Origin: a virus
IMG/VR virus record: IMGVR_UViG_3300017917_002759
Location: 36,841 to 100,840 of that record
DNA: 64,000 nt
Direction: 5' to 3' (one strand)
Shown here: positions 1-64,000 of the stretch, piece after piece
Layout of the letters: each line of letters begins with the position of its first letter
How positions within the stretch are numbered: position 1 is the first letter of the stretch
Position numbers and translations under genes: made by a program
Notes under the pieces: model-generated
The model's database searches: none
Told to the model about the DNA's origin: nothing
What the model saw: the letters and a program-made list of their open reading frames with translations, nothing else

Positions 1-765
1 AACGTAGCAGGTAGTTTTAACGTAGGCAGTTTAAGTGCGTCAGGTATTGATAATACTCCGATTGGTTCTATTGGTAGAAGCTCAGGTGCATTTACAACAT
101 TAGCTGCTAATAATTCAGTGACATTCACTGCTAACGTTGCTTCAAGTAGCACCGGAACTGGAACATTAGTAGTAACAGGTGGCACTGGTATTAGCGGAGC
201 ATTAAACTTAGGCGGAGCATTAACGGCTAACGGATCAAACGTAAGCATGAGCTTACAGCCTACTGGAACCGGCACTGTAACTATTGCCCCTAACACTACA
301 GGTAACATCAATAATATGAATGTTGGTGGTACTACCAGAGGAACAGGTGCATTTACAACATTAGCTGCTAATAATTCAGTGACATTCACTGCTAACGTTG
401 CTTCAACCACTACAGGTACTGGAACATTGGTAGTAACAGGCGGATTGGGTGTTAGCGGACAACTCACTGCTGCAACTATCGTCGAAACATCAAGTATAGC
501 ATTTAAAGAAAATGTTAGTCCGATAGATAATGCGTTAGATGCTATCTTACAACTAACAGGAGTGACATATGATCGTAAAGATAAATCAGTCACAAATGAA
601 GCAGGATTGATTGCCGAAGACGTATATAAAGTTATTCCTGAAATTGTAACTAAAGATGCAAACGGAAAACCTTATGGTATTGCTTATACAAAACTAACAG
701 CTTATTTGATTGAATCTATTAAGTCTCTTAAGAAAGAAATTGAGGAATTAAAGGGTAAAAATTAA
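1..765 (+). CDS. Tail fibre protein, C-terminal part, with S74 chaperone domain
   Basis: The reading frame is open from the first base of the window, so the gene begins upstream and only its C-terminal 254 residues are seen. It has two copies of a Thr/Ser-Gly module (TGTGTLVVTGG... then SG.LNLGG-like) followed by a C-terminal region starting near SSIAFKENV and ending in a Lys/Glu-rich helix. The latter fits the Peptidase_S74 intramolecular chaperone, which trimerises fibres and cleaves itself off at a Ser before the K-x-N motif. The same repeat module occurs in the long fibre gene on the opposite strand at 13604-16327. Role: receptor-binding fibre or a structural fibre shaft. Confidence 0.85.
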   Translation, partial: NVAGSFNVGSLSASGIDNTPIGSIGRSSGAFTTLAANNSVTFTANVASSSTGTGTLVVTGGTGISGALNLGGALTANGSNVSMSLQPTGTGTVTIAPNTTGNINNMNVGGTTRGTGAFTTLAANNSVTFTANVASTTTGTGTLVVTGGLGVSGQLTAATIVETSSIAFKENVSPIDNALDAILQLTGVTYDRKDKSVTNEAGLIAEDVYKVIPEIVTKDANGKPYGIAYTKLTAYLIESIKSLKKEIEELKGKN

Positions 766-766
766 T

Positions 767-1390
767 ATGGCAATATTAAAAAATACCACAGTATCCGGAT
801 CAAACCTATCGGTTTTAATACCGATAGGTACAACTGCCGAACGTCCTGGTACACCTTTAACAGGAATGATTCGTTATAACACTTCTCTTGTAGTCCCAGA
901 AACTTATACGGGACTAGTATGGGAACCATTGTATCCTGTAGGATCTATTATGTACTTTGCAAGAAGTACAGCACCCGATGGATGGTTAAAAGCCAATGGT
1001 GCTAGTGTTTCAACTACAACTTATGCGGCGTTATTTAATAACATAGGATATACCTGGGGCGGCGGCGGAGCCAGCTTTAATCTTCCAGATCTTAGAGGAG
1101 AATTTCCTAGATCATGGGACGACGGTCGAGGCGTAAATAGTGGTAGAAGTTTTGCTTCGGGCGAAGGACAAGATTGGAAAGGATTTTATCAAAGTAATAT
1201 TGGTTCGAATACAACGTCTTACTCCCATGGTGAAATATATATGGGAAAAACAATCTTTGGAACCTTTGCGGGTTCTCCAGGAATGTTTGGCGGACGATGG
1301 GCAGCACCTGCTGCTGCTATTGGTACTGCTTGGGACGGTTCAGAAATTAGACCAAGAAATCGAGCATTATTAGCTTGTATTAAATATTAA
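767..1390 (+). CDS. Tail-collar domain fibre protein, paralogue 1
   Basis: 207 residues. A short N-terminal beta region (TTAERPGTPLTGMIRYN) is followed by a Phage Tail Collar domain (about residues 57-115: VGSIMYFARS..PDGWLKANG...FNLPDLRGEF) and a C-terminal tip ending EIRPRNRALLACIKY, a common ending of T4 gp12-like and Stf-like fibres. It starts one base after the fibre stop, so it is probably co-translated with it. It is the first of three paralogues (1776-2384, 2394-3005) that differ mostly in the loops near the tip (SPGMFGGRWAAP here). Likely an adhesin subunit displayed at a fibre tip or baseplate. Confidence 0.8.
   Translation: MAILKNTTVSGSNLSVLIPIGTTAERPGTPLTGMIRYNTSLVVPETYTGLVWEPLYPVGSIMYFARSTAPDGWLKANGASVSTTTYAALFNNIGYTWGGGGASFNLPDLRGEFPRSWDDGRGVNSGRSFASGEGQDWKGFYQSNIGSNTTSYSHGEIYMGKTIFGTFAGSPGMFGGRWAAPAAAIGTAWDGSEIRPRNRALLACIKY
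1008..1107 (+). repeat. Near-identical DNA block shared by collar paralogues 1 and 3
   Basis: About 100 bp encoding the middle of the collar domain is almost the same, including synonymous positions, at 1008-1107 and 2629-2728. The second paralogue (1776-2384) encodes similar residues with different codons. This indicates recent gene conversion or duplication between paralogues 1 and 3. Confidence 0.7.
1379..1386 (+). promoter_or_regulatory. Putative late promoter octamer ATTAAATA
   Basis: T4-late-like octamer overlapping the end of collar gene 1. It lies 21 nt before the ATG at 1407, in the same spacing class as those before gp19 and the 52516 gene. Confidence 0.35.
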
Positions 1391-1406
1391 TAACATAGGA
1401 ACAAAA

Positions 1407-1766
1407 ATGAAAATTTACAATTATCATCCAGATACATATGAATACTTAGGCGAAGGAGTAGCAGATCCCGATCCTCTCGAGCCAGGTAATTGGTTAATAC
1501 CTGGAAGTTCCGTAACTTTTTCTCCGCCAGATCCAGTCGAAGGAAAGAAAATACATTTTGAAGATGGTGCTTGGGTATATAAGGATATTCCACCTCCGCC
1601 CGAAAATCCAACTGATAACTTTACCTATTCAGACTTTAGAAAATTTGAGTATCCAGATTTCGCTGATTATCTCGACGGTATTGTTAAAGGTGATCAACAG
1701 CAGATTGACGACTATATTGCTAAGTGTCTAGCAGTTAAAGCAAAGTATCCAAAACCTACGGAGTAA
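1407..1766 (+). CDS. Small acidic protein, possible tail-fibre assembly factor
   Basis: 119 residues. The N-terminal half (YHPDTYEYLGEGVADPDPL, then GNWLIPG, then HFEDGAWVYKD) resembles the start of phage tail-fibre assembly chaperones, which pair an early substrate-like Trp/Pro segment with a helical C-terminus. The C-terminal half (DFADYLDGIVKGDQQQIDDYI) is predicted helical. It sits between two fibre paralogues, the usual place of such chaperones. The function is inferred from position and sequence style only. Confidence 0.5.
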   Translation: MKIYNYHPDTYEYLGEGVADPDPLEPGNWLIPGSSVTFSPPDPVEGKKIHFEDGAWVYKDIPPPPENPTDNFTYSDFRKFEYPDFADYLDGIVKGDQQQIDDYIAKCLAVKAKYPKPTE

Positions 1767-1775
1767 ATTTTAAAG

Positions 1776-2384
1776 ATGGCAACCCTTCAAGGTTTAACTG
1801 TTAATGATACAGGTTTCCTTAGACTAGCAGTCGGAACTACTGCACAACGACCGGCAGCACAGATCGGTGCTGCTCGATTTAACACCACTACTCAACAAGA
1901 AGAGTGGTCAGACGGTGTCACATGGTATGAATTAGTTCCAACTGGTGCTGTTAGATATTTTGCAAGAAATTCTGCGCCCGACGGTTGGGTTAAAGCTAAC
2001 GGTGCAGGTCTTTCTACTTCTACATATGCAAATTTGTTTGCAGTAATAGGTTATACTTGGGGCGGTTCGGGAGGAACATTTAACGTGCCCGATATGAGAG
2101 GAGAATTTCCAAGAGTCTGGGATGACGGCCGAGGAGTAAATTCTGGTCGAAGCTTTGCTAGTTTTGAAGATCAAGACTGGAAAGGATTTTATCAAAGTAA
2201 CGTAGGTTCGGGCACCACTGCATACTCTCACGGACCAGTATATATGGGTAAAACTATCACAACCTATACTGGTAACTTATTTCTAGGACACTGGTCAGCT
2301 CCGGGTTCTTCATGGGGTACAGCTTGGGATACTTCTGAAATTAGACCAAGAAATGTATCATTATTAGCATGTATTAAGTTTTGA
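1776..2384 (+). CDS. Tail-collar domain fibre protein, paralogue 2
   Basis: 202 residues, same architecture as its two neighbours: N-terminal TTAQRPAAQIGAARFN segment, collar domain around residues 54-112 (TGAVRYFARNSAPDGWVKANG ... FNVPDMRGEF) and a tip ending EIRPRNVSLLACIKF. It is the most divergent of the three (tip loop YTGNLFLGHWSAP). The ATG at 1776 follows the previous stop by nine bases. Likely a receptor-contacting fibre subunit. Confidence 0.78.
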   Translation: MATLQGLTVNDTGFLRLAVGTTAQRPAAQIGAARFNTTTQQEEWSDGVTWYELVPTGAVRYFARNSAPDGWVKANGAGLSTSTYANLFAVIGYTWGGSGGTFNVPDMRGEFPRVWDDGRGVNSGRSFASFEDQDWKGFYQSNVGSGTTAYSHGPVYMGKTITTYTGNLFLGHWSAPGSSWGTAWDTSEIRPRNVSLLACIKF

Positions 2385-2393
2385 GGTATTAAC

Positions 2394-3005
2394 GTGGCCA
2401 CTTTAAAAAATATTACTATTGACGACACTGGAGCATTTGTTTTTCCTAGCGGAACAACTGCACAAAGACCGTCGCCGACAACAGGAATGATTCGTTATAA
2501 TACAGATATTGCTGCTCCTGAATTTTATACTGGATTAATATGGACCCCATTAATACCCACCGGAGCTATAGAATTATTTGCAACCTCAACAGTTCCTCAA
2601 GGCTGGCTAAAAGCTAACGGCGCATCAGTTTCAACTACAACTTATGCGGCGTTATTTAATGCCATAGGATATACCTGGGGCGGCGGCGGAGCCAGCTTTA
2701 GTCTTCCAGATCTCAGGGGAGAATTTATTCGTGCTTGGGATGATGGAAGAGGAGCAGATAGCGGAAGAGGGTTTGCTTCATTCCAAGACCAAGATTGGAA
2801 AGGTTTTTATCAAAGTAACGTAGGTTCAAACACAACAGCATATAGCCACGGTCCAGTATATATGGGCAAAACAATCTTTGGATCTTTTACAGGTAACTTA
2901 TTCGGTGGTAGATGGGCAGCTCCTGCCGCTGCATCCGGAACTAGATGGGATACTTCAGAAATGCGTCCAAGAAATCGAGCTCTAATGGCCTGTATTAAGT
3001 ACTAA
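2394..3005 (+). CDS. Tail-collar domain fibre protein, paralogue 3
   Basis: 203 residues beginning at GTG (MATLKNITI..., matching the start of paralogue 2). Collar domain at about residues 55-113, tip ending EMRPRNRALMACIKY. The central DNA block is nearly identical to paralogue 1, while the N- and C-terminal parts differ, giving a mosaic. The three collar genes and the intervening small gene form one co-directional group, probably alternative or combined host-range tips. Confidence 0.78.
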   Translation: MATLKNITIDDTGAFVFPSGTTAQRPSPTTGMIRYNTDIAAPEFYTGLIWTPLIPTGAIELFATSTVPQGWLKANGASVSTTTYAALFNAIGYTWGGGGASFSLPDLRGEFIRAWDDGRGADSGRGFASFQDQDWKGFYQSNVGSNTTAYSHGPVYMGKTIFGSFTGNLFGGRWAAPAAASGTRWDTSEMRPRNRALMACIKY

Positions 3006-3049
3006 ATCAATTATACTCTTAGATTAATTTCTCGAACATATATAATCGT

Positions 3050-3787
3050 ATGTTCAGAATTAAAAAACAAAAAAATTCATTTAAATTCTATTCTTCTCTG
3101 CCAGCAGTTACTAAAGAATTTCCAATAATAGAATCAAAATCGTTTAAAAGAAATTGGATTAGACCTGTTGCAGAATCTTATAAATCCATAACTTCCGATA
3201 TTAAAAATTTTGGAATTCCTTTTTCTGGAGCAATAAAATGTCCAGGAATTTTTTCTGCAATGAATACTGGTTGGATTTTAACTTCTTGGTTTGATTTCAT
3301 TATCGAAACTAAAAATAACGGAGAATCGTGTAGTTTTAAAATTCCGCCGTTTTTAAAAGACGAGGTAAAATTTTCAAATTACAATCAACCGTTAATTAGT
3401 TTTATGAATTTAAATCTGCCTACTATGAAAATTCCGGTACCAAATAATTCATTAGATATTTTAATAAAAATAACTACTCCGTGGGCAGTAGAAATACCTA
3501 AAGGTTGGAATTTATTGGTATTACCAGTTAGTTATTCAGATGATGTTAGATTTACTGCAAGCACAGGTATTTTAAAACCCGGTGATAGAGAAATCAATCC
3601 TCAGTTATTTTGGCATCAAGGTGATGGAACAGAACTTGTAGAAGCAGGAACACCTCTTTGTCAATTAATTCCTATACCAGACAATCAAGTTAATTTTGAT
3701 TTTGATTGTCTAGATTACGATGAAAATCAGAAAAAAGAGCAAGCAAGATATTCCTTCAAAAATGTTTGTAGGTTTATAACAAAATGA
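3050..3787 (+). CDS. Conserved protein of unknown function, tandem paralogue A
   Basis: 245 residues. First of three adjacent paralogues sharing an N-terminal FKFYSS..., a KCPGI motif near residue 64, Trp-rich LTSWFDFIIET, and a C-terminal PWAVEIPKGWNLLVLPVSY ... AGTPLCQLIPIP. The pattern is reminiscent of the DUF6065-type proteins of phages and bacteria (from memory, not verified). It is globular with no signal peptide or membrane segment. It lies between fibre genes and a tailoring operon, so it may process or decorate virion parts; this is inference. Confidence 0.65.
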   Translation: MFRIKKQKNSFKFYSSLPAVTKEFPIIESKSFKRNWIRPVAESYKSITSDIKNFGIPFSGAIKCPGIFSAMNTGWILTSWFDFIIETKNNGESCSFKIPPFLKDEVKFSNYNQPLISFMNLNLPTMKIPVPNNSLDILIKITTPWAVEIPKGWNLLVLPVSYSDDVRFTASTGILKPGDREINPQLFWHQGDGTELVEAGTPLCQLIPIPDNQVNFDFDCLDYDENQKKEQARYSFKNVCRFITK

Positions 3788-4530
3788 TATTTAAGAAAAA
3801 ACCAAAATTTAAATTTTATTCGAGCGTTCCGGGTGTAGTTGAGCAATATCCTATTTTATCAACAAAGGAAGTTCGACACTTATGGATTAAAAAAGCTTTA
3901 GAAATTTATAAAAAAAGAACATCAAATTTATCATCTTATGGTCCTCAATGTGTCAGTGCTGCAAAATGTCCAGGAATAAAAGATTTAGGAAATTTAGGTT
4001 GGACTGTAACTACTTGGTTTGACTTAATTATTGAAACTAACGGAAAAAATCAATTTGCATGGAAAGTACCTGCAACATTTCCGCAGAGCCTGCAACAAAT
4101 AACTAATTATGTAAAAGAACCTATAAAAGTTATAGACCTAACTCATTTAGAAAATCAAGTTCCAGTTCCGCCGTACAGCTTAGATTTGTTAGTTAAAATT
4201 TCAATGCCGTGGAGCGTGGAAATTCCTAAAGGTTGGAATTTATTAATGGTTCCTATTAATTACTCCGATGATACGAGATTTCAATGCTCTAGCGGAATTT
4301 TACGATCTGGAAATTTTGTAGAAGTTAATCCTCAGATATTTTGGAACGTATTATATGGACAAGAATTAATAAAAGCAGGAACACCTCTTTGTCAATTAAT
4401 TCCTATACCTGATCAATCTTTTGATATTGAACATCACTGTCTGAACATAACAGAAGAAGAAACGGCTCGAAAGAATAGTTTCTATTTTAGAAAAGGATGT
4501 ACATTTTTAAGGAATCCAAATGTTGTTTAA
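3784..4530 (+). CDS. Conserved protein of unknown function, tandem paralogue B
   Basis: 248 residues. The start overlaps the previous stop by four bases (ATGA), so translation is probably coupled. It shares FKFYSSVPGVVEQYPI, AAKCPGIKDLG, VTTWFDLIIET, PWSVEIPKGWNLLMVP and AGTPLCQLIPIPD with its neighbour. The strongest conservation is in the PKGW and AGTPLCQLIPI segments, which are likely structural or active-site elements. No catalytic signature is recognised. Confidence 0.65.
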   Translation: MIFKKKPKFKFYSSVPGVVEQYPILSTKEVRHLWIKKALEIYKKRTSNLSSYGPQCVSAAKCPGIKDLGNLGWTVTTWFDLIIETNGKNQFAWKVPATFPQSLQQITNYVKEPIKVIDLTHLENQVPVPPYSLDLLVKISMPWSVEIPKGWNLLMVPINYSDDTRFQCSSGILRSGNFVEVNPQIFWNVLYGQELIKAGTPLCQLIPIPDQSFDIEHHCLNITEEETARKNSFYFRKGCTFLRNPNVV

Positions 4531-5257
4531 AAAAGAAAAAATTGAATTTTATTCAACAAATGTAAATTCGTTATATTCTTTTCCGATCGAACCAGCCTCT
4601 AAAATAAAATTTAGTTGGTTAGAAAGGATGCGTACAACTCTCAAAAATAATCCTAAATATCAGTATCATCATACTTCCAAATGTCCGGGAATATTTACAC
4701 CTTATAAGTATGGATTTGTACTGAGAACTTGGTATGATTTCAAAGTTATCACAAATGGAGATTTAATGAATATCGAATTTCCTAATAACGATATATTTTT
4801 GAATACCAACGAAGGAATAAGTCATCACGATCCGGATTGGCTTGTAAATTTTTTCGACAATCAAACGATTGAAGGTAAAAAATGTCATCAAAGTACAGTT
4901 AAAATTAGCACTAGCTGGCATGTTCATTTACCTAAGGGATGGTTATTATTGCAAACTAATATACCCTACAACGAAGAAAATCGATTCACACCTGCAACTG
5001 GAATATATGATCCAACAGTTAATAATCAAATAACAGTACCTTTATTTTGGCATGAATTAAAATCGGAAACCCTTGTAGCAGCAGGTACACCATTATGTTA
5101 TCTGCTACCGATAAAAATAGGTGAGTTTGATTACGAAGTTCGAGAATCGACTCGAAGAGAAGACCAGTGGATGATTTTTAATCTAAGAAGAAATAATACT
5201 TTTTTAAGAAACTACGATTTAATGTCTCGAGTTTCTAAGAAATTTTTTCAAAAATAG
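4520..5257 (+). CDS. Conserved protein of unknown function, tandem paralogue C
   Basis: 245 residues, overlapping the end of paralogue B by 11 bases. It is more divergent but keeps KIEFYST, SKCPGIFTPYKYGF, LRTWYDF, WHVHLPKGWLLLQTNIPY and AGTPLCYLLPI. It ends directly against the convergent oxygenase gene (stop at 5257, neighbour stop at 5258), leaving no room for a separate terminator. Confidence 0.62.
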   Translation: MLFKKEKIEFYSTNVNSLYSFPIEPASKIKFSWLERMRTTLKNNPKYQYHHTSKCPGIFTPYKYGFVLRTWYDFKVITNGDLMNIEFPNNDIFLNTNEGISHHDPDWLVNFFDNQTIEGKKCHQSTVKISTSWHVHLPKGWLLLQTNIPYNEENRFTPATGIYDPTVNNQITVPLFWHELKSETLVAAGTPLCYLLPIKIGEFDYEVRESTRREDQWMIFNLRRNNTFLRNYDLMSRVSKKFFQK

Positions 5258-5830
5258 TTACTGAAAACTATCTCCGTGTATCCATCCTACTATGCAATAT
5301 CGAATTCCTTTAGTAACCTCAGTTACTCTATGAATTAGATATGACGGAAAAATTACAATACTTCCTTTCCTAACACTAGTATATTCAGAAAAAGACGGAA
5401 TAAACTCTAGAGTCCCGCCTTCAAATTCGTTAGGATCAGATAGTAGAATAGAAAAACTTAATTTTCTAGTAGATATATTTGTAGGACCAAAATCATTGTG
5501 CCAATCATAGTGCGATTTTTCTGCATCAGTATATCTAAACATTAACGGGGGGTCGTAGTCCTCAAATCCTTTAATGTTAAAATTGTAGAATTTTTTATTA
5601 GCATCAAAAACTTTTTCTAAAATTTTTGATGTAACAAGTTTAGGAAGTTCTTTCATCGCGATTTCAACCACTCGTATATCGTCCGTCTTACCAGTAATTT
5701 TAGAACCTATTGTTTTTCCGCTGACCCACTTATCGTCTAATATTTTTATCAGTGTGTCACACTCTTGAGTAGAAAACATATTTCCAACAATGATTAAATT
5801 TAGAAATTCGTTTTGTTTATTTTTATTCAT
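5258..5830 (-). CDS. 2OG-Fe(II) dioxygenase (prolyl 4-hydroxylase-like)
   Basis: 190 residues from ATG at 5830; this start overlaps the stop of the upstream oxygenase (ATGAATAA), which argues against the longer reading from 5896. Iron ligands are visible: the HxD pair in WHNDFGP, the distal His in YLIHRVTEV, and an Arg ten residues later (GIRYCIVGW) that would bind 2-oxoglutarate. GGTLEFIPS and KGSIVIFPSYLIHRV are typical of the PKHD/P4H double-stranded beta-helix. It probably hydroxylates a peptide, amino acid or small molecule. Last gene of the halogenase operon, so expected late. Confidence 0.8.
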   Translation of the reverse strand: MNKNKQNEFLNLIIVGNMFSTQECDTLIKILDDKWVSGKTIGSKITGKTDDIRVVEIAMKELPKLVTSKILEKVFDANKKFYNFNIKGFEDYDPPLMFRYTDAEKSHYDWHNDFGPTNISTRKLSFSILLSDPNEFEGGTLEFIPSFSEYTSVRKGSIVIFPSYLIHRVTEVTKGIRYCIVGWIHGDSFQ

Positions 5831-6365
5831 TATGATGAAGTCTATTAACAATTTGATCGTGTGCGTGATTAGCATAAGGACCATTTTTTCTAACATAATG
5901 AAAAAATGCTTGCGTCTGCCAATTTTGATGAATCATTTGATCTCTCCAATGCTCAATAGCACACCCTCGGTATATACAAGCATCGCCACGATTTAATATT
6001 ATCTGAAAATCTTGATCATTGCTTCTTGCCCAAAACGACCACGGTGACAGTGCATAATCTAGAGTAATTGTAAAACTGATTTCACAAGATTCTCTATCCA
6101 CATGTCTTTTTAAAATTTCTCCCCATTTATAAATTCTAGAATAATTATATGTTGGGATCAATTCCTCTCCCACTTCGTCTTCTACTTTTTTATGACACAA
6201 CGCTTGTATATCATTAAAAATTCCGTAAAAAGAAATGCTTTTTTTACATTGTACATCGTTGTAGTTTATGTTCGCTCCAGTTTGTTCAGACAAAAACATT
6301 CTCTGAGACATCGATCGACATATATCGTCTTTTATGAATTTTTTTGAAATAATAAAATCTTTCAT
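5823..6365 (-). CDS. 2OG-Fe(II) dioxygenase-like protein
   Basis: 180 residues. It has an HxD pair (KRHVDRESCEISFTITLDY), a GDACIYRGCAIEHWRD segment carrying the likely distal His, and a final strand QAFFHYV. The usual 2-oxoglutarate-binding Arg is not obvious at its normal place, so co-substrate use is uncertain. The fold assignment rests on the HxD...H order and the GD.xxYxGxxxEHxR pattern common in phage oxygenases. Two bases separate it from the carbamoyltransferase upstream, and it overlaps the second oxygenase downstream. Confidence 0.72.
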   Translation of the reverse strand: MKDFIISKKFIKDDICRSMSQRMFLSEQTGANINYNDVQCKKSISFYGIFNDIQALCHKKVEDEVGEELIPTYNYSRIYKWGEILKRHVDRESCEISFTITLDYALSPWSFWARSNDQDFQIILNRGDACIYRGCAIEHWRDQMIHQNWQTQAFFHYVRKNGPYANHAHDQIVNRLHHNE

Positions 6366-6366
6366 C

Positions 6367-8010
6367 TTAATTTACAATTTTTCCTATTTCTGGAAACCAC
6401 ACATAATCAAGATGAGAATTTTTTAAAGTTTCAATTGCTTCTGCAGGCTCTTCTATAAGCGGTTTTCCTGCTAAATTAAAACTAGTATTAAGTAAAACAC
6501 CGAAACCTGATATTTTTTTAAACTCAGTTAGCAACTCATAGATATGACCATCCTTGCTTGTAACTGTTTGAATTCTACATGTATTATCTGCATGAATTAC
6601 TCCTGAAATTTTGTTCCTTGCATCGGGCTTTACTGGAAAGCTCATAGTCATAAATGGACAGCTTGTAATGTGCCCCATTTCAAAAAATAAAGGAGCATCC
6701 TCTTCTAACACCATGGCAGCAAATGGTCGATACCATTCTCTGTTTTTAATTTTATTAACGATATCTTTTGCATCGGGGTGTGCTGGATTAAAAATAATCG
6801 ATCTATTACCCAATGCTCGCGGACCGCTTTCTGCTAGTCCGTTATATATTCCAACGCTTTTGTAATTATATAAAAGTTTAGCAATGTCTGATACATTACA
6901 CGATTCTCCCTCAATTCCTTCAAGAGAATATTTTTTTCCATGCACAAACGTATGCTGTATTGGTTTGATTACTGGATCCTGCGATTCGTTCCGATAAACA
7001 TACATAGCTCCTCCTAAACTGTTACCAGAATCATCTGCTAATGGTTCAAAGTAAAATTCAACATCCGGAAATTGAGTAGTATAGTAGTGATTTGCTACAA
7101 TATTTAATCCATAGCCGCCGGTTATGCATATCTTCTTCAGGCCTGTTTTTTCTATAGCTTTTTTTATCAAATGACAAACAGCTTCCTGTGACTGAACTTG
7201 AACTTGGTAAGCATAGTCTGCAAAAAATTGATAATTTTCTTTTGTTATATTTTTTCTAGAATGCACTTGTAATTCTTTATTAATAGCATACCACGATCCA
7301 GGAACTTCTGAACGGTCAAATAATAAATCGTTAGGAATATTTCCTGATAAAAATAATTTTGGAGCATTTGGATTAGGTCTCCCGTATGATGCTAATCCCA
7401 TAGTTTTTCCGTTTTCTAATACGCTCTGCTGGATTAGGGATGTTGCTGTTTCATAAACAGAAACTATACCGTACATGCTCTTGCATTGATGTTCGCACTT
7501 AGGATTTTTTTCGTATTGTTTTTGCATCCATCTATGTGTTTCGGCATTATATACATCAAACCAAAAATTCTTATATATTTCATGAAAATAACAAGGATAA
7601 CTTGCTTTAAAAATAGTTTCACATTCTCTAATATTATCATTTGCGTAAATCGATCCACTTCGATCAACAACAATAATTGCAGCTTCTTCAAACCCGCTAT
7701 TATAAAAAGCTAATGCAGCATGTTGAAGATGGTGTGTTTTAGAAAGATCAACAATAGCCTTCAACCCAGTTTTTTTCTGTAGATAAAATAGCCAGGTCAT
7801 TAGTGCCGGATGATCCGGGGCTGGTGCTCCTATAACGGCGTGATCTATAGGTCCTTTGGCTTCGGCTATTGCTCTATCAACTGATGCAAAAGGCTCGGCA
7901 TCTCTTTTCCATTTGGTCAGCCGTTCCTCTTTATAAAAAAGTTCTACTTCTCCGTCGTTGATGATACCAACCGAAGAATCGTGTAATGGACTGACACCTA
8001 ATACTCTCAT
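6367..8010 (-). CDS. NodU/CmcH-family carbamoyltransferase
   Basis: 547 residues, the usual length of the family. The N-terminal Kae1-like domain (MRVLGVSPLHDSSVGI, ERLTKWKRD, THHLQHAALAF, VVDRSGS, GLASYGRPN, ITGGYGLN) carries the metal/nucleotide-binding segments. The C-terminal YrdC-like domain (ESGPRALGNRSIIFNP, WYRPFAAMV, LNTSFNLAGKPLIEEP) forms carbamoyl-adenylate. Known members transfer carbamoyl from carbamoyl phosphate to hydroxyl groups of sugars or antibiotics. Here the acceptor is unknown; a hydroxyl made by the adjacent oxygenases or a glycan is a reasonable guess. Confidence 0.92.
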   Translation of the reverse strand: MRVLGVSPLHDSSVGIINDGEVELFYKEERLTKWKRDAEPFASVDRAIAEAKGPIDHAVIGAPAPDHPALMTWLFYLQKKTGLKAIVDLSKTHHLQHAALAFYNSGFEEAAIIVVDRSGSIYANDNIRECETIFKASYPCYFHEIYKNFWFDVYNAETHRWMQKQYEKNPKCEHQCKSMYGIVSVYETATSLIQQSVLENGKTMGLASYGRPNPNAPKLFLSGNIPNDLLFDRSEVPGSWYAINKELQVHSRKNITKENYQFFADYAYQVQVQSQEAVCHLIKKAIEKTGLKKICITGGYGLNIVANHYYTTQFPDVEFYFEPLADDSGNSLGGAMYVYRNESQDPVIKPIQHTFVHGKKYSLEGIEGESCNVSDIAKLLYNYKSVGIYNGLAESGPRALGNRSIIFNPAHPDAKDIVNKIKNREWYRPFAAMVLEEDAPLFFEMGHITSCPFMTMSFPVKPDARNKISGVIHADNTCRIQTVTSKDGHIYELLTEFKKISGFGVLLNTSFNLAGKPLIEEPAEAIETLKNSHLDYVWFPEIGKIVN

Positions 8011-8013
8011 TTT

Positions 8014-9600
8014 TTAATCCTCAAAATAATAATTGGTTTTTAGAAAATCATATAAGGTTTGTTCTTGGTTAGCAGCTTCCTCCCAGCGCGATTTTCTTCT
8101 TTCAAATTCTTTAAACATTTGATCGTATTTAATTTTATGATCAGTTAAATCTTGTGTTTGAAATATTTTTTCAGTAATATCGTCAAATACAAAATAGTTC
8201 ATTCCTGCCGCCACCCAATTAATTCCCGATGTATCCGGCAAAGAATAATCATACATTTTACTTTGCGATAATGTATTAAATCCGCCAATTAATTGATTAG
8301 GAACTATAAATTTTAGATATTCTCTTTGAGAATTTTCCTTCCAATAATTAGTATCGTCTCTAATACTCAACGCATAATGCAAAGAAATAAATTCTGCAAA
8401 CGACCTAAACATATTATAGGTTGTTTTATTATATACATCTCGATCCCATTGGGTTATTGAGTTTTTTGATATTGTTTTTAATAATTTGAACAAAAATTCA
8501 TGGACACTGTATAGGCCGTTAGATTCTAAAGGCTCTAAAAACCCTGCACTTAGTCCTATAGCAACTACATTTTTTACAAATGTTCGTTCATGAATCCCTA
8601 CACGCATCGTTACATCTTTAAATTTTAAATTATCTATTTCTTCTTTTGATCTAGGAATTAACATTTTGTTCGACATGAGATAATTTTTAAATTCTTCAAG
8701 TGCATTATCTGGATCTATATGTTTATCTGAATAAACATATCCAGTCCCTAATCTGCTCCATAGCGGAGTATTCCACACCCATCCATGCCCTATTGCGGTA
8801 CAATGTGTAAATGGTTCGATTTCTTTCGGCTTATCTTTATAAGGAACTTGGCATGCCCAAGCTCGGTTATTAATTAAAATATCTTCAAAAGATTTAAATG
8901 GTTCTTTTAAAGTTTGTCCTATTAATAAACTTCTAAACCCGGTACAATCGATATAAAGATCTGAAACAACAGTGTCACCGGTGTCTAAAATTAATTCTTT
9001 TATTCCGTAGTCGTCTGTTTTTATATCAGTAACAGTGGCTGGTATTAATTTAACACCCCGAGGCAGACAATATTTTAATTTTAACCAAGCTCCGAATTTA
9101 GTAGCATCAAAATGATATGCTACATCATTCTTTGGGGTAAAATTATCAAAGTTTTTTTTAGAATTTAAACTAAACTTGTTGTTTCGAAATAGTGCTGCTG
9201 AAGGAAAATAACAATCTACAAAATCTTGATTTGGAGTTTCCGGGTACAGTGCTTTTTTAATTAACCAGTCTTGAGTAGATTTTGAAACATTGTTTAAAAC
9301 CGGCGCACCGAAAGGGTAATGAAACGATCCAGAATCCTTTTCGTAAAAATCAGTAAATTTAATGCTCATTTTAAGAGTAGCATCTGTATATTTTATAAAA
9401 TCTTTTTCATCTATATCAAGATAATGACAAAAAGTTTTAATTGCACCTAAGGTACTTTCCCCAACACCTATAATAGGAATGTTTGGACTTTCTATCACAG
9501 TAATTTCTTTTTCTGGAAAAGATTTTACAAATGCAGCGGCCGACATCCAGCCCGCACTTCCTCCACCGACGATTGTGATAGTGTTAATTTTTTTAATCAT
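8014..9600 (-). CDS. Flavin-dependent (tryptophan-type) halogenase 1
   Basis: 528 residues. FAD-binding GGGSAGW at 12-18 and GVGEST at 45-50; a Lys at 81 in the SIKF motif, equivalent to the catalytic Lys79 of PrnA; the flavin halogenase GWVWNTP motif at 273-279; Glu359 in EPLESNG, equivalent to Glu346 of PrnA. All catalytic landmarks are therefore present. These enzymes use FADH2, O2 and halide to halogenate aromatic substrates. The start overlaps the stop of halogenase 2 by four bases (ATGA), so the pair is translationally coupled. The substrate is unknown. Confidence 0.93.
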   Translation of the reverse strand: MIKKINTITIVGGGSAGWMSAAAFVKSFPEKEITVIESPNIPIIGVGESTLGAIKTFCHYLDIDEKDFIKYTDATLKMSIKFTDFYEKDSGSFHYPFGAPVLNNVSKSTQDWLIKKALYPETPNQDFVDCYFPSAALFRNNKFSLNSKKNFDNFTPKNDVAYHFDATKFGAWLKLKYCLPRGVKLIPATVTDIKTDDYGIKELILDTGDTVVSDLYIDCTGFRSLLIGQTLKEPFKSFEDILINNRAWACQVPYKDKPKEIEPFTHCTAIGHGWVWNTPLWSRLGTGYVYSDKHIDPDNALEEFKNYLMSNKMLIPRSKEEIDNLKFKDVTMRVGIHERTFVKNVVAIGLSAGFLEPLESNGLYSVHEFLFKLLKTISKNSITQWDRDVYNKTTYNMFRSFAEFISLHYALSIRDDTNYWKENSQREYLKFIVPNQLIGGFNTLSQSKMYDYSLPDTSGINWVAAGMNYFVFDDITEKIFQTQDLTDHKIKYDQMFKEFERRKSRWEEAANQEQTLYDFLKTNYYFED

Positions 9601-11111
9601 TTGGCACCTAATATTGATAAAAATTTTCTATGATCAAATACTGATTTTGCACTATCATAAACTGTTGAAAGATATTTTTTAAAATAAATGTTCCACTCTG
9701 ATTGTAGTTGCTTATCTTCGAATGATTTCTTATAAACAGAGGGCTCGAGCTCTCCATTGCCTCCTAACACGTAAAGCCAATTTGCTTGCCCAAAAATTTT
9801 AAAAAGTGATTGATCATCGTTATCGATTGGTCGTTGTTTCCATAAATTGATTGTCTTTTTTAGATTATCTGGAGCATTCTCCCAAGTGAATTTTTTCCAA
9901 AATTCAGTATCGTCTCGGTGAGTCACATAATGAGAATATAAAAATTCCATAATGTGTGTATTCATAGAAACTATTTTTTCATTATAGCTATCTATAACGT
10001 CTTGATTTAAATCTTCTGATAAAGTTAAACTATTTTTTAATAGTTCGAGACTTCTTATTGACATCATTATCGATGTAGCTTCTAAAGGTTCGGTAAAACC
10101 GCTCGACAATCCGATAGCCACACAGTTATTGATCCATGTTTTTTCGTAGCACCCAGCCTTAAATTTAAATGTTTTTACTGGTTCAATTTTTTGTTTCAAC
10201 ACTGATTCAATTTCTTCTTGAGCCTCTTTCTCGTTGATATATGAACTATCGAAAATATAACCGCAACCCGTTCTATGCTGAAGGGGAATTTTCCACATCC
10301 AACCATGTTTCATTGCTAAGGCAGTAGTATAAGGTTCAACATCATTTTTACTCGGTAAGAAAAATGCTAGAGCAGTATCAACCGGGAGAAACTTATTATA
10401 ATTAATCCAGGGAGAATTGAATTTTTTTCCGATAATTAGTCTTTGGAAACCTGTGCAATCAAAAATAAAATCTAAATCTAATAATTTATCATCTTCTAAA
10501 ACTAGAGATTTTATTTTTTTATTTTGATCAAAAACAATATCTTTTATGTTAGATTCTATTCGATTTATATTTCTATCTTTTGCAATTTTTTTAAGATATT
10601 CTGCTAATAATCTAGCATCAAAATGTAGAGCAAAGGTTCCCACTTCTTTTAAATTATTTGCCGAATCGACGAAAAACGGAACTTTATTTTTTTCACTATA
10701 TACACAATAAGTTGTAGTTCTTCCTGGATTGATTTCGTTAGCTAACATACCATGTGTTAAAAATGATCCTTGTACATTAAAGAACCTAGTTCCGTAATTG
10801 CATTCATTAAGGTGAGGATTAGATACCGCAAATGGATGATAATAATATTCATTATCACCGTTCCAATTTTCAAATTTTATTGATATTTTTAAACTACCAT
10901 TGGTTTCTTTGATTACAGATTTATAATCAATATCTAATTGTTCAAAAAAATCAATAATATTAGGTGTAGTTCCCTCACCAGCACCTAATATGCCAATATC
11001 ACTGCTTTCTACTACAGTAATATTGGCATTAGGAAATAATTTTCTTGAAAAAAGAGCGGTAAGCCAACCAGCAGTACCGCCACCTGCGATAATAATATTT
11101 TTGGTATCCAT
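9597..11111 (-). CDS. Flavin-dependent (tryptophan-type) halogenase 2
   Basis: 504 residues. FAD motif GGGTAGW at 10-16, GAGEGT at 43-48, catalytic Lys79 in ISIKFENW (same number as in PrnA), WMWKIP at 271-276, and Glu344 in TEPLEAT. Its FENW and WKIP versions are closer to canonical tryptophan halogenases than halogenase 1, so the two may act on different substrates. It is the first gene of the operon. The ATG lies seven bases after a perfect TATAAATA octamer, so the mRNA should be leaderless or nearly so. Confidence 0.93.
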   Translation of the reverse strand: MDTKNIIIAGGGTAGWLTALFSRKLFPNANITVVESSDIGILGAGEGTTPNIIDFFEQLDIDYKSVIKETNGSLKISIKFENWNGDNEYYYHPFAVSNPHLNECNYGTRFFNVQGSFLTHGMLANEINPGRTTTYCVYSEKNKVPFFVDSANNLKEVGTFALHFDARLLAEYLKKIAKDRNINRIESNIKDIVFDQNKKIKSLVLEDDKLLDLDFIFDCTGFQRLIIGKKFNSPWINYNKFLPVDTALAFFLPSKNDVEPYTTALAMKHGWMWKIPLQHRTGCGYIFDSSYINEKEAQEEIESVLKQKIEPVKTFKFKAGCYEKTWINNCVAIGLSSGFTEPLEATSIMMSIRSLELLKNSLTLSEDLNQDVIDSYNEKIVSMNTHIMEFLYSHYVTHRDDTEFWKKFTWENAPDNLKKTINLWKQRPIDNDDQSLFKIFGQANWLYVLGGNGELEPSVYKKSFEDKQLQSEWNIYFKKYLSTVYDSAKSVFDHRKFLSILGAK

Positions 11112-11117
11112 TAAGGA

Positions 11118-11125
11118 TATTTATA
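11118..11125 (-). promoter_or_regulatory. Perfect T4 late promoter octamer TATAAATA for the halogenase operon
   Basis: Exact T4 late consensus on the minus strand ending seven bases before the ATG at 11111. It predicts late (gp55-type sigma) transcription of the five-gene operon 11111-5258. Confidence 0.75.
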
Positions 11126-11149
11126 GAGAAGATTTTTAAGAAATTCTAG

Positions 11150-12706
11150 TTATGATTTTGTAATTTCATACACAAACCCACTTCTAAAGGGCTGCTGCAG
11201 ATATCTATTTTCTGCCGATTGGAGACTTGATAAATCAGTAAATCCGCCACCACTGTTTGTTAATCTATTTTGTACCGCTGAATTAGTAAGCCAAGTATTA
11301 GTTTTATCTAGATTATAATCAGGTCTAGATTCTAACATACAAGCAACGACCCCTGCAACTTGTGGCGAAGCCATAGAAGTCCCGCCAATCTTAGTGCTCT
11401 TAAAATCAGTATTAGCAGGATAATCTACTGATCCTGAATTTGTTTCGATATTAGAACCTTCAGGTATAGCACTGATAATATTTTCTCCAGGAGCAAACAC
11501 AGTAATTCGAGGACCTGTATTACTGAATAAACTTTTTGCTTCTGTTGTCGCAGCTCTTATTGAACCGACACATGCGACTCCCGGTACTGCTGACGGAGTA
11601 GATCCTTGGTGATAAAATACTTGTCCCACCCCGGTTTTGTTATAAAAATTATTAAAATCTTGTCCAGTCGGCACATCGATTTTGTGTGCTTCGTTGCCGG
11701 CAGCGCCTATCAAAATTACGCCGTCGTCAATACAATCTTCAATATCTGCATCTACAGAAGAAACTCGAACAGGATGTATATAAGTAAATGGAGCAGATGA
11801 TCCTTGCCTATTGTAAATTGTTTGGATCATGCCGTATGCAGAGATCATGGTTGTACCGGACCAAGGTGTTCCGCGATACTCTCCTCCGCTGATATTGGTA
11901 TAAGTTGTAAAATATTCCCAACTCATATTAACTACAGTCGGTCTTCTATACCCAGTTTCTGCAATAATAGGTTTTAAATTATGCCACGCTCTAATCATGT
12001 TAAAACTAGCTGATACACCAAATGCCGCAGGATTGTCTATAATAGTAATCGCATAAATGTTGGCTCTTTTAGCCCAACCGTACAATCTGCCAGCAGCAGT
12101 TCCAGCCACGTGGGTTCCATGACCGTCTGGATCAGTATAATGATTAGGGTCTTGAGTGTATGTTCCTGTTAGGCCGCTAATACTAGGCCAATTGACTTGT
12201 TGAAATCTACTGGCTGTACCAGCTAAATTTAACCATTCCGGATGATTAAGAAGAATTCCGCTATCTTGTATAACAATATCAACACCGTTGCCTGTTAATG
12301 TGTAACCGTGATTATAATTTAACGTGCCCGATGTTGCAAAAAAATTATCTGGGAATGAACAGGCAGGGATGGCCCAGTTATAATGATTAGAATTTAGATC
12401 CGGTTCTTTTGAATAAGTCCTTGCCTCCTCTATAATGCTAGGCCTAATAAAAATACCATTTTCTATCTTAGTACCAAATCTTACATCGACTATTCTCGGA
12501 TCATTTTTTAATAATATTGCTTCCTCTAACGTTAAGACAAAATCAACGTTTCGTTTGCTGTCAATTTTTTCATTATATAATTCTACTTGACGGTTTGGCA
12601 TCCACTGATTATGATTTGTACCGCTGACCATATCTTCGATAAATGCATCAACATCGACTCCTTTTTTTAACGTTACAACTGCTTTATTTTGATCTTCTGT
12701 ACTCAT
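11150..12706 (-). CDS. Subtilisin-like (S8) serine protease
   Basis: 518 residues. Complete catalytic triad Asp148 (VIQDSGI), His196 (DGHGTHVAGT) and Ser444 (GGTSMASPQVAG), with oxyanion Asn338 (GAAGNEA). Residues 1-110 look like an I9-type propeptide (AVVTLKKGVDVDAFIEDM; DPRIVDVRFG), and no signal peptide is evident. It starts two bases after the stop of a virion-like protein and follows a fibre gene, so it may be virion-associated: maturing fibres, or degrading a host surface layer. A role in host lysis or intracellular processing is also possible. Confidence 0.9.
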   Translation of the reverse strand: MSTEDQNKAVVTLKKGVDVDAFIEDMVSGTNHNQWMPNRQVELYNEKIDSKRNVDFVLTLEEAILLKNDPRIVDVRFGTKIENGIFIRPSIIEEARTYSKEPDLNSNHYNWAIPACSFPDNFFATSGTLNYNHGYTLTGNGVDIVIQDSGILLNHPEWLNLAGTASRFQQVNWPSISGLTGTYTQDPNHYTDPDGHGTHVAGTAAGRLYGWAKRANIYAITIIDNPAAFGVSASFNMIRAWHNLKPIIAETGYRRPTVVNMSWEYFTTYTNISGGEYRGTPWSGTTMISAYGMIQTIYNRQGSSAPFTYIHPVRVSSVDADIEDCIDDGVILIGAAGNEAHKIDVPTGQDFNNFYNKTGVGQVFYHQGSTPSAVPGVACVGSIRAATTEAKSLFSNTGPRITVFAPGENIISAIPEGSNIETNSGSVDYPANTDFKSTKIGGTSMASPQVAGVVACMLESRPDYNLDKTNTWLTNSAVQNRLTNSGGGFTDLSSLQSAENRYLQQPFRSGFVYEITKS

Positions 12707-12708
12707 TT

Positions 12709-13602
12709 TTAACCTCTATATAACTGTATATAATCTATGTGAAAATTGTCTCCGGACGAAGTCCCAAAGTCGAATCTTAATCCGGTGATGGTATTATCAA
12801 CCCAATCAGTGCCGCCGGCAAATAATGTTTCCATATTAACTGTGATTATTTGAAAGTTTCCGTCCCAGGTGGGTTCAGTCATTAATGCTTTAAAACTTTC
12901 CGAAAATTGATTTCTACCCTGTCTTGTAAAATATAAACTTCCGTCCCAGCCAGTTCCAGATAATCTTCTCAATCTGATATCTATTCTATTATAGTTTCTA
13001 CCGTCGAAACTGACCTGTGCAGTTCTTTGAATAGAAGGATCGGTAGCAGTAGAATTAGTTAAAATAACACCTGTAGCATTTATTTGGACATAATCGACAT
13101 CAATGTCCCAACCAAAATAATTCCCATCGCTAGGAAAATCCAAGAAATTACCGGCACCACCTATTAATCTTTTTGTAACAACAGTAAAAGTATTTAACGG
13201 TAATTCGCTATCAGAAATAGTTGTTCCAGTACCGTCACCATAGTCTATGAATAAACTACCCGTGCCCGCCCTTCTTCTTAACCTGGCAGTAACGATTACT
13301 TCTCTAGTATCATAATTTGTTAAATTACTAAACCTCATTAAAGAATTTCCAAATGTTTGAAACTGCCAACGATATGTTCCGTCAAAGTTATTTGTATCAT
13401 TAACATTGTTAAAAACATCAGTGGCACTGTTACCCTCTAGTTGTGCTCCGGTGACTGCCGATAACAGTGTAATTGTGGCATTAGTTCCTGTAAAACTTTC
13501 TGTACCCGAATCGAATGCATAGACAATGGGAGTTATTGTAGGTATAGTAACAACGCCATTAACTGCATAAATGCGATTAGGTAGTAAAGTAATTGCTGGC
13601 AT
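12709..13602 (-). CDS. Predicted virion surface protein with beta-sandwich features
   Basis: 297 residues, mostly beta-strand. The sequence alternates small polar residues and aromatic-Asp patterns (YRWQFQTFGNSLMRFSNL, GWDIDVDYVQI, GDNFHIDYIQLYRG) like jelly-roll carbohydrate-binding or laminin-G-type modules, seemingly in two related halves. Starts one base from the end of the long fibre gene and ends beside the protease, so the three form one transcription unit. Likely a fibre-tip or accessory adhesin; no family is confidently recognised. Confidence 0.55.
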   Translation of the reverse strand: MPAITLLPNRIYAVNGVVTIPTITPIVYAFDSGTESFTGTNATITLLSAVTGAQLEGNSATDVFNNVNDTNNFDGTYRWQFQTFGNSLMRFSNLTNYDTREVIVTARLRRRAGTGSLFIDYGDGTGTTISDSELPLNTFTVVTKRLIGGAGNFLDFPSDGNYFGWDIDVDYVQINATGVILTNSTATDPSIQRTAQVSFDGRNYNRIDIRLRRLSGTGWDGSLYFTRQGRNQFSESFKALMTEPTWDGNFQIITVNMETLFAGGTDWVDNTITGLRFDFGTSSGDNFHIDYIQLYRG

Positions 13603-13603
13603 A

Positions 13604-16327
13604 TTAATAACTTTGCGCCGATGCTAATACAGTCCATGTACCGCCAGATCTAATAAATGAGAAAGAAAATATCTGTCTTCTACTAGATACTGCTGAGGGA
13701 ACAATATTATTAGCCCAATTTATGGTTTGATTTACCCCTGCGATTTGAACAGCAGTCGGTCTTCTACCAGTAGCACCTTGCACGATTATCAACACCGCGG
13801 AATAGCTATAGTTGTTAGTAGTTGGTACATTAGTAAAGTTTGCGGTAAAATCTGCAGATGGGTTAGTATGTAGAAAAATTGCTCCAGCTGCCCAGTTGTG
13901 TGTAACTGTACCAGTAGCTGCGTTAATAGTCTGAAATAATTCTGCAGTTTGTTGTATTGTAGCTGTGCCGGTTGTAGTGAATGAAGTAGAAGTTAAAGAG
14001 CTAAATGCACCTGTGCTTATAGTTGTAGAACCTATAGGTGTATTTTGAATACTTGCACCAGCAATCGCTCCCCCTACATTTAATGCACCACTAATACCTA
14101 CACCGCCGGTTACTACTAACGTACCTGTAGTAGTCGAAGAGGATGATGTATTTTGTGTGAATGTTACTGCGCCGCCAGCACTAAAAGCACTACCAACATT
14201 TAATGCTTGACTGATTCCAACACCACCGGTTACTACTAACGTACCTGTACTGGTACTTGAAGAATTTGTTCCGGCGGTAAGTGTTACTGCGCCGTTAGCA
14301 GCTACCGTAGTAAAAGCTCCGGAACTTCTAGTAACAGAACCTATAGGCGTGTTTTGAATACTTGAAGCATCGATAGTGCCCCCTACATTTAAGGCACCGC
14401 TAATACCAACTCCCCCAGTAACGGTTACTGCACCTGTTGTAGTAGAAGTCGAAGCGGTGCCGCTGATAAATGATGAATCACCACTTACAGTACCGCCAGT
14501 AAATCCCGGAGGATCACCCCATTCTGGAGGTAAAGAAGTTCCTCTAGATGTTAAAACCTTTCCTAGAGAACCATAATCTGTTCCATCGAAACTAATAGCT
14601 CCTGTATTATTGAACTGTAGCTTAATAGTGCCTATACCGTCAGCAATAATAACATGACTATTCAATCCATTAATTCCAGAACCACTATTTCCTCCAATAA
14701 TAACATTGTTATCACCGGAAAGTATAGCACTGCCTGCTAAGTATCCTATGGCTAAATTTGCCGCACCTTGATGTAATTTTAACGCATCGGTGCCTATTCC
14801 AATACATTGACTTCCTGCAGTTTTATCTGCCATTACAGAATTACCGATAGCGATATTGTCGTTACCGTCTGTGTGTTGGCCAAGAGTAGAAAACCCTATA
14901 GCGATAGCGTTAAACCCGCTAACATTTGAACCTAAAGGAGCATTGATACCGGTGCCACCACCGATCGCTACGTTTTGTGCAAACCCCGAACCAATGGCAG
15001 CTCCGTTGCCAAATCTAATACCATTAAAAAATCCGTCGCCGCCCGCATACAAACTTCTGCCAATACCAACACCGCCTGTTACACGCAAAGCACCTGTGGT
15101 GGTAGATGTCGATGCTGTGGCATTATTAACAAATATTGTACCAGAAATTGTACCACCATTAAAACCGCCAGATAATGATGTTAATACAGCACTTCCGCCG
15201 GAAAATATAGTTCCGCCTACATACATCGCACCACCGACTCCTACACCGCCTGTTACGGTAAGAGCACCCGTGGTAGTTGAAGTTGATGCAGTTGAAGAAG
15301 TTACATTAATTGCGTTTGGAACTGTTCCGCCCTGGAAAGCACTAGCCGCACCATCAACATATTGTTTATTAACTGCATCTGTAAGTTCAATAGGGGCAGC
15401 TAAATTCGTTATTCTGCTGTTTTTAACATTAATATCGCCGGGTGTTTCTATAATAAAATCTGAACCAGTCCTTAAAGTGAATACTCCTAAACCATTATCA
15501 AAAATTTCTGGGACAGCCAGACTTACTCCAACAACTGCACCACCATTGACTAATAAAGTATTATCGACTTCTAAATTGTTATCGATAATTACATCATTAT
15601 CAACAGTAATATTTGAAGTTTCTAGAGTATTAGTATTAGATATCCATTTAAGATTAATTCCAGCAGACGATAGGACATTTCCGTTAGAATCATATATTGG
15701 TAATTCACCAGTACTGCCATTCTCGATAACCCCGGCAGCATCTAAATCAATAGCGGCAATTGAATTATCAACATAAGTTTTTACAGCACTTTCTGTAGGA
15801 ACAGCGGTAGGCGAATTATCGACCATAAGAGCGTCTGTGCTGAATTCTGTGATTTCGGCTCCTACTTTAAACTGTATAGAATCCATATTCGACAATACAG
15901 TTAAATTTGCAACGGAGTCAGCCGTTAGTAGCCCTTGTGCATTAATACTTAGACCTGCTCCGATTTTTACCGTTCCTAAGGTAGTAGCGGTAGCTACAGT
16001 GTTAAAAGCATTCTGAACGTCAGTGAGAGTAGCAATATTTGTAGGAAGAGGAAGATTCGTAAGCTGGCTTCCGTCACCAATGAACGCTTGTGCTTGGAGA
16101 GTCTTTGATCCAAAATTTACAGTACCGCTACCGCCGCCACCGCCTCCGGAAATATTAGCTAGATCAGCCCGCAACAGGGGAAACCCGCCGGGCTGCTCTC
16201 CATCATAGATTCTGATCGTTTTTTCGTTAGAGTCGTAGTATATTTCACCGCTGTTAAACGAATTTACATCGAGAAATTCGTCAATATTGGGTCTTAATCT
16301 AATTGACCTTTCTATATTCCCTGCCAT
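13604..16327 (-). CDS. Long repetitive tail fibre protein
   Basis: 907 residues. The N-terminal attachment region (IRLRPNIDEFLDVNSF...SGEIYYDSNEKTIRIYDGE) leads into a Gly-rich linker and a shaft with five copies of a module like STTTGALTVTGGVGVGGAL. Between copies 2 and 3 there is a YadA-type left-handed beta-roll segment (repeated NxAIG: NVAIGGGT, NAIAIGFST, NIAIGNSVM, NLAIGYLAG). The C-terminal about 90 residues (FLHTNPSADFTANFTNVP...) form a separate tip. There is no S74 chaperone. Start at ATG 16327 with AGAGGA upstream. Probably a trimeric fibre. Confidence 0.85.
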   Translation of the reverse strand: MAGNIERSIRLRPNIDEFLDVNSFNSGEIYYDSNEKTIRIYDGEQPGGFPLLRADLANISGGGGGGSGTVNFGSKTLQAQAFIGDGSQLTNLPLPTNIATLTDVQNAFNTVATATTLGTVKIGAGLSINAQGLLTADSVANLTVLSNMDSIQFKVGAEITEFSTDALMVDNSPTAVPTESAVKTYVDNSIAAIDLDAAGVIENGSTGELPIYDSNGNVLSSAGINLKWISNTNTLETSNITVDNDVIIDNNLEVDNTLLVNGGAVVGVSLAVPEIFDNGLGVFTLRTGSDFIIETPGDINVKNSRITNLAAPIELTDAVNKQYVDGAASAFQGGTVPNAINVTSSTASTSTTTGALTVTGGVGVGGAMYVGGTIFSGGSAVLTSLSGGFNGGTISGTIFVNNATASTSTTTGALRVTGGVGIGRSLYAGGDGFFNGIRFGNGAAIGSGFAQNVAIGGGTGINAPLGSNVSGFNAIAIGFSTLGQHTDGNDNIAIGNSVMADKTAGSQCIGIGTDALKLHQGAANLAIGYLAGSAILSGDNNVIIGGNSGSGINGLNSHVIIADGIGTIKLQFNNTGAISFDGTDYGSLGKVLTSRGTSLPPEWGDPPGFTGGTVSGDSSFISGTASTSTTTGAVTVTGGVGISGALNVGGTIDASSIQNTPIGSVTRSSGAFTTVAANGAVTLTAGTNSSSTSTGTLVVTGGVGISQALNVGSAFSAGGAVTFTQNTSSSSTTTGTLVVTGGVGISGALNVGGAIAGASIQNTPIGSTTISTGAFSSLTSTSFTTTGTATIQQTAELFQTINAATGTVTHNWAAGAIFLHTNPSADFTANFTNVPTTNNYSYSAVLIIVQGATGRRPTAVQIAGVNQTINWANNIVPSAVSSRRQIFSFSFIRSGGTWTVLASAQSY

Positions 16328-16348
16328 CCTAATTTCCTCTATATGTAA

Positions 16349-16356
16349 TATTTACC
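16349..16356 (-). promoter_or_regulatory. Putative late promoter octamer GGTAAATA
   Basis: Minus-strand late-type octamer 22 nt before the fibre ATG at 16327; the short leader carries a Shine-Dalgarno sequence. It would drive the fibre, virion-protein and protease genes. Confidence 0.5.
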
Positions 16357-16380
16357 CTTTTCAGCAAGGGGTAAAGATGG

Positions 16381-16641
16381 CTAATATTTAGGTATTTTTT
16401 GTTCTAATTTTGCTCTTATGGATTGCAGCTTTGTTTGCAAATCGTCTGATTGTGTTTTATTGGCTAGTCTTTCAGAAATTAATAAATCAAAATTTTGATC
16501 TATTTGTTTTATGAGCATGATATATTGATCATAAAGACTTTTTAACTCTGATTTAAGGGCTCGATCGTTAATTTCTTCAATAGCATTAATATATCGATCT
16601 TTGTCTTTTTTAAATCTTGGATGATTTTGTATAGTTGTCAT
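16381..16641 (-). CDS. Small coiled-coil protein
   Basis: 86 residues, highly charged and predicted almost entirely helical (AIEEINDRALKSELKSLYDQ; IRAKLEQKIPKY). Its ATG overlaps the stop of the Nudix-like gene by four bases, so it is co-translated with the neck/tail genes. No family is recognised. It could be a small structural or chaperone component. Confidence 0.6.
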   Translation of the reverse strand: MTTIQNHPRFKKDKDRYINAIEEINDRALKSELKSLYDQYIMLIKQIDQNFDLLISERLANKTQSDDLQTKLQSIRAKLEQKIPKY

Positions 16642-17024
16642 ACCTTTTCCTCTAAGATTAAAACTGTTTCTATTTTCGCTTGCGTAATTTTATTTGTAAG
16701 AGTGGATTTCAAGCCAGTGTGTAGATTTTTGGGAAGATTTTCTAAGTTACACCAGCATATGGTAGAAATTAATGGTCTAAAAAATTCTTCATTTACTAGA
16801 CAGATATATGTAGAATATTCAAATCCCATATCTTGACTTTGATATAGTTCGACAGGAATCAATCTCGATTCTTTCCCAACAGTGTCAATTATTAATTCTT
16901 TCGAATCTTCAAATACTGATTCTTTTCGTATAAATGTGGGAACGGTCCATTTTGAATCTTCTAGAATTAAAAAAATTCTAGAAGTTTTTTTTGAAATAAA
17001 GAGAATTCCGGCACGTTTCTGCAT
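16638..17024 (-). CDS. Nudix-fold-like protein without a Nudix box
   Basis: 128 residues from ATG 17024 (a longer reading to 17114 would overlap gp15). The order of strands (RAGILFISKKTSRIFLILE, KWTVPTF, then CWCNLENLPKNLHTGLKSTL) resembles phage Nudix hydrolases, whose C-terminus often reads LP.PLHPGLK. The catalytic GX5EX7REUXEEXGU box is not present; the matching region is RKESVFEDSKELIIDTVG. It is therefore probably non-hydrolytic or differently active. It follows gp15 within 12 bases. Confidence 0.55.
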   Translation of the reverse strand: MQKRAGILFISKKTSRIFLILEDSKWTVPTFIRKESVFEDSKELIIDTVGKESRLIPVELYQSQDMGFEYSTYICLVNEEFFRPLISTICWCNLENLPKNLHTGLKSTLTNKITQAKIETVLILEEKV

Positions 17025-17035
17025 GCCAGTACTTA

Positions 17036-18463
17036 TCAAGGATTTAAGTCGAAACTCCAATATCCGGCTGCATATTCGCCTTCGAAGCTTTTGAGCCACT
17101 GACCGTCTTCCCATTTATATTGTATTAAAGTTTTGATGTTTTGAACATATTCGATACTACTGCTACTAGATGATTCAAATACTATGCTCCAAGAATCTGT
17201 GTTAGAGTTCCATTGTATAATATCATTAGCCGAAGCAGTAAATCCGTTACCGTCGCCATTTTTCCATGCTTCGATATTTTCTGGAATATCTTCTAAAATT
17301 AGATACCTAGTTCCGTTTGGAATATTATTGTAGCCATTAAAAGCCGAAATCGGATTGAATGTTGTAGGATTAATAATAGCATCAACCGGCGACAATGTGT
17401 TTGTAGGCACGGTGTCTGCATCGAGTGTTACTTGTAAAAATGTCGAATCTATTTCATTAATAACAAAAGTACCTACGATTTCAGCTCCGCTAGGCTGAAG
17501 GAATCTTATCTGACTGATCGCCGGTGTGAAGCCCTCGTATTGATCTAAAACAACAGTCCAATCTAATCTTTGACCATGTTTAATAGGAATATTTAAACCA
17601 AGGTCAGAAACCGCTTCGTTGGGATTCAGCACACTGACATTGTAGAGTTTATCACTAAGATTTCCAGTATCTGCTTTTAATAACAGCACTCCAAATCCTC
17701 CCGGAGTGACTCTTACCGCACCAGGATTAGGATCAGGTCCGTCTATATAATTAAATGCTAATTCAGATAATGGTTTTAATTGACCATCATCACTAAACAT
17801 GTTCATAATAATGTTTTGTACAATACCGAGTTTTTTAACTTTAACAGGGGGACTGATGTATATAGGCATTTCAAAATCTAAAGTACATATATCAATCTCA
17901 GATTCAGTTCCTGCGGGAATGGATCTTCCTGTAAAAGTTGTATTGATCATATCAACGACACTGAGACTAGTCCAATCGATATAATTATCAGTGGTCTGTA
18001 CTTCGAGACTGGGATTAAACAATACTAAAATTTGTTCTAGTAACTGTAATTTTTGATCTGTATTACTAGTCCAAATATCGGCTCTCATAGTAAGCTTGAA
18101 AGGTGTAGGCATCAATCGCTCTACAGTATATCCGCCACCTTGATTATTACCATATACTGGATCACCGTTGTCATCGAATTCATAATTTCTTTCTCTGATA
18201 TTAACCTTGCTGACATAGGTAGCATCGGATAATCTAGTCCTGTCTAATTCTAATCCTGTAATATAACAGGCTATCTTAGGCACACTGGGTAGTTTGTTTT
18301 CGCTATTTTCTTTGATAATAGCTGCAACTTGTCTGGTCATATCCCCGTAAGTAACAGGAACCAACTTTTCAGTTCCATCGCCAGCTCGATATTTAAAACC
18401 GATGAAGATTCGCATAAACTGAGTTACATATCTTCTTATCTGACCGTCATAAAAGAAATCCAT
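17036..18463 (-). CDS. gp15: Tail completion / sheath stabiliser protein, gp15-like
   Basis: 475 residues. The N-terminal about 230 residues match the plan of T4 gp15: FYDGQIRRYVTQFMRIF at the start, LVPVTYGDMTRQ, PTPFKLTMRADIWT, then QLLEQILVLFNPSLEVQ. gp15 caps the tail tube and sheath and joins the tail to the neck. T4 gp15 is about 272 residues, so this version has roughly 200 extra C-terminal residues ending in Trp-rich segments (IQWNSNTDSW; YKWEDGQWLKSF) that recur in gp14 and the sheath of this phage. The ATG at 18463 overlaps the gp14 stop by one base. Confidence 0.82.
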   Translation of the reverse strand: MDFFYDGQIRRYVTQFMRIFIGFKYRAGDGTEKLVPVTYGDMTRQVAAIIKENSENKLPSVPKIACYITGLELDRTRLSDATYVSKVNIRERNYEFDDNGDPVYGNNQGGGYTVERLMPTPFKLTMRADIWTSNTDQKLQLLEQILVLFNPSLEVQTTDNYIDWTSLSVVDMINTTFTGRSIPAGTESEIDICTLDFEMPIYISPPVKVKKLGIVQNIIMNMFSDDGQLKPLSELAFNYIDGPDPNPGAVRVTPGGFGVLLLKADTGNLSDKLYNVSVLNPNEAVSDLGLNIPIKHGQRLDWTVVLDQYEGFTPAISQIRFLQPSGAEIVGTFVINEIDSTFLQVTLDADTVPTNTLSPVDAIINPTTFNPISAFNGYNNIPNGTRYLILEDIPENIEAWKNGDGNGFTASANDIIQWNSNTDSWSIVFESSSSSSIEYVQNIKTLIQYKWEDGQWLKSFEGEYAAGYWSFDLNP

Positions 18464-19707
18464 TATTCATCCGCCTTTGGTCTTAGGGCTTTACTCAAGC
18501 TCTGCTTTTCTTTAACTTCTTTACCGTTAATGATAGTAGAATTATCATTGTTGATAAAAGTAGATTTTTGATTCTGTCTTACTTCTTTGCCCTCAAATGG
18601 TTTACCGGTGCCTGTATCGCTGGCCCCTAGATTGCTCATAGTCATCCTTACCTTGTCCTCGTACTTAACCCATCTGCGTCCGTTAAATCTAAATAATCTC
18701 TGAGGTGTATAATCTGTTCGAAGATGGAATTGTCCCTCTACTGCGGTCATCGGAAAAGTTATACCGCTGGTAAATGGAGCACCGTTCGGTGGAACAACAT
18801 CTTCGTGATAGTTATCGTACCCGTCTTTTGTTGGAGTGTCCATAGTTGAGCTAGCATCAATTATCTGAATAATTGTTCCATCCGGACCTTCGACACTGGC
18901 AATACTAGAATCTAGTACTCCACTATCTGTGGTGACTAATTTAGGATTACCGTGGTCATCTAATGGCACAGTATAATACATAGAAGTATCATACCCGCTT
19001 CTCGGAGCATCCAATTCGGCTTGATCAAGGACCGCCTGAGTAATTTCTAATTCTTTAGCATATGTACTCATTATATCTCTAAGTGTAAATTCAGATTCTG
19101 TACCATCACAATTTTCTTGAACCTTGTCAAGGATATCTTTGAATTCTTGACTATCAACTAATGGTTTGCATTTAGCACGATATAAATGAGGATACCATGT
19201 AGATGAAAATCCCTCCGCTGCTCTATTAACTTCTTCGATTACATAGAATCTTTTTAATGCAAAAGTAAAATCGTTTAGGGCAAATTCATCTTTTAAATGC
19301 GGGAGCTCTATAACGTCTCCCGAAATCATTTTTCTGCCGAGTTTTTCCACAGTGTCGTTGATATGGAAAGTTATAAAAATAGTATCATTTTGTAAGAACA
19401 AACCAAACTGACTTAGATTAAAGTCAATGTCTTGGATGTTATAAACTCCTCGCAACACATAAACGTCCGGGTCATATTTACGATCTCTGTTTTCTAAGAA
19501 CAGCATATCTTGTATTTGAGTAGGATTTTTAGTATCGTAAAACGGAGTGGTAGGTGTAGCTTCGTCAGTTGATGTTGGACCACCGGGACCTATATACTTG
19601 TGGATCAGCACATCAGTGCCGCCTACTTGGAACATTTCCCAGACGGTTTTATCTATAAATTTGTAGTCATTGCCCTTTTCTGGGCGATATAGCGAAAGTC
19701 TTGGCAT
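18463..19707 (-). CDS. gp14: Neck protein gp14-like
   Basis: 414 residues from ATG 19707; a TTG further upstream (19749) would overlap the start of gp13 and is rejected. The beginning MPRLSLYRPEKGNDYKFIDK followed by VGGTDVLIHKY, DPTQIQDMLFLENRDRKYDP-type residues and GDVIELPHL is the pattern of gp14 neck proteins of aquatic T4-like phages. gp14 with gp13 closes the filled head and receives the tail. Longer than T4 gp14 (about 256); the C-terminal part holds a module EGQFHLRTDY..LFRFNGRRWVKYED that also occurs in the sheath. Confidence 0.8.
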   Translation of the reverse strand: MPRLSLYRPEKGNDYKFIDKTVWEMFQVGGTDVLIHKYIGPGGPTSTDEATPTTPFYDTKNPTQIQDMLFLENRDRKYDPDVYVLRGVYNIQDIDFNLSQFGLFLQNDTIFITFHINDTVEKLGRKMISGDVIELPHLKDEFALNDFTFALKRFYVIEEVNRAAEGFSSTWYPHLYRAKCKPLVDSQEFKDILDKVQENCDGTESEFTLRDIMSTYAKELEITQAVLDQAELDAPRSGYDTSMYYTVPLDDHGNPKLVTTDSGVLDSSIASVEGPDGTIIQIIDASSTMDTPTKDGYDNYHEDVVPPNGAPFTSGITFPMTAVEGQFHLRTDYTPQRLFRFNGRRWVKYEDKVRMTMSNLGASDTGTGKPFEGKEVRQNQKSTFINNDNSTIINGKEVKEKQSLSKALRPKADE

Positions 19708-19714
19708 AGTACTA

Positions 19715-19722
19715 TATTTACC
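19715..19722 (-). promoter_or_regulatory. Putative late promoter octamer GGTAAATA (gp14 side)
   Basis: Minus-strand octamer in the 33-bp gap between the divergent gp14 and gp13 starts, ending eight bases before the gp14 ATG. Confidence 0.5.
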
Positions 19723-19727
19723 GATGT

Positions 19728-19735
19728 AATAAATA
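19728..19735 (+). promoter_or_regulatory. Putative late promoter octamer AATAAATA (gp13 side)
   Basis: Plus-strand octamer; its last base is six before the gp13 ATG, so the predicted +1 is the A of the start codon. With 19715-19722 it forms a back-to-back pair of late promoters. Confidence 0.55.
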
Positions 19736-19740
19736 CTAGC

Positions 19741-20499
19741 ATGAGCCAATTAGATCAAGAAAAACAGAAAGTCTATGATTACTGTCGCTTAATGCTGGGC
19801 GACGGTATGACTGATGTTGAGCTAGACCCAGCACACTACGAAACAGCACTACAGCGATCTTTAGCAATATTTCGACAAAGAGGCGATAATTCTGTAGAGG
19901 AAAGCTTCGCATTTTTGACCCTCGAAAAAGACAAAAATGAATATATCTTGCCCGAAGAAATACAAACAGTTAGAGAGATATATCGTAGAAGTATAGGATC
20001 TAGAAGTGGCGGCGGCAACGGTGGCACAGTATTTGAACCCTTTAACTTAGCCTATACAAATACCTACTTACTTAGTTCTACTAACATGGGTGGTCTTGCT
20101 ACTTACGAGCTTTTCGCAGGTTATCAAGAGCGTGTGGGTAAAATGTTTGGTAGTTTTATTAACTTTACCTTTATTCCTGAAAGTAGAAAGCTGATCATAA
20201 TGCAGCGTCCTAGAACACAGGAAGAAGTAATGTTATGGGTTTATAATAAAAAACCAGACGTATCAATATTAACTAACGTGTATTCAGGACAGTGGATCAA
20301 AGATTATAGTCTAGCAAATTGTAAAATTATGCTAGGACAAGCCAGAGAAAAATTTGCAAGTATCGCAGGACCCCAAGGCGGAACTGCGCTAAATGGAGCA
20401 GCACTAAAATCCGAAGGACAAGCCGATCTTGACCGATTAACCATGGAATTGGTAACACAAGTATCTGGAGGACAAGGCTATAGCTTTGTAATAGGTTAA
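19741..20499 (+). CDS. gp13: Neck protein gp13-like
   Basis: 252 residues. The start (QKVYDYCRLMLGDGMTDVEL) and following LDPAHYETALQRSLAIFRQRG match the N-terminus of T4 gp13 (EEYCRLKLGAP..NVELT). The middle has a Gly-rich loop, and PESRKLIIMQRPRTQEEVMLWVYN is the conserved strand region. gp13 is a head-completion neck protein that pairs with gp14. In T4 the two genes run in the same direction; here they are divergent. ATG at 19741 with no Shine-Dalgarno, consistent with a leaderless late mRNA. Confidence 0.82.
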   Translation: MSQLDQEKQKVYDYCRLMLGDGMTDVELDPAHYETALQRSLAIFRQRGDNSVEESFAFLTLEKDKNEYILPEEIQTVREIYRRSIGSRSGGGNGGTVFEPFNLAYTNTYLLSSTNMGGLATYELFAGYQERVGKMFGSFINFTFIPESRKLIIMQRPRTQEEVMLWVYNKKPDVSILTNVYSGQWIKDYSLANCKIMLGQAREKFASIAGPQGGTALNGAALKSEGQADLDRLTMELVTQVSGGQGYSFVIG

Positions 20500-20837
20500 T
20501 GAAAGCTTCGGAATTTATATTTGAATCCGACGAGGAATATTACACTGAAACCGCTAAAATGGTTTGGGGAGTAGGAAAACAAACTACTCGAGGTGGTAAA
20601 GCAAAATTAAAATTTCGATGTACTACAGGACAACGTGCCGGGAGACAAGTAAGTCACCCCAGTAAATGCCATCAACAATATGATGTAGCACAAGCTCAAA
20701 GAATGAAAACCACTAGAGCTCGAACAAAAACACAACAAGCTCGCAGACAAACAAGAACTAAATCTATCAATACTGCTAGTGTTTTAGCACAAAGGCTCAA
20801 CACCGGCAAACCAAAAACTCCAAAACCATATTATTAA
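20499..20837 (+). CDS. Very basic protein with capsid-targeting-like N-terminus
   Basis: 112 residues, start overlapping the gp13 stop by one base (TAATG). The first residues MKASEFIFE-S look like the capsid-targeting sequence of T4 internal proteins (MKTYQEFIAE-A), with an I-x-E site for the prohead protease. The rest is Lys/Arg/Gln-rich (KTTRARTKTQQARRQTRTK), with KFRCTTGQRAGRQVSHPSKC in the middle, suggesting DNA binding. The likely role is an internal head protein packaged with DNA; this is inference from the tag and charge. Confidence 0.65.
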   Translation: MKASEFIFESDEEYYTETAKMVWGVGKQTTRGGKAKLKFRCTTGQRAGRQVSHPSKCHQQYDVAQAQRMKTTRARTKTQQARRQTRTKSINTASVLAQRLNTGKPKTPKPYY

Positions 20838-20838
20838 C

Positions 20839-20867
20839 TTGACCTTTTAGATCATAGATCATATAAT
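20839..20867 (+). promoter_or_regulatory. Sigma70-type promoter before the nucleotide kinase
   Basis: -35 TTGACC (20839-20844), 17-bp spacer, -10 TATAAT (20862-20867). Predicted +1 about 20874, with a 13-nt leader carrying GGAGG before the ATG at 20887. Confidence 0.8.
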
Positions 20868-20886
20868 ATCTTTATTGGAGGATATT

Positions 20887-21528
20887 ATGATCATAGGTAT
20901 TTGCGGATTTATTGGCAGCGGCAAAGATACAATCGCTGACTATCTTGTAAATTCTCACGAATTTCGAAGAGAAAGTTTTGCTTCAACTCTCAAAGATGCT
21001 GTAAGCGCGGTGTTTGGATGGGACCGAACACTGTTAGAAGGGCGTACTAAGGAAGCCCGAGAGTGGCGGGAGCAAGTAGATCCGTGGTGGGCTAAACGAC
21101 TTGACATGCCCACACTAACTCCTAGATGGGTACTGCAATATTGGGGTACAGAGGTGTGTCGTAAATCGTTCCATGATGATATATGGATCGCTAGCCTAGA
21201 AAACAAACTCCGCAATTCTAAAGATCATGTGGTAATCTCAGATTGCCGGTTTCCTAATGAAATACAAAGTATTCGTAATGCTGGTGGCAAAATCGTATGG
21301 GTCAAACGTGGTCAATTGCCTGACTGGTATGATGATGCGGTTTCTTTAAATAAAGGCCCCAACGGAAACATGACCTGGGCCGGAGCAAAAACTAGATTAG
21401 AACAGCTTAAAATACATGCTTCGGAAACAGCATGGGTTGGTACAAAATTTGATGCTGTATTGGAAAACGATAGCAGTATTGACGATCTATATAAAAAAGT
21501 AGAGCAGTTAGTTAAAAGTCAGCCATAA
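20887..21528 (+). CDS. gp1: Deoxynucleoside monophosphate kinase, gp1-like
   Basis: 213 residues from ATG 20887, chosen over a TTG at 20875 because GGAGG (20877-20881) stands correctly before it. P-loop GFIGSGKDT at residues 7-15 followed by IADYL and LKDAVSAVFGW, as in T4 gp1 (SGVKRSGKDTTADF..IKDAL). A later VVISDCRFPNE strand and KIVWVKR match the dNMP-kinase core. It phosphorylates dNMPs to feed phage DNA synthesis. It has its own sigma70-type promoter, so it is an early gene set within the late virion block. Confidence 0.85.
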   Translation: MIIGICGFIGSGKDTIADYLVNSHEFRRESFASTLKDAVSAVFGWDRTLLEGRTKEAREWREQVDPWWAKRLDMPTLTPRWVLQYWGTEVCRKSFHDDIWIASLENKLRNSKDHVVISDCRFPNEIQSIRNAGGKIVWVKRGQLPDWYDDAVSLNKGPNGNMTWAGAKTRLEQLKIHASETAWVGTKFDAVLENDSSIDDLYKKVEQLVKSQP

Positions 21529-21847
21529 GATCGCCTTGCTTCCATTTAATTCCTTCTTTGGCTAACACACGTTGGCAGTTAGCGCAGACTGTTTTTAGAT
21601 TACTAGGCCGACAGTTATTTAGATCCTCATCCACATGATATACAGAGAATACTTCCGGATGACTTGATTTAAAACCGCAGCGATCGCATTGATTCTTCTT
21701 TCGATAACCTGCACGATACCATCTAGGAATCCCATGATACTTTCCGTTTCTTAGACATATCTCACACAACGAACGATAGTATATCCTTCCCTGTTTCTTA
21801 TAATTAATCGCAGCAGGCCTTAAACCGCATTCACATAGTGGTCTCAT
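21512..21847 (-). CDS. HNH endonuclease-like zinc-binding protein
   Basis: 111 residues from ATG 21847. Two zinc-knuckle pairs are visible (CECG with CEIC; CDRCG with CANC), and the core YHVDEDLNNCRPSNLKTVC follows the HNH layout (His, then N..NL..C). The start is supported by a TTTAAATA octamer ending exactly six bases before it; an upstream codon at 21916 has no such signal. It is tail-to-tail with the kinase gene (17-bp overlap) and lies on the opposite strand from its neighbours, like a free-standing homing-type endonuclease. Confidence 0.78.
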   Translation of the reverse strand: MRPLCECGLRPAAINYKKQGRIYYRSLCEICLRNGKYHGIPRWYRAGYRKKNQCDRCGFKSSHPEVFSVYHVDEDLNNCRPSNLKTVCANCQRVLAKEGIKWKQGDLMADF

Positions 21848-21852
21848 AATTA

Positions 21853-21860
21853 TATTTAAA
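21853..21860 (-). promoter_or_regulatory. Putative late promoter octamer TTTAAATA for the HNH gene
   Basis: Minus-strand octamer ending six bases before the ATG at 21847, giving a predicted leaderless transcript. Confidence 0.5.
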
Positions 21861-21921
21861 GAAACCTGCCCTTTTCTTCCCCTTTTCTTCTGGTAATAAC
21901 GGTGTATTTTTATCAAAAGCC

Positions 21922-21929
21922 GCTAAATA
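21922..21929 (+). promoter_or_regulatory. Putative late promoter octamer GCTAAATA before gp18
   Basis: Late-type octamer 35 nt before the sheath ATG; the leader contains AGGAGA at 21951-21956. Confidence 0.5.
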
Positions 21930-21963
21930 TCTATACGAGATTTAACCATCAGGAGATAACGGA

Positions 21964-24900
21964 ATGGCCCTACAATCACCCGGCGTACAAGTTACGGTAA
22001 TTGACGAGAGTGTATATACTACTGCGGAAGCAGGTACTACTCCTCTTATCGTAGTTGCTACAGCACAGAATAAAACAAATGCCAGCAATACAGGAATTGC
22101 TCAAGGCACACTAAAAACTAATGCAGGTCGTGCATATAGAATTTCAAGCCAAAGAGAACTAGTTGATGTCTTTGGCGTACCCACATTTAAAAAGACTGCT
22201 ACTGGTGCTCCAATCCACGGCGGCGAGCAAAACGAATACGGTCTTCAAGCAGCTTACAGTTTGCTAGGTGTAACTAATTCGGCATTCATCGTAAGAGCAG
22301 ACATCGATTTAAACGAATTAGCACCGTCCTCAACTGCACCAGGATCTGAACCAGCAGATGGACAGTGGTGGTTAGATACCGCAGCTACAACATATGGAAC
22401 TTTCGAATGGGATTCCAGTGCAGCTAGCGATGGCGGACAACGCTTTGTTAATAAATCTCCTATTGTATTAACACTCGATGATGCTGATAATTTAAACAAT
22501 CCTACAACTAATCCTACTCCTAAGGCCAACGTAGGAAGAGTCGGTGATTATGCTCTAGTAGCATCTACTGATGTAATAAGAATCTTTTACAAAGGTCAAG
22601 CCTACGGTGAAGGAACTCCTGTTTGGGCATTAGTTGGAAGTCAGCAATGGAGATCATTCTGGCCCGCAGCTGAGCTCGGTGTTGCTGGCAATAATTCCGG
22701 TACTATTACAATGACTATCGGTTTAGGCTTAGATAATGCAGACTTAACATCAATCACAATCAATCCAAATTCAAATGCTACCGCAGTTGCCGCGGCAATC
22801 GGAAGTCTAGTAGAAGGTGTTGTTGTTAGAGCAGTATCTAGCACACAGTTAGCGGTCTATGCAGTAGGCAGTGATAATGATCCTGACACAGGACTAGGTC
22901 AAGACGATTCCACAGCGTTCCAAGTTTTAAGAATTGGCGGTTCAGGAATCGATTCTGTATTTCCTTCAATAACAGGTTCTTCTAAAACATTTTATCTCCC
23001 AGATTTTAGTATGGGACCTCACACAGCAGTCCCACAGTGGAAAGAATCAACTAATTCTCCTCGCCCAACAGGTTCTGTATGGGTCAAGACTACAGAACCA
23101 AATGCAGGTGCTCGCTGGAAAGTGAAAAAATGGTCTGGCTCTGCTAAAATTTGGCAAGAAGTATCTGCACCATTATACGGAACTAGCCAAGAAGCGATCT
23201 TCAGACTAGATCCTTCTAAGGGCGGACTAGGTATTCCGCAGAATTCTGTTTATGTTCAATACAATTACGAAGAAAATACAGGTTATGATACTGATCCGGC
23301 GACTGCTACATTTAAAATATTTTACAGAAAAGCAGTTGGAATTTCTTCAATAACCTCAGAAGCAGTTACAAGCATTACTGCTAAAGAGTATGTTTTAAAC
23401 ATAGCTGAAAGCGTAGTAGGCAACAAAAACCTTTCTTCAGCTGTTGAAGTAACTGTCGGTAGTGATAGTCCAGCAACAGCACCGACTGTTTCTCAAATCG
23501 TCGAAGCTATTAATGCAGCCGGTCTAGTTAATGTCGAAGCTGTGTTGTTGTCTAATAATAGAATTTCTATCAGACATAATACTGGTGGTGAAATCAGAAT
23601 CGCAGACCAAGATGACCTATTTGGCGAACTAGAATTAGACACTGCCTATACTTCAAATCTTTACAGCGATCCTAGCGGAGCTTTTGATTATATCGTAAGC
23701 AGCTGGGCTCCATTAGCCGGAAATTACGAAGCTTCTAATACTTCACCAATTAATGATCCGGTAGATGGCCAGTTATGGTATTCTAGCAGAATTGACGAAG
23801 TTGATATTATGGTCCATAACGGAACAACATGGAAAGGTTACCGTCAGATTTATCCAGGTACTGATCCCAATGGTCCTATTATCAGTGCAACTCGTCCGAC
23901 TACTTACAGCGACGGATCTACAAGCATTGCAGGTAATCCTAGCGCCAATGGCCAACTATGGATCAGCACTGCTGACTTAGAAAATTATCCAACGATTTAT
24001 CGCTGGAATAACGATACACAAAAATGGGATCTAATCGATAAAACCGATCAAACTACAGAAAACGGTATTATTTTTGCAGATGCTAGAGCAGGAACTGATG
24101 GAGGCACTACCTCTACAGCGCCAGAGGGTACTATATCAGAACTTCTCGACGACGACTTTTTAGATTTTGATGCTCCAGATCCTACTTTATATCCACTGGG
24201 CATGTTACTATGGAACACTCGTAGAAGCGGATTTAACGTTAAACGCTATGTGGTAAATCATGTTGATACCGATGCTGACAATGCCTTAATGAACGAAGGA
24301 ATGGATACTTATTATCCAAATCGTTGGGTAACAGCTAGTTCAAATCAAGAAGATGGTTCAGGAAGTTTTGGACGCAAAGCACAACGTAAAGTCGTTGTTG
24401 AAGCTCTTAAAGCAATGGTTGATACCAACCAAGATATCCGCGAAGAAGAAAGTCGTGCATTTAATTTGATTTCTTGCCCAGGATATCCTGAACTACTAAG
24501 CAACTTAGTTGGACTAAATCTTGATAGAGGAACCACAGCATTTGTTGTTGGAGACACTCCGTTCAACTTAACTAGCGATACAACTTCATTATCTAACTGG
24601 GGTAATAATGCAGATGACGCATTAGACAACGGTGATAAAGGTCTTGTAACCAGAGATGCTTATGCTTCTGTGTTCTACCCAAGCGGTAGATCTACAGATA
24701 ACACTGGCAGTGAAATTGTTGTTCCAGCAAGTCATATGATGTTACGTACAATCGCTCTAAGCGATCAAGTTTCATACCCATGGTTTGCACCAGCAGGAAC
24801 AAGACGTGGTGGTATTACTAACGCTACAGCAGTTGGATACGTTAATAGACAAGACGGTGAATTTAAAATCGTTTCTTTAACCGAAGGTCAGAGAGATGCT

Positions 24901-25323
24901 TTATACAACGTCAGCATCAACCCAATTACATTCTTTAATGGTGTTGGTCTAGTCAATTATGGACAGAAGACTTTGTCAGGAAACGCATCAGCACTAGATC
25001 GTATCAATGTAGCACGTTTGGTTGTTTATCTACGCAGTCAGTTGAATAAACTCGCTAAACCGTTTGTGTTTGAACCTAATGATAAGATCACACGTGACGA
25101 AGTTAAGCAAGCGGTTGAAAGCTTATTGTTAGAGCTAGTCGGTCTAAGAGCTTTATACGATTTTGCTGTAGTCTGCGATGAAACTAATAACACACCACAA
25201 AGAATCGATCGAAATGAATTGTATGTTGATATTGCTATAGAACCAGTTAAAGCAATTGAGTTCATTTACATTCCATTGAGATTAAAGAATACAGGAGAGA
25301 TCCAAAGTTCGTTAAACTCTTAA
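21964..25323 (+). CDS. gp18: Contractile tail sheath protein gp18
   Basis: 1119 residues, far longer than T4 gp18 (about 659). The N-terminal SPGVQVTVIDESVYT and C-terminal block (RKVVVEALKAMVDTNQDIRE, ISCPGYPELL, YPWFAPAGTRRG, GQKTLS, INVARLVVYLRSQL, ETNNTPQRIDRNELYVDI) are diagnostic of sheath proteins. The extra length holds at least four small modules with G-Q-W or G-S-V-W starts (EPADGQWWLDT, PTGSVWVKTTEP, DPVDGQLWYSS, SANGQLWIST), probably surface domains on the sheath subunit. Strong SD AGGAGA precedes ATG 21964. Confidence 0.95.
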   Translation: MALQSPGVQVTVIDESVYTTAEAGTTPLIVVATAQNKTNASNTGIAQGTLKTNAGRAYRISSQRELVDVFGVPTFKKTATGAPIHGGEQNEYGLQAAYSLLGVTNSAFIVRADIDLNELAPSSTAPGSEPADGQWWLDTAATTYGTFEWDSSAASDGGQRFVNKSPIVLTLDDADNLNNPTTNPTPKANVGRVGDYALVASTDVIRIFYKGQAYGEGTPVWALVGSQQWRSFWPAAELGVAGNNSGTITMTIGLGLDNADLTSITINPNSNATAVAAAIGSLVEGVVVRAVSSTQLAVYAVGSDNDPDTGLGQDDSTAFQVLRIGGSGIDSVFPSITGSSKTFYLPDFSMGPHTAVPQWKESTNSPRPTGSVWVKTTEPNAGARWKVKKWSGSAKIWQEVSAPLYGTSQEAIFRLDPSKGGLGIPQNSVYVQYNYEENTGYDTDPATATFKIFYRKAVGISSITSEAVTSITAKEYVLNIAESVVGNKNLSSAVEVTVGSDSPATAPTVSQIVEAINAAGLVNVEAVLLSNNRISIRHNTGGEIRIADQDDLFGELELDTAYTSNLYSDPSGAFDYIVSSWAPLAGNYEASNTSPINDPVDGQLWYSSRIDEVDIMVHNGTTWKGYRQIYPGTDPNGPIISATRPTTYSDGSTSIAGNPSANGQLWISTADLENYPTIYRWNNDTQKWDLIDKTDQTTENGIIFADARAGTDGGTTSTAPEGTISELLDDDFLDFDAPDPTLYPLGMLLWNTRRSGFNVKRYVVNHVDTDADNALMNEGMDTYYPNRWVTASSNQEDGSGSFGRKAQRKVVVEALKAMVDTNQDIREEESRAFNLISCPGYPELLSNLVGLNLDRGTTAFVVGDTPFNLTSDTTSLSNWGNNADDALDNGDKGLVTRDAYASVFYPSGRSTDNTGSEIVVPASHMMLRTIALSDQVSYPWFAPAGTRRGGITNATAVGYVNRQDGEFKIVSLTEGQRDALYNVSINPITFFNGVGLVNYGQKTLSGNASALDRINVARLVVYLRSQLNKLAKPFVFEPNDKITRDEVKQAVESLLLELVGLRALYDFAVVCDETNNTPQRIDRNELYVDIAIEPVKAIEFIYIPLRLKNTGEIQSSLNS

Positions 25324-25328
25324 GATAT

Positions 25329-25350
25329 GGGGACTTAGTTCCCCTTATTT
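25329..25350 (+). terminator. Weak hairpin after gp18
   Basis: GGGGA / TCCCC stem with a short loop followed by TTATTT; positioned between the gp18 stop and the gp19 promoter. It may attenuate rather than stop transcription. Confidence 0.5.
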
Positions 25351-25355
25351 GAGGT

Positions 25356-25363
25356 GATAAATA
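25356..25363 (+). promoter_or_regulatory. Late promoter octamer GATAAATA before gp19
   Basis: Octamer ending 23 nt before the tail tube ATG; the leader contains a GGAG Shine-Dalgarno sequence. Confidence 0.6.
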
Positions 25364-25385
25364 ACAATACCCGGAGCAAGAAAAT

Positions 25386-26027
25386 ATGTCAATTTCAACA
25401 TTAAACAAACTAACAGTTCCATTAGCAAGTGATGCTTCAGCAAGCACACAAGGTATGCTAATGCCGAAACTAAAGTATCGCTTTAGAGTGGTATTACAAG
25501 GTTTTGGAGCAAATGGAACAGCAACAACAGAATTAACTAAACAGGTAATGGATATAACTCGTCCTAAAGTTCAATTTGAAGAAATTGAAGTTCCTGTTTA
25601 TAACAGCAGAATTTATCTAGCAGGACGTCATCAGTGGGAACCAATGACATTGAATGTACGTGACGATGCTAGCGGAAACATCCAGAGATTGTGCGGTGAG
25701 CAAATCCAGAAACAATTCGACTTCTTTGAACAGGCCAGTGCTGCTTCGGGAATTGATTATAAATTTACTACTGTTATCGAAGTCCTAGACGGCGGAAATG
25801 GAACACAATCTCCAAACGTTCTAGAAACATTTGAATGCTATGGTTGTTTCGTACAAAACATCGACTACGGTGATTTGAACTATACTTCTAATGAAGCTGC
25901 TACTGTAAATTTGAGCATACGTTTTGATAACGCTGTTCAATATAAGGGTGGTGCTGTAGATGGTATCGGAAGAAACATCGGAGCAAGAACAATCGGTTCG
26001 CTAACTACCGGGGGCGGCGGACTCTAA
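25386..26027 (+). CDS. gp19: Tail tube protein gp19
   Basis: 213 residues, near the usual size for the family. MPKLKYRFRVVLQGFG near residue 24, QVMDITRPKVQFEEIEVPVYNSRIYLAGRHQWEPMTLNVRDD and the C-terminal QNIDYGDLNYTSNEAATVNLSIRFDNA-type strand pairs are characteristic of the gp19 beta-sandwich that stacks as hexamers inside the sheath (segments quoted here are discontinuous). It lies immediately downstream of gp18, as in T4, with its own late promoter and a strong terminator after it, which allows high expression independent of neighbours. Confidence 0.93.
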   Translation: MSISTLNKLTVPLASDASASTQGMLMPKLKYRFRVVLQGFGANGTATTELTKQVMDITRPKVQFEEIEVPVYNSRIYLAGRHQWEPMTLNVRDDASGNIQRLCGEQIQKQFDFFEQASAASGIDYKFTTVIEVLDGGNGTQSPNVLETFECYGCFVQNIDYGDLNYTSNEAATVNLSIRFDNAVQYKGGAVDGIGRNIGARTIGSLTTGGGGL

Positions 26028-26044
26028 GATTTAGCAGTCCAATT

Positions 26045-26076
26045 AAAAGGCTCGGATTTATTCCGAGCTTTTTTTT
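26045..26076 (+). terminator. Rho-independent terminator after gp19
   Basis: AAAAG + GCTCGGA stem, TTTAT loop, TCCGAGC, then eight T residues. A perfect 7-bp GC-rich stem extended by A/T pairs. Confidence 0.9.
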
Positions 26077-26078
26077 CG

Positions 26079-26086
26079 GTTAAATA
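26079..26086 (+). promoter_or_regulatory. Late promoter octamer GTTAAATA
   Basis: Starts three bases after the T-run of the gp19 terminator and ends six bases before the ATG at 26092, so the predicted transcript is leaderless. Confidence 0.6.
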
Positions 26087-26091
26087 AAAGT

Positions 26092-27192
26092 ATGGCAAAT
26101 AAATTTACTAGATTTTTAAAAGGTGTCGCACAAGGCATCACACAGCCCAAAGGTAACTTGGGGGATTTTCGGCATGCGGCTAGATTGTATGTTGATAATA
26201 CAATGGCCCTGGCGCCAAAGACTAAGTTTTCTTATCACGTATATTTTGACGTTAATCCGTTGGCTATACAGGCGCCGCAATTTAAAGAAAAGCAGCATAT
26301 CGAGGAAGCGGGTCTCCTAGTTAAAAGTGCAGACCTTCCTAGATTTAATTTTGAATCTGTTACTAAGAATCAATACAATCGAAAGAAAATAGTTTATAAG
26401 ATGTTAAATTACGAACCAGTAAATTTAACATTTCATGATGATAATGTTGGTGTAGTGAATGCGTTATGGGCTCTATATTATGGATACTATTCTAGAGATA
26501 GACATAATCCAGCCGATCAGAAAAATGTTGCCTGGAATCCCGATCCTTACTCAGCGTATCCAAAAACTCAGGAATACAAATATGGTCTCGATAACGATAG
26601 AAAGAAAGAGCCTTTCTTCCGTTCTATACAGTTATTCACTATGGGGCGAAAAAGATTCAATCAGTATGTATTGATTAATCCTGTCATAACTATGTGGAAT
26701 CAAGGACAAGTTGATCAGAGTGCGGGCAACGGTACGATCGAGTGTCAAATGACTATACAATATGAAAGTGTGTTGTACGGATGGGGTGACGTAGAACCAA
26801 ATTTCCCGCAAGGATTTGCTAATTTACATTACGATAAAGCACCGTCACCGTTGAGTATATTCGGGGGCGGAACACAAACATTATTTGGTCCAGGTGGTGT
26901 TATCGCGGGAGCCGAACAGATTTTTGGGCAGCTATCAAATCGTTCTGCGTTTTCTTCTCCGGAGAGTTTTCTAAGAACGGTAGCCGGTGCATTAAACACT
27001 TATAGAAATTTAAGAAACATTGCCAATAATCCAGACTTATTAAGACAAGAAGCAGTTAATATTCTTTTAACTCCTGGAAGTGTAACTAATGCAGTTAGCG
27101 GAGTGTCAGGAGTATTATTTCCAAAAAGCAGTAATGCTAACACAGGTGGTGATGGCTCTACAGTCGCACAACCGAAAAATACAGGTCAATAA
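26092..27192 (+). CDS. Tube-like baseplate structural protein (gp48/gp54-type candidate)
   Basis: 366 residues. Residues about 40-240 look like a tail-tube-fold domain: KFSYHVYFDVNP, LVKSADLPRFNFESVTKNQY, RKKIVYKMLNYEPVNLTFHDD, TIECQMTIQYESVLYG. The C-terminal 120 residues are Gly/Pro/Asn-rich, with PSPLSIFGGG. Tube-fold proteins at the end of the tube in T4 are gp48 and gp54 (tube cap and initiator); which of these it matches cannot be settled by eye. It is located directly after gp19 with a leaderless late start. Confidence 0.6.
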   Translation: MANKFTRFLKGVAQGITQPKGNLGDFRHAARLYVDNTMALAPKTKFSYHVYFDVNPLAIQAPQFKEKQHIEEAGLLVKSADLPRFNFESVTKNQYNRKKIVYKMLNYEPVNLTFHDDNVGVVNALWALYYGYYSRDRHNPADQKNVAWNPDPYSAYPKTQEYKYGLDNDRKKEPFFRSIQLFTMGRKRFNQYVLINPVITMWNQGQVDQSAGNGTIECQMTIQYESVLYGWGDVEPNFPQGFANLHYDKAPSPLSIFGGGTQTLFGPGGVIAGAEQIFGQLSNRSAFSSPESFLRTVAGALNTYRNLRNIANNPDLLRQEAVNILLTPGSVTNAVSGVSGVLFPKSSNANTGGDGSTVAQPKNTGQ

Positions 27193-27194
27193 CA

Positions 27195-27572
27195 ATGAAT
27201 GAAGTAACATCTAATCTTCCGCAGCAACCACAAACTGATAGTGCTTTAGGTACTAGATTATATTTTGACAGATATGGGGACATACCTTTAGAATTTTCAG
27301 CAGCTGATGTGGATTCTACTGTAGGATTTTTAAAGAGTAGAGGATTTTCAGACGATGCAGCGATTCTAACTTCGGTGATATTGTTAAAACAGGCCAAGTT
27401 AGATCAAATGCCTATCACTGAGTTATTAGATACTCTTAAAGGTTTAAAGAATCTTGAACTTTCTACCTTAGTTGGTGAAGTTCTAAATAATAATAGAACA
27501 GCAACATCTACCCTAGGATTTAAACTTCAATCAACAGTTAATGAACTCCAGGCAAGAAATGTTGTACCATAA
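27195..27572 (+). CDS. Conserved small virion-block protein
   Basis: 125 residues. LYFDRYGDIPLEFSAADVDSTVGFL, ILLKQAKLDQMPITELLDTL and STLGFKLQ form a compact mostly helical protein that I recognise as a recurrent neighbour of baseplate and gp4 genes in aquatic T4-like phages, without an assigned function (segments are discontinuous). It begins two bases after the previous stop, and its stop overlaps the start of gp4 by one base. Confidence 0.65.
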   Translation: MNEVTSNLPQQPQTDSALGTRLYFDRYGDIPLEFSAADVDSTVGFLKSRGFSDDAAILTSVILLKQAKLDQMPITELLDTLKGLKNLELSTLVGEVLNNNRTATSTLGFKLQSTVNELQARNVVP

Positions 27573-28012
27573 TGGCTAGATTTGCACAAGGTCGATTTGA
27601 AATGAAAAATCCCGATAAGTACGTCGGGAAAAAAACTCCTATGGCTCGTAGCAGTTGGGAATTTGTTTTTATGCGTATGTTAGACGAACATCCGGGAGTA
27701 GAAAAATGGGCAAGCGAAAGCATACAGATCCCATATAAAGATCCGATGTCAGGGCGACATACTATCTACGTTCCAGATTTTTTTATCGTGTATATCGACA
27801 AAAATAAAAAAAAGCATGCCGAAGTTGTAGAGGTAAAACCTAGTAGTCACACGCTGAGAGAACGAGTAGGAAAGAGCCTTTATAATCAAGAACAATATAT
27901 TAAGAATCTAGCCAAATGGGAAGCTGCAACTAGTTGGTGTAAGCAGCAAGGAATCAAATTTCGTGTGGTCAATGAAGATGATATTTTTCACCAAGGATCA
28001 AAACGTAGATAA
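27572..28012 (+). CDS. gp4: Head completion protein gp4-like
   Basis: 146 residues. RSSWEFVFMRMLDEHPGVEKW, IPYKDPMSGRHTIYVPDFFI and EVVEVKPSS match T4 gp4 (RSGWELKFMRFLD...; DFFVKF; YEVKPK). The E...D...ExK arrangement is that of a TnsA/PD-(D/E)xK-type nuclease fold, and gp4 is needed to finish the packaged head. Overlaps its upstream neighbour by one base and sits just before the terminase small subunit, as a head-completion cluster. Confidence 0.82.
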   Translation: MARFAQGRFEMKNPDKYVGKKTPMARSSWEFVFMRMLDEHPGVEKWASESIQIPYKDPMSGRHTIYVPDFFIVYIDKNKKKHAEVVEVKPSSHTLRERVGKSLYNQEQYIKNLAKWEAATSWCKQQGIKFRVVNEDDIFHQGSKRR

Positions 28013-28019
28013 GTAACGT

Positions 28020-28502
28020 ATGACTAAGAAATTAGAAGAACTTTTTAATTTGGACGACTCTGAAAAAGAGCAAAAGCCCGAACCTAAAGAAACTGTAGAA
28101 AAAGACGAGGTTCGCAGCCTAGAACGCAGCTACAAAGAAATAGAAAAAATGGCTGGCTCTTTGCCGCAGATCGATGATCTAGAAACACTAGATGAAAAGG
28201 ATCTAGACGCTCTGGCTAAAAAAGCAGAAGACGCTTACGACGACTTGATGGATCTAGGTATGAATGTAGAAGTACGATACAGCGGTCGTATTTTTGAAGT
28301 TGCCGGCGGCATGCTTAAAAACGCGATAGATGCAAAATCAGCAAAAATTGATAAAAAGTTAAAGGCAGTAGAGCTCAAGCTAAAAAAACTAAAAATCGAT
28401 AAAGATGCAGGCGATGATACTGGAGAAGGGCTAGTAGCAGGCCAAGGTTATATCATTACAGATCGCAATGAGCTACTGAAAAAACTCAAAGGTGAAGGAT
28501 AA
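28020..28502 (+). CDS. gp16: Terminase small subunit gp16-like
   Basis: 160 residues. KLEELFNLDD at the N-terminus, a central coiled region (AYDDLMDLGMNVEVRYSGRIFEVAGGMLKNAIDAKSAKIDKKL, here discontinuous in meaning) containing the FEVAGGML segment typical of T4-like small terminases, and a C-terminal GQGYIITDRNELLKKLK tail that would contact gp17. It recognises and presents DNA to the large subunit. Lies 2 kb before gp17, with three small late genes between. Confidence 0.78.
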   Translation: MTKKLEELFNLDDSEKEQKPEPKETVEKDEVRSLERSYKEIEKMAGSLPQIDDLETLDEKDLDALAKKAEDAYDDLMDLGMNVEVRYSGRIFEVAGGMLKNAIDAKSAKIDKKLKAVELKLKKLKIDKDAGDDTGEGLVAGQGYIITDRNELLKKLKGEG

Positions 28503-28505
28503 ATA
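28498..28505 (+). promoter_or_regulatory. Late promoter octamer GATAAATA
   Basis: Overlaps the gp16 stop codon and ends exactly six bases before the ATG at 28511; predicted leaderless. Confidence 0.65.
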
Positions 28506-28510
28506 CTACT

Positions 28511-29110
28511 ATGAGATCATTTAAAGACTATCTAACAGAAAGCCAAAAAACCTATGCTTTTAAAGTAAAAGTAGCAGGACCCGTTCCTGAAAAATTCGTA
28601 GAAAATACCAAAGCAAGATTGGCAAAATATGGTTGTTCTAAATTTGAACAAAAAGCTTCTACTCCGATTCAGGCTAGTCCTTTAGATTTTCCGGAGCTTT
28701 GCAACGTAGAAGTTACAGTGTTCGAAGCAGAATGTTCATATCCAGTTACACCGCCAGAATTGCTAATGGCTATTAAAAGTTCTGTAGCTATTTCAGAAAC
28801 ACACATCAAAGTTCGCAACTTTAGAGAAGCTGAAGAGTTAGAAGCCATAGACGGTCTGGTTGCAGACGCTGCTGAAAAGAAAAAAACAGCACTGTTAAAT
28901 GACCCTGCTTATAAAGAAGCAGAAAAAGTTAAATCAAAAAATTATTTCGGCGACGATTTTAATAAAGCACTGTTGAAAGATTTACAAAAAACTGCCAAAC
29001 AGAGAAAAAAAGACCTCGGGCAGAAAGATATTAAAACAGAAATAACCAGCGATGGTCCAGACTTTGGCACAGCATCAAAAAGTGTCATGGGATCTAGCAA
29101 AGGACAATAA
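28511..29110 (+). CDS. Putative internal head protein with capsid-targeting-like N-terminus
   Basis: 199 residues. MRSFKDYLTE-S matches the T4 capsid-targeting sequence plan with an L-x-E cleavage site. The next region (KTYAFKVKVAGPVPEKFVENTKARL, VEVTVFEAECSYPVTPPELL) has alternating strands and helices like a ferredoxin-type fold, followed by a Lys-rich helical tail. It is set between gp16 and gp17. Likely cleaved and packaged during head maturation; the biochemical role is unknown. Confidence 0.65.
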   Translation: MRSFKDYLTESQKTYAFKVKVAGPVPEKFVENTKARLAKYGCSKFEQKASTPIQASPLDFPELCNVEVTVFEAECSYPVTPPELLMAIKSSVAISETHIKVRNFREAEELEAIDGLVADAAEKKKTALLNDPAYKEAEKVKSKNYFGDDFNKALLKDLQKTAKQRKKDLGQKDIKTEITSDGPDFGTASKSVMGSSKGQ

Positions 29111-29111
29111 T

Positions 29112-29633
29112 ATGAATTTTCAAGATCTATTAAGAAAAATGAACGACCTGGATCAGCCAGTAGATGAAGCCGGGTGCGGAATGCCTGCTCCGATCACTGC
29201 TCCTACTCCAGACATGGCCAAGGCACCAGAAACTCCACCTCCGAGCATGAGCGTAAATCTAAATGCTCAAGGTATGGATAATATTGAACAGATGATGAAA
29301 CTGTTTCAAAAAGTTAATCCAGATATGATGCCAAAAACAGATGCACCGATGCCTTCAATGAGCAATCCCATTATTAAATTAGCTGCTGTGAAAAAGCCAG
29401 ATGCTATGAATATGCCTCCGAAAGATGAAGCTTGGGACAATGAACCAGACGAAGAAATAAAAGGTATGGATGCAGCTATCAGAAATGGTGATGATTTACA
29501 TAAGAGAAAAGGAACCTATCCAAAAGTAGCAGGCGGCGATAATCCAATGCAGCGCATGGAAGGACAACAATTAGTAGATGCTATTCGTGAGAATCTACAA
29601 AGAGAATTAAATGCAATTAAAGGAGCTGAATAA
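29112..29633 (+). CDS. Met/Pro-rich acidic protein of the head gene cluster
   Basis: 173 residues from ATG 29112, two bases after the preceding stop (a GTG at 29052 lies inside the previous gene and is rejected). Low-complexity sequence rich in Met, Pro and Asp, with no recognised domain. An N-terminal stretch ending PVDE-A is only loosely like the capsid-targeting tags of neighbours because the I/L position is Val. It could be a core, scaffold-like or internal protein; this is inference from position. Confidence 0.6.
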   Translation: MNFQDLLRKMNDLDQPVDEAGCGMPAPITAPTPDMAKAPETPPPSMSVNLNAQGMDNIEQMMKLFQKVNPDMMPKTDAPMPSMSNPIIKLAAVKKPDAMNMPPKDEAWDNEPDEEIKGMDAAIRNGDDLHKRKGTYPKVAGGDNPMQRMEGQQLVDAIRENLQRELNAIKGAE

Positions 29634-30013
29634 TGGCATCAGTAACTAGAGTAAATGGCCTAGGGGTCACAACCGGAACACTGTATAGTACTAACTGTAA
29701 TCTGTACATTATGACTGTAAAAAATGCAGGTGCATCCGCTATCGACCTACAAGGTGAGGACGATGCGGTCGATGAAGCACTAGAACAAATTATTAAAGAA
29801 TTAAATCCATTAGCATGGTTCGCACCAGCAGCGAGCTCAGGAGTTGTTCATTTAGTAATGGATAAAGCAGTTAATGATGCCGCTGAGCTACAAGTTCGTG
29901 TTAGAAGAATTGGTAAAGATAGTGGAGCAAATACCACCAGTATTGGTCCTAACGATATTGATATTAGCGGAACTACTGTTCAGGCAGCAGCCTCGTTCGC
30001 AGTTACAGCTTAA
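29633..30013 (+). CDS. Small putative virion protein
   Basis: 126 residues, start overlapping the previous stop by one base. Ala/Asp/Val-rich beta-type sequence (MASVTRVNGLGVTTGTLYST; VRVRRIGKDSG) with no signal peptide; the style is that of phage decoration or minor structural proteins. A strong terminator follows. No family is recognised. Confidence 0.6.
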   Translation: MASVTRVNGLGVTTGTLYSTNCNLYIMTVKNAGASAIDLQGEDDAVDEALEQIIKELNPLAWFAPAASSGVVHLVMDKAVNDAAELQVRVRRIGKDSGANTTSIGPNDIDISGTTVQAAASFAVTA

Positions 30014-30030
30014 TCATAATATGTAATTTC

Positions 30031-30058
30031 AAATAGGCTCTTCGGAGCCTATTTTTTT
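30031..30058 (+). terminator. Rho-independent terminator with UUCG loop
   Basis: 10-bp stem AAATAGGCTC / GAGCCTATTT around TTCG, running into a T-tract (30052-30058). Ends the gp4-gp16 block. Confidence 0.92.
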
Positions 30059-30059
30059 C

Positions 30060-30067
30060 ATTAAATA
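30060..30067 (+). promoter_or_regulatory. Late promoter octamer ATTAAATA before gp17
   Basis: Directly follows the terminator T-run and ends six bases before the gp17 ATG at 30073; same terminator-promoter-ATG arrangement as at 26045-26092. Confidence 0.6.
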
Positions 30068-30072
30068 AAAGC

Positions 30073-31659
30073 ATGAGTAAATCCCTTGATGGTGTATTGA
30101 TTAAAAAGGCACATGCCCAATTAAAATACACATTAGAAGAAATCAAACATCTAGAAGCCTGTATGGACCCAGTTGATGGTCCATTGTATTTCTGTAAAAA
30201 TTTTTTAAAAATACAGCATCCGGTTAGAGGTGCTATTAAGTTTGAACCTTATCCTTATCAAGAAGAGTTAATTAAAGCATATCATAGCAACACATACACG
30301 ATTGCTATGTTACCTAGACAGATGGGCAAAACAACTTGTGCTAGCGGTTATCTATTATGGTACACCATGTTTGTTCCAGAAGCGCAGGTGTTGATTGCTG
30401 CCCACAAATATGCCGGCGCACAGGATATCATGAATAGATATCGTTTTGGTTATGAAAATTTGCCAGACTTTGTACGTGCTGGAGTCTATAGTTATAATCG
30501 TAATACTATTGAATATGATAACGGTGCCCGCATCCAAGCAACGACAACTACTGAAAATACCGGCCGAGGTAAATCATTATCATTAATATATTGTGACGAG
30601 TTTGCTTTCGTCCAACCGCCAGAAAAAGCTAGAGAATTTTGGACTGCACTATCTCCGACATTATCCACCGGCGGTCGATGCATCATCACATCAACACCAA
30701 ACTCGGATGAAGATCAGTTTGCACAGATATGGAAAGAAGCAAATAAAAAATTTGATGAATACGGCAATGAACAAGCGGTAGGTGTCAATGGTTTCTATCC
30801 TTACTTTGCTCATTGGGCAGAACATCCAGATCGCGACGAAGAATGGGCCAAGGTAGAAAGATCAAAAATCGGTGAAGAGCGTTTCCGCAGAGAATTTGAC
30901 TGCGAATTCTTGATCTTTGACGAGACTTTAATTAACTCGATAAAACTTTCTGAGCTAGAAGGTATAGAACCTACTATGTCTATGGGGCAAACACGCTGGT
31001 ACAAAGATATAGATCCAAGATGTACCTATCTTGTAGCCCTAGATCCTAGTCTGGGTACAGGCGGTGACTATGCCGCTATACAAATCTTTGAAATGCCTAG
31101 CATGACACAGGTAGGTGAATGGCGACATAATCTTACTCCTGTGCAAGCCCAAGTACGACATCTAAGAGAAATCACAAAATACATCACAGAAAGAGGTCAA
31201 GAAAAGGGTGGAATTCCTCAAATTTACTATTCTGTAGAAAATAACACTCTAGGCGAAGCAGCATTGGTTACGATCCGTGATATAGGAGAAGAAAATATCA
31301 ACGGGTTGTTTATCAGCGAGCCTATACGTAAAGGACATGTGCGTAAATTCCGTAAAGGTTTTAACACTACCCATAAAACCAAAATCACCGCATGTTCTAA
31401 ATTAAAAATCATGATCGAGCAGTATAGAATGAAGATACATTCTAAACCGCTAGTTTCTGAACTTAAAAACTTTGTGGCACATGGAGTTGGTTTTGGAGCA
31501 AAAACTGGAGAACACGACGATCTAGTATCTGCATTATTGCTGATCATACGTATGGCAGACGTACTAGCAGATTGGGATCCTCAAATTTACGAAAAAATGA
31601 CTGAAAGATTGACTGAAGAACAGCTACCTATGCCTATCTTTGTCAGCAGCGGATTTTGA
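30073..31659 (+). CDS. gp17: Terminase large subunit gp17
   Basis: 528 residues. ATPase half: Walker A PRQMGKTT at 81-88, Walker B LIYCDEF near 170, coupling motif ITSTPN. Nuclease half: ALDPSLGTGGDYAA (first Asp), VENNTLGEAAL and HDDLVSALLL (acidic residues of the RNase H-like nuclease). It drives headful DNA packaging through the portal and cuts the concatemer. Slightly shorter than T4 gp17 (610). The late octamer puts transcription start on the ATG; no Shine-Dalgarno is visible. Confidence 0.96.
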   Translation: MSKSLDGVLIKKAHAQLKYTLEEIKHLEACMDPVDGPLYFCKNFLKIQHPVRGAIKFEPYPYQEELIKAYHSNTYTIAMLPRQMGKTTCASGYLLWYTMFVPEAQVLIAAHKYAGAQDIMNRYRFGYENLPDFVRAGVYSYNRNTIEYDNGARIQATTTTENTGRGKSLSLIYCDEFAFVQPPEKAREFWTALSPTLSTGGRCIITSTPNSDEDQFAQIWKEANKKFDEYGNEQAVGVNGFYPYFAHWAEHPDRDEEWAKVERSKIGEERFRREFDCEFLIFDETLINSIKLSELEGIEPTMSMGQTRWYKDIDPRCTYLVALDPSLGTGGDYAAIQIFEMPSMTQVGEWRHNLTPVQAQVRHLREITKYITERGQEKGGIPQIYYSVENNTLGEAALVTIRDIGEENINGLFISEPIRKGHVRKFRKGFNTTHKTKITACSKLKIMIEQYRMKIHSKPLVSELKNFVAHGVGFGAKTGEHDDLVSALLLIIRMADVLADWDPQIYEKMTERLTEEQLPMPIFVSSGF

Positions 31660-31665
31660 TAAATA
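31658..31665 (+). promoter_or_regulatory. Late promoter octamer GATAAATA
   Basis: Overlaps the gp17 stop and ends six bases before the ATG at 31671; predicted leaderless. Confidence 0.65.
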
Positions 31666-31670
31666 TTAAC

Positions 31671-33671
31671 ATGGAAAATAGCATTAAAAGTATCAGCACT
31701 GATCTGTTCTATAAAGTAAGAAGCCGATTTTCTGGCCTAAAATTAGGCAAAGAGACTGGCGAAACCACCATCAATCCCGAAGAAGCTGTATTCTTTGATT
31801 TTGATTATATGGAGGGCGAAAACCCCTTAGGACATGTAAGTATCAGTTTAGCTGAACCAACATCGATGAAAGTTTATTACAGTACCGGAATTACAGAAAC
31901 CATGACTGGAACACAGAAAAATGGTTGGTACGACTTTCTTGGAAGTTTGAGAGAATTTGCTAAAAGAAGATTAATGAATTTCGACACAAGAGACATAGCC
32001 AAAGACAATTTAGATAAAAGAGACTTTGCATTCTTGAGTCAATATACAAATAAGGCCGCAAGCGGAGAAAATACTATGAGTGAAAGTATGTACGGTACTA
32101 CAAAGACTAGCTACCAAAAACTAAATGATACTAAGTTAATCATCAAACATAAAAAACAAGTTGATGAAAATGTTCCTGGTAGCAGAGCCAGAAATATCTC
32201 CGCATTGTTTGTTGAAAATCAAGACGGCGAAAGATTCAAATATCCGTTCATCCATCTAGCAGGTGCTCGAGCTATGCAGCGTCATGTGGCTAATGGTGGC
32301 GTACCTTACGATGAGATCGGACAGCACATTATTTCTATGAGCGAACAGATCGCACAATTAAAAAGTTTTGATAATTATGTTGTTCGTAATGATCTATTGA
32401 ATTCAGACACAAATAATATTGTCGAAAGAAGCAAGTCTGAACTACAGAGATGTAGAGAAGAAATACAGCGTCTTTCAAAGCAAACTTATTATGAACAATT
32501 TAAAGAAAATTTCCAAGGTCAGGCATCAGTAGAAGTCCCAGAAGATGTAATTGAAGAATTAACTAATAAATTTACAGTTAAAAATTTCAAAGAAGATATT
32601 AAGAGTGTATTTCCTTTAATCTACAAGTTAATGCAAGAAGAAAATACATTAGGCTACGACGACATAGTCGAGATGACACAAGAACAAGCAATCAACGATG
32701 AGGCAGAAATCGTCGAAGATCACGAGGACGAGTTTGATAAATTCGAATCGTGGGTGATGAACCTAGGAGAAGCAAGTCCCATCCAGAGTTCAGATGATGA
32801 AGAACAAAAACAAGCAATAGATAGCCTAAATAAATTAACTAAAGATCATTTTCCAGCAGGCGTAGATGGTCAAAATGCCATCCAGGCATTGAAAGGTATT
32901 ATAGAAGATCCGGCTCTTGATAAAGCACTTAAACAGGCTAGCAAGGAAGACGCAGATACTTGTGTCCGTCCTGTAATTAAACAATGGTTAGAACAAAACG
33001 CACCAGAGGCACTAGATCAAATTGATTTCGGAGACATGACTGAAGAGCCTCAAGAACAAGAACCCGAAGAAAACCCAAAAGAAGGCGAGGAATTACAACA
33101 ACAGAAATCAGGTGTTCGTGAATTAGCTGAATTTATCAATTCTTTTTATGATAAACAAACAGGCACGTTCCCTAAAGGCCCAGAAGGTGTTGTAACAATG
33201 GTAGGCAAGAAATTTGGCGAGCAGGCAGAACAGCTAGCACGTAAATTTGTAGAGCGCATGGCACCACAACAAACCACTGAACAAAATCCAGAACTGGCAG
33301 AATTAGCAAGACTAGGTGAATTAGCAGGCGTCAGCGAAGGCCCGATGTGGGATAAGGTAAAGGCATTTGGTAAGAAAGCAGGCGATACAGTTATGCGTCA
33401 TGCTGATATTACAGGTTATACCAAGGCTAAACAAAACTTCGAAATGTGGATTGATAAACATTCAGAATTAGAATCAGAAAAAGAAAATCTTCTGGCAAAA
33501 TTTGATGCTGAAGCAGAAGAAGATCCGCACACACCATGGAACTGGGGTAAAGAAGCCTTAGCGAAATGGAAAGAAGAAAAGAAACAAGGCTCAATGGCAT
33601 CGACTGAGTCTTCGGATGAAATATCAAGAATCAAGTCGTTGTCAGGAATCGCTCAAGGCATGAGAATGTAA
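31671..33671 (+). CDS. Large conserved protein of unknown function downstream of terminase
   Basis: 666 residues from ATG 31671; a TTG at 31656 lies within the late octamer and is rejected. The N-terminal 250 residues are globular (FYKVRSRFSGLKLGKETGET; SISLAEPTSMKVYYSTGITE; YPFIHLAGARAMQRHVANGG). The rest is acidic, Gln/Glu-rich and helical. Similar large proteins beside gp17 occur in aquatic T4-like phages without a known role, and the length and late expression suggest a virion or head-assembly component. Ends at a strong terminator. Confidence 0.6.
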   Translation: MENSIKSISTDLFYKVRSRFSGLKLGKETGETTINPEEAVFFDFDYMEGENPLGHVSISLAEPTSMKVYYSTGITETMTGTQKNGWYDFLGSLREFAKRRLMNFDTRDIAKDNLDKRDFAFLSQYTNKAASGENTMSESMYGTTKTSYQKLNDTKLIIKHKKQVDENVPGSRARNISALFVENQDGERFKYPFIHLAGARAMQRHVANGGVPYDEIGQHIISMSEQIAQLKSFDNYVVRNDLLNSDTNNIVERSKSELQRCREEIQRLSKQTYYEQFKENFQGQASVEVPEDVIEELTNKFTVKNFKEDIKSVFPLIYKLMQEENTLGYDDIVEMTQEQAINDEAEIVEDHEDEFDKFESWVMNLGEASPIQSSDDEEQKQAIDSLNKLTKDHFPAGVDGQNAIQALKGIIEDPALDKALKQASKEDADTCVRPVIKQWLEQNAPEALDQIDFGDMTEEPQEQEPEENPKEGEELQQQKSGVRELAEFINSFYDKQTGTFPKGPEGVVTMVGKKFGEQAEQLARKFVERMAPQQTTEQNPELAELARLGELAGVSEGPMWDKVKAFGKKAGDTVMRHADITGYTKAKQNFEMWIDKHSELESEKENLLAKFDAEAEEDPHTPWNWGKEALAKWKEEKKQGSMASTESSDEISRIKSLSGIAQGMRM

Positions 33672-33691
33672 ATTACCACATTTGGTAGATC

Positions 33692-33715
33692 GGGCACTTC
33701 GGTGCCCTTTCTTTT
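33692..33715 (+). terminator. Rho-independent terminator with UUCG loop
   Basis: GGGCAC - TTCG - GTGCCC stem followed by TTTCTTTT. Separates the late head block from the gp32 promoter. Confidence 0.9.
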
Positions 33716-33738
33716 GGCGAAAAAATCTTAAACCGGTA

Positions 33739-33767
33739 TTGACCTTGCTAAATAAAAAGCGCATAAT
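33739..33767 (+). promoter_or_regulatory. Composite early (and possibly late) promoter of gp32
   Basis: -35 TTGACC (33739-33744), 17-bp spacer, -10 CATAAT (33762-33767), predicted +1 about 33774. The spacer contains a late octamer GCTAAATA (33747-33754), and the -10 lies in a perfect inverted repeat CGCATAA/TTATGCG (33760-33766 and 33773-33779). Both early and late transcription are plausible. Confidence 0.7.
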
Positions 33768-33772
33768 AGTTG

Positions 33773-33817
33773 TTATGCGAAAGGCATATAAGTCATTTAC
33801 ATTAAGGCATAAGGAGG
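33773..33817 (+). promoter_or_regulatory. gp32: Structured gp32 leader, candidate autoregulatory element
   Basis: The about 50-nt leader can form a 5' hairpin TATGC-GAAAG-GCATA (33774-33788). Alternatively its TTATGC (33773-33778) can pair with GCATAA at 33807-33812, next to the AAGGAGG Shine-Dalgarno at 33811-33817. T4 gene 32 is known to repress its own translation through a structured leader; this arrangement is a possible analogue. Confidence 0.4.
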
Positions 33818-33824
33818 CTATAAA

Positions 33825-34799
33825 ATGGCAACACTAGCAGAAATTCGTGCGAAACTTCAAGAAGCACAATCACGCCAAGGCGGCGGTTCAAGCACAGGTG
33901 GCGACAACGCTATCTACCCACACTGGAACATGGAAGAAGGCAAAGAAGCAACTGTCCGTTTCCTTCCAGACGCAGATCCAAACAATACTTTTTTCTGGGT
34001 TGAGCGAGCAATGATCAAATTGCCGTTCGCTGGTATCAAAGGTGATACAGCCAGCAAACCAGTACAGGTGCAAGTACCTTGTATGGAAATGTGGAACGAA
34101 ACTTGCCCGATTCTTTCTGAAGTACGTGGTTGGTTTAAAGATAAAAGTCTTGAAGATATGGGTCGTAAGTATTGGAAGAAGCGTTCTTATATCTTCCAAG
34201 GTTTTGTAGTAAAGAGCCCTATCGCAGAAGATTCTACTCCAGAAAATTCAATCCGTAGATTCATCATCGGTCCTCAGATCTATCAATTGATCAAAGGCGC
34301 ATTGATGGATCCAGAGCTCAACGAGCTACCAACTGACTACATCCATGGCGTAGATTTTCGTATCGCTAAAACCAGTAAAGGTGGATACGCTGACTATTCT
34401 ACTTCTAAGTGGAGCCGCAACGAACGTGCTCTTACTCCAGAAGAAGCAGCCGCAGTTGAACAGTTTGGTCTGTTCGATCTAAAGAGCTTCTTACCCAAGA
34501 AGCCAGGTGATGTTGAACTCAAAGTTATCAAAGAAATGTTTGAAGCTTCTGTAGATGGTGAAGCTTATGACTTAGAACGTTGGGGTCAATATTTCAAACC
34601 AGCAGGTGTAAGTCAGGCCACTGGTGATCCTGTAGCTCGTAGCACTCCTGCTGCTACTAGCGAAGATGATGATGCTCCTTTTGATACTGCACCAGCAGCT
34701 TCTGCTCCTAAAGCAGCGCCTGCACCGGCAGCATCGACTGAAAGTGCTAGTCGTGCGCAAGATATTCTTGCCATGATTCGCAATCGTCAGAAGCAATAA
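33825..34799 (+). CDS. gp32: Single-stranded DNA-binding protein gp32
   Basis: 324 residues. The N-terminal oligomerisation segment is followed by the core (HWNMEEGKEATVRFLPDADP; VQVPCMEMWNETCPI; KKRSYIFQGFVV; RFIIGPQIYQLI). The C-terminal tail is acidic, as expected for partner binding (SEDDDAPFDTAPAA). Only two Cys (86, 94) stand where T4 gp32 has a four-ligand zinc site, so the zinc site is altered or absent. It coats ssDNA in replication and recombination. Excellent SD AAGGAGG; first gene of the gp32-uvsX-uvsY group. Confidence 0.93.
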   Translation: MATLAEIRAKLQEAQSRQGGGSSTGGDNAIYPHWNMEEGKEATVRFLPDADPNNTFFWVERAMIKLPFAGIKGDTASKPVQVQVPCMEMWNETCPILSEVRGWFKDKSLEDMGRKYWKKRSYIFQGFVVKSPIAEDSTPENSIRRFIIGPQIYQLIKGALMDPELNELPTDYIHGVDFRIAKTSKGGYADYSTSKWSRNERALTPEEAAAVEQFGLFDLKSFLPKKPGDVELKVIKEMFEASVDGEAYDLERWGQYFKPAGVSQATGDPVARSTPAATSEDDDAPFDTAPAASAPKAAPAPAASTESASRAQDILAMIRNRQKQ

Positions 34800-34811
34800 G
34801 AACTAAAGTAA

Positions 34812-34835
34812 AGAGTGTGGGGTAACTCACACTCT
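34812..34835 (+). terminator. Intercistronic hairpin after gp32
   Basis: Perfect 8-bp stem AGAGTGTG / CACACTCT with an 8-nt loop and no T-run. It may protect or partly terminate gp32 mRNA, raising gp32 over the downstream uvsX group. Confidence 0.6.
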
Positions 34836-34858
34836 CTCATCATCTACAAGGGACTATT

Positions 34859-35050
34859 ATGGCAAAATTATCAAAACTCGCAAAAGTAAGCGAATCTATC
34901 ACTATCAATCGTTATGACAATGGTTGGATGGTTGAAGTTGGTGGAAGAAATAAAAAAGAAGATTGGACTAACACAAAGACTCTCTGTAACACAGAAGAAG
35001 AACTGTTGGCTCTAATCAAAGAATATAATACCATGGAGTTAGATCAATAA
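34859..35050 (+). CDS. Small conserved protein between gp32 and UvsX
   Basis: 63 residues (KLSKLAKVSESITINRYDNG; WTNTKTLCNTEEELLALIKE): short beta-hairpin region followed by a helix. The stop overlaps the UvsX start region (TAATG), so the two are probably co-translated. No family is recognised; its position suggests a small recombination or replication accessory protein. Confidence 0.6.
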   Translation: MAKLSKLAKVSESITINRYDNGWMVEVGGRNKKEDWTNTKTLCNTEEELLALIKEYNTMELDQ

Positions 35051-36126
35051 TGACTAAAGCATTCGATGTTTCTAAATTTAGAAAGTCGATTACTAAGAGC
35101 ATTGAAGGTCTTAGCATCGGCTTTAATGATCCAACTGACTGGGTATCAACAGGCAACTATGCACTGAACTATTTGATCAGCGGTGACTTCCATCGAGGTG
35201 TTCCGCTAGGCAAGGTTACTGTTTTCGCCGGAGAATCCGGTGCAGGTAAAAGTTATATCTGTTCAGGTAATCTAATCAAAGCAGCACAGGCACAAGGTAT
35301 CTATCCAATCCTAATCGACACTGAAAACGCACTCGACGAAGACTGGCTTAAGGCTTTAGGAGTTGATACCTCAGAAGATAAACTTCTAAAACTCAACATG
35401 GCTATGATCGATGATGTGGCTAAAACTATCACAGAGTTTGTGGCAGAATATAAAACTATGCCCGAAGAAAGTCGTCCTAAAGTATTATTTGTGTTAGACA
35501 GCTTAGGCATGTTATTGACACCTACAGATGTCAATCAATTTGAAGCAGGAGATCTCAAAGGTGATATGGGTAGAAAGCCAAAAGCACTTACGGCTCTGGT
35601 TCGTAATTGTGTTAATATGTTTGGTAGTCTTAATATCGGCTTGGTGGCTACAAATCACACATATGCTAGCCAAGACATGTTCGATCCGGACGATAAGATC
35701 TCGGGAGGACAAGGGTTCATTTACGCATCTTCTATCGTGGTTGCAATGAAAAAGTTGAAACTCAAAGAAGACGAAGATGGTAACAAGATCTCAGAAGTCA
35801 AAGGTATTCGTGCCGCTTGCAAGATCATGAAAACTCGTTATGCTAAACCATTTGAAAGCGTACAGGTAAAGATTCCTTACGAGACTGGAATGAATCCATA
35901 CAGTGGTTTAACTGATCTGGCTGAAGCTAAAGGTATGCTTAAAAAAGATGGTAATAGACTCAGTTATGTGACTAGCGAAGGTGAAATTCTTAAATTTTAT
36001 CGCAAGGAATGGGAACGCAACGAAAATGGTTGTTTAGATTCTGTCATGAATGATATTTCAAATCATGGTGAAAAAACAGTATCCGAGATAACTAATATTG
36101 TTGAATCCCAACCGGAGAGCGCATAA
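35050..36126 (+). CDS. uvsX: UvsX RecA-like recombinase
   Basis: 358 residues. Walker A GESGAGKS at 61-68, Walker B VLFVLDSLGML near 140, loop regions KALTALVRNCVNMFG and HTYASQDMFDPDDKISGGQG, and the C-terminal segment found in UvsX. It forms filaments on gp32-covered ssDNA and promotes strand exchange for recombination-dependent replication. It sits between gp32 and UvsY, its two functional partners, in one transcription unit. Confidence 0.95.
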   Translation: MTKAFDVSKFRKSITKSIEGLSIGFNDPTDWVSTGNYALNYLISGDFHRGVPLGKVTVFAGESGAGKSYICSGNLIKAAQAQGIYPILIDTENALDEDWLKALGVDTSEDKLLKLNMAMIDDVAKTITEFVAEYKTMPEESRPKVLFVLDSLGMLLTPTDVNQFEAGDLKGDMGRKPKALTALVRNCVNMFGSLNIGLVATNHTYASQDMFDPDDKISGGQGFIYASSIVVAMKKLKLKEDEDGNKISEVKGIRAACKIMKTRYAKPFESVQVKIPYETGMNPYSGLTDLAEAKGMLKKDGNRLSYVTSEGEILKFYRKEWERNENGCLDSVMNDISNHGEKTVSEITNIVESQPESA

Positions 36127-36356
36127 TGAAAGAAGATTTGATTGCTGACCTATGGAATGTTGTTGTTGAACATATTCCGGAAAAATCACGCAAAGATGTT
36201 GCCTATGACTTTGTTAATACTCTAACAGATTATGGTATCAAAGACACAGTAATCGAAGGATTACAAGGAATTGATCCATATCTCGACGATGCTATTGCCT
36301 ATGTTATAGATGGCGAAGAAATCGAAGAAGATTACGAAGATTACGACGAGGAATAA
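36126..36356 (+). CDS. Small acidic protein between UvsX and UvsY
   Basis: 76 residues. The N-terminal helical segment LIADLWNVVVEHIPEKSRKDVAYDF and VNTLTDYGIKDTVIEGL (discontinuous) are followed by a strongly acidic tail (EEIEEDYEDYDEE). Overlaps the UvsX stop by one base and touches the UvsY start. The acidic tail recalls gp32-type partner tails, but no function is known. Confidence 0.65.
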   Translation: MKEDLIADLWNVVVEHIPEKSRKDVAYDFVNTLTDYGIKDTVIEGLQGIDPYLDDAIAYVIDGEEIEEDYEDYDEE

Positions 36357-36812
36357 ATGAATTGGTATGATCGAGTTTCAAAGGATATTAGTTCTATTCC
36401 AGATGCCGCGGCATTTTTTGAGGCCGAATTACAAGCAGCAAAAATTGATGCTCGCATAGCGGGAAATATTGAAAAAGCCGCTGCCAGTATGCCCGGCATC
36501 GTTGAAAATCGATTTAATCAACTTCAAGAAATCGAAGCGATATTAGAGTATCTAAATATCGAACTTCGTAGGCTTCGCAGTCAGCATTTTCGTAAATATC
36601 TTGAAAACTATCAACGAGCTTTGTCCTCTAGAGACTGTGAAAAGTTTGTAGAGGGCGAGTCTGATGTTGTAGATTTTGAAAAAATCATCAATGAGTTTGC
36701 CTTGATGAGAAACAAGTGGCTAGGTATTATCAAAGCTCTTGATATCAAACAATGGCAACTATCAAATATTGTTAAACTTAGAACTTCGGGGTTAGAAGAC
36801 GCAACTCTCTAA
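36357..36812 (+). CDS. uvsY: UvsY recombination mediator
   Basis: 151 residues, close to T4 UvsY (137). I recognise the aquatic-phage version of UvsY by AAKIDARIAGNIEKAAASMPG, RFNQLQEIEAILEYLNIELR (shown in parts), SRDCEKFVEGESDVVDF and ALMRNKWLGIIKALDIKQWQ. It loads UvsX onto gp32-coated ssDNA. The position immediately after the UvsX group supports the call. The stop overlaps the convergent glycosyltransferase gene by four bases. Confidence 0.8.
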   Translation: MNWYDRVSKDISSIPDAAAFFEAELQAAKIDARIAGNIEKAAASMPGIVENRFNQLQEIEAILEYLNIELRRLRSQHFRKYLENYQRALSSRDCEKFVEGESDVVDFEKIINEFALMRNKWLGIIKALDIKQWQLSNIVKLRTSGLEDATL

Positions 36813-37444
36813 TATCTTGTAGGATCCCAGAGTATTTTATTTTTTCCGCTGTAATGATCAGCATATCTACCAAAAGTTTGATCAACGGGATTCCATTCTT
36901 GAGAATTCAAAGGAATATATTTTATATTTTTATCAAAGAATAATTTATTCAATATTCCTTGCCCGTCATACTGATAATCATTCTCAAGATATTCAGATAA
37001 AAAATCTTTTGTCTTTAATAAGACATCTTTAACCATGTACATAAATCCTGCATTAAAATATCTATTTCTATCAATGCCTAGAGTTTCAGCTAATTTAGGT
37101 ACAGATTTACCAGGATCAGTGACCGCAGAAAAATTATCTTTACATAAATCAAAAAGATTAGGAGCATTATCTTTAATAACATAATCTGAATCAAAATATA
37201 TTATTTGATCATATTCTAAAAAATCGTACATCTTAAGTTTTTGATAATCTAAATGTTTATGTGCCGCAGGTTTAAAATCGTCTGCCCTTGTAAGCAAATA
37301 ATAATCGGCTTTGTTTTTAGTAGCATATAATCTAGCATTTCTTTCACTAATAGCATACATGTCTTGAATATATGTGTATGACGATGCTTTAGAAGTTAGA
37401 ATATGATTTGGAACATTAATCTGAAAAACTAATTTTTTTGTCAT
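36809..37444 (-). CDS. Glycosyltransferase, GT8-like
   Basis: 211 residues. GT-A fold features: ISERNARLYATKNKADYYLLT, QKLKMYDFLEYDQIIYFDSDY with the DxD metal site, FNAGFMYMVKD, and a late QGILNKLFF.. segment. Such enzymes transfer a sugar from a nucleotide donor with retention. It is the first of about eight glycosyltransferase-like genes up to 46.3 kb. Divergent from the epimerase gene, with a late octamer 18 nt upstream. Confidence 0.78.
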   Translation of the reverse strand: MTKKLVFQINVPNHILTSKASSYTYIQDMYAISERNARLYATKNKADYYLLTRADDFKPAAHKHLDYQKLKMYDFLEYDQIIYFDSDYVIKDNAPNLFDLCKDNFSAVTDPGKSVPKLAETLGIDRNRYFNAGFMYMVKDVLLKTKDFLSEYLENDYQYDGQGILNKLFFDKNIKYIPLNSQEWNPVDQTFGRYADHYSGKNKILWDPTRY

Positions 37445-37461
37445 GATTATTTTTAAAAACT

Positions 37462-37469
37462 TATTTATG
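37462..37469 (-). promoter_or_regulatory. Putative late promoter octamer CATAAATA
   Basis: Minus-strand octamer 18 nt before the glycosyltransferase ATG at 37444; one half of a divergent late promoter pair with 37484-37491. Confidence 0.5.
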
Positions 37470-37483
37470 TACGTATTTTATAT

Positions 37484-37491
37484 TATAAATA
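37484..37491 (+). promoter_or_regulatory. Perfect late promoter octamer TATAAATA
   Basis: Exact T4 late consensus, 23 nt before the TTG start of the epimerase gene at 37514; the leader carries AAAGGAG. Confidence 0.7.
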
Positions 37492-37513
37492 CTAAAATTA
37501 AAAGGAGTTAGGT

Positions 37514-38413
37514 TTGAAATCACTTGTTACAGGCGGTGCTGGATTTATTGGATCACATATAGTCGATCGTCTTGTTAGTTTAGGTCATGAAGTAATTGTG
37601 ATTGATAACGAAGTGTCACAAGTCCATGATCATTTTTATTATAATGATAATGCTGTTTATCATAAATTAGACATCGTCGATTATAATGAAACAAAAGATT
37701 TATACCAGAATGTTGATTATGTATTTCATTGTGCAGCAGAATCGAGAATACAACCAACGATACTAAATCCACTAGGCGCTATTAAAACAAATACATTAGG
37801 AACAGGCGCAGTGCTTCAATGCGCTAGAGAAGCAGGAGTTAAAAAGGTAATTTACAGTTCCACGTCATCTGGCTACGGATTAAAAAATATCCCCCCATTA
37901 AATGAAAGCATGCCCGATGACTGCTTAAATCCGTATTCAGTTTCAAAAGTGTCTGGGGAAAAACTTTGTACAATGTATAATAACCTCTACGGCCTAAAGA
38001 CCATCATTTTTAGATATTTTAACGTGTATGGAGATCGAGAGCCGCTTAGGGGTCCGTATGCCCCTGTAGTTGGATTATTTTTAAGACAAAAGAAAGCTAA
38101 TGAGCCTTTGACTATCGTACCAGATGGAACTCAGCGTAGAGATTTTACACATATAAGTGATGTTGTCGAAGCTAATATATTAGCCATGACCGTAGATAAT
38201 CACAATCATTATGGTGAAGTTTTCAATGTTGGTACAGGAACTAATCATTCTGTATTAGAATTAGCTTCGATGATTTCTGATAATATGAAAATGATCGAAC
38301 CTCGTAGAGGAGAAGCATATATTACCTTAGCCGACAATACAAAATTAAGATCAGTTTTTGGATGGGAGCCTTCTAAAAAATTAGAAGATTACGTAAAAGA
38401 AAAATTATGTTAA
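37514..38413 (+). CDS. NAD-dependent nucleotide-sugar epimerase/dehydratase (GalE-like)
   Basis: 299 residues from TTG, with AAAGGAG at the right distance. Extended SDR: GGAGFIGSH at 7-15, acidic end of strand 2 (VIVIDNE), HCAAES, catalytic YSVSK (Tyr-x-x-x-Lys), RYFNVYG and the C-terminal VLELASMI segment. It interconverts or oxidises UDP- or GDP-sugars and would supply donors to the neighbouring transferases. The stop overlaps the methyltransferase start by seven bases. Confidence 0.88.
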   Translation: MKSLVTGGAGFIGSHIVDRLVSLGHEVIVIDNEVSQVHDHFYYNDNAVYHKLDIVDYNETKDLYQNVDYVFHCAAESRIQPTILNPLGAIKTNTLGTGAVLQCAREAGVKKVIYSSTSSGYGLKNIPPLNESMPDDCLNPYSVSKVSGEKLCTMYNNLYGLKTIIFRYFNVYGDREPLRGPYAPVVGLFLRQKKANEPLTIVPDGTQRRDFTHISDVVEANILAMTVDNHNHYGEVFNVGTGTNHSVLELASMISDNMKMIEPRRGEAYITLADNTKLRSVFGWEPSKKLEDYVKEKLC

Positions 38414-39018
38414 GAGAACTATTTGACAAACATCAATGCGATAAAGGGAAAAAACACTCTTATGATTTGTTCTATCAAAAAGAATTTGAAAAAGATAGAT
38501 TAAATTCTTTTAATATTTTAGAAATAGGAATTTTTAAAGGTGCCAGTGCAAAATCATGGATTGAATATTTTCCAAATTGTATTTTTTATTGTATTGACAT
38601 TACAATTAACGACGAAGTCAAAAATTTTATAGATCATCCTAGAATAAAATATTTAGAATTTGATAGCACAGATCGAAATATAACAGAAAAAATAAAAAAT
38701 ATTTGGAACATCGAGTTTGATATCGTTATCGAAGACGGTCTTCATACTCCGGAAGCTAACCAAAAAACATTCGAAAATATTTTTCCATTATTAAAGAAAA
38801 ACGGAAGATATTATATTGAAGATTTTTTCCCAATTCACTTAATGTCTATTCAAGACTTTGAAAGTAAATCCGGTAAATGGGCCAAGAAAAATAAAAATTG
38901 GGATATACAGAAAGTTCAGAACTTCTTGAATTTTATATCTCAATATAATTTTGACACATTTGATAATCGATATAGATCAAATGAACAAGATAGTTTCATT
39001 ATTAAAGTTACAAAATAA
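38407..39018 (+). CDS. Class I SAM-dependent methyltransferase
   Basis: 203 residues. Motif I NILEIGIFKGASAKSW, acidic motif II FYCIDITIND, FDIVIEDGLHTPEANQKTF (motif IV with the Asp/His arrangement of TylF/macrocin O-methyltransferase and cephalosporin-hydroxylase-like enzymes) and YYIEDFF. These methylate sugar hydroxyls, often in surface glycans. Overlaps the epimerase gene and ends two bases from the convergent dehydrogenase. Confidence 0.8.
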   Translation: MLRELFDKHQCDKGKKHSYDLFYQKEFEKDRLNSFNILEIGIFKGASAKSWIEYFPNCIFYCIDITINDEVKNFIDHPRIKYLEFDSTDRNITEKIKNIWNIEFDIVIEDGLHTPEANQKTFENIFPLLKKNGRYYIEDFFPIHLMSIQDFESKSGKWAKKNKNWDIQKVQNFLNFISQYNFDTFDNRYRSNEQDSFIIKVTK

Positions 39019-39019
39019 A

Positions 39020-39799
39020 TTAATTATTATTTTGCCTATGTTTAATATTTAAAGATTTAACAGCTCTCAATAACTCTAGATCTATTCCTAATGTATTTGC
39101 GTGTTCTATAATTGCAGAAACATCTTTAGGAAAACAAGCACCGCCAAATCCAAATTTGCCATCTGGTCCGGGGACGTCCCAGTGGCTATCACCTAATCTC
39201 GAATCATTGGCTGCTATATTTTTTATATCGACCCAACTAACGTTCAAAGATTTAGCCAAATGATACATGTCGTTCATAAATGTAACCTTTGAAGCTAAAA
39301 ATGAATTAGCAATATACTTGAACAAGGATGCAGTTGATATATTAGTTTTATAATATTTTTTTGCCGATATCGCGCTAGATTTTATAATAGCTTCAGCTTC
39401 GTTAGTCCAGGGTACTTCCCCACCGATAAGTACCCACGAAGAATTAATGTAGTCATCTATTGAATTTGCCGCAGTTAAAAACTCCGGAGCATGTACAAGA
39501 TTCGGAAACTTTACTTGTAAATTAGCATAAGTTTTTGGTGGAACTGTACTTTTAGAAATAATAACTTTATTATATCCTTGTAGCTCGTCTAATACTGAAA
39601 AAAGAAAACTTTCGTCACATTCGCCAGATTCAAGCATAGGAGTCGGAACACACAGATAAACAGCATCGCATGTTTTAATTTCTTCTATGCTTGCTGAATT
39701 ATTTTTTAATTTTGGATCTCTTATAACTAAATTATCTTTTTTGTGAGCTTCGGCAACTGCGGTACCGACATACCCTAGCCCCATTATTCCAATTTTCAT
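39020..39799 (-). CDS. UDP-sugar dehydrogenase, short form
   Basis: 259 residues. NAD-binding GLGYVG at 7-12, VYLCVPTP, SKSTVPP, HAPEFLTAANS, and the catalytic Cys222 in FGGACFPKD. UDP-glucose or UDP-ManNAc dehydrogenases are normally about 400 residues; this one stops 37 residues after the catalytic Cys and lacks the C-terminal UDP-binding domain. The catalytic signature is intact, so it may be a compact phage form, or act with a partner. Encoded opposite to the surrounding plus-strand genes. Confidence 0.8.
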   Translation of the reverse strand: MKIGIMGLGYVGTAVAEAHKKDNLVIRDPKLKNNSASIEEIKTCDAVYLCVPTPMLESGECDESFLFSVLDELQGYNKVIISKSTVPPKTYANLQVKFPNLVHAPEFLTAANSIDDYINSSWVLIGGEVPWTNEAEAIIKSSAISAKKYYKTNISTASLFKYIANSFLASKVTFMNDMYHLAKSLNVSWVDIKNIAANDSRLGDSHWDVPGPDGKFGFGGACFPKDVSAIIEHANTLGIDLELLRAVKSLNIKHRQNNN

Positions 39800-39832
39800 A
39801 AATTACCTTGCATCAAAAATATTATTTAGTGA

Positions 39833-39840
39833 ATAAACTA
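39833..39840 (-). promoter_or_regulatory. Putative late promoter octamer ACTAAATA
   Basis: Minus-strand octamer 34 nt before the dehydrogenase ATG at 39799, in a divergent pair with 39845-39852. Confidence 0.4.
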
Positions 39841-39844
39841 CACA

Positions 39845-39852
39845 CATAAATA
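39845..39852 (+). promoter_or_regulatory. Putative late promoter octamer CATAAATA
   Basis: Plus-strand octamer 27 nt before the ATG at 39879. Confidence 0.45.
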
Positions 39853-39878
39853 TTATTCAATTATCAGAGCAATCATAT

Positions 39879-40646
39879 ATGAAAATAGTTTTAGTCACTG
39901 GCGGGTTTGATCCACTACATTCTGGGCATATACAATATTTTGAAGAAGCACGTAAGCTAGGCGATCGACTGATAGTCGGCATTAACAGCGATACTTGGCT
40001 GACACGCAAAAAAGGTCGCCCATTTATGCGTTGGGATGACAGACTATCTGTGATCCGCAGCCTTAAATGTGTCGATGGTACGGTCCAATTCAACGACGAT
40101 GACGGCACAGCCAAGGATGCTATCCGTAAAGTCCGACTAAACTATCCCAGCGACACAATAATCTTCGCCAACGGTGGAGATCGTACTGACAAAAATATCC
40201 CCGAGATGGACATCAAAGACAATGACCTAAAATTTGTCTTCGGTGTTGGTGGCTTCAACAAAATGAATTCCAGTTCTTGGATATTAGAAGAATGGAAATC
40301 ACCCAAAACTGAACGTCCTTGGGGTTACTATCGTGTTTTACATGAAATACCGGGCTGTAAGGTCAAAGAATTAACTGTCGATCCTGGTCAAAGTCTAAGC
40401 CTACAGCGACACCGGGATAGAACTGAAATATGGTTAGTGGCTGAAGGCGAATGTATGGTCGAGCATCATGGCCATGCTGTGGAAACCGATGAATATTTGG
40501 TGCATACACCTCTACACACGCACCACGAATATAGAGTTCCGAGAACTAAATGGCATCGATTATTCAATCCCTATGATAAACTCTGTAGGATCGTAGAAAT
40601 ACAGTACGGTGATCGATGCGAAGAAGAGGATATAGAAAGAAAATGA
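39879..40646 (+). CDS. Fusion of a cytidylyltransferase-fold domain and a sugar-phosphate isomerase-type cupin
   Basis: 255 residues. N-terminal half (1-135): VTGGFDPLHSGHIQYFEEA with the HxGH nucleotide-binding site (His14-His17) and GINSD, as in RfaE-C/glycerol-3-phosphate cytidylyltransferases. The second half from about residue 145 (ERPWGYYRVL, VDPGQSLSLQRHRDR, EIWLVAEGE, HTHHEYRVP) is the cupin of type II mannose-6-phosphate isomerase, as at the end of ManC. Such a pairing suggests sugar activation and isomerisation in one chain. The stop overlaps the next ATG (ATGA). Confidence 0.85.
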   Translation: MKIVLVTGGFDPLHSGHIQYFEEARKLGDRLIVGINSDTWLTRKKGRPFMRWDDRLSVIRSLKCVDGTVQFNDDDGTAKDAIRKVRLNYPSDTIIFANGGDRTDKNIPEMDIKDNDLKFVFGVGGFNKMNSSSWILEEWKSPKTERPWGYYRVLHEIPGCKVKELTVDPGQSLSLQRHRDRTEIWLVAEGECMVEHHGHAVETDEYLVHTPLHTHHEYRVPRTKWHRLFNPYDKLCRIVEIQYGDRCEEEDIERK

Positions 40647-41338
40647 AAGATATTATACCAGTATTCATTGGTTATGACCCCAGAGAAGCTATCGCCTTCC
40701 ACACTTGTGCCAATAGCATTATAAGAAATTCGTCAAGGCCTGTGTCTATAATACCAGTGGCTCTTAATCTATTCAAAGATTACACTGAAACACATACTGA
40801 TGGCAGCAATCATTTCATCTATACTAGATTTTTAGTGCCGTATTTGATGGGTTGGCAAGGTCATGCTATATTCATCGATGGTGATATGATCGTTCGGGGT
40901 GACATCGCAGAGCTATGGGACCTGCGCGAAATGGGCAAAGACGTACAGGTAGTTAAACATGACTACAAGACAAAGATGCCCGTGAAATATCTAGGATCAA
41001 AAAATGAAGACTATCCTAGAAAAAATTGGTCTAGTGTTATTTTGTGGAATTGTAATAGTTTTCCTAACAGGAAACTCACTCCTGAATTCATCCAGCGAGC
41101 CACAGGTGCCGAGCTACACCGCTTCTCGTGGTTAGCCGATGAGCGTATCGGAGAGTTACCTAAAGAGTGGAACTGGTTAGATGTCGAGTATGACTATAAT
41201 CCTGACGCTAAACTGGTACATTACACCCTAGGCACACCTTGCTTCCACGAATTTGCCACACAAGGATCATTTGCCAACGAATGGCACAGAGAAAGAGTGC
41301 TAACAGAGCACTGCCAACAGCATGATATTCTTAAGTAA
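40643..41338 (+). CDS. Glycosyltransferase, GT8-like
   Basis: 231 residues from ATG 40643, which overlaps the preceding stop by four bases; the longer reading from 40616 is less likely. IPVFIGYDPREAIAFHTCANS, FIYTRFLVPYL and the DxD motif in AIFIDGDMIVRGD define a GT-A transferase; WNCNSFPN, FSWLADERIGELP and VHYTLGTPC are further core segments. Members of this group are frequent in phage glycan islands. The acceptor is unknown. Confidence 0.82.
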   Translation: MKDIIPVFIGYDPREAIAFHTCANSIIRNSSRPVSIIPVALNLFKDYTETHTDGSNHFIYTRFLVPYLMGWQGHAIFIDGDMIVRGDIAELWDLREMGKDVQVVKHDYKTKMPVKYLGSKNEDYPRKNWSSVILWNCNSFPNRKLTPEFIQRATGAELHRFSWLADERIGELPKEWNWLDVEYDYNPDAKLVHYTLGTPCFHEFATQGSFANEWHRERVLTEHCQQHDILK

Positions 41339-42113
41339 GAACAATCAAGACGAATATGTCAATATGTTTGCTCAGGGCTCGGGCACTAGAGCTATAAATT
41401 ACGAAATTTTTGACTACGCTGCCTCAAAAGAACCGTTAGTGATCAGAGGAATACTAAAAAAGAAATTGATCAAACAGTGTTGGCAAGACAGCAGAGACTT
41501 TTTTTACATCGACACTGGATATTTTGGCAACGAACGAACCGCTACTAATCCCAACGGGTGGAAATATTGGCACAGGATCGTGAAAAACGACCTACAGCAT
41601 GGAAAAATCATCCCAAGGCCTGATGATAGATTTCGTAAATTTAACAAAACTATAAATCCTTGGAAAAAATCTGGAAGGAAAATATTGATAGCAGCACCGG
41701 ATGAGAAGCCTTGTAAATTTTATGGCATTGACCGAGGGCAGTGGTTAAAAGAAACTGTGGAAACTATCAAAAAATACACCGATAGACCGGTAGAAATTCG
41801 CGAACGTGCGAAAAATAGGATTGATAGGATCAAACACTCAACACTACACGAAGCGTTAGATGATGATGTTTTTGCTCTAGTGACCTATAACAGTGTAGCA
41901 GCCACAGAATCTGTGTTCTATGGCATTCCTGCCTTTACACTAGCACCTACAAATGCCGCTAGTCCAGTATCAAGCCAGGATTTGAGCCAGATAGACAGCC
42001 CCTACTATCCAGCCGCCGATAAAGTATATCAATGGGCTTGCCACTTGGCCTATGGTCAGTTCCATGTCAGTGAAATGAAAGACGGAAGTGCTTGGAGAAT
42101 ATTAAAGGAATAA
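41322..42113 (+). CDS. KpsC/KpsS-like capsule-type glycosyltransferase, paralogue 1
   Basis: 263 residues. The C-terminal half ILIAAPDEKPCKFYGIDRGQW, TDRPVEIRERA, FALVTYNSVAATESVFYGIP, and QWACHLAYGQFHVSEMKDGSAW has the GT-B-like layout seen in capsule polysaccharide transferases. It is the first of three tandem paralogues that share the ending W...LA..Q....EM..G..W. Overlaps the previous gene by 17 bases. The donor and acceptor cannot be told from sequence. Confidence 0.65.
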   Translation: MIFLSKNNQDEYVNMFAQGSGTRAINYEIFDYAASKEPLVIRGILKKKLIKQCWQDSRDFFYIDTGYFGNERTATNPNGWKYWHRIVKNDLQHGKIIPRPDDRFRKFNKTINPWKKSGRKILIAAPDEKPCKFYGIDRGQWLKETVETIKKYTDRPVEIRERAKNRIDRIKHSTLHEALDDDVFALVTYNSVAATESVFYGIPAFTLAPTNAASPVSSQDLSQIDSPYYPAADKVYQWACHLAYGQFHVSEMKDGSAWRILKE

Positions 42114-42114
42114 C

Positions 42115-43134
42115 ATGAAAGTTTTAGTTAGTATCACATCTGGCTCAAATAATACAGAACGCAATATATTAAGATCGTTCTATGACGGAATCGAAAAGTA
42201 TTATTTTCAATATTTTAAATGCTCGGATCACAAGACTTTAAAAAAGGTACATGATATTGATCTAAGATTGAGCTATGATCCAGAAATTGAAAAATGTGAT
42301 GTAGCTGTTCAATTTGGTACAGTTAAAGAAAGAAATAATGAACATCATATCACAAGACAAAGTATAAGAAAAAATTCTAAAACAGTAGTTTATATTGAAA
42401 CTCCATTGCTAGGAAGAAAAATTGTAAAAAAAAGCGACCATGAATTTTATCGTGTAGCTGTTAATGGATTTTTAAATAACGACGGTATTTTTTATCAAAC
42501 AGATAATTTAGATAGAAACCGATTACAACTGTTAAAAAATAGTGGTTTGTATATCAAAGATTTTACAGGCTGGAAAAATCATAACGATGGCGCTATTTTA
42601 TTACTGTTACAATTACCTGGAGACGCCAGTCTTAGAGGACAGAGTCATAGCGAATGGTTTTTAGAAACTGTTGATAAAATTAGAAAAATTACTGACAGAG
42701 AAATAATAGTTAGATTTCATCCAGCAATGAGTGAAAAAGGTCGAGCTGAATTTTTTTCTGAAATTAAAGACGTATTTTTTAAAAATTACAAAAATATAAT
42801 TTGGTCTGATGGTATTGAATATCCTTTAGAAAAAGATTTTGAAAGATCGGGCATCTGTGTTTCATATACCAGCGGATCTTGTATCGATGCTGTGTTGTTT
42901 GGACTTCCGGTCATTGCCATGGATGAAGGAAATTTAGCATACTCTATATCTAGCAGACGTGTTGAAGATATATCAAATCCTAAATTAGCCTCAACGACTG
43001 AAATACAAGAATGGGTGCTCTTATTGGCCAATAGTCAATGGAATGAACAAGAGATGTTAAATGGCACTGTTTGGTCAAAAATTTATCCTATTGTTCTTGA
43101 ACAATTAAAAAATGATAGTAACAACGTATCATAA
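42115..43134 (+). CDS. KpsC/KpsS-like capsule-type glycosyltransferase, paralogue 2
   Basis: 339 residues. It repeats the paralogue plan: ILLLLQLPGDASLRGQSHSEW, TDREIIVRFHPAMS, CVSYTSGSCIDAVLFGLPVI and EWVLLLANSQWNEQEMLNGTVW. RFHP is the usual nucleotide-sugar-binding region in such GT-B proteins. It starts two bases after paralogue 1 with an AAGGA sequence upstream. Very AT-rich. Confidence 0.65.
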   Translation: MKVLVSITSGSNNTERNILRSFYDGIEKYYFQYFKCSDHKTLKKVHDIDLRLSYDPEIEKCDVAVQFGTVKERNNEHHITRQSIRKNSKTVVYIETPLLGRKIVKKSDHEFYRVAVNGFLNNDGIFYQTDNLDRNRLQLLKNSGLYIKDFTGWKNHNDGAILLLLQLPGDASLRGQSHSEWFLETVDKIRKITDREIIVRFHPAMSEKGRAEFFSEIKDVFFKNYKNIIWSDGIEYPLEKDFERSGICVSYTSGSCIDAVLFGLPVIAMDEGNLAYSISSRRVEDISNPKLASTTEIQEWVLLLANSQWNEQEMLNGTVWSKIYPIVLEQLKNDSNNVS

Positions 43135-44044
43135 AACAGTACCCAATGCTAAAAGCCAAGAGAAAATCGATCTCTTGAGATTTTTCTCACAGGGAGTAAC
43201 TGCTGCTGGTGATACCGCAGTTGATTCAAATGACTATGTCTATAGGCCCTCAGACGTGGCCGTTATACAAGGTTGGATTAATATAGGATCTAAGACCGGA
43301 CAACACTTAACATTAAGAAATACTGTAATTAACAATCAATTAAAAACCCGCAGACATGTTGTTATAGCAGACAGCAATTTATTTTTGTATTCGAACACAA
43401 CTAATCCTTTACATTATCTACGCTATAGTTTTAACGGAGTTTTTCCTTCAACGGGAAATTACTGCGACACAACTGTAGATCCTCTAAGATGGCAAAAAAT
43501 CAGCAGAGATCTAGGAATAACGTTAAAAGATTATAAGACCACAGGTAATCATATATTGTTATGCTTACAACGTAATGGCGGGTGGAGTATGGCCGATTAT
43601 GATGTCCAGGATTGGACTTTATCGGTAATCAATCAGATTAGAAAATTTTCAGATAGACCCATAATAATTCGAGGGCACCCTGGTGATAAAGCAGCTCGAG
43701 AATACCTAGATCCTCGCAGTCCTAAATGTAGATTAAAGAATTTACCTAACGTAACCTTTAGCGATTTTAATAAAACTTTACTACAAGACCTCAGCGGTGC
43801 CTGGGCTGTAGTTAATCACAATTCTAGTCCTGCAGTGGGCGCCGCTATCGAAGGATATCCTATTTTTGTCACAGATTCTCTAAAAAGCCAATGTAGAGAA
43901 ATTGCTAATACAGACTTGTCTAAAATAGAAAACCCACTGATGCCAGATAGACAAAAGTGGGTTGAAAGACTGTCAATGTTTCACTGGAAGTTTGATGAGT
44001 TAAAAAGCGGCGAGTGTTGGTCGCATATGAGAAAATTTATTTAA
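43112..44044 (+). CDS. KpsC/KpsS-like capsule-type glycosyltransferase, paralogue 3
   Basis: 310 residues; the start overlaps paralogue 2 by 23 bases. Conserved parts: NHILLCLQRNGGWSM, SDRPIIIRGHPGDK, WAVVNHNSSPAVGAAIEGYPIF and ENPLMPDRQKWVERLSMF then FDELKSGECW. It differs from its neighbours in having IRGHP rather than RFHP. Three successive copies suggest serial sugar additions or alternative specificities. Confidence 0.65.
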   Translation: MIVTTYHKTVPNAKSQEKIDLLRFFSQGVTAAGDTAVDSNDYVYRPSDVAVIQGWINIGSKTGQHLTLRNTVINNQLKTRRHVVIADSNLFLYSNTTNPLHYLRYSFNGVFPSTGNYCDTTVDPLRWQKISRDLGITLKDYKTTGNHILLCLQRNGGWSMADYDVQDWTLSVINQIRKFSDRPIIIRGHPGDKAAREYLDPRSPKCRLKNLPNVTFSDFNKTLLQDLSGAWAVVNHNSSPAVGAAIEGYPIFVTDSLKSQCREIANTDLSKIENPLMPDRQKWVERLSMFHWKFDELKSGECWSHMRKFI

Positions 44045-44054
44045 GGACAATGTT

Positions 44055-44708
44055 ATGTGGATATTTGCTACACGATCAAGACCAGAAAATTGTAAAAGAT
44101 TTGTCGAAGCTTGGACTAAGACCAAGTCATCGACACCTGTATATCTTAGAATCGATGATGATGATCCAACTTTAGAAGAATTAAAACAAATTAATTGGCC
44201 GAAAGAATTCGAAGTTGTTATTGGGCCTAGGGAAGGTTTAAGAGCGGCCTTAAACGAAGGATTTAAAAAATATCCAAATAAATCTTGGTATGGATTACTA
44301 GCCGATGATCTTGTTCCGCAAACCGAATATTGGGATAAAATATTAGTAGATAAAGCAGGTTTAAAAGAGATATCGTATCCAAACGATTTAGGTGGCAAGC
44401 CGAGATTACCTACACATCCGGTAGTTGGGGGAGACTTGGTTAGAGAGGTAGGATGGTTTGGTTTTCCTAAAGCTAATCATTTATACTTAGATACCGCTTG
44501 GAAAGTTATCGGAGAAGGTATTGGTAAGTTACATAGATTAGAAAATGTAATAGTAGAACACGTACATCCTTTTTGGAACAAAGCTCCTAAAGATTTAGTA
44601 TATTCTGAAAATAAACAAAGAGCAGTCAATGATAAAGAAGAATTTTTAAAATGGTCAGCTGATGAAGCTCCTGATATAATTAAAAGATTAAAAAATAAAG
44701 GATTTTAA
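44055..44708 (+). CDS. Glycosyltransferase, GT-A type
   Basis: 217 residues. MWIFATRSRPENCKRFVEAW at the start, VYLRIDDDDPTL, GLRAALNEGFKKYPNKSWYG and LLADDLVPQTEYW (metal-binding acidic pair) and EHVHPFW near the end fit a GT2-like transferase of phages. GVGDL-type loop is PVVGGDLVREVGWFG. Begins ten bases after the KpsC-like paralogue 3, and is followed within three bases by another transferase. Confidence 0.72.
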   Translation: MWIFATRSRPENCKRFVEAWTKTKSSTPVYLRIDDDDPTLEELKQINWPKEFEVVIGPREGLRAALNEGFKKYPNKSWYGLLADDLVPQTEYWDKILVDKAGLKEISYPNDLGGKPRLPTHPVVGGDLVREVGWFGFPKANHLYLDTAWKVIGEGIGKLHRLENVIVEHVHPFWNKAPKDLVYSENKQRAVNDKEEFLKWSADEAPDIIKRLKNKGF

Positions 44709-44710
44709 CA

Positions 44711-45448
44711 ATGAATCTAGTGTGGTCCGGGTTAGCTGATAAAGAATATTGGAATTATATAGCAAAATACTGCTTGCCTTCCTGGAATAAACTACCAGGA
44801 AAGAAATATGTAGTTTCTGATACAGATTTACCAGGCATCGGCTTTGCCGATATTATTAATTGGGAAAGTGTAGTTAATAGAAATTCTAATTTTTTAAAAC
44901 TCACTGATCGATTAAAACCTTTAAATTTTTGGAGGAAGATGCAGAGTCAAGTGTGGGCTATTAGAAATCTTTCAACTTGTGATTTTTTAATTCTACTAGA
45001 TACTGATATAGAAATTTTAGATTTTAATGAAGAAATATTTTTTGATTATTTAAAAAAATTATCTGATTCCGATTATGTATGGGCCACTGGGCAATCTAAT
45101 AGAGGAGGTCACGATTCGGGAATGATAGTATTAAACACAAAGCATCCTGATCTCAAAAAACTAACTGATCATTATGAAAACATTTGGGAATCCGGAGATA
45201 TTTTTAAATTAGATAAATGGTATGACGGTCATGCAGTTGAGAGTATGTTTTCTACTTTTCCGTCGATAAAAATTAAAAATTTAGATCTCGGTCAAGGCTT
45301 TCATTATTATGATTTTGATGTTGTGCATTACGGTAGTAAAATACCAAAAGCCTCAAGAATTGCTCATCAAGGTTCGGGAAAATATCTTGTAGAAAAAAAA
45401 CTAGAAGAATCGCCGATTAAAAAATTAAAAAGCATTCAGGACCAATAA
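44711..45448 (+). CDS. Glycosyltransferase-like protein, GT-A type
   Basis: 245 residues. KMQSQVWAIRNLSTCDFLILLDTDIEI with a DxD site, YVWATGQSNRGGHDSGMIVL (in parts), and KWYDGHAVESMFSTF match the GT-A fold used by phage and bacterial glycan enzymes. The C-terminal region includes HYYDFDVVHYGSKIP. Its end overlaps the end of the convergent transferase by 13 bases. Confidence 0.7.
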   Translation: MNLVWSGLADKEYWNYIAKYCLPSWNKLPGKKYVVSDTDLPGIGFADIINWESVVNRNSNFLKLTDRLKPLNFWRKMQSQVWAIRNLSTCDFLILLDTDIEILDFNEEIFFDYLKKLSDSDYVWATGQSNRGGHDSGMIVLNTKHPDLKKLTDHYENIWESGDIFKLDKWYDGHAVESMFSTFPSIKIKNLDLGQGFHYYDFDVVHYGSKIPKASRIAHQGSGKYLVEKKLEESPIKKLKSIQDQ

Positions 45449-46251
45449 GCTTCTGTTCTTTTAACTTTTAGATCTTTTAAATTACTACGACCTTGAGTTT
45501 TGCGATCTCCTTTAAGATGATCTAACCATGCTCCCCATTGACTATTAATTAAGGGGTGACCTTCCCCCTTAATAATTCCCTTGCTCCAATTATGCTTCTT
45601 TAAAAAAGGCATACGATCTTTCACTGAATCAAACACATAACTATCATGCCACTCATCTAGTAAAAATATACCGCTTTCTGCGTTATCATACATTCTTTGA
45701 AATTCTAATAAAAACATTTTAGTTTGTTCCGATTTAAGATTCAAAGAATATAAACCGCATTCGGTATATTTTCCTTCTCTACCTAAATAACAAATATCTG
45801 TATCTTGAGGAATCATTCTTTCTAAATCAGACACTGTGATAGAACTATGGCATATTGTATCGGCGTCCATCCAAATCAACACATCGGCATCGATATTTTT
45901 TGCACAGTGAAAAATAGCATAAACTTTATGAGCAAATCTCACAGCGTCCCACTTAAAGGGCTTATGGCTATCTTTTCTTGCAGCCAATCTCGAAAAGCTT
46001 GAAATATCACCATTGGCATGCGGAATGTTTTTCCATTTTTCCTTAAACTTTTTTAAATCAGGAACTCCGGTATCCATATCGGTGAGAGTAATTCTAGAAT
46101 GATCGGATATCCTCGGATTACAATTTTCCGGATATAGATGTAAAATAACTTCTTTAGGCCAATTTTGTAAATATGTGTCTATCATACGCTGTGCGTATGT
46201 CTTTAGACCGTTTCCGTGAAAAGTAGTAACTACTGCAAATTTTCTAGTCAT
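45436..46251 (-). CDS. Glycosyltransferase-like protein, GT-A type
   Basis: 271 residues. FAVVTTFHGNGLKTYAQRMI, LHLYPENC, WDAVRFAHKVYAIFHCA and DVLIWMDADTICHSS (DxD) are the visible features; LLDEWHDSYVFDSV may hold the acceptor site. It is encoded opposite to the preceding genes and closes the glycan island. The upstream region is shared with the divergent, early-type promoter of the 46345 gene. Confidence 0.72.
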   Translation of the reverse strand: MTRKFAVVTTFHGNGLKTYAQRMIDTYLQNWPKEVILHLYPENCNPRISDHSRITLTDMDTGVPDLKKFKEKWKNIPHANGDISSFSRLAARKDSHKPFKWDAVRFAHKVYAIFHCAKNIDADVLIWMDADTICHSSITVSDLERMIPQDTDICYLGREGKYTECGLYSLNLKSEQTKMFLLEFQRMYDNAESGIFLLDEWHDSYVFDSVKDRMPFLKKHNWSKGIIKGEGHPLINSQWGAWLDHLKGDRKTQGRSNLKDLKVKRTEAYWS

Positions 46252-46309
46252 TTGATTTAAGAATAAAGTTGTCTGTTATTTATTGATCAAAAAAAGCAGA
46301 TAAAAATAC

Positions 46310-46338
46310 TTGACTTTCAAAACCTAGCCTGTTATTAT
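46310..46338 (+). promoter_or_regulatory. Sigma70-type promoter, leaderless start
   Basis: -35 TTGACT (46310-46315), 17-bp spacer, -10 TATTAT (46333-46338). The ATG at 46345 is exactly at the predicted +1. Confidence 0.75.
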
Positions 46339-46344
46339 AGTAAT

Positions 46345-47535
46345 ATGACATCATCCACATTTGTCGAAGACGCTTTTATAAAATTTTATCTATTAGTTGA
46401 TAGTGATGTAATCTCTGCTGAACATCGAGATCTATTACCAATTGAAAGCTTTTACGATGTTATTACTTCTGGAAAACAACTAACCAAAAGCCAATCAAAT
46501 TTTATTTTGAGAATATTGTCAAAATATAAACAGGACATAGAAAGCAGGATTCCAGATATTGATCAGATAATCGATAACCCAAAATGGAAGGGGTCGTTTA
46601 GAGAGATCGATAGAAGCAAAAGAATATCTCTATCCGAAGATTCTAATAGAATAGTTTATATCGATTCTAAATTTCCTTACGCATTCAAAGACACATTCTT
46701 TAAAGAATTTATTTCTAGTGCTAGAAATATCAGCCAATGGGACAACGAAAATAAATGTCAGAAAATTAAATTACTAGACGTCAATCTAGTACATTTTTAC
46801 GAACAGGCCAAAAAATATAATTTCGAAATCGATCATGAAATAACTGATTTAGTTGAGAGTGTAGAAGAAATATGGAATGATCAGGATTCCTATATTCCTT
46901 ATAGTGATATCGTCGATGGTGCTATCGTATTAAGAAATGCGACCGAGTCAGCTACTGAGTATTTTGAAAAGAAAAAGACCGGTAATATCGATAATGACTC
47001 GTTTATAGCGAAAACACTCGGCCACCCTGTTAAAAATTTAGAACCAGTTAGATTCTTGGATAAAATAGTTTCTTCTGAAGAAAATAAATTTTGGATCAAA
47101 GATAATTCGACACTCATTCATATTATTAAACAGATTAAAGATTGGCCTATTGTTGTAATCTTAGACAGAACCTCTGACGCCGAAAAATGGTGTAGAAATT
47201 TTGTTAATGATTGCTCAGAGAATTCTTTTAATTATAAAATTAAAATATGTTTCAGACATTCTAACGAAACTCCTGACGGTATAAACTTTAATCAATGGAT
47301 TAAAACTAACGGGTTAGGTGCTGATATGGCCGAAGGGCAGATTTTTGTCTGTCACCACAAACCTCCAAAGTGGATGTTTAAAGAAGATTTTAAAATTAAA
47401 ATGATCGTAAGTAACGTACTGTATCCTAGTACCAATAGCATTTCATCTAACCTATTAGATAATCATCCTATGGTATTTTTTCTAGGAGATATACGCCCAT
47501 CAGAAAAGAGGAATAAGAAAATTGTCGAGCTGTAA
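46345..47535 (+). CDS. Conserved protein of unknown function upstream of UvsW
   Basis: 396 residues. Mainly helical N-terminal half (LLPIESFYDVITSGKQLTKS, SNFILRILSKYKQDIESR) and an alpha/beta C-terminal half (WPIVVILDRTSDAEKWCRNF, IFVCHHKPPKWMF, KIKMIVSNVLYPST). The second half resembles a helicase or P-loop-like core without a visible Walker A motif. It begins at the predicted +1 of its promoter and overlaps UvsW by 14 bases, so a replication or recombination role beside UvsW is plausible. Confidence 0.65.
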   Translation: MTSSTFVEDAFIKFYLLVDSDVISAEHRDLLPIESFYDVITSGKQLTKSQSNFILRILSKYKQDIESRIPDIDQIIDNPKWKGSFREIDRSKRISLSEDSNRIVYIDSKFPYAFKDTFFKEFISSARNISQWDNENKCQKIKLLDVNLVHFYEQAKKYNFEIDHEITDLVESVEEIWNDQDSYIPYSDIVDGAIVLRNATESATEYFEKKKTGNIDNDSFIAKTLGHPVKNLEPVRFLDKIVSSEENKFWIKDNSTLIHIIKQIKDWPIVVILDRTSDAEKWCRNFVNDCSENSFNYKIKICFRHSNETPDGINFNQWIKTNGLGADMAEGQIFVCHHKPPKWMFKEDFKIKMIVSNVLYPSTNSISSNLLDNHPMVFFLGDIRPSEKRNKKIVEL

Positions 47536-48979
47536 GCTAATAATCAAAGATGAAGTCAATATTAAACTAGAAGGACTAGATTTAGAAACTAGAAGAAAGT
47601 TAGCCAACAAGTTTAAATTTGATGTGCCTTGGGCAAGATATCAACCAGCATATAGATTAGGTCGATGGGACGGTACTGTTAGTTTTTTCAGTATCGGCGG
47701 CACAGGTTATATGTGCCATTTAGAAGAAATATTAGAGATTGTTACCCGCGACGGCTACGAAATCGATGTAGAGGATTATAGAAATCCTATCGACTTGCAA
47801 TTTAACAAGGTGACAGAAAATTATTGGGCAGATCAAGGTAAAGTATGGCCACAAGGCCATATCATGGCAGGTCAACCTATCACGCTTAGAGATTATCAGT
47901 ATGAGGCCGTCAATAAATTTTTAGAAAATCCGCAATGCCTACAAGAAATCGCCACAGGTGCTGGTAAAACCATTACCACTGCTACACTGAGTCATTGTGT
48001 GGAAAAATATGGTCGTAGTGTGATCATTGTTCCTAATAAAAGTCTTGTAGAACAGACAGAAGAGGATTTTGTAAATCTTGGACTAGATGTAGGTGTCTAT
48101 TATGGTGATCGAAAAGAACTAGGAAAAACGCACACTATCTGCACATGGCAAAGCCTTAACGTTCTAGATAAGAAATCTAAAGATAATACCGATGCACTAA
48201 CATTGGCAGAATTTTTCGAAGGTGTTGTAGCAGTCATCGTCGATGAAGTTCATCAGGCCAAAGCAGATGTATTAAGGTCTATTCTTACGCAAAATCTTTC
48301 AAAGTGCCCTATAAGATGGGGACTTACTGGTACAATACCAAAAGAAAAATTTGAGTTTCAAAGCATATTAGCCAGCCTTGGGCCAGTCATTAACAGAATC
48401 ACCGCCCATGACTTACAACAAAAAGATGTATTGGCGCAGTGTCATGTTGAGGTGGTACAGACTGTAGAAATCAAAGATTTTAGAAGCTATCCTGAAGAAT
48501 TAAAATATCTAGTCACTGACGAAAAACGAATAGATTGGTTAGCCAATAAAATTAAAAACATCGCTGCCAACGGTAACACTTTAGTTTTGATCGATCGTAT
48601 CGAAACAGGAAAGATGTTAAAAGAACGATTACCAGATGCTGACTTTATCAGTGGTGCGGTAAAATCGACAGAGAGAAAAGAGACCTATGACGAAATTAAG
48701 ACTAGCGATAATAAGATCATTGTCGCGACTTATGGAGTTGCTGCTGTGGGTATTAATATTCCCCGTATTTTTAATCTCGTACTTGTGGAACCCGGTAAGA
48801 GCTTTGTCCGCGTTATCCAAAGTATCGGGCGAGGAGTACGTAAGGCAGAAGACAAAGACTTTGTGCAGATATGGGACATCACGGGCGGAACCAAATATGC
48901 CAAACGACATTTAACTGAGAGAAAAAAGTTTTACAAGGATGCCAAATATCCTTTCAATTTAACCAAGGTAACAATATGA
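47522..48979 (+). CDS. uvsW: UvsW recombination helicase
   Basis: 485 residues, TTG start at 47522 overlapping the upstream gene by 14 bases. The N-terminal domain (VNIKLEGLDLETRRKL; RLGRWDGTVSFF) is followed by an SF2 helicase core: LRDYQYEAV (Q-motif region), Walker A ATGAGKT at 144-150, DEVHQAK box, GLTGT, FISGAVKS, TYGVAAVGINIPR and QSIGRGVRK (motif VI). UvsW unwinds R-loops and branches and helps switch replication from origins to recombination in T4-type phages. Confidence 0.93.
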   Translation: MSSCKLIIKDEVNIKLEGLDLETRRKLANKFKFDVPWARYQPAYRLGRWDGTVSFFSIGGTGYMCHLEEILEIVTRDGYEIDVEDYRNPIDLQFNKVTENYWADQGKVWPQGHIMAGQPITLRDYQYEAVNKFLENPQCLQEIATGAGKTITTATLSHCVEKYGRSVIIVPNKSLVEQTEEDFVNLGLDVGVYYGDRKELGKTHTICTWQSLNVLDKKSKDNTDALTLAEFFEGVVAVIVDEVHQAKADVLRSILTQNLSKCPIRWGLTGTIPKEKFEFQSILASLGPVINRITAHDLQQKDVLAQCHVEVVQTVEIKDFRSYPEELKYLVTDEKRIDWLANKIKNIAANGNTLVLIDRIETGKMLKERLPDADFISGAVKSTERKETYDEIKTSDNKIIVATYGVAAVGINIPRIFNLVLVEPGKSFVRVIQSIGRGVRKAEDKDFVQIWDITGGTKYAKRHLTERKKFYKDAKYPFNLTKVTI

Positions 48980-49482
48980 GAATACTAACACTAAACAATA
49001 CAGCTTTTGATTTAAATGAGCTACCAGAGGACGTAGAAGAGGACACAAGATTTTCGGTCTTAGATAATTCTACCCCCTCAGAACCAGATTTCTATTTTAT
49101 GCCATTGATTTTTTTAGAATCATTTAACAGTCCAGCAATAGTTTTAAAAATCGGTGGTAATGAAATACAGATGCCTTTAGATTGGAGTATGGTTGTTGGA
49201 GATAAAGAATGCGGCATGGATCCAGAGGTCTTACCTTTGACTAGCATTAACGAACGAGGATTTGACGCATTTGTTTTTAATCCCATAAAAGGTTTTAAAG
49301 CTGAATATATGAGCATAGAGTTAGTTAATATCTATAATGATGTAAAATGGTATTTTCCTAAAATGAAAAATAATCAATTGCTTACCGTTCCAATTTCTGA
49401 AGGACATAATCCTCCATGTGCATTTTTCTGTAAAGAAATTTCTAGACAGAGCGAAATAATCCAATTAGACAAAGTAATCTAA
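48976..49482 (+). CDS. Conserved protein downstream of UvsW
   Basis: 168 residues, ATG overlapping the UvsW stop by four bases. LKIGGNEIQMPLDWSMVVGD, FDAFVFNPIKGFKAEYMSIE, LVNIYNDVKWYFPKMKNNQL and CAFFCKEISRQSEI are conserved-looking segments I associate with a frequent UvsW neighbour in aquatic T4-like phages; its function is unknown. Compact alpha/beta protein without membrane segments. Confidence 0.65.
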   Translation: MRILTLNNTAFDLNELPEDVEEDTRFSVLDNSTPSEPDFYFMPLIFLESFNSPAIVLKIGGNEIQMPLDWSMVVGDKECGMDPEVLPLTSINERGFDAFVFNPIKGFKAEYMSIELVNIYNDVKWYFPKMKNNQLLTVPISEGHNPPCAFFCKEISRQSEIIQLDKVI

Positions 49483-49727
49483 TGCCGCTAGACACTATGG
49501 GAATCTACTCAGAAACCTCCAACGAGTCTTTTAAAAGAAGATGCATTGGATGGCAAAGAAAATTTAGTTTATTGCCAAGGCGATGCTATTATACTGATAA
49601 ATCGATTTGGTTTAAGAGAGGATATAAAGGAACCGAAATGATATGCGGTCCAGGAGAGCCTGTATTTCAACATAGATGGGTTCATCCAGATGAATATCTA
49701 TTTTTAAAAATCAAAGGAACTATATAA
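49482..49727 (+). CDS. Small conserved protein
   Basis: 81 residues, one-base overlaps at both ends (TAATG), clearly part of the uvsW transcription unit. Trp/Arg/Tyr-rich: CIGWQRKFSLLPRRCYYTDK, SIWFKRGYKGTEM, FQHRWVHPDEYLFLKIKG. No family is recognised; the basic-aromatic composition would suit nucleic-acid or protein binding. Confidence 0.6.
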   Translation: MPLDTMGIYSETSNESFKRRCIGWQRKFSLLPRRCYYTDKSIWFKRGYKGTEMICGPGEPVFQHRWVHPDEYLFLKIKGTI

Positions 49728-50002
49728 TGGGATCTTTAAAACCCGGAGCAACATACATATACGAACGAAACGAAGGAACGGTATATGCTAGAGAAGCAGG
49801 TGCTGATCCTAGCACCCGAATTGAAGTAGGTTGGAACTATGATCGTCGAACCAGTGACGGCCGCCCGTTGCATGAACATTTAATGGATGCCAAACTTTGG
49901 GGAGAAATACATCGTGCTGCTCGAACAAATCCTACTTTACAAGAAGCACTAGATCGTGTTAAAATAATATACGAACTAAGTAGAGACCACCATGCCAAAT
50001 AA
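49727..50002 (+). CDS. Small conserved protein
   Basis: 91 residues. LKPGATYIYERNEGTVYARE, then RIEVGWNYDR and a helical end (ALDRVKIIYELSRDHH). The GATYIYER...VYAREAG segment forms an apparent beta-hairpin. Overlaps the preceding gene by one base and the following gene by 11. No function can be assigned. Confidence 0.6.
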   Translation: MGSLKPGATYIYERNEGTVYAREAGADPSTRIEVGWNYDRRTSDGRPLHEHLMDAKLWGEIHRAARTNPTLQEALDRVKIIYELSRDHHAK

Positions 50003-50477
50003 ACATATAGACCTTTTTAAAGAAATGATCCCATCAGTTGATATGGGACTAAAAGATCTTTGGGATGCTGCTACCGAAGAAGGTCAAAAAGAAATTAAGG
50101 GAGACTTATGGAACCTTACCCGCTATATTAGTTCTGTAAAAGGTGGTAGCCGAGAAATCCAAGAACATTTTGTTCTAACAGTTAATGAATTTTATAACAA
50201 AAACTGGGCACAGATTTCTAAACATCCGAAGCTACAGTGGATGACTTTGTGCATGGCAAGTCATGAAACAAAAAAAACATTTTTTCATGAATGGATTCCT
50301 TTAAAAAGAAAAGCGGAAGGATCGAACAAACGTGTTAGATTTTTAGCAGAGGTTTATCCTAATGCTAAGATGGACGATTTAGAGTTGTTGGCACAGGTTA
50401 TGGACGTTAAAGAATTAAAACAATTGGCAAAAGATCTAGGTTGGGATGATAAGCAAATTAATGAGCTCAAACTATAA
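49992..50477 (+). CDS. Possible clamp-loader small subunit (gp62-like)
   Basis: 161 residues, all-helical. DLWNLTRYISSVKGGSREIQ, NEFYNKNWAQISKHPKLQWM, LKRKAEGSNKRVRFL and the tail MDDLELLAQVMDVKELKQLA have the spacing of the gp62 family (R...S, N..N..LD.KLQ, R.KRF, D.L). gp62 with gp44 loads the gp45 sliding clamp. Neither gp44 nor gp45 is in the window, so support from context is weak and the call is tentative. Confidence 0.4.
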   Translation: MPNKHIDLFKEMIPSVDMGLKDLWDAATEEGQKEIKGDLWNLTRYISSVKGGSREIQEHFVLTVNEFYNKNWAQISKHPKLQWMTLCMASHETKKTFFHEWIPLKRKAEGSNKRVRFLAEVYPNAKMDDLELLAQVMDVKELKQLAKDLGWDDKQINELKL

Positions 50478-51144
50478 GTGCGGCTATTGCGGTAAAGAAT
50501 TTACCAAAGAAAAAACTCTCACAGTTCATGTCTGTGAGAAAAAGAGACGCCATCTTAGCCGCAATGAAAAACATGTGCAGGCTGCATTGATAGCCTATCA
50601 AAAATTTTATCAAATCGCCCAACGATCATCTAAACAAAAGACATTTGATGAGTTCGTTGATAGTCCTTATTACAATGCCTTTATTAAGTTCGGCAGTTTC
50701 CTATCCAATGCTAACCCTATCTATCCAGAAAGATATATCGAATATGTAATCAAGAGTGGAGTGAAACTAGACCACTGGTGTCGAGACGAATTATATGATC
50801 ATTATCTTGCAGATCTAATAAAGACAGAACCCGCAGACGGCGCTATACAAAGAAGCATCGCTACTATGATGGATTGGGCTAATAACAATAATGCACAATG
50901 GGAACATTATTTTTCTTACGTTAATTTAAATCGAGCTACATACGATATCAAAGAAGGAAAGATCAGTCCTTGGATTATATTAAATTGTGCTAGCGGACGA
51001 TCTATGTTACAAAAAATGAATCCAGAACAGATAGAAATCATTTCTGCTGTTCTTGATCCAGAGCATTGGGGCAGGAGATTTAAGTTATATCCTGCTGATG
51101 TCGAATTAGTAAAAGAAGTATTAAAAGAGGCAAAGGTTAAATGA
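50461..51144 (+). CDS. C2H2 zinc-finger protein of unknown function
   Basis: 227 residues from ATG 50461 (an ATG at 50446 is also possible). The N-terminus YKCGYCGKEFTKEKTLTVHV then CEKKRRH has the C-x2-C...H-x-C/H spacing of a zinc finger. The remainder is helical (AALIAYQKFYQIAQR; YIEYVIKSGVKLDHWCRDEL; WIILNCASGRSMLQKMNPEQ). Similar proteins are common in aquatic T4-like phages. Overlaps the previous gene by 17 bases. A DNA-binding or transcription-related role is possible. Confidence 0.65.
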   Translation: MSSNYKCGYCGKEFTKEKTLTVHVCEKKRRHLSRNEKHVQAALIAYQKFYQIAQRSSKQKTFDEFVDSPYYNAFIKFGSFLSNANPIYPERYIEYVIKSGVKLDHWCRDELYDHYLADLIKTEPADGAIQRSIATMMDWANNNNAQWEHYFSYVNLNRATYDIKEGKISPWIILNCASGRSMLQKMNPEQIEIISAVLDPEHWGRRFKLYPADVELVKEVLKEAKVK

Positions 51145-51362
51145 CAAAGAAAAATCAAGAAGTAGAACAAGAAGAATTAGCAGAAAATGAAGAGCCTCTT
51201 TCACGAGATGATCTCGATATCGAAGTAACATTAGACGAATCAGATAACTCAGTGTATGTTAGATTTTCAAATTTTGAAGACATAGATGATGCAGAAGAAT
51301 ACGCAGAATTTTTAGCAAACACTTTACCGTTATTATTATTTGAAACTACAAGATTACAATGA
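51141..51362 (+). CDS. Small acidic protein
   Basis: 73 residues with an N-terminal Glu-rich region (NQEVEQEELAENEEPLSRDD) and a short beta-alpha unit (VTLDESDNSVYVRFSNFEDI then AEEYAEFLANTLPLLLF). ATG overlaps the zinc-finger gene stop by four bases. Its last bases overlap the start of the next short gene. No function is known. Confidence 0.6.
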   Translation: MTKKNQEVEQEELAENEEPLSRDDLDIEVTLDESDNSVYVRFSNFEDIDDAEEYAEFLANTLPLLLFETTRLQ

Positions 51363-51535
51363 AAACTAGAAAGTTACAAGACGGCAAAGAAGTGGTCGAA
51401 TTAGAGGAAGCTAAAATCCTAATTATCAAAACCAAATGTCCAGAAAAATGGTTATTAGTTGATTTAGAAACTGGTGAGCACTACACTGGTTATATCAGCG
51501 AAGGTAAAAACAGTTGGAAAAAATTAGATGCCTGA
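51359..51535 (+). CDS. Short conserved-style gene, 58 residues
   Basis: 58 residues, M-KTRKLQDGKEVVELEEAK, then ILIIKTKCPEKWLLVDLETG and a final EHYTGYISEGKNSWKKL. It fills the space between the acidic protein (4-base overlap) and the DnaE-like gene (8-base overlap), so both junctions look coupled. The sequence reads as a small beta-rich domain like those that follow the pattern W-x-x-x-D-x-x-T-G-E-x-Y-x-G. Function unknown. Confidence 0.6.
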   Translation: MKTRKLQDGKEVVELEEAKILIIKTKCPEKWLLVDLETGEHYTGYISEGKNSWKKLDA

Positions 51536-52109
51536 TATTGATATAGACTTTTCAGATAGAACAAAAGCACTCGAATGCTTTAAACATGTTCGCGCCAGTA
51601 GAATCAGTGAAGGAGAGCTCACTGGCCATAACACTGGAATATACCTTCACGAAGTTCCTGTTTATGCTCCGGAAAACGTCTGTGCGATTGATTATGAAAC
51701 CGCCGAACAGATGCAGTATTTCAAGATCGATTTTCTAAATGTTGGTATCTATAAAGGAATCAAAGACGAGGCCCATCTAGTTCAATTAATGGAGCAAGAA
51801 CCATTATGGGATCTATTAGAGGATGATTCTTTTACAGATTTATTATTTCACGTGAATAGTCACGGCGACATACTTAGAAAGATGAAACCAGATTCTATCG
51901 AAAAATTAGCTGCTGTATTGGCTATGATAAGACCAGCAAAGAGATACTTGGTAGGTAAAGATTGGAATACAGTTTTAAATGAAGTATGGCAAAAGCCTAG
52001 ACATGCACACGAGTATTACTTTAAAAAATCACATGCCACTGCGTATGCTGTTGCGGTCGTGGTGCAAATGAATCAAATCTGCGAACAGATCAGTTACGGA
52101 TATAGTTGA
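51528..52109 (+). CDS. Miniature DnaE-like (C-family polymerase) protein
   Basis: 193 residues. Landmarks of bacterial DNA polymerase III alpha occur in the right order but at greatly reduced spacing: PDIDIDFSDR (Asp5 and Asp7, equivalent to E. coli D401/D403), FKIDFLNV (Asp68, equivalent to D555), KPDSIEKLAAVLAMIRPAK (finger region FR/IRPG-like), and KSHATAYAVAVVVQ (KSHSAAYA-like). The PHP, thumb, beta-binding and OB domains are missing; E. coli DnaE is 1160 residues. It could be a minimal polymerase, a nucleotide-binding relative, or a host-polymerase mimic. Confidence 0.7.
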   Translation: MPDIDIDFSDRTKALECFKHVRASRISEGELTGHNTGIYLHEVPVYAPENVCAIDYETAEQMQYFKIDFLNVGIYKGIKDEAHLVQLMEQEPLWDLLEDDSFTDLLFHVNSHGDILRKMKPDSIEKLAAVLAMIRPAKRYLVGKDWNTVLNEVWQKPRHAHEYYFKKSHATAYAVAVVVQMNQICEQISYGYS

Positions 52110-52484
52110 TTATTTTCCTACTTTTCTAACTAGAGTAATCGATTTTCTTTTTACTCTCTTAGTCATTATATCATTTAGACTAGTACATGGACCGAACAGC
52201 ACCCGAACATCTTTGGTGCTGAAGTTTCTTATAGCGTACCGGAAAAATCCCATTTCTTGAGATAGAAAAATATTGATAGGAATTTGACGATTGCTTTCCC
52301 ACCACCAAGCTTCGCCTAGCTCTAAAAACCGTGTCTTTTCGTCATCTGTTTTTAAAGAAGTATAATCATAAAAACTAGTGATGTTCGAATCTTGGTTGAT
52401 AATTATACCTACGTATTCTTGTTCTACATAGGTAACAACGCTAATAAATGGAAAGTTTTGTTGTAAGTTCTCGCTAATTCTCAT
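52110..52484 (-). CDS. Conserved protein of unknown function
   Basis: 124 residues. ENLQQNFPFISVVTYVEQEY, VGIIINQDSNITSFYDY, GEAWWWESNRQIPINIFL and SLNDIMTKRVKRKSITLVRK. I recognise the protein style as a strongly conserved small gene of aquatic T4-like phages with no known role. The basic C-terminus would suit RNA or DNA binding. It is convergent with the DnaE-like gene (adjacent stops) and divergent from the virion gene at 52516. Confidence 0.65.
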   Translation of the reverse strand: MRISENLQQNFPFISVVTYVEQEYVGIIINQDSNITSFYDYTSLKTDDEKTRFLELGEAWWWESNRQIPINIFLSQEMGFFRYAIRNFSTKDVRVLFGPCTSLNDIMTKRVKRKSITLVRKVGK

Positions 52485-52486
52485 TC

Positions 52487-52494
52487 GATAAATA
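52487..52494 (+). promoter_or_regulatory. Late promoter octamer GATAAATA
   Basis: Located between two divergent genes, 22 nt before the ATG at 52516. Confidence 0.55.
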
Positions 52495-52515
52495 TCTATT
52501 ATATAGGGCTAAAGC

Positions 52516-53637
52516 ATGCAATTAATTTCAAGTTATTTATATCCAAATAAATTGGACGTATATACAAGTGCCCCTGACTGGAATAACCTGAGGTACCGAA
52601 AAGTGTATAATCGAAATCTAAAAATATATCGCAGTGTTGATAATCGCATTGATTTACAAATCCGTAACTGTGATCAAAAAGCGTTTGATCTCAGTACTAT
52701 TGCATTAGCTTCTGGACAAACAATCACTGTGGTATTTAATGTGATTTCTAGAGAAGGAAAAATTTTGGTTCTTAGCAAAGATTCAGAAAGTTTTACACTA
52801 GCTGACGGTTCTACTTCTAGTTTAACAAAAGGGCAAGTTCGAGTTAATTTAACAGCCAACGATCTAGCAGGTTTAGAACCAGGATATTACGATTACACCA
52901 TTGTACAAGAAATTAGAACAGCATTAAACGATAACGAATATACTGTGGTATCTAGAACTGTTCTATATGCAGACAGCCAATACGGTGCTATTTCGACCTT
53001 AGAAGTTGAAGACGATGTGTTAGGACAGGTAGAACAAAGTTTGACCGTTGATACATTCTTATTGAAAGATCCTAGAGCACAAGACAACAGCGTCGATGAA
53101 TTTTATGTTAGCAGTATAATCGACACACAACGACCATATCAAGTAGCACAGAGCCTGCATACTTTTCAATTTTATTGTACCGCTTACACCGGAAGAGTAG
53201 AAATACAAGGAAGTCTTGACAAAGATTCAGATCCAAAAAATTGGGTCACTATCCGTACTAGAGATGCGGTTAATGAATCGAGTTTTTATGAAAATGTTGT
53301 AGGAAAATATAATTGGTTTAGGATCAAGCACAGCACAGACGATGTAGGCAATGCCAAATTTACCGTTGGTCAAAATACCAATGGGGCATATTCTGTTTCG
53401 ATCTATGATGGTGGCGCCAGCTATGTAGTCGGTGACGTTATTACTATTATTGGATCTGTGCTAGGCGGTGCAAACGGTGTGAATGATCTAAACATCACAG
53501 TGACCTCAGTAAATTATGCCGGTTCAATTGTGGCCATTACATGGTCCGGAACTTCGATCAATAATACTCGTAGTTTTGTTTTGGGCGGAACGGGCGAACC
53601 TTCAGCTGGAACCATTGACAAGGTATTGTACAGATAG
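52516..53637 (+). CDS. Virion structural protein with BppU-like N-terminal domain
   Basis: 373 residues, beta-rich. The first about 160 residues (KIYRSVDNRIDLQIRN, ITVVFNVISREGKIL, KGQVRVNLTANDLAGLEPGY) follow the immunoglobulin-like layout of baseplate upper protein N-terminal domains. The middle (YSVSSIIDTQ-like YVSSIIDTQRPYQVAQSLHT, FQFYCTAYTGRVEIQGSLD) is another sandwich. The C-terminal 90 residues have GASYVVGDVITIIGSVLGG-type repeats. A late promoter precedes it, though the adjacent genes are replication genes. Confidence 0.6.
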   Translation: MQLISSYLYPNKLDVYTSAPDWNNLRYRKVYNRNLKIYRSVDNRIDLQIRNCDQKAFDLSTIALASGQTITVVFNVISREGKILVLSKDSESFTLADGSTSSLTKGQVRVNLTANDLAGLEPGYYDYTIVQEIRTALNDNEYTVVSRTVLYADSQYGAISTLEVEDDVLGQVEQSLTVDTFLLKDPRAQDNSVDEFYVSSIIDTQRPYQVAQSLHTFQFYCTAYTGRVEIQGSLDKDSDPKNWVTIRTRDAVNESSFYENVVGKYNWFRIKHSTDDVGNAKFTVGQNTNGAYSVSIYDGGASYVVGDVITIIGSVLGGANGVNDLNITVTSVNYAGSIVAITWSGTSINNTRSFVLGGTGEPSAGTIDKVLYR

Positions 53638-53643
53638 TACAAT
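53615..53643 (+). promoter_or_regulatory. gp61: Sigma70-type promoter of gp61, leaderless start
   Basis: -35 TTGACA (53615-53620), 17-bp spacer, -10 TACAAT (53638-53643). The gp61 ATG at 53650 is exactly at the predicted +1. The promoter lies inside the end of the upstream virion gene. Confidence 0.8.
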
Positions 53644-53645
53644 AC
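53623..53645 (+). promoter_or_regulatory. Inverted repeat over the gp61 -10 box, candidate operator
   Basis: Perfect 9-bp arms GTATTGTAC and GTACAATAC around AGATA. It covers the promoter spacer and the -10, and also the stop codon of the upstream gene. No T-run follows, so an operator is more likely than a terminator, although mRNA 3'-end protection is possible. Confidence 0.55.
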
Positions 53646-53649
53646 TTAC

Positions 53650-54663
53650 ATGAGTCTGGTAACAGAATTATTCAAATCACATCTACCTAATAGATTAAAA
53701 CAAACGCCCAGTGGTTGGGCTAGTTTTAATGCTGTCTGTTGCCATCACAGGGGTCACAGTCACGATGACCGTCAGCGAGGTGGCGTCAAATACGGCGACG
53801 GCTTTGTCTATAACTGTTTCAATTGTGGTTATACAGCCAGTTGGAAGCCCGGCAGACCCATAAGCCAAAAACTAAGAAATCTAATGAAATGGTTAGGTGC
53901 TTCTGAAGATGATATCAATAAAATGATCTTCGAAGCCATGAAAGAAGATTCTGCAGAACACTCTACTCAATCCGCGATAGAAATAAAAAAATTCACTAAA
54001 AAAGATTTACCCGAAGGCAGTCTTCCTTTGAGCGAATGGATCGATTGTGAGCTTGATCAAACCAACGAACAAAAACTAGCAGATGTCGTTCAGTATGTGA
54101 TCAATAGAGGATTCGACCCGCTGTCTAATCAATTCTTATGGACTCCGGTAGATGGATTTTCAGATAGAGTTATCATACCATTTACCTATCAGGGAGAAAC
54201 CGTAGGATGGACTGCTAGAAAAATCAGAGACGGCAAACCTAAGTATCTGTCAGATCAACACCCTAATTATGTTTTTAATCTCGATGCTCAAAGCTACGAT
54301 AACAAATATGTGTTTGTCTGCGAAGGTCCGTTTGATGCACTATCGATCGGAGGAGTGGCACTGCTACACAATGACATTTCCGAAGCACAAGCAGCATTAA
54401 TAAACAAATTAGGAAAAACTGTGATCGTAGTTCCAGACAGAGATCAGGCAGGTATCGCAGTTATAGAAAGAGCTATGGAACTAGACTGGGAAGTGGCATT
54501 TTGTAATTGGGAAGATGACGTTAAAGATGCCGCTGCTGCTGTAGAAAAATATGGCTCTCTTTTCGTCATTACAGATATTCTTAGTACTCGTATAGCAGGA
54601 TCTATTAAGATTAATCTATATAAGAAGAATTTAGAAAAAACATGGAAAAATCCTAGCCGCTAG
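53650..54663 (+). CDS. gp61: DNA primase gp61
   Basis: 337 residues, matching T4 gp61 (342). N-terminal zinc-binding region with CC at 30-31 followed by HHRGHSHDD and C56-x2-C59 (YNCFNCGY). TOPRIM domain: VCEGPFDALSIGG with Glu225, and VVPDRDQAGI with the DxD pair at 263-265. It makes RNA primers for lagging-strand synthesis together with gp41, which follows. The ATG at 53650 is at the predicted transcription start. Confidence 0.93.
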   Translation: MSLVTELFKSHLPNRLKQTPSGWASFNAVCCHHRGHSHDDRQRGGVKYGDGFVYNCFNCGYTASWKPGRPISQKLRNLMKWLGASEDDINKMIFEAMKEDSAEHSTQSAIEIKKFTKKDLPEGSLPLSEWIDCELDQTNEQKLADVVQYVINRGFDPLSNQFLWTPVDGFSDRVIIPFTYQGETVGWTARKIRDGKPKYLSDQHPNYVFNLDAQSYDNKYVFVCEGPFDALSIGGVALLHNDISEAQAALINKLGKTVIVVPDRDQAGIAVIERAMELDWEVAFCNWEDDVKDAAAAVEKYGSLFVITDILSTRIAGSIKINLYKKNLEKTWKNPSR

Positions 54664-54722
54664 GTATCGCTATGACGGTTTTTTTCAGTGTTTTTAAAAA
54701 GATGGCATTCTATTGCCAGGAG

Positions 54723-54751
54723 TTGAAATTAAAATTACAAGGCTGTATAAT
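54723..54751 (+). promoter_or_regulatory. gp41: Sigma70-type promoter of gp41
   Basis: -35 TTGAAA (54723-54728), 17-bp spacer, -10 TATAAT (54746-54751). Predicted +1 about 54758, only two bases before the ATG at 54760. Confidence 0.8.
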
Positions 54752-54759
54752 ATATTAAT

Positions 54760-56190
54760 ATGATAAAAGATTATGATTATGATGTCCAGAAGCTATATCT
54801 GGAAATAATGTTGGCAGATGCCGAAACTTTTGTGAGATGTCAGGGTATTTTCGATCACAGTCTATTTGATCGAAAACTACAAGATGCTGCAGAGTTTATA
54901 CACAAATATGCTGAAGAATACACAGTATTGCCAGATTTTGAAATGGTCAATGCTGCCTGTAAAACTGATTTAAAATCGCCAGGCGAACTCAAAGACGGCC
55001 ACTTAGATTGGCTCATGGATGAGTTTGAATCATTCACTAGACACAAGAGTCTTGAACGTGCTATTCTTAAAAGTGCTGATCTACTAGAAAAGCATGACTA
55101 CGGTCAGGTAGAGATGTTGGTCAAAGAAGCGGTACAGATTGGACTTGCTCGAGACATGGGCACAGACTATTTCTCTGATCCTCGAGCTAGACTAATGGGA
55201 CTCAAAGACAAGAATGGACAAGTGACCACAGGATGGGCCAGCCTAGATAGAAAACTGTTCGGCGGCATGAATCGCGGAGAGTTGAATATATTCGCAGGTG
55301 GATCAGGTGCAGGTAAATCCTTGTTCTTGGCCAATCTTGGTGTCAATTGGGCTCTGGCAGGTTTAAATGTGGTCTATCTAACATTAGAACTTTCAGAAGC
55401 ATTGGTCAGTATGCGTATCGATTCTATGCTCACAGGTGTTACTACTCGAGACATTTTCAAGAACATCGATGACGTAGAAATGAAAGTCAAAATGATTGGC
55501 AAAAAGTCAGGCATGATGCAGGTCAAGTATATGCCCTCGGGCAAGACAGCCAATGATATACGTGCTTATCTCAAAGAGTATGAGATTAAGATGGGCAAGA
55601 AGGTAGATGTGCTGTTAGTAGATTATCTAGACTTGTTAATGCCAATTTCTAAAAAGATTTCACCTGCAGACTTGTTTATCAAAGATAAGTTTGTATCTGA
55701 AGAGCTTAGAAACTTGGCCATGGAAAAACAATGTGTGTTTGTCACAGCCGCACAGTTGAATCGTGGTGCTGTGGAAGAAGTTGAATTTGATCATAGCCAC
55801 ATTTCCGGCGGTTTATCTAAGATCCAAACCGCAGATAACGTGTTTGGTATCTTTACCAGCCGAGCTATGCGTGAGCGGGGTCGCTATCAGATACAGTTAA
55901 TGAAGACTCGTTCATCGAGCGGTGTCGGTCAAAAGCTGGATCTAGAGTTCAACATAGACACATTACGCATCAGCGATCTTCCAGAAGATCAACAGGAAGA
56001 TTCCGGTTCATCACAGCGTTCATCGAGTATTATCAATCAAATCAAGGCACGAAGCAGCACAGTAGTAGATCCAGAAACAGGCGAAGTAGATCCCACAGCA
56101 GGCGCACCTATAGGCAAAGTTAAAGCTCATGTAGAAAGCACAAAGCTACATCAGTTATTGAACAGTCTAGGGTCGCAGGATGAAGAGTAA
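54760..56190 (+). CDS. gp41: Replicative DNA helicase gp41 (DnaB family)
   Basis: 476 residues. An N-terminal helical primase-interaction domain is followed by a RecA-type core: TGWASLDRKLFGGMNRGELN, Walker A GGSGAGKS at 180-187, VYLTLELSEA, LLVDYLDLL (Walker B), TAAQLNR, HISGGLSKIQTAD and QLMKTRSSSG with the arginine finger region. It is the hexameric 5'-3' helicase of the fork, paired with gp61 just upstream. The C-terminal tail is Ser/Glu/Pro-rich. Confidence 0.95.
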   Translation: MIKDYDYDVQKLYLEIMLADAETFVRCQGIFDHSLFDRKLQDAAEFIHKYAEEYTVLPDFEMVNAACKTDLKSPGELKDGHLDWLMDEFESFTRHKSLERAILKSADLLEKHDYGQVEMLVKEAVQIGLARDMGTDYFSDPRARLMGLKDKNGQVTTGWASLDRKLFGGMNRGELNIFAGGSGAGKSLFLANLGVNWALAGLNVVYLTLELSEALVSMRIDSMLTGVTTRDIFKNIDDVEMKVKMIGKKSGMMQVKYMPSGKTANDIRAYLKEYEIKMGKKVDVLLVDYLDLLMPISKKISPADLFIKDKFVSEELRNLAMEKQCVFVTAAQLNRGAVEEVEFDHSHISGGLSKIQTADNVFGIFTSRAMRERGRYQIQLMKTRSSSGVGQKLDLEFNIDTLRISDLPEDQQEDSGSSQRSSSIINQIKARSSTVVDPETGEVDPTAGAPIGKVKAHVESTKLHQLLNSLGSQDEE

Positions 56191-56416
56191 AGCAGTAGAA
56201 TTATATCGTTGGTTACCTTCAGAAGACGAGATCATCGAAATAGATTGGCCCAAGGTACATAAGACCATAGGTCTAGATCAGACTCGCTGGCTGCTGGAAC
56301 AACAGCGAAATAACTGTCAAATCATGCTAGAGCGCAGAGACATGTATTGCCGTTTAATAGCAGAATTCTATAACGATCATACTCTACTAAACTATCATCT
56401 AAGATTCGCTAAATAA
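56180..56416 (+). CDS. Small helical protein downstream of gp41
   Basis: 78 residues, overlapping the end of gp41 by 11 bases. WLPSEDEIIEIDWPKVHKTI, TRWLLEQQRNNCQIMLERRD, LIAEFYNDHTLLNYHLRF: predicted helix-rich with Trp. No family is recognised; the position suggests a replication accessory protein. Confidence 0.6.
   Translation: MKSKAVELYRWLPSEDEIIEIDWPKVHKTIGLDQTRWLLEQQRNNCQIMLERRDMYCRLIAEFYNDHTLLNYHLRFAK
56408..56415 (+). promoter_or_regulatory. Putative late promoter octamer GCTAAATA
   Basis: Overlaps the preceding stop and ends five bases before the ATG at 56420. It separates late expression of the tagged proteins from the early gp41 unit. Confidence 0.5.
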
Positions 56417-56419
56417 TGG

Positions 56420-56761
56420 ATGCGTATCCGAGATATCATTTCCGAAGGTTTTGCTGCTAGAAAAAGCAGCACTTTATCCACTGCCTACGAATACCCGCAG
56501 ATGACTTCTGCCAATGTCTATGACATGTATCGTTTTAGTGTGGCCATGGCAGATCATGAAAATGCACCCGCAGAAGGTGCTATAAGCAATCACGGTATTG
56601 TAGTGGCCTATACTCCCGAAGAAGACAAGATAATCAAACACGCAGAACGTGTCACTGGTCATCGAGGCAAAATCGCTGCAGATAAAGGCAGTCATGAGCC
56701 CGCAAGCACCAATAATCGCAGTCCAGTGGCCGCACCCAAGCGCAACAAATACGGAGTTTAA
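56420..56761 (+). CDS. Putative internal head protein with capsid-targeting-like N-terminus
   Basis: 113 residues. MRIRDIISE-G fits the T4 capsid-targeting plan with an I-x-E site followed by Gly. The remainder (AARKSSTLSTAYEYPQMTSA; YRFSVAMADHENAPAEGAIS; NRSPVAAPKRNKYGV) has a basic C-terminus and no known domain. Preceded by a late octamer. Likely packaged and trimmed in the head; inference from tag and timing. Confidence 0.62.
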   Translation: MRIRDIISEGFAARKSSTLSTAYEYPQMTSANVYDMYRFSVAMADHENAPAEGAISNHGIVVAYTPEEDKIIKHAERVTGHRGKIAADKGSHEPASTNNRSPVAAPKRNKYGV

Positions 56762-57472
56762 ATGCGACTGCGTCAATTAGAAGAATCCACCATAGTCACG
56801 GTAAATCGCAGACTGAATCCTAAGATCTGGGATCAAGATCAGCTCAAACCTGAAGTACGTGAAAAGCTGTTAGAGATCGCAGCAGCATTTGAGGAATTCA
56901 TAGGCATAGAACTTGATGTAGAAGACTATACTATCACAGGTTCTAATGCCAATTATACATGGACAGAATACAGTGATTTGGACCTACATCTTATCATTCC
57001 AGGTACGCCCTCGGAAGAACAGCGTGAGCTTTTCAATGCTAAGAAAGCTCTTTGGGCAGAACAGCACGACATCAAGATAAAGGGTCTGCCTGTAGAATGC
57101 TATGTGCAGGGCGCAGACGAGCCGCATCATTCAACAGGTGTGTATAGTCTCACTGATCAAGAATGGCTGGTAGAACCCAAAAAGGTCAAGCCCAAGGTAG
57201 ATGATGCTGCGGTCCGAGCCAAGGCCAGTGCTAGTATGCATGATGTACGCACTGCCCTGATCAGCAACGATATCAATAAACTGCGTGAAGTCAAGGACAA
57301 GATCACTAAAATGCGCAAGAGCGGACTCGAACGTGCAGGAGAGTGGAGCACAGAAAATCTCGTGTTCAAGATACTGCGTAATCAACGATTGATCGATCAG
57401 CTCACAGAAAAAATAAGAGCCCTTGAAGATCAAGAGCTCTCATTAGAACACCAGGACAACTGTCTAGACTAG
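56762..57472 (+). CDS. Nucleotidyltransferase with capsid-targeting-like N-terminus
   Basis: 236 residues. Pol-beta/MNT-type nucleotidyltransferase core: GS at 60-61 (TITGSNANYTW), Asp72 and Asp74 in SDLDLHLI, third acid Glu112 in LPVECYVQ. The order GS...DxD...E is complete. The first residues MRLRQLEE-S resemble a capsid-targeting sequence with an L-x-E site, as in three other genes here. The C-terminal 90 residues are helical and basic. It could be injected with the DNA and nucleotidylate a host protein or RNA. Confidence 0.78.
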   Translation: MRLRQLEESTIVTVNRRLNPKIWDQDQLKPEVREKLLEIAAAFEEFIGIELDVEDYTITGSNANYTWTEYSDLDLHLIIPGTPSEEQRELFNAKKALWAEQHDIKIKGLPVECYVQGADEPHHSTGVYSLTDQEWLVEPKKVKPKVDDAAVRAKASASMHDVRTALISNDINKLREVKDKITKMRKSGLERAGEWSTENLVFKILRNQRLIDQLTEKIRALEDQELSLEHQDNCLD

Positions 57473-57473
57473 A

Positions 57474-58145
57474 TCATTCTCTGTTGCCAAATAGCTGCAA
57501 CATGCTGACGAAAATATTGATGAAATTGATGTAAAGGCTCAGAGCAGCAAACCACTGCATGCGACCAATTTCATCACGGCTAGCTGACCAAAACATGTCC
57601 CTGATGCGATTCATGTCATAGGCTGTTAGACCTAAGAAAATCAAGATACAGAGCACATTCGAGGTCATCTGCAGAGCAGTGCTTTCTACGAATATGCCCA
57701 CGATGCTGGCTATGATCAGGCCGATGACTCCTGCGAACAAGAACGGTCCCCAACCACTGAGATCACGTTTGGTAAAGTAACCCCATCCTGCTAGAGCACC
57801 AAAACTCACTGTGGTTCCTATCAGTGCAGTGACTATGCTGGCAGTGGTGAATACCGCGATCAACAGGCTGAGACTGACTCCCATCACAGCCGCAAAGGCA
57901 AAGAACCATGTTTTTATAGTAGATTCGCTCATGGAATCTCCGCGCCAGGCCAGGTACAGGCTCATAGCCAGGGGTGCGAATATGATCACATAGCCCAACA
58001 CTGAGCTGAACAGCACAGGCACTAGGCCCATGGCAGAAATCGCTGAGGCAGCGATCAACGTGAGCAGGACGCCCACAAACATCCTAGACAGTACGCCCGC
58101 AACAGCCGAATTTAAACTCTGTGCGGCTGACATCGAGTAATCCAT
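57474..58145 (-). CDS. Bax inhibitor-1 / YccA family membrane protein
   Basis: 223 residues with seven hydrophobic segments. The C-terminal signature GLTAYDMNRIRDMFW ... ALSLYINFINIFVSMLQLFG is that of the BI-1 (UPF0005) family, with the Asp residues of the last helices in place. Bacterial YccA binds and modulates the FtsH membrane protease; other members conduct Ca2+/H+. A phage copy might protect phage proteins from FtsH or affect the membrane. SD AAGGAG precedes ATG 58145; the gene is convergent with the nucleotidyltransferase. Confidence 0.9.
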   Translation of the reverse strand: MDYSMSAAQSLNSAVAGVLSRMFVGVLLTLIAASAISAMGLVPVLFSSVLGYVIIFAPLAMSLYLAWRGDSMSESTIKTWFFAFAAVMGVSLSLLIAVFTTASIVTALIGTTVSFGALAGWGYFTKRDLSGWGPFLFAGVIGLIIASIVGIFVESTALQMTSNVLCILIFLGLTAYDMNRIRDMFWSASRDEIGRMQWFAALSLYINFINIFVSMLQLFGNRE

Positions 58146-58176
58146 GTTATTCTCCTTGAAAAGATATATTATTTAA

Positions 58177-58205
58177 ATTATACTACTGGACCAAGTGTTG
58201 GGCAA
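58177..58205 (-). promoter_or_regulatory. Sigma70-type promoter of the BI-1 gene
   Basis: -10 TATAAT (58177-58182), 17-bp spacer, -35 TTGCCC (58200-58205), reading leftward. Predicted leader about 25 nt with AAGGAG. Confidence 0.65.
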
Positions 58206-58536
58206 GAACCATACATGAAATCCATACCCAAAGTGTGTTGAATCCTACCAAAGTAGGCAGGAGTTTCTTGTTAGACGCCCAAATCAATGTTAGACTAGTG
58301 AAGAGTGTGAGGAAAAACAGCCACCATATCTGTATGCCAAAGATCAAGCCCGGTACTATGATTATGGCTTTGGTAACCCAAGATGCTGCTTCTACTATGT
58401 TGTAGTCCGTCCAATAATCTCTGCGGAACCACATAGCATAGCAGTTTTTAATAGCTGGCCACGTTGAATGCGCATAGACTATGCCGGTCAATACTGCCCA
58501 GGCCACTGTGGCCCATAAGATCTGTTCTAAGTTCAT
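58183..58536 (-). CDS. Small multi-pass membrane protein
   Basis: 117 residues from ATG 58536; the reading from 58596 would start inside the promoter -35 and is rejected. About four hydrophobic segments: ILWATVAWAVLTGIVYA, VTKAIIIVPGLIFGIQ, WWLFFLTLFTSLTLIWA, LVGFNTLWVWISCMVLA. A polar loop with WFRRDYWTDYN lies between the first two. Early-type promoter. No family is recognised; an inner-membrane location is likely. Confidence 0.7.
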   Translation of the reverse strand: MNLEQILWATVAWAVLTGIVYAHSTWPAIKNCYAMWFRRDYWTDYNIVEAASWVTKAIIIVPGLIFGIQIWWLFFLTLFTSLTLIWASNKKLLPTLVGFNTLWVWISCMVLAQHLVQ

Positions 58537-58567
58537 GTTGGTATCTCTTGTTGTTGTTGTTTTAATA

Positions 58568-58596
58568 ATTATATGATCTAGGATCTGCACAGTCAA
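58568..58596 (-). promoter_or_regulatory. Sigma70-type promoter of the membrane protein gene
   Basis: -10 TATAAT (58568-58573), 17-bp spacer, -35 TTGACT (58591-58596), reading leftward; predicted leader about 25 nt. Confidence 0.8.
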
Positions 58597-58615
58597 GATC
58601 CGGCAAGAGTCCTAG

Positions 58616-58690
58616 ACCGCGAAGCGGTGCAGCGGTTTTTTCTAGACAGCGCAGCAGCGCGAAGCGCAGCGCAAAACGGTAGCGATTTTC
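58616..58690. repeat. Two GAA-triloop hairpin modules in the divergent intergenic region
   Basis: Two related hairpins: ACCGC-GAA-GCGGT (58616-58628) followed by GCAGCGG and a T6 run, and GCGC-GAA-GCGC (58657-58667) followed by AGCGC. Both copies continue toward TTTTCTAG-like sequence. No gene is seen between 58597 and 58814. The strand and role (terminator, structured RNA or protein site) are unclear. Confidence 0.45.
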
Positions 58691-58783
58691 TAGTGGCTGA
58701 AATAGTAGCAGTTTATATCCAATATATTCAACCCTGGCTCGCCGATGCTCTGCTCACTGTGCCCTACCATTCTCGAGTGGCGG

Positions 58784-58791
58784 AGTAAATA
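58784..58791 (+). promoter_or_regulatory. Putative late promoter octamer AGTAAATA
   Basis: Plus strand, 24 nt before the ATG at 58815. Confidence 0.4.
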
Positions 58792-58814
58792 TAGTATTAA
58801 CTGAGATATAAACT

Positions 58815-59054
58815 ATGCCATACCGTATTAAAGCAAGAAGCAGTCAGGGTCACACAGTGACTATGATGGATCTAGACTATACACACAAGCCCATACGTGA
58901 TCGCAAATATGCACAACAGCTGGCTGACGAATTTGCTAGAACACGCGGACACGGCAGCACACGTGATTGGACGGGTATCGTAGAATACTACAGTGACAAG
59001 GATTCTATACAGAATCCAAACTGGGATAGAAGTAACGGTACTTTAAAAAAATAG
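58815..59054 (+). CDS. Small basic protein
   Basis: 79 residues: YRIKARSSQGHTVTMMDLDY, RKYAQQLADEFARTRGHGST, WTGIVEYYSD. Probably a short beta-alpha-beta unit. It lies on the plus strand inside an otherwise leftward early region and has a late-type octamer upstream. No family is recognised. Confidence 0.55.
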   Translation: MPYRIKARSSQGHTVTMMDLDYTHKPIRDRKYAQQLADEFARTRGHGSTRDWTGIVEYYSDKDSIQNPNWDRSNGTLKK

Positions 59055-59136
59055 TCTAGAATACTAGATGTATGACTACGACTAGAACTACTAGAACTAT
59101 GACTATGACGTTGGGCAGTATCATAAGGATATTTAC

Positions 59137-59144
59137 AGTAAATA
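59137..59144 (+). promoter_or_regulatory. Putative late promoter octamer AGTAAATA
   Basis: Plus strand, ending seven bases before the ATG at 59151, so leaderless or nearly so. Confidence 0.4.
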
Positions 59145-59150
59145 ACTGTG

Positions 59151-59432
59151 ATGCATGTGGAATTCAGACTACCAACTGGAGCGGGTGGTCAAGCAGCACA
59201 CTACTCATGCTCCGTGCTCAATCGCGAACTAGATCGCTGGCGTGACCTTTACGGTTTCGACTACACTACTAGAATTACCTACTATAAACTCAGAGTGGAT
59301 TTCCAAGATGCTCGTGCTGTGACTGTGTTTGCACTGAGCTGGACACTGCCCTTGATACGCTGGGAAATCTGCGAAGATTCAGTGACGACCCCAACTGATC
59401 CTAGCCCAAATCCTATCATAGACGTAGAATGA
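59151..59432 (+). CDS. Small protein of unknown function
   Basis: 93 residues from ATG 59151 (a GTG at 59148 is also in frame). MHVEFRLPTGAGGQAAHYSC, LDRWRDLYGFDYTTRITYYK, LRVDFQDARAVTVFALSW: beta-rich with aromatic residues. The C-terminal tail is Pro/Asp-rich and overlaps the 3' end of the convergent membrane-protein gene by 54 bases. No function is known. Confidence 0.5.
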   Translation: MHVEFRLPTGAGGQAAHYSCSVLNRELDRWRDLYGFDYTTRITYYKLRVDFQDARAVTVFALSWTLPLIRWEICEDSVTTPTDPSPNPIIDVE

Positions 59433-59585
59433 AGTCATCCATACGGCATTTATCGCTAGAGTGGGAACTATGGCTGATTCCATGCTTTGTCCCGTGACCA
59501 GTAGCATTATATAAGTGGTGCATAATACCCAAATTCTGTAGATGACAGTTTTGACTAGGCTGCGTGTGCGAGTTTCGTAGATCAC
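59379..59585 (-). CDS. DUF2061-like small membrane protein
   Basis: 68 residues if it starts at GTG 59585 (GGAG 11 bases upstream); an extension to TTG 59624 is possible. ETRTRSLVKTVIYRIWVLCT, TYIMLLVTGQSMESAIVPTL (in parts) and FYVYDRIWARISWG follow the DUF2061 pattern: two transmembrane helices and a final Y.YDR.W..I.WG. Function unknown; likely inner membrane. Its 3' end overlaps the convergent 59151 gene. Confidence 0.65.
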   Translation of the reverse strand: MIYETRTRSLVKTVIYRIWVLCTTYIMLLVTGQSMESAIVPTLAINAVWMTSFYVYDRIWARISWGRH

Positions 59586-59624
59586 TGTAGCAATAACTCC
59601 AGGAGTATTTGAATATCTACCCAA

Positions 59625-59881
59625 TCTAACGGTGGCAGGTTCTGTGGATGTATCATACTAGTATGTAGCCCAAAGGGGTCTTGCAGGGTAAAAAAATACT
59701 GCGCAAATTTTTTTGATTTTAGAAAATGGAAGATTAGGGGTAAAAATTTGCCCGCGCAAAAAATTTGTGTTTAACTACTTTTTCATCGGCCTGGTGGTTT
59801 TGCTACCCCATGTTGTAAAATAACAACACTACACACACTACGCCCCCCACCCCCCACCGTGAGGGGACCGGCCCCCGAACC
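59625..59881. other. Non-coding interval with palindromes and a C6-A-C6 tract
   Basis: No convincing gene. Contents: a perfect 12-bp palindrome CATACTAGTATG (59654-59665); A/T-rich inverted arms CAAATTTTTTTG (59704-59715) and CAAAAAATTTG (59757-59767); a CCCCCCACCCCCC tract (59843-59855) next to GGGG and CCCCC runs. On the minus strand, which is the sense strand of the gene ending at 59882, the tract is G6-T-G6 and lies in its 3' untranslated region, where it could form a G-quadruplex. Confidence 0.5.
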
Positions 59882-60106
59882 TTACTTGATCTCTTTGAGC
59901 TTGTTCAGTGCGTTCTTTGACTCCAGCTTGCTGAGCTCGATGTCATAGGCGAACTTGCAGAACCATGCCAAGGCTATCACAGCCAGGATCGCGCCTGCCA
60001 CTGCCAAGCTAAGGAAGTGTATGGCTAGATTAACTGCTACTGCGCCCAGTACTGCTGCGCCCAAGATCTTGGCCACGTTTAGAGCTGCCATCTGTTTGAT
60101 ATTCAT
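59882..60106 (-). CDS. Small membrane protein
   Basis: 74 residues from ATG 60106 with AAAGG upstream. The hydrophobic part (AKILGAAVLGAVAVNLAIHF; SLAVAGAILAVIALAWFCKF) makes one or two membrane helices, and a Lys-rich tail (LSKLESKNALNKLKEIK) should lie in the cytoplasm. Part of a run of short leftward genes from 60761. No family is recognised. Confidence 0.65.
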   Translation of the reverse strand: MNIKQMAALNVAKILGAAVLGAVAVNLAIHFLSLAVAGAILAVIALAWFCKFAYDIELSKLESKNALNKLKEIK

Positions 60107-60110
60107 AGTA

Positions 60111-60302
60111 TTACCTTTCATCATAGTATTGTGAATTGTTCAGGCCCAGTGTGCCACAATAAGCGATAGCTAGGCCTATGACTGCTACTAGGAGTTGCTG
60201 CCAGAAGTAGTCGATCTTGCTAGGATCTTCCATGCCGCCCACTGCGCCGAATGTCAATAAGAATCCCAGGAAGATCATGAGTGCTGCTGTGCGTGTAGTC
60301 AT
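60111..60302 (-). CDS. Small two-helix membrane protein
   Basis: 63 residues from ATG 60302, which has a strong AAGGAGAA Shine-Dalgarno; the longer frame to 60521 runs antisense-like through the preceding gene and is rejected. Helices: ALMIFLGFLLTFGAVGG and QQLLVAVIGLAIAYCGTLG with a short acidic loop (MEDPSKIDYFW). Ends four bases before the start of the next membrane gene. Function unknown. Confidence 0.7.
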   Translation of the reverse strand: MTTRTAALMIFLGFLLTFGAVGGMEDPSKIDYFWQQLLVAVIGLAIAYCGTLGLNNSQYYDER

Positions 60303-60312
60303 TGTGTTCTCC

Positions 60313-60648
60313 TTAGTCCAAACGTGAGCCAGCGTAGGCTTCGATGCCGTGTTGCTTGAGTACTTCAGCGTAGGCTCGTGCGCCCGTTTCCAGTGTGTCG
60401 ATGTTCTGGCAACCGAACTTAGAGGGGTTCCACAGTTGCAGGCTACCCGTGTAGGATTTACGGAAGCCCACGGCCTGCAGGGCCCGGCCCAGCTTACTGT
60501 TGCTGCGGACCTTATAGACATCTACCCAGGCAAAGCCACAGGCGAAACGGTCCTGGCCGCCCAGCTGCTCTGTGAAGTACTTGCGGGCTGCTGCTTCTGC
60601 TGCCTGGCTAGCTGCTTGGTGGATTTGGGGGATCTGTGTTTCAATCAT
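60313..60648 (-). CDS. Small cytoplasmic protein of the early region
   Basis: 111 residues. Ala-rich N-terminal helix (IHQAASQAAEAAARKYFTEQ), then FACGFAWVDVYKVRSNSKLG, LGRALQAVGFRKSYTGSLQL and a C-terminal ALGARAYAEVLKQHG-like helix (actual GARAYAEVLKQHGIEAYAGS). A compact alpha/beta fold. The Shine-Dalgarno TAAGGAGCG overlaps the stop of the upstream 26-residue gene, indicating coupling. No family is recognised. Confidence 0.7.
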   Translation of the reverse strand: MIETQIPQIHQAASQAAEAAARKYFTEQLGGQDRFACGFAWVDVYKVRSNSKLGRALQAVGFRKSYTGSLQLWNPSKFGCQNIDTLETGARAYAEVLKQHGIEAYAGSRLD

Positions 60649-60658
60649 CGTTCGCTCC

Positions 60659-60739
60659 TTAGTAAGGGTATGCTGCTACAGCGATCATCACTGCTGTGAC
60701 CAAGTACAACCAACCAATGCTTATACGTTTCTGCATCAT
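60659..60739 (-). CDS. 26-residue membrane micro-protein
   Basis: A short frame beginning ATGATG with a strong AAGGAG (CAACAAGGAGCGC) five bases before it. The product MMQKR then ISIGWLYLVTAVMIAVAAY ends PY: a short basic N-terminus and one membrane helix. The stop TAA forms part of the next gene's TAAGGAG signal. It is the first gene after a sigma70-type promoter with a leader of about 22 nt. The combination of signals makes it a real gene despite its size. Confidence 0.65.
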   Translation of the reverse strand: MMQKRISIGWLYLVTAVMIAVAAYPY

Positions 60740-60767
60740 GCGCTCCTTGTTGTTTAACAATAACTCT

Positions 60768-60796
60768 ATTATACGATCACAGCGCCAAAAGGTCAA
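60768..60796 (-). promoter_or_regulatory. Sigma70-type promoter, copy A of a duplicated promoter
   Basis: -10 TATAAT (60768-60773), 17-bp spacer, -35 TTGACC (60791-60796), reading leftward. The 32 bp at 60767-60798 differ at a single base from 61401-61432. Confidence 0.85.
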
Positions 60797-61296
60797 CCGA
60801 TTTGTGATCTAGCACGGGCCAATAACCCTGCGTCCGCTCGGGTCATTACTGCCAGCAGGGCTCGCTTTTCAGCCAGGTAAGTCTCTGCGAACTTGGGATC
60901 GTGTGCTACGATTGATCGTGTGTTAGAGATCAGATCAGCTAACTTCACGGTCTGTGCCTCAGCGGGAGCTGCTGCTGTATGTGCGCGATCGATGGCCTTG
61001 CGGGCAGCTCTGTTACCGTGATCGGGTCTGCTGACATCAGTGAGCCAACCTACCAAATCGCTGACTTCACTGCCGAACTCTGCGCGGATCACTTCGATGC
61101 TGACTCCCGTGTCTTCGACCACATCGTGCAACCACGCTGCTGCTACCATGGAGTCTGTGTGATCGACGGTTTTCACGATCGAGGCCACTTCGGCTGGATG
61201 CACGATGTAGGGCTCGAAGGTGTATTTGCGCAGTTGTCCCACTGCTGCGTGTGCTGCTAGGGCGAACAATCTGGCTCTGGATTCCAATTCTGTCAT
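60793..61296 (-). CDS. HD-domain (p)ppGpp hydrolase-like protein (MESH1/SpoT-HD type)
   Basis: 167 residues, about the size of small alarmone hydrolases. The RelA/SpoT HD set is complete: His33 (YIVHPAEVA), His57-Asp58 (AAAWLHDVVEDT), Glu61-Asp62, and Asp121/Asn125 (VKLADLISNTRS). FGSEVSDLVGWLTDVS matches the following core helix. Such enzymes hydrolyse (p)ppGpp with Mn2+; some act on NADPH or (p)ppApp. SD AAGGAG before ATG 61296 overlaps the stop of the 22-residue gene. Expected to lower host alarmone early in infection. Confidence 0.85.
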   Translation of the reverse strand: MTELESRARLFALAAHAAVGQLRKYTFEPYIVHPAEVASIVKTVDHTDSMVAAAWLHDVVEDTGVSIEVIRAEFGSEVSDLVGWLTDVSRPDHGNRAARKAIDRAHTAAAPAEAQTVKLADLISNTRSIVAHDPKFAETYLAEKRALLAVMTRADAGLLARARSQIG

Positions 61297-61305
61297 ATCA
61301 ACTCC

Positions 61306-61374
61306 TTAGGTCAAGGTCAGCATGGCTATGACTTGCAGGGTGCAGATTAGGGTAAGTGCTAGTGCCAGTTTCAT
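61306..61374 (-). CDS. 22-residue membrane micro-protein
   Basis: A short frame with CAACAAGGAGCGAGCG before ATG 61374. Product: MKLALALTLICTLQVIAML, then TLT; a single hydrophobic helix, or a leader-like peptide. The stop TAA overlaps the TAAGGAG of the HD-hydrolase gene, so the pair is coupled. It follows promoter copy B with a leader of about 21 nt, mirroring the 60739 gene. Confidence 0.6.
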   Translation of the reverse strand: MKLALALTLICTLQVIAMLTLT

Positions 61375-61401
61375 CGCTCGCTCCTTGTTGTCCATGTGTT
61401 T

Positions 61402-61430
61402 ATTATACGATCACAGGGCCAAAAGGTCAA
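61402..61430 (-). promoter_or_regulatory. Sigma70-type promoter, copy B of a duplicated promoter
   Basis: -10 TATAAT (61402-61407), 17-bp spacer, -35 TTGACC (61425-61430), reading leftward. Near-identical to 60768-60796. Confidence 0.85.
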
Positions 61431-61435
61431 CCAAA

Positions 61436-61666
61436 TTATGTGTGGTATTTTTGCAACAGTTCCTGTGCTTGCTCACAGTGGGCAGGATCTGTGATCTCTT
61501 CATCGATGCACTCGAGGATGATCAAGTTGTAGAGCGTGATCGCTTCCTGGCGATATCTACGTGGCAGGGCCCTGATCAGCTGCTGCAGATCCTCATGTGT
61601 TTCGCACTGCCAGATCAGCTCACAGAGCTGCTTCTGTTTCTCGGATAGATTCTTGATGGTTGGCAC
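61436..61666 (-). CDS. Small helical protein
   Basis: 76 residues from GTG 61666, with AAGGAG seven bases upstream. KNLSEKQKQLCELIWQCETH, EDLQQLIRALPRRYRQEAIT, LQKYHT: all-helical, charged. Overlaps the end of the 61620-62327 gene by 47 bases in another frame; the strong Shine-Dalgarno inside that gene supports it as genuine. Function unknown. Confidence 0.6.
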   Translation of the reverse strand: MPTIKNLSEKQKQLCELIWQCETHEDLQQLIRALPRRYRQEAITLYNLIILECIDEEITDPAHCEQAQELLQKYHT

Positions 61667-62327
61667 TGATCTGCTCCTTGCGATAGTTGATGGCTTCTGC
61701 CCATTGCTCCGCTTTCATTGACCAACAGCGGAACACACCGTCTGTGATCACATCACGGAAGATCTCGTCGAATGCAGCCACACGGTCCGAGGATGAGTGT
61801 TCCTTGTCCCAGGAGATCTGCATGTTGTTGGTAGGATTCTTAACCCAATAGGTGATCTGCTTGACCCCGCGTACGATCACGTGGCTGAAGTCGTTCTTGT
61901 CCAGGCTCAGGAACCAGTAATCACGTTCTGTGTTACACTTGTGCGCGATCACCAACTCTGCGAACTTCTTGTCTGTGATCTTGTTAGCGATCTTCAACTC
62001 GCGGTAGTTATCGAGGCTGAGATCAGTGAAGGCCCACAGGAATCCCAGCTTGGAGAATGCGTTATCCGAACCACCGATCGAAGTCTTGATATTGACCACG
62101 TGATCCACACCCGTGGAGTCTGTGACCGTCATATCACCGAATCCCCTGAGCTGGCCTTCTTTGATGTGATTGGCGAATCTAGGATCAGCCTTGAGCCAAG
62201 CGATGATCTGATCTTCGTCTTGTTTGGAATTAACGCGACCTTCGTTGTTCTCACGGATGGCCTTCAAGTTGCTGCCCTTGAGGGCGGCCACGATATCGTT
62301 TAGGATCTGCGGTGCTTGTGTGTTCAT
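61620..62327 (-). CDS. Possible PD-(D/E)xK-like nuclease-fold protein
   Basis: 235 residues. A core reads DPRFANHIKEGQLRGFGDMT followed by DHVVNIKTSIGGSDNAFSK, resembling the G-D...h-h-x-I-K hairpin of type II restriction-like nucleases, but the usual D/E-x-K is N-I-K here. Downstream: ANKITDKKFAELVIAHKCNT, FLSLDKNDFSHVIVRGVKQI. If catalytic it might cut host DNA; it may equally be an inactive decoy. The ATG at 62327 is at the predicted +1 of its promoter. Confidence 0.5.
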   Translation of the reverse strand: MNTQAPQILNDIVAALKGSNLKAIRENNEGRVNSKQDEDQIIAWLKADPRFANHIKEGQLRGFGDMTVTDSTGVDHVVNIKTSIGGSDNAFSKLGFLWAFTDLSLDNYRELKIANKITDKKFAELVIAHKCNTERDYWFLSLDKNDFSHVIVRGVKQITYWVKNPTNNMQISWDKEHSSSDRVAAFDEIFRDVITDGVFRCWSMKAEQWAEAINYRKEQISANHQESIRETEAAL

Positions 62328-62542
62328 AGTCTTATTATAGCCCCAATCACGTAGATTGTCAAGAGTCCTGCATTCACGGCCACCAAGTTCCAGTCACGGA
62401 CCTTCAATGACCAATACAGGTAAAGAACCGCTCCTAGATTCAGGAACAGGATGTTAAAGGGATCCCAGGCCAAGCTGGTGAATAGTGCTCCTACTAGGGT
62501 AAAGAGCAAGGCTGTGTGTTTGGCTATGTTTTCTAATTTCAT
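62324..62542 (-). CDS. Small membrane protein, leaderless
   Basis: 72 residues from ATG 62542, the predicted +1 of its promoter (ATG 62548 would lie before it). Three short hydrophobic segments: TALLFTLVGALFTSLAW, PFNILFLNLGAVLYLYWSL, NLVAVNAGLLTIYVIGAII. The stop overlaps the start of the nuclease-like gene by four bases, but that gene also has its own promoter. Function unknown. Confidence 0.7.
   Translation of the reverse strand: MKLENIAKHTALLFTLVGALFTSLAWDPFNILFLNLGAVLYLYWSLKVRDWNLVAVNAGLLTIYVIGAIIRL
62334..62362 (-). promoter_or_regulatory. Sigma70-type promoter, leaderless start
   Basis: -10 TATAAT (62334-62339), 17-bp spacer, -35 TTGACA (62357-62362), reading leftward. ATG at 62327 coincides with the predicted +1. 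Confidence 0.85.
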
Positions 62543-62548
62543 AACCAA

Positions 62549-62577
62549 ATTATAGCAGATTTTGGATAAGTTGTCAA
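62549..62577 (-). promoter_or_regulatory. Sigma70-type promoter, leaderless start
   Basis: -10 TATAAT (62549-62554), 17-bp spacer, -35 TTGACA (62572-62577), reading leftward. ATG at 62542 coincides with the predicted +1. Confidence 0.85.
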
Positions 62578-62960
62578 GCGTTTTGGATAAGTTTTCCGCC
62601 GTCTTCTTCTGAGATGATCAATCGGACGTTGGTTAGGTTCTTTTTGAGATGTTCTATGAGTTCTTCGCGGTTCTTGCCCTGACCTAGGAACTGATCGTTG
62701 TCCTTGCGGAACGCATAGAGCTGCCCCTGATGCTGTTCGATCTTGATCTCCATGGGAGTCAGTTCTACTTCTTCTGGGGCACCCGTGGCATCCTGTAGAT
62801 TCCGATCGATCCTAGCTTTGACCTTCTGTAGTTGTGCATCGCTCACGCCTAGATCCTTGAGCAGCTCACGGAAGGCCATGGTGTTAGTCCAGTTGGCCAC
62901 TGCTTTGCCCGCGATGTAGCCGATGATGAATCCCACAAAGATTAGAATGTATTCGTCCAT
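62574..62960 (-). CDS. Membrane-anchored protein with cytoplasmic domain
   Basis: 128 residues. An N-terminal membrane helix (YILIFVGFIIGYIAGKAVA) is followed by a helical linker (FRELLKDLGVSDAQLQKVKA) and a small beta-alpha domain (KIEQHQGQLYAFRKDNDQFL; REELIEHLKKNL; RLIISEEDGG). A late-type octamer ends six bases before the ATG, so unlike its neighbours this gene may be late and leaderless. No family is recognised. Confidence 0.65.
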   Translation of the reverse strand: MDEYILIFVGFIIGYIAGKAVANWTNTMAFRELLKDLGVSDAQLQKVKARIDRNLQDATGAPEEVELTPMEIKIEQHQGQLYAFRKDNDQFLGQGKNREELIEHLKKNLTNVRLIISEEDGGKLIQNA

Positions 62961-62965
62961 GCTGT

Positions 62966-62973
62966 TATTTAAT
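62966..62973 (-). promoter_or_regulatory. Putative late promoter octamer ATTAAATA
   Basis: Minus strand, overlapping the stop of the upstream gene and ending six bases before ATG 62960. Confidence 0.45.
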
Positions 62974-63211
62974 AATCTACTGTTACGCTTCCTAGTTCGG
63001 AATCGTAGGTTAAAAAGACCTTGTCTGTGACCTCTTCGCCTATCATGTCATCATAGTAGGTTACGCTGTAGCAGAACTGGCCTGCGTTGGTGATGCCTAG
63101 GAACTTGGCAGTCTTGAAGCTAACTCCATGATAGCCACTCTGTGCCAGCCCACGTGCTAGAGCCACTGGGGTGAATGAAATCAATGTTTGTAGCCGGTCT
63201 GCTGTGATCAT
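62969..63211 (-). CDS. Small early protein of unknown function
   Basis: 80 residues: ADRLQTLISFTPVALARGLA, YHGVSFKTAKFLGITNAGQF, YSVTYYDDMIGEEVTDKVFL, SELGSVTVDY. Probably a helix followed by a four-strand sheet. SD AAGGAGCGACC before ATG 63211. Own sigma70-type promoter with a leader of about 18 nt. Confidence 0.65.
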   Translation of the reverse strand: MITADRLQTLISFTPVALARGLAQSGYHGVSFKTAKFLGITNAGQFCYSVTYYDDMIGEEVTDKVFLTYDSELGSVTVDY

Positions 63212-63235
63212 GGTCGCTCCTTGATTGTTTCATAT

Positions 63236-63264
63236 ATTATAGCACCTTTTGGCACCGCTGTCAA
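63236..63264 (-). promoter_or_regulatory. Sigma70-type promoter
   Basis: -10 TATAAT (63236-63241), 17-bp spacer, -35 TTGACA (63259-63264), reading leftward, immediately after the terminator at 63267-63298. Confidence 0.85.
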
Positions 63265-63266
63265 TC

Positions 63267-63298
63267 AAAAAAAAGACTGTGGCACTTACGCCACAGTC
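63267..63298 (-). terminator. Rho-independent terminator, leftward
   Basis: Perfect 9-bp stem GACTGTGGC / GCCACAGTC (63275-63283, 63290-63298) with a six-base loop, followed on the minus strand by eight T residues. Ends the 63332-63640 gene unit. Confidence 0.92.
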
Positions 63299-63331
63299 TC
63301 CAAGGTCACTGCTGCCGGGAGCGAATCGGAC

Positions 63332-63640
63332 TTAGGCAGTAACAGCCTCTGCCTTCACGGCAGTAGCTTTCACAGCAGCTTTTGCGGCCACTGGATTCTT
63401 CTTCTCGATGTAAGCGAGCGCAGCCTCTACAGCAGCGTTGCCTGCACCGAATCCACGAGCACGTAGCTCACGGACGATCTCGCCTTTGGTCATAGGCTCT
63501 GACAGCTCCACCAACTCTACGTCGGTATGACCATTCTTGGCGAGAATCTTGATACGCATCACGTCATTTGCGAAGCGCATCTTGGTCTTGCCATTGAGGG
63601 TTGAAACACCTGCTACGGTAAATTGCTTTTCGGTTGCCAT
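63332..63640 (-). CDS. Conserved-style small protein with Ala/Lys-rich tail
   Basis: 102 residues from ATG 63640 (AAGGAGAA eight bases upstream; an ATG at 63646 is less well placed). KQFTVAGVSTLNGKTKMRFA, MRIKILAKNGHTDVELVELS and MTKGEIVRELRARGFGAGNA form a beta-hairpin then helices; the C-terminus is an Ala/Lys/Val repeat (AAKAAVKATAVKAEAVTA). Such tails occur on histone-like and RNA-binding proteins. Function unknown. Confidence 0.65.
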   Translation of the reverse strand: MATEKQFTVAGVSTLNGKTKMRFANDVMRIKILAKNGHTDVELVELSEPMTKGEIVRELRARGFGAGNAAVEAALAYIEKKNPVAAKAAVKATAVKAEAVTA

Positions 63641-63678
63641 TTTCAAGTTCTCCTTGTGTGAGTGTGTAAAAGTACTGC

Positions 63679-63879
63679 TTATGCCTCTGGTGCTACAAAT
63701 GAATCCGGGATTGGAATCAGTTGTATAGTCACCGACTCAGTCTCATCAAGGGCTTCAATGAAACTGTCGTCATAGATCAAGTCTTTGAGTGCTAGGTCCA
63801 AGAGCTCTTCGACTTTGGTTGTGTCAGCTCGGCCGTTACTCGCACACTCTACTACGAACGCAAATTTGAATGTTCTCAT
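63679..63879 (-). CDS. Small early protein, leaderless
   Basis: 66 residues from ATG 63879 (the frame extends to 63903, but that overlaps the promoter -10). MRTFKFAFVVECASNGRADT, KVEELLDLALKDLIYDDSFI, EALDETESVTIQLIPI: short ferredoxin-like beta-alpha-beta unit. Its ATG coincides with the predicted +1. Function unknown. Confidence 0.65.
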   Translation of the reverse strand: MRTFKFAFVVECASNGRADTTKVEELLDLALKDLIYDDSFIEALDETESVTIQLIPIPDSFVAPEA

Positions 63880-63885
63880 GCTCTT

Positions 63886-63914
63886 ATTATAAACTCTATT
63901 CAATCCAATGTCAA
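63886..63914 (-). promoter_or_regulatory. Sigma70-type promoter, leaderless start
   Basis: -10 TATAAT (63886-63891), 17-bp spacer, -35 TTGACA (63909-63914), reading leftward. ATG at 63879 coincides with the predicted +1. The -35 overlaps the stop of the upstream gene. Confidence 0.85.
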
Positions 63915-64000
63915 TCGGAAATCAATCCAATTTTCTTGTTTTCTTCGACGCCGTCCTTGATCCAAGTCGTGAGCTCTTCTTCGTTCTCGGCTTCGTATTC
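63911..64000 (-). CDS. C-terminal end of an acidic protein, cut by the window edge
   Basis: The minus-strand frame from the window end to TGA at 63911-63913 is open and encodes 29 residues, EYEAENEEELTTWIKDGVEE then NKKIGLISD. Acidic helical C-terminus; the rest of the gene lies beyond the window. The stop overlaps the -35 of the next promoter, the same tight packing as elsewhere in this region. Confidence 0.5.
   Translation of the reverse strand, partial: EYEAENEEELTTWIKDGVEENKKIGLISD

Follow-up and report, generated by a model that had tools for sequence, protein, structure and literature searches.

The window, a stretch of 64,000 nucleotides, comes from a tailed bacterial virus and belongs to an IMG/VR virus record of 100.8 kb. 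Its minus strand carries a compact operon of five genes, predicted to encode two flavin-dependent halogenases (halA and halB), an O-carbamoyltransferase (CT) and two 2OG-Fe(II) oxygenases (oxyA and oxyB), with an octamer of the T4 late promoter type ahead of the first gene and three paralogous genes of the family phrog_7084 converging on the last. Fibre, collar, subtilase and neck genes lie around the operon, in agreement with an earlier, sequence-only reading of this DNA. The individual features are listed below, where L011 and its near-identical counterpart L012 are the phage contigs most closely related to the window.

11118..11125, minus strand: TATAAATA, putative late promoter element of the T4 type, 6 nt ahead of the halA start codon
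9597..11111, minus strand: halA, flavin-dependent halogenase from a phage clade other than that of VirX1 (504 aa; PF04820, 7e-117)
8014..9600, minus strand: halB, flavin-dependent halogenase of the VirX1 clade (528 aa; PF04820, 1e-104)
6367..8010, minus strand: CT, NodU/TobZ-type O-carbamoyltransferase (547 aa; Carbam_trans_N/_C; phrog_1601, 1e-123)
5823..6365, minus strand: oxyA, 2OG-Fe(II) oxygenase with a predicted prolyl-hydroxylase-like fold (180 aa)
5258..5896, minus strand: oxyB, 2OG-Fe(II) oxygenase (212 aa from the first ATG; PF13640, 2e-14)
4520..5257, plus strand: phrog_7084 paralogue c (PHROG match; counterpart in L011), converging on the operon with zero gap
3784..4530, plus strand: phrog_7084 paralogue b (PHROG match; counterpart in L011)
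3050..3787, plus strand: phrog_7084 paralogue a (phrog_7084, 1e-38; model pLDDT 92.7)
767..3005, plus strand: three tail-collar proteins (PF07484; 767-1390, 1776-2384 and 2394-3005) and a 119-aa ORF
11150..12706, minus strand: subtilase upstream of the operon (phrog_9158; PF00082, 1e-25)

All five ORFs of the operon are intact, keep their catalytic residues and are as tightly packed as had been claimed, with halA and halB overlapping by 4 nt, a gap of 3 nt between halB and CT, and a gap of 1 nt between CT and oxyA. The true start of oxyB is more likely at position 5830, giving a protein of 190 aa, since the oxyB relative in L011 (7985-8524) starts there; the overlap with oxyA amounts to 8 nt with this start versus 74 nt with the first ATG. 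The ORF layout leaves no space within the operon for a separate precursor-peptide gene. At the nucleotide level, positions 1-25000 of the window have no match in the phage collection, and the TerL of the record is nearest to those of PA5oct-type jumbo phages of about 287 kb (54%). The record may thus be a fragment, and for that reason the absence of particular genes from it (thymidylate synthase, flavin reductase) is weak evidence.

The two halogenases score 391 and 351 bits against PF04820 (cut-off 21), with most of each protein covered. In an alignment of the pair with 22 other phage halogenases, both retain the catalytic Lys, the WxWxxP motif and the EPLE Glu previously read from the sequence, as well as the GxGxxG motif. 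Residues K75 and E341 of halA, the latter being the first Glu of EPLE, are invariant across these 24 phage halogenases. VirX1 is one of them; it was the first viral halogenase to be characterised and has an unusual preference for iodide. The tryptophan motif reads WMWKIP in halA and, instead of WxWxIP, WVWNTP in halB. A tree of 138 rows, calculated by a quick method with SH-aLRT support only, places halB in an all-phage clade of 30 rows together with VirX1 (SH-aLRT 100) and halA in a separate phage clade of 39 rows (support 99). Since they belong to distinct, supported clades, the two are not recent duplicates, and an origin by recent tandem duplication is ruled out by the position of halA outside the VirX1 clade. 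The best PDB match of halB is VirX1 itself (6qgm, 328 bits, full length), the large, accessible active site of which accepts bulky substrates (PMC8407142). No flavin reductase (PF01613) was found in the 100.8-kb record; the host, or a part of the genome absent from the record, may supply this activity.

None of the three phrog_7084 paralogues, of 245-248 aa each, matches a Pfam family by itself, and PF19541 (DUF6065) is not reached directly at E 0.01. A model built from a 58-sequence alignment (pLDDT 92.7) was compared with the PDB by Foldseek. The 50 matches listed are without exception dUTPases, with a best E of 8e-5 and a TM, by target length, of at most 0.63; a profile search also detects dUTPases weakly (E 0.01). 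PF19541 is matched by eight of the 58 phrog_7084 relatives (best 1.9e-34), and the reciprocal phrog_7084 profile reaches bacterial DUF6065 proteins down to 1e-17. As judged from the model, phrog_7084 has a dUTPase-type fold, and as judged from the profiles, it is a member of the DUF6065 superfamily; a literature search found no paper naming DUF6065. The markers used for catalytic competence were the motif-3 Asp and the GFGSTG-like, glycine-rich motif 5 of dUTPases. By eye, the position of the motif-3 Asp is occupied by Lys in copy a, Arg in copy b and Asp in copy c, and a GFGSTG-like tail is found in none of the three. Although the fold is shared with dUTPases and DUF6065, the catalytic motifs are not kept in the window copies, and the identification of phrog_7084 as an active dUTPase was rejected.

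A scan of phage contigs with phrog_7084 alone as the query yielded 26 non-redundant loci with flanks. A halogenase lies within 5 kb of phrog_7084 in 23 of them, usually overlapping it, as is the case with VirX1, and directly beside it on the same strand in 18. Many of these loci are cyanophage-like with shared synteny, so the 26 are not independent events; the linkage is seen in unlike contigs too. Proteobacterial tandem flavin-halogenase loci resemble the window in that at least two PF04820-type genes are present in 44 of 80, but none of the 80 includes a phrog_7084/DUF6065, oxyA or CT gene. Bacterial DUF6065 genes, unlike phage phrog_7084, do not adjoin halogenases in 37 loci, mostly with 1.5-kb flanks. 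These two sets of loci lead us to discard phrog_7084/DUF6065 as a general bacterial partner of halogenases, and the association is, as far as tested, phage-specific. The fold of phrog_7084, its membership in DUF6065 and its linkage to halogenases are new here, the linkage being the most novel element.

The product of oxyA has no Pfam match and carries the PHROG label 'ferrochelatase'. The HxD...HxR residues are kept across its family, and its model (pLDDT 90.8) matches prolyl-4-hydroxylase-type 2OG oxygenases, with P. putida P4H at the top of the Foldseek matches (3e-9). Both observations bear out the initial assignment of oxyA as a 2OG-Fe(II) oxygenase, and on their account the PHROG label is wrong. 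The modelled fold is closest to those of protein prolyl hydroxylases, a match that leaves the substrate unfixed. In turn, oxyB matches PF13640 with 54.7 bits (cut-off 27) and contains HxD.

Both the N- and the C-terminal carbamoyltransferase domains (PF02543 and PF16861) are present in CT. Like the phage-type 5hmC carbamoyltransferase (MetaGPA, PMC8670742), it belongs to the Carbam_trans superfamily and is of phage origin, and this precedent, together with the dUTPase fold of phrog_7084, invites an explanation by hypermodification of DNA or nucleotides, in which the oxygenases would produce hydroxymethyl bases, CT would convert them into a product resembling 5-carbamoyloxymethylcytosine, and the dUTPase-fold proteins would act on nucleotides. 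We regard this as highly improbable. The score of CT is only 37 bits to the 5hmC enzyme versus 138 bits to TobZ, and CT keeps the GNRS...REWYRPF stretch that is altered in the 5hmC enzyme. The latter has a thymidylate-synthase homologue as its partner, whereas no gene of the thymidylate-synthase family (PF00303) was found in the record, which is possibly a fragment. Neither oxygenase matches TET/JBP in the Pfam scan, oxyA is prolyl-hydroxylase-like, and the motif-3 Asp is lost in two of the three phrog_7084 copies. Carbamoylation of 5hmC in DNA is therefore unsupported by the comparison with the published enzyme and by the thymidylate-synthase search, and nucleic-acid carbamoylation is unlikely. 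Among 25 non-redundant CT loci that have sufficient flanking sequence, a halogenase is present within 4 kb in five, the window included, and an oxyB-type gene in 13. The CTs of S-CAM1, S-CAM3 and S-SCSM2R adjoin sugar genes, and such company of the CT relatives favours glycans or metabolites as the target.

A halogenase pair coupled with oxygenases had been thought to lack a known parallel, a statement refuted by the tandem pair of VirX1 itself and by the S-SSM6a cluster. VirX1 is the product of Syn10 CPUG_00131, which comes second in a tandem pair of halogenase genes; such pairs are also annotated in P-RSM6, P-TIM40 and S-RIM44, and a comparison from 2010 shows two prnA genes in one cyanophage (PMC3037559). 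In the Syn10 locus (CPUG_00132-00119), as in the window, the tandem halogenases follow tail genes, a phrog_7084 gene adjoins them (directly downstream in Syn10, overlapping the VirX1 gene), and a run of small genes ends in an oxyA relative, the corresponding run in S-CREM1 being annotated as 2OG oxygenases. Syn10 shares the VirX1 clade with halB, but both of its halogenases belong to that clade, so the window pair represents a different combination. Syn10 differs further in that no CT was found in the run, a single phrog_7084 gene is present rather than three, and the phage is of another lineage. The clusters of S-SSM6a and its relative S-SSM7 resemble the window in uniting CT, halogenase and 2OG oxygenases, and that of S-SSM7 occupies the same relative place, between the tail fibres and gp13. 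Unlike the window, however, they include two CTs and one halogenase, enclose sugar kinase, isomerase and epimerase genes, and have no annotated phrog_7084 counterpart; of the S-SSM6a-type features, a HemK-like methylase and a sugar-phosphatase were not found among the neighbouring genes of the window that were scanned. Since the Syn10 and S-SSM6a loci hold similar sets, the combination of enzymes has precedents, and the window operon is real and conserved.

For the S-SSM6a cluster of CTs, halogenase and 2OG oxygenase, Iyer et al. 2021 propose decoration of a metabolite or of the capsule (PMC7824862). Read in this manner, the window operon would convert an amino acid or a sugar of the infected cell into a halogenated, hydroxylated and carbamoylated metabolite, such as an antibiotic, a toxin or a signal. 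The solved relatives of CT (TobZ, novobiocin carbamoyltransferase and GdmN) act on metabolites, and many flavin halogenases use free tryptophan. Pyrrolnitrin-like chemistry has also been suggested in cyanophage papers. We nevertheless find a small-molecule pathway rather unlikely: neither the operon nor its immediate surroundings were found to include a backbone-forming enzyme or a gene for a precursor peptide, the late promoter and the fibre locus fit it poorly, and the open VirX1 site takes large substrates.

The same order of the five genes was found among phage contigs in L011 and L012, at 52-69% protein identity; being near-identical, these two count as one further phage species. Their array comprises a third halogenase, an extra gene, halA, halB, CT, oxyA and oxyB, and continues with convergent phrog_7084 c-b-a and three collar proteins (52-76% identity overall); the collar proteins and the 119-aa ORF are conserved together with the operon in L011. 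Looser arrays, consisting of one to three halogenases, 2OG and phrog_7084 genes and sometimes CT, are found in L021, L042/L043, L114, L124, L139, L159, L160, L162-L168, L172, L229 and L231, and the order of the halogenase, 2OG, CT and phrog_7084 genes differs among L114, L159, L160, L162-L168, L172 and L229. Gene content so variable among relatives, and the occurrence of CT, halogenase and 2OG genes apart from each other elsewhere, would suit an accessory-gene hotspot, in which unrelated enzymes are joined by recombination and share no common pathway. Against this stand the retention of the five-gene order in another phage at the identity given above, the tight translational coupling, and the halogenase near phrog_7084 in 23 of 26 loci, and we judge such an assemblage quite improbable.

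The octamer had been noted ahead of the operon and taken as a sign of late timing, a proposal that is backed by the placement of NATAAATA in the record. The number of copies of TATAAATA in the window is unremarkable (three, versus about nine expected), but the notion of a chance occurrence, suggested by this count below expectation, is overturned by a placement test across the whole record, in which 14 of 18 NATAAATA sites precede an ORF on the same strand by no more than 60 nt, the background for AT-only octamers being 7.2%. Further sites are found ahead of the genes for the giant fibre, the neck and the tail tube, among others, which makes a T4-type late promoter system likely in this phage. 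Because the octamer is only 6 nt before the halA ATG, the halA transcript would be nearly leaderless, assuming T4 geometry. In L011/L012, a late octamer directly before the operon is absent, and the halogenase of an unrelated phage, Mic1, was reported to be middle-phase (PMC11237433), which calls for caution in assuming late timing everywhere.

The gp13-type neck/adaptor gene of the window (phrog_211) is located at 19741, and enzyme sets are placed between the fibre genes and such a neck gene in the window, Sf-CH11, S-RIM44, Sf-FP1 and S-SSM7; this location could stem either from transfer between phage lineages or from an old shared locus. A setting beside tail genes is shared by similar enzyme sets of other aquatic phages; of 20 large genes next to such arrays in other contigs, 12 code for tail or virion proteins. 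Several flanking genes are from the families phrog_11196, 11591 and 9158, present at 11150-19749 in the window, and the phrog_9158 subtilase family also flanks the array in L167. As late tail loci attract accessory genes in general, the tail position is weak by itself. The VirX1-type gene of S-B64 adjoins recombination genes, and the halogenase of HTVC008M adjoins the terminase. Collar proteins were considered as a shared substrate marker and rejected; strong matches beside halogenases are limited to the window and L011 and are thus not general.

Sugar genes (epimerase, UDP-glucose dehydrogenase, cytidylyltransferase/isomerase and glycosyltransferases) are present in the window at 36.8-41.3 kb, 25 kb from the operon. 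Taken with the sugar-gene surroundings of the three CTs mentioned above, they could point to the host surface as the target, with LPS, capsule or outer-membrane proteins modified so as to block superinfection or adsorption to debris. These genes are, however, outside the operon, and expression at a late stage would be rather late for superinfection exclusion, making this explanation improbable.

Late timing in combination with the setting among tail and virion genes makes virion modification the leading reading, namely a late cassette acting on virion surface proteins or their glycans, which we put forward as possible and hold tentatively. Of the original suggestion to this effect, the late motif and the tail position stand, with virion proteins or their glycans as candidate substrates. 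The prolyl-hydroxylase-like fold of oxyA, the open VirX1 site, the variable gene content, the two halogenase clades, the phrog_7084 linkage and the lack of space for a precursor-peptide gene are counted in its favour; the sugar genes beside CT relatives, the settings in S-B64 and HTVC008M, the timing in Mic1 and the octamer missing in L011/L012 are counted against it.

In the scheme that we infer for the enzyme activities, the order of the steps, the virion target and the role of the partners, the operon would be a tailoring cassette of T4-superfamily phages, expressed late, varied by recombination and located in the region from the fibre to the neck genes. The halogenases, as two subfamilies, would probably have different acceptors, and FADH2, O2 and halide supplied by the host would yield an enzyme-bound hypohalite and then halogenated aromatic side chains. 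Side chains would be hydroxylated by oxyA and oxyB, and CT would O-carbamoylate hydroxyls, perhaps ones that oxyA and oxyB introduce or that attached sugars carry. The targets would be virion surface proteins, such as fibres and collar proteins, or their glycans, and a changing set of marks might alter adsorption or shield the tips. The dUTPase-fold, DUF6065-like proteins would serve as partners, for example by presenting the substrate to the halogenase. Halogenation, hydroxylation or carbamoylation of virions, if it takes place, would add a new level to the surface chemistry of phages that matters for host recognition, and would offer a supply of halogenases acting on proteins.

The tail-locus setting and the phrog_7084 gene overlapping that of VirX1, for which a review gives no natural substrate, provide two leads, a virion-protein substrate and a dUTPase-fold partner. 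A bolder version, which we consider doubtful, envisages combinatorial chemistry of the tail surface, performed by a shuffled late cassette of two to three halogenase subfamilies, prolyl-hydroxylase-type oxygenases and CT, with dUTPase-fold, DUF6065-like proteins as dedicated partners presenting virion proteins to VirX1-type halogenases. If true, it would supply both a natural substrate for VirX1 and a function for phrog_7084, the three copies of which in the window could possibly form a heterotrimer.

The genes of the phrog_7084 family often lie near phage flavin halogenases, both in the window and in compared loci (L008 and L170-L249). In cyanophage Syn10, the phrog_7084 gene overlaps that of the characterised halogenase VirX1, and in S-CREM1 it is labelled 'triphosphate nucleotidohydrolase'. 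Among the 80 bacterial-genome loci nearest to halA (L250-L329), 44 carry at least two flavin halogenase genes within 10 kb. Features of the window, the wider record and the compared loci are as follows.

Window 3050-5257 (+), also L008:13580-14368 and L170-L249: phrog_7084, predicted dUTPase fold, DUF6065 superfamily
Window 11150-12706, also L167:236-4573: subtilase, phrog_9158, flanking the enzyme array in both
G000:C1:26971-37605 (record coordinates), ending at window 765: single ORF of ~3,540 aa, immediately ahead of collar genes
Window 36809-41338: cluster of sugar-nucleotide and glycosyltransferase genes (two GT8, epimerase, UDP-glucose dehydrogenase, cytidylyltransferase/mannose-phosphate isomerase fusion, methyltransferase)

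The ~3,540-aa ORF is probably a giant tail-fibre gene. In L167, the subtilase is a portion of a 1,445-aa protein, which also matches a baseplate-hub family. In two other contigs (L162 and L229), a GroEL-like phage chaperonin gene adjoins halogenase/2OG arrays.

Annotations of cyanophage records mask oxygenases, as at window 5823-6365 (oxyA) and in L001, L005, and L375. The family phrog_2954, named 'ferrochelatase', is a 2OG oxygenase family, and the 'DNA endonuclease V' genes of these cyanophage clusters may be similarly misnamed oxygenases.

The late promoter element NATAAATA is infrequent in the whole record (18 sites); since 14 of these lie directly upstream of genes, the phage likely possesses a T4-type late promoter system. 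Its TerL is nearest to those of PA5oct-type jumbo phages.
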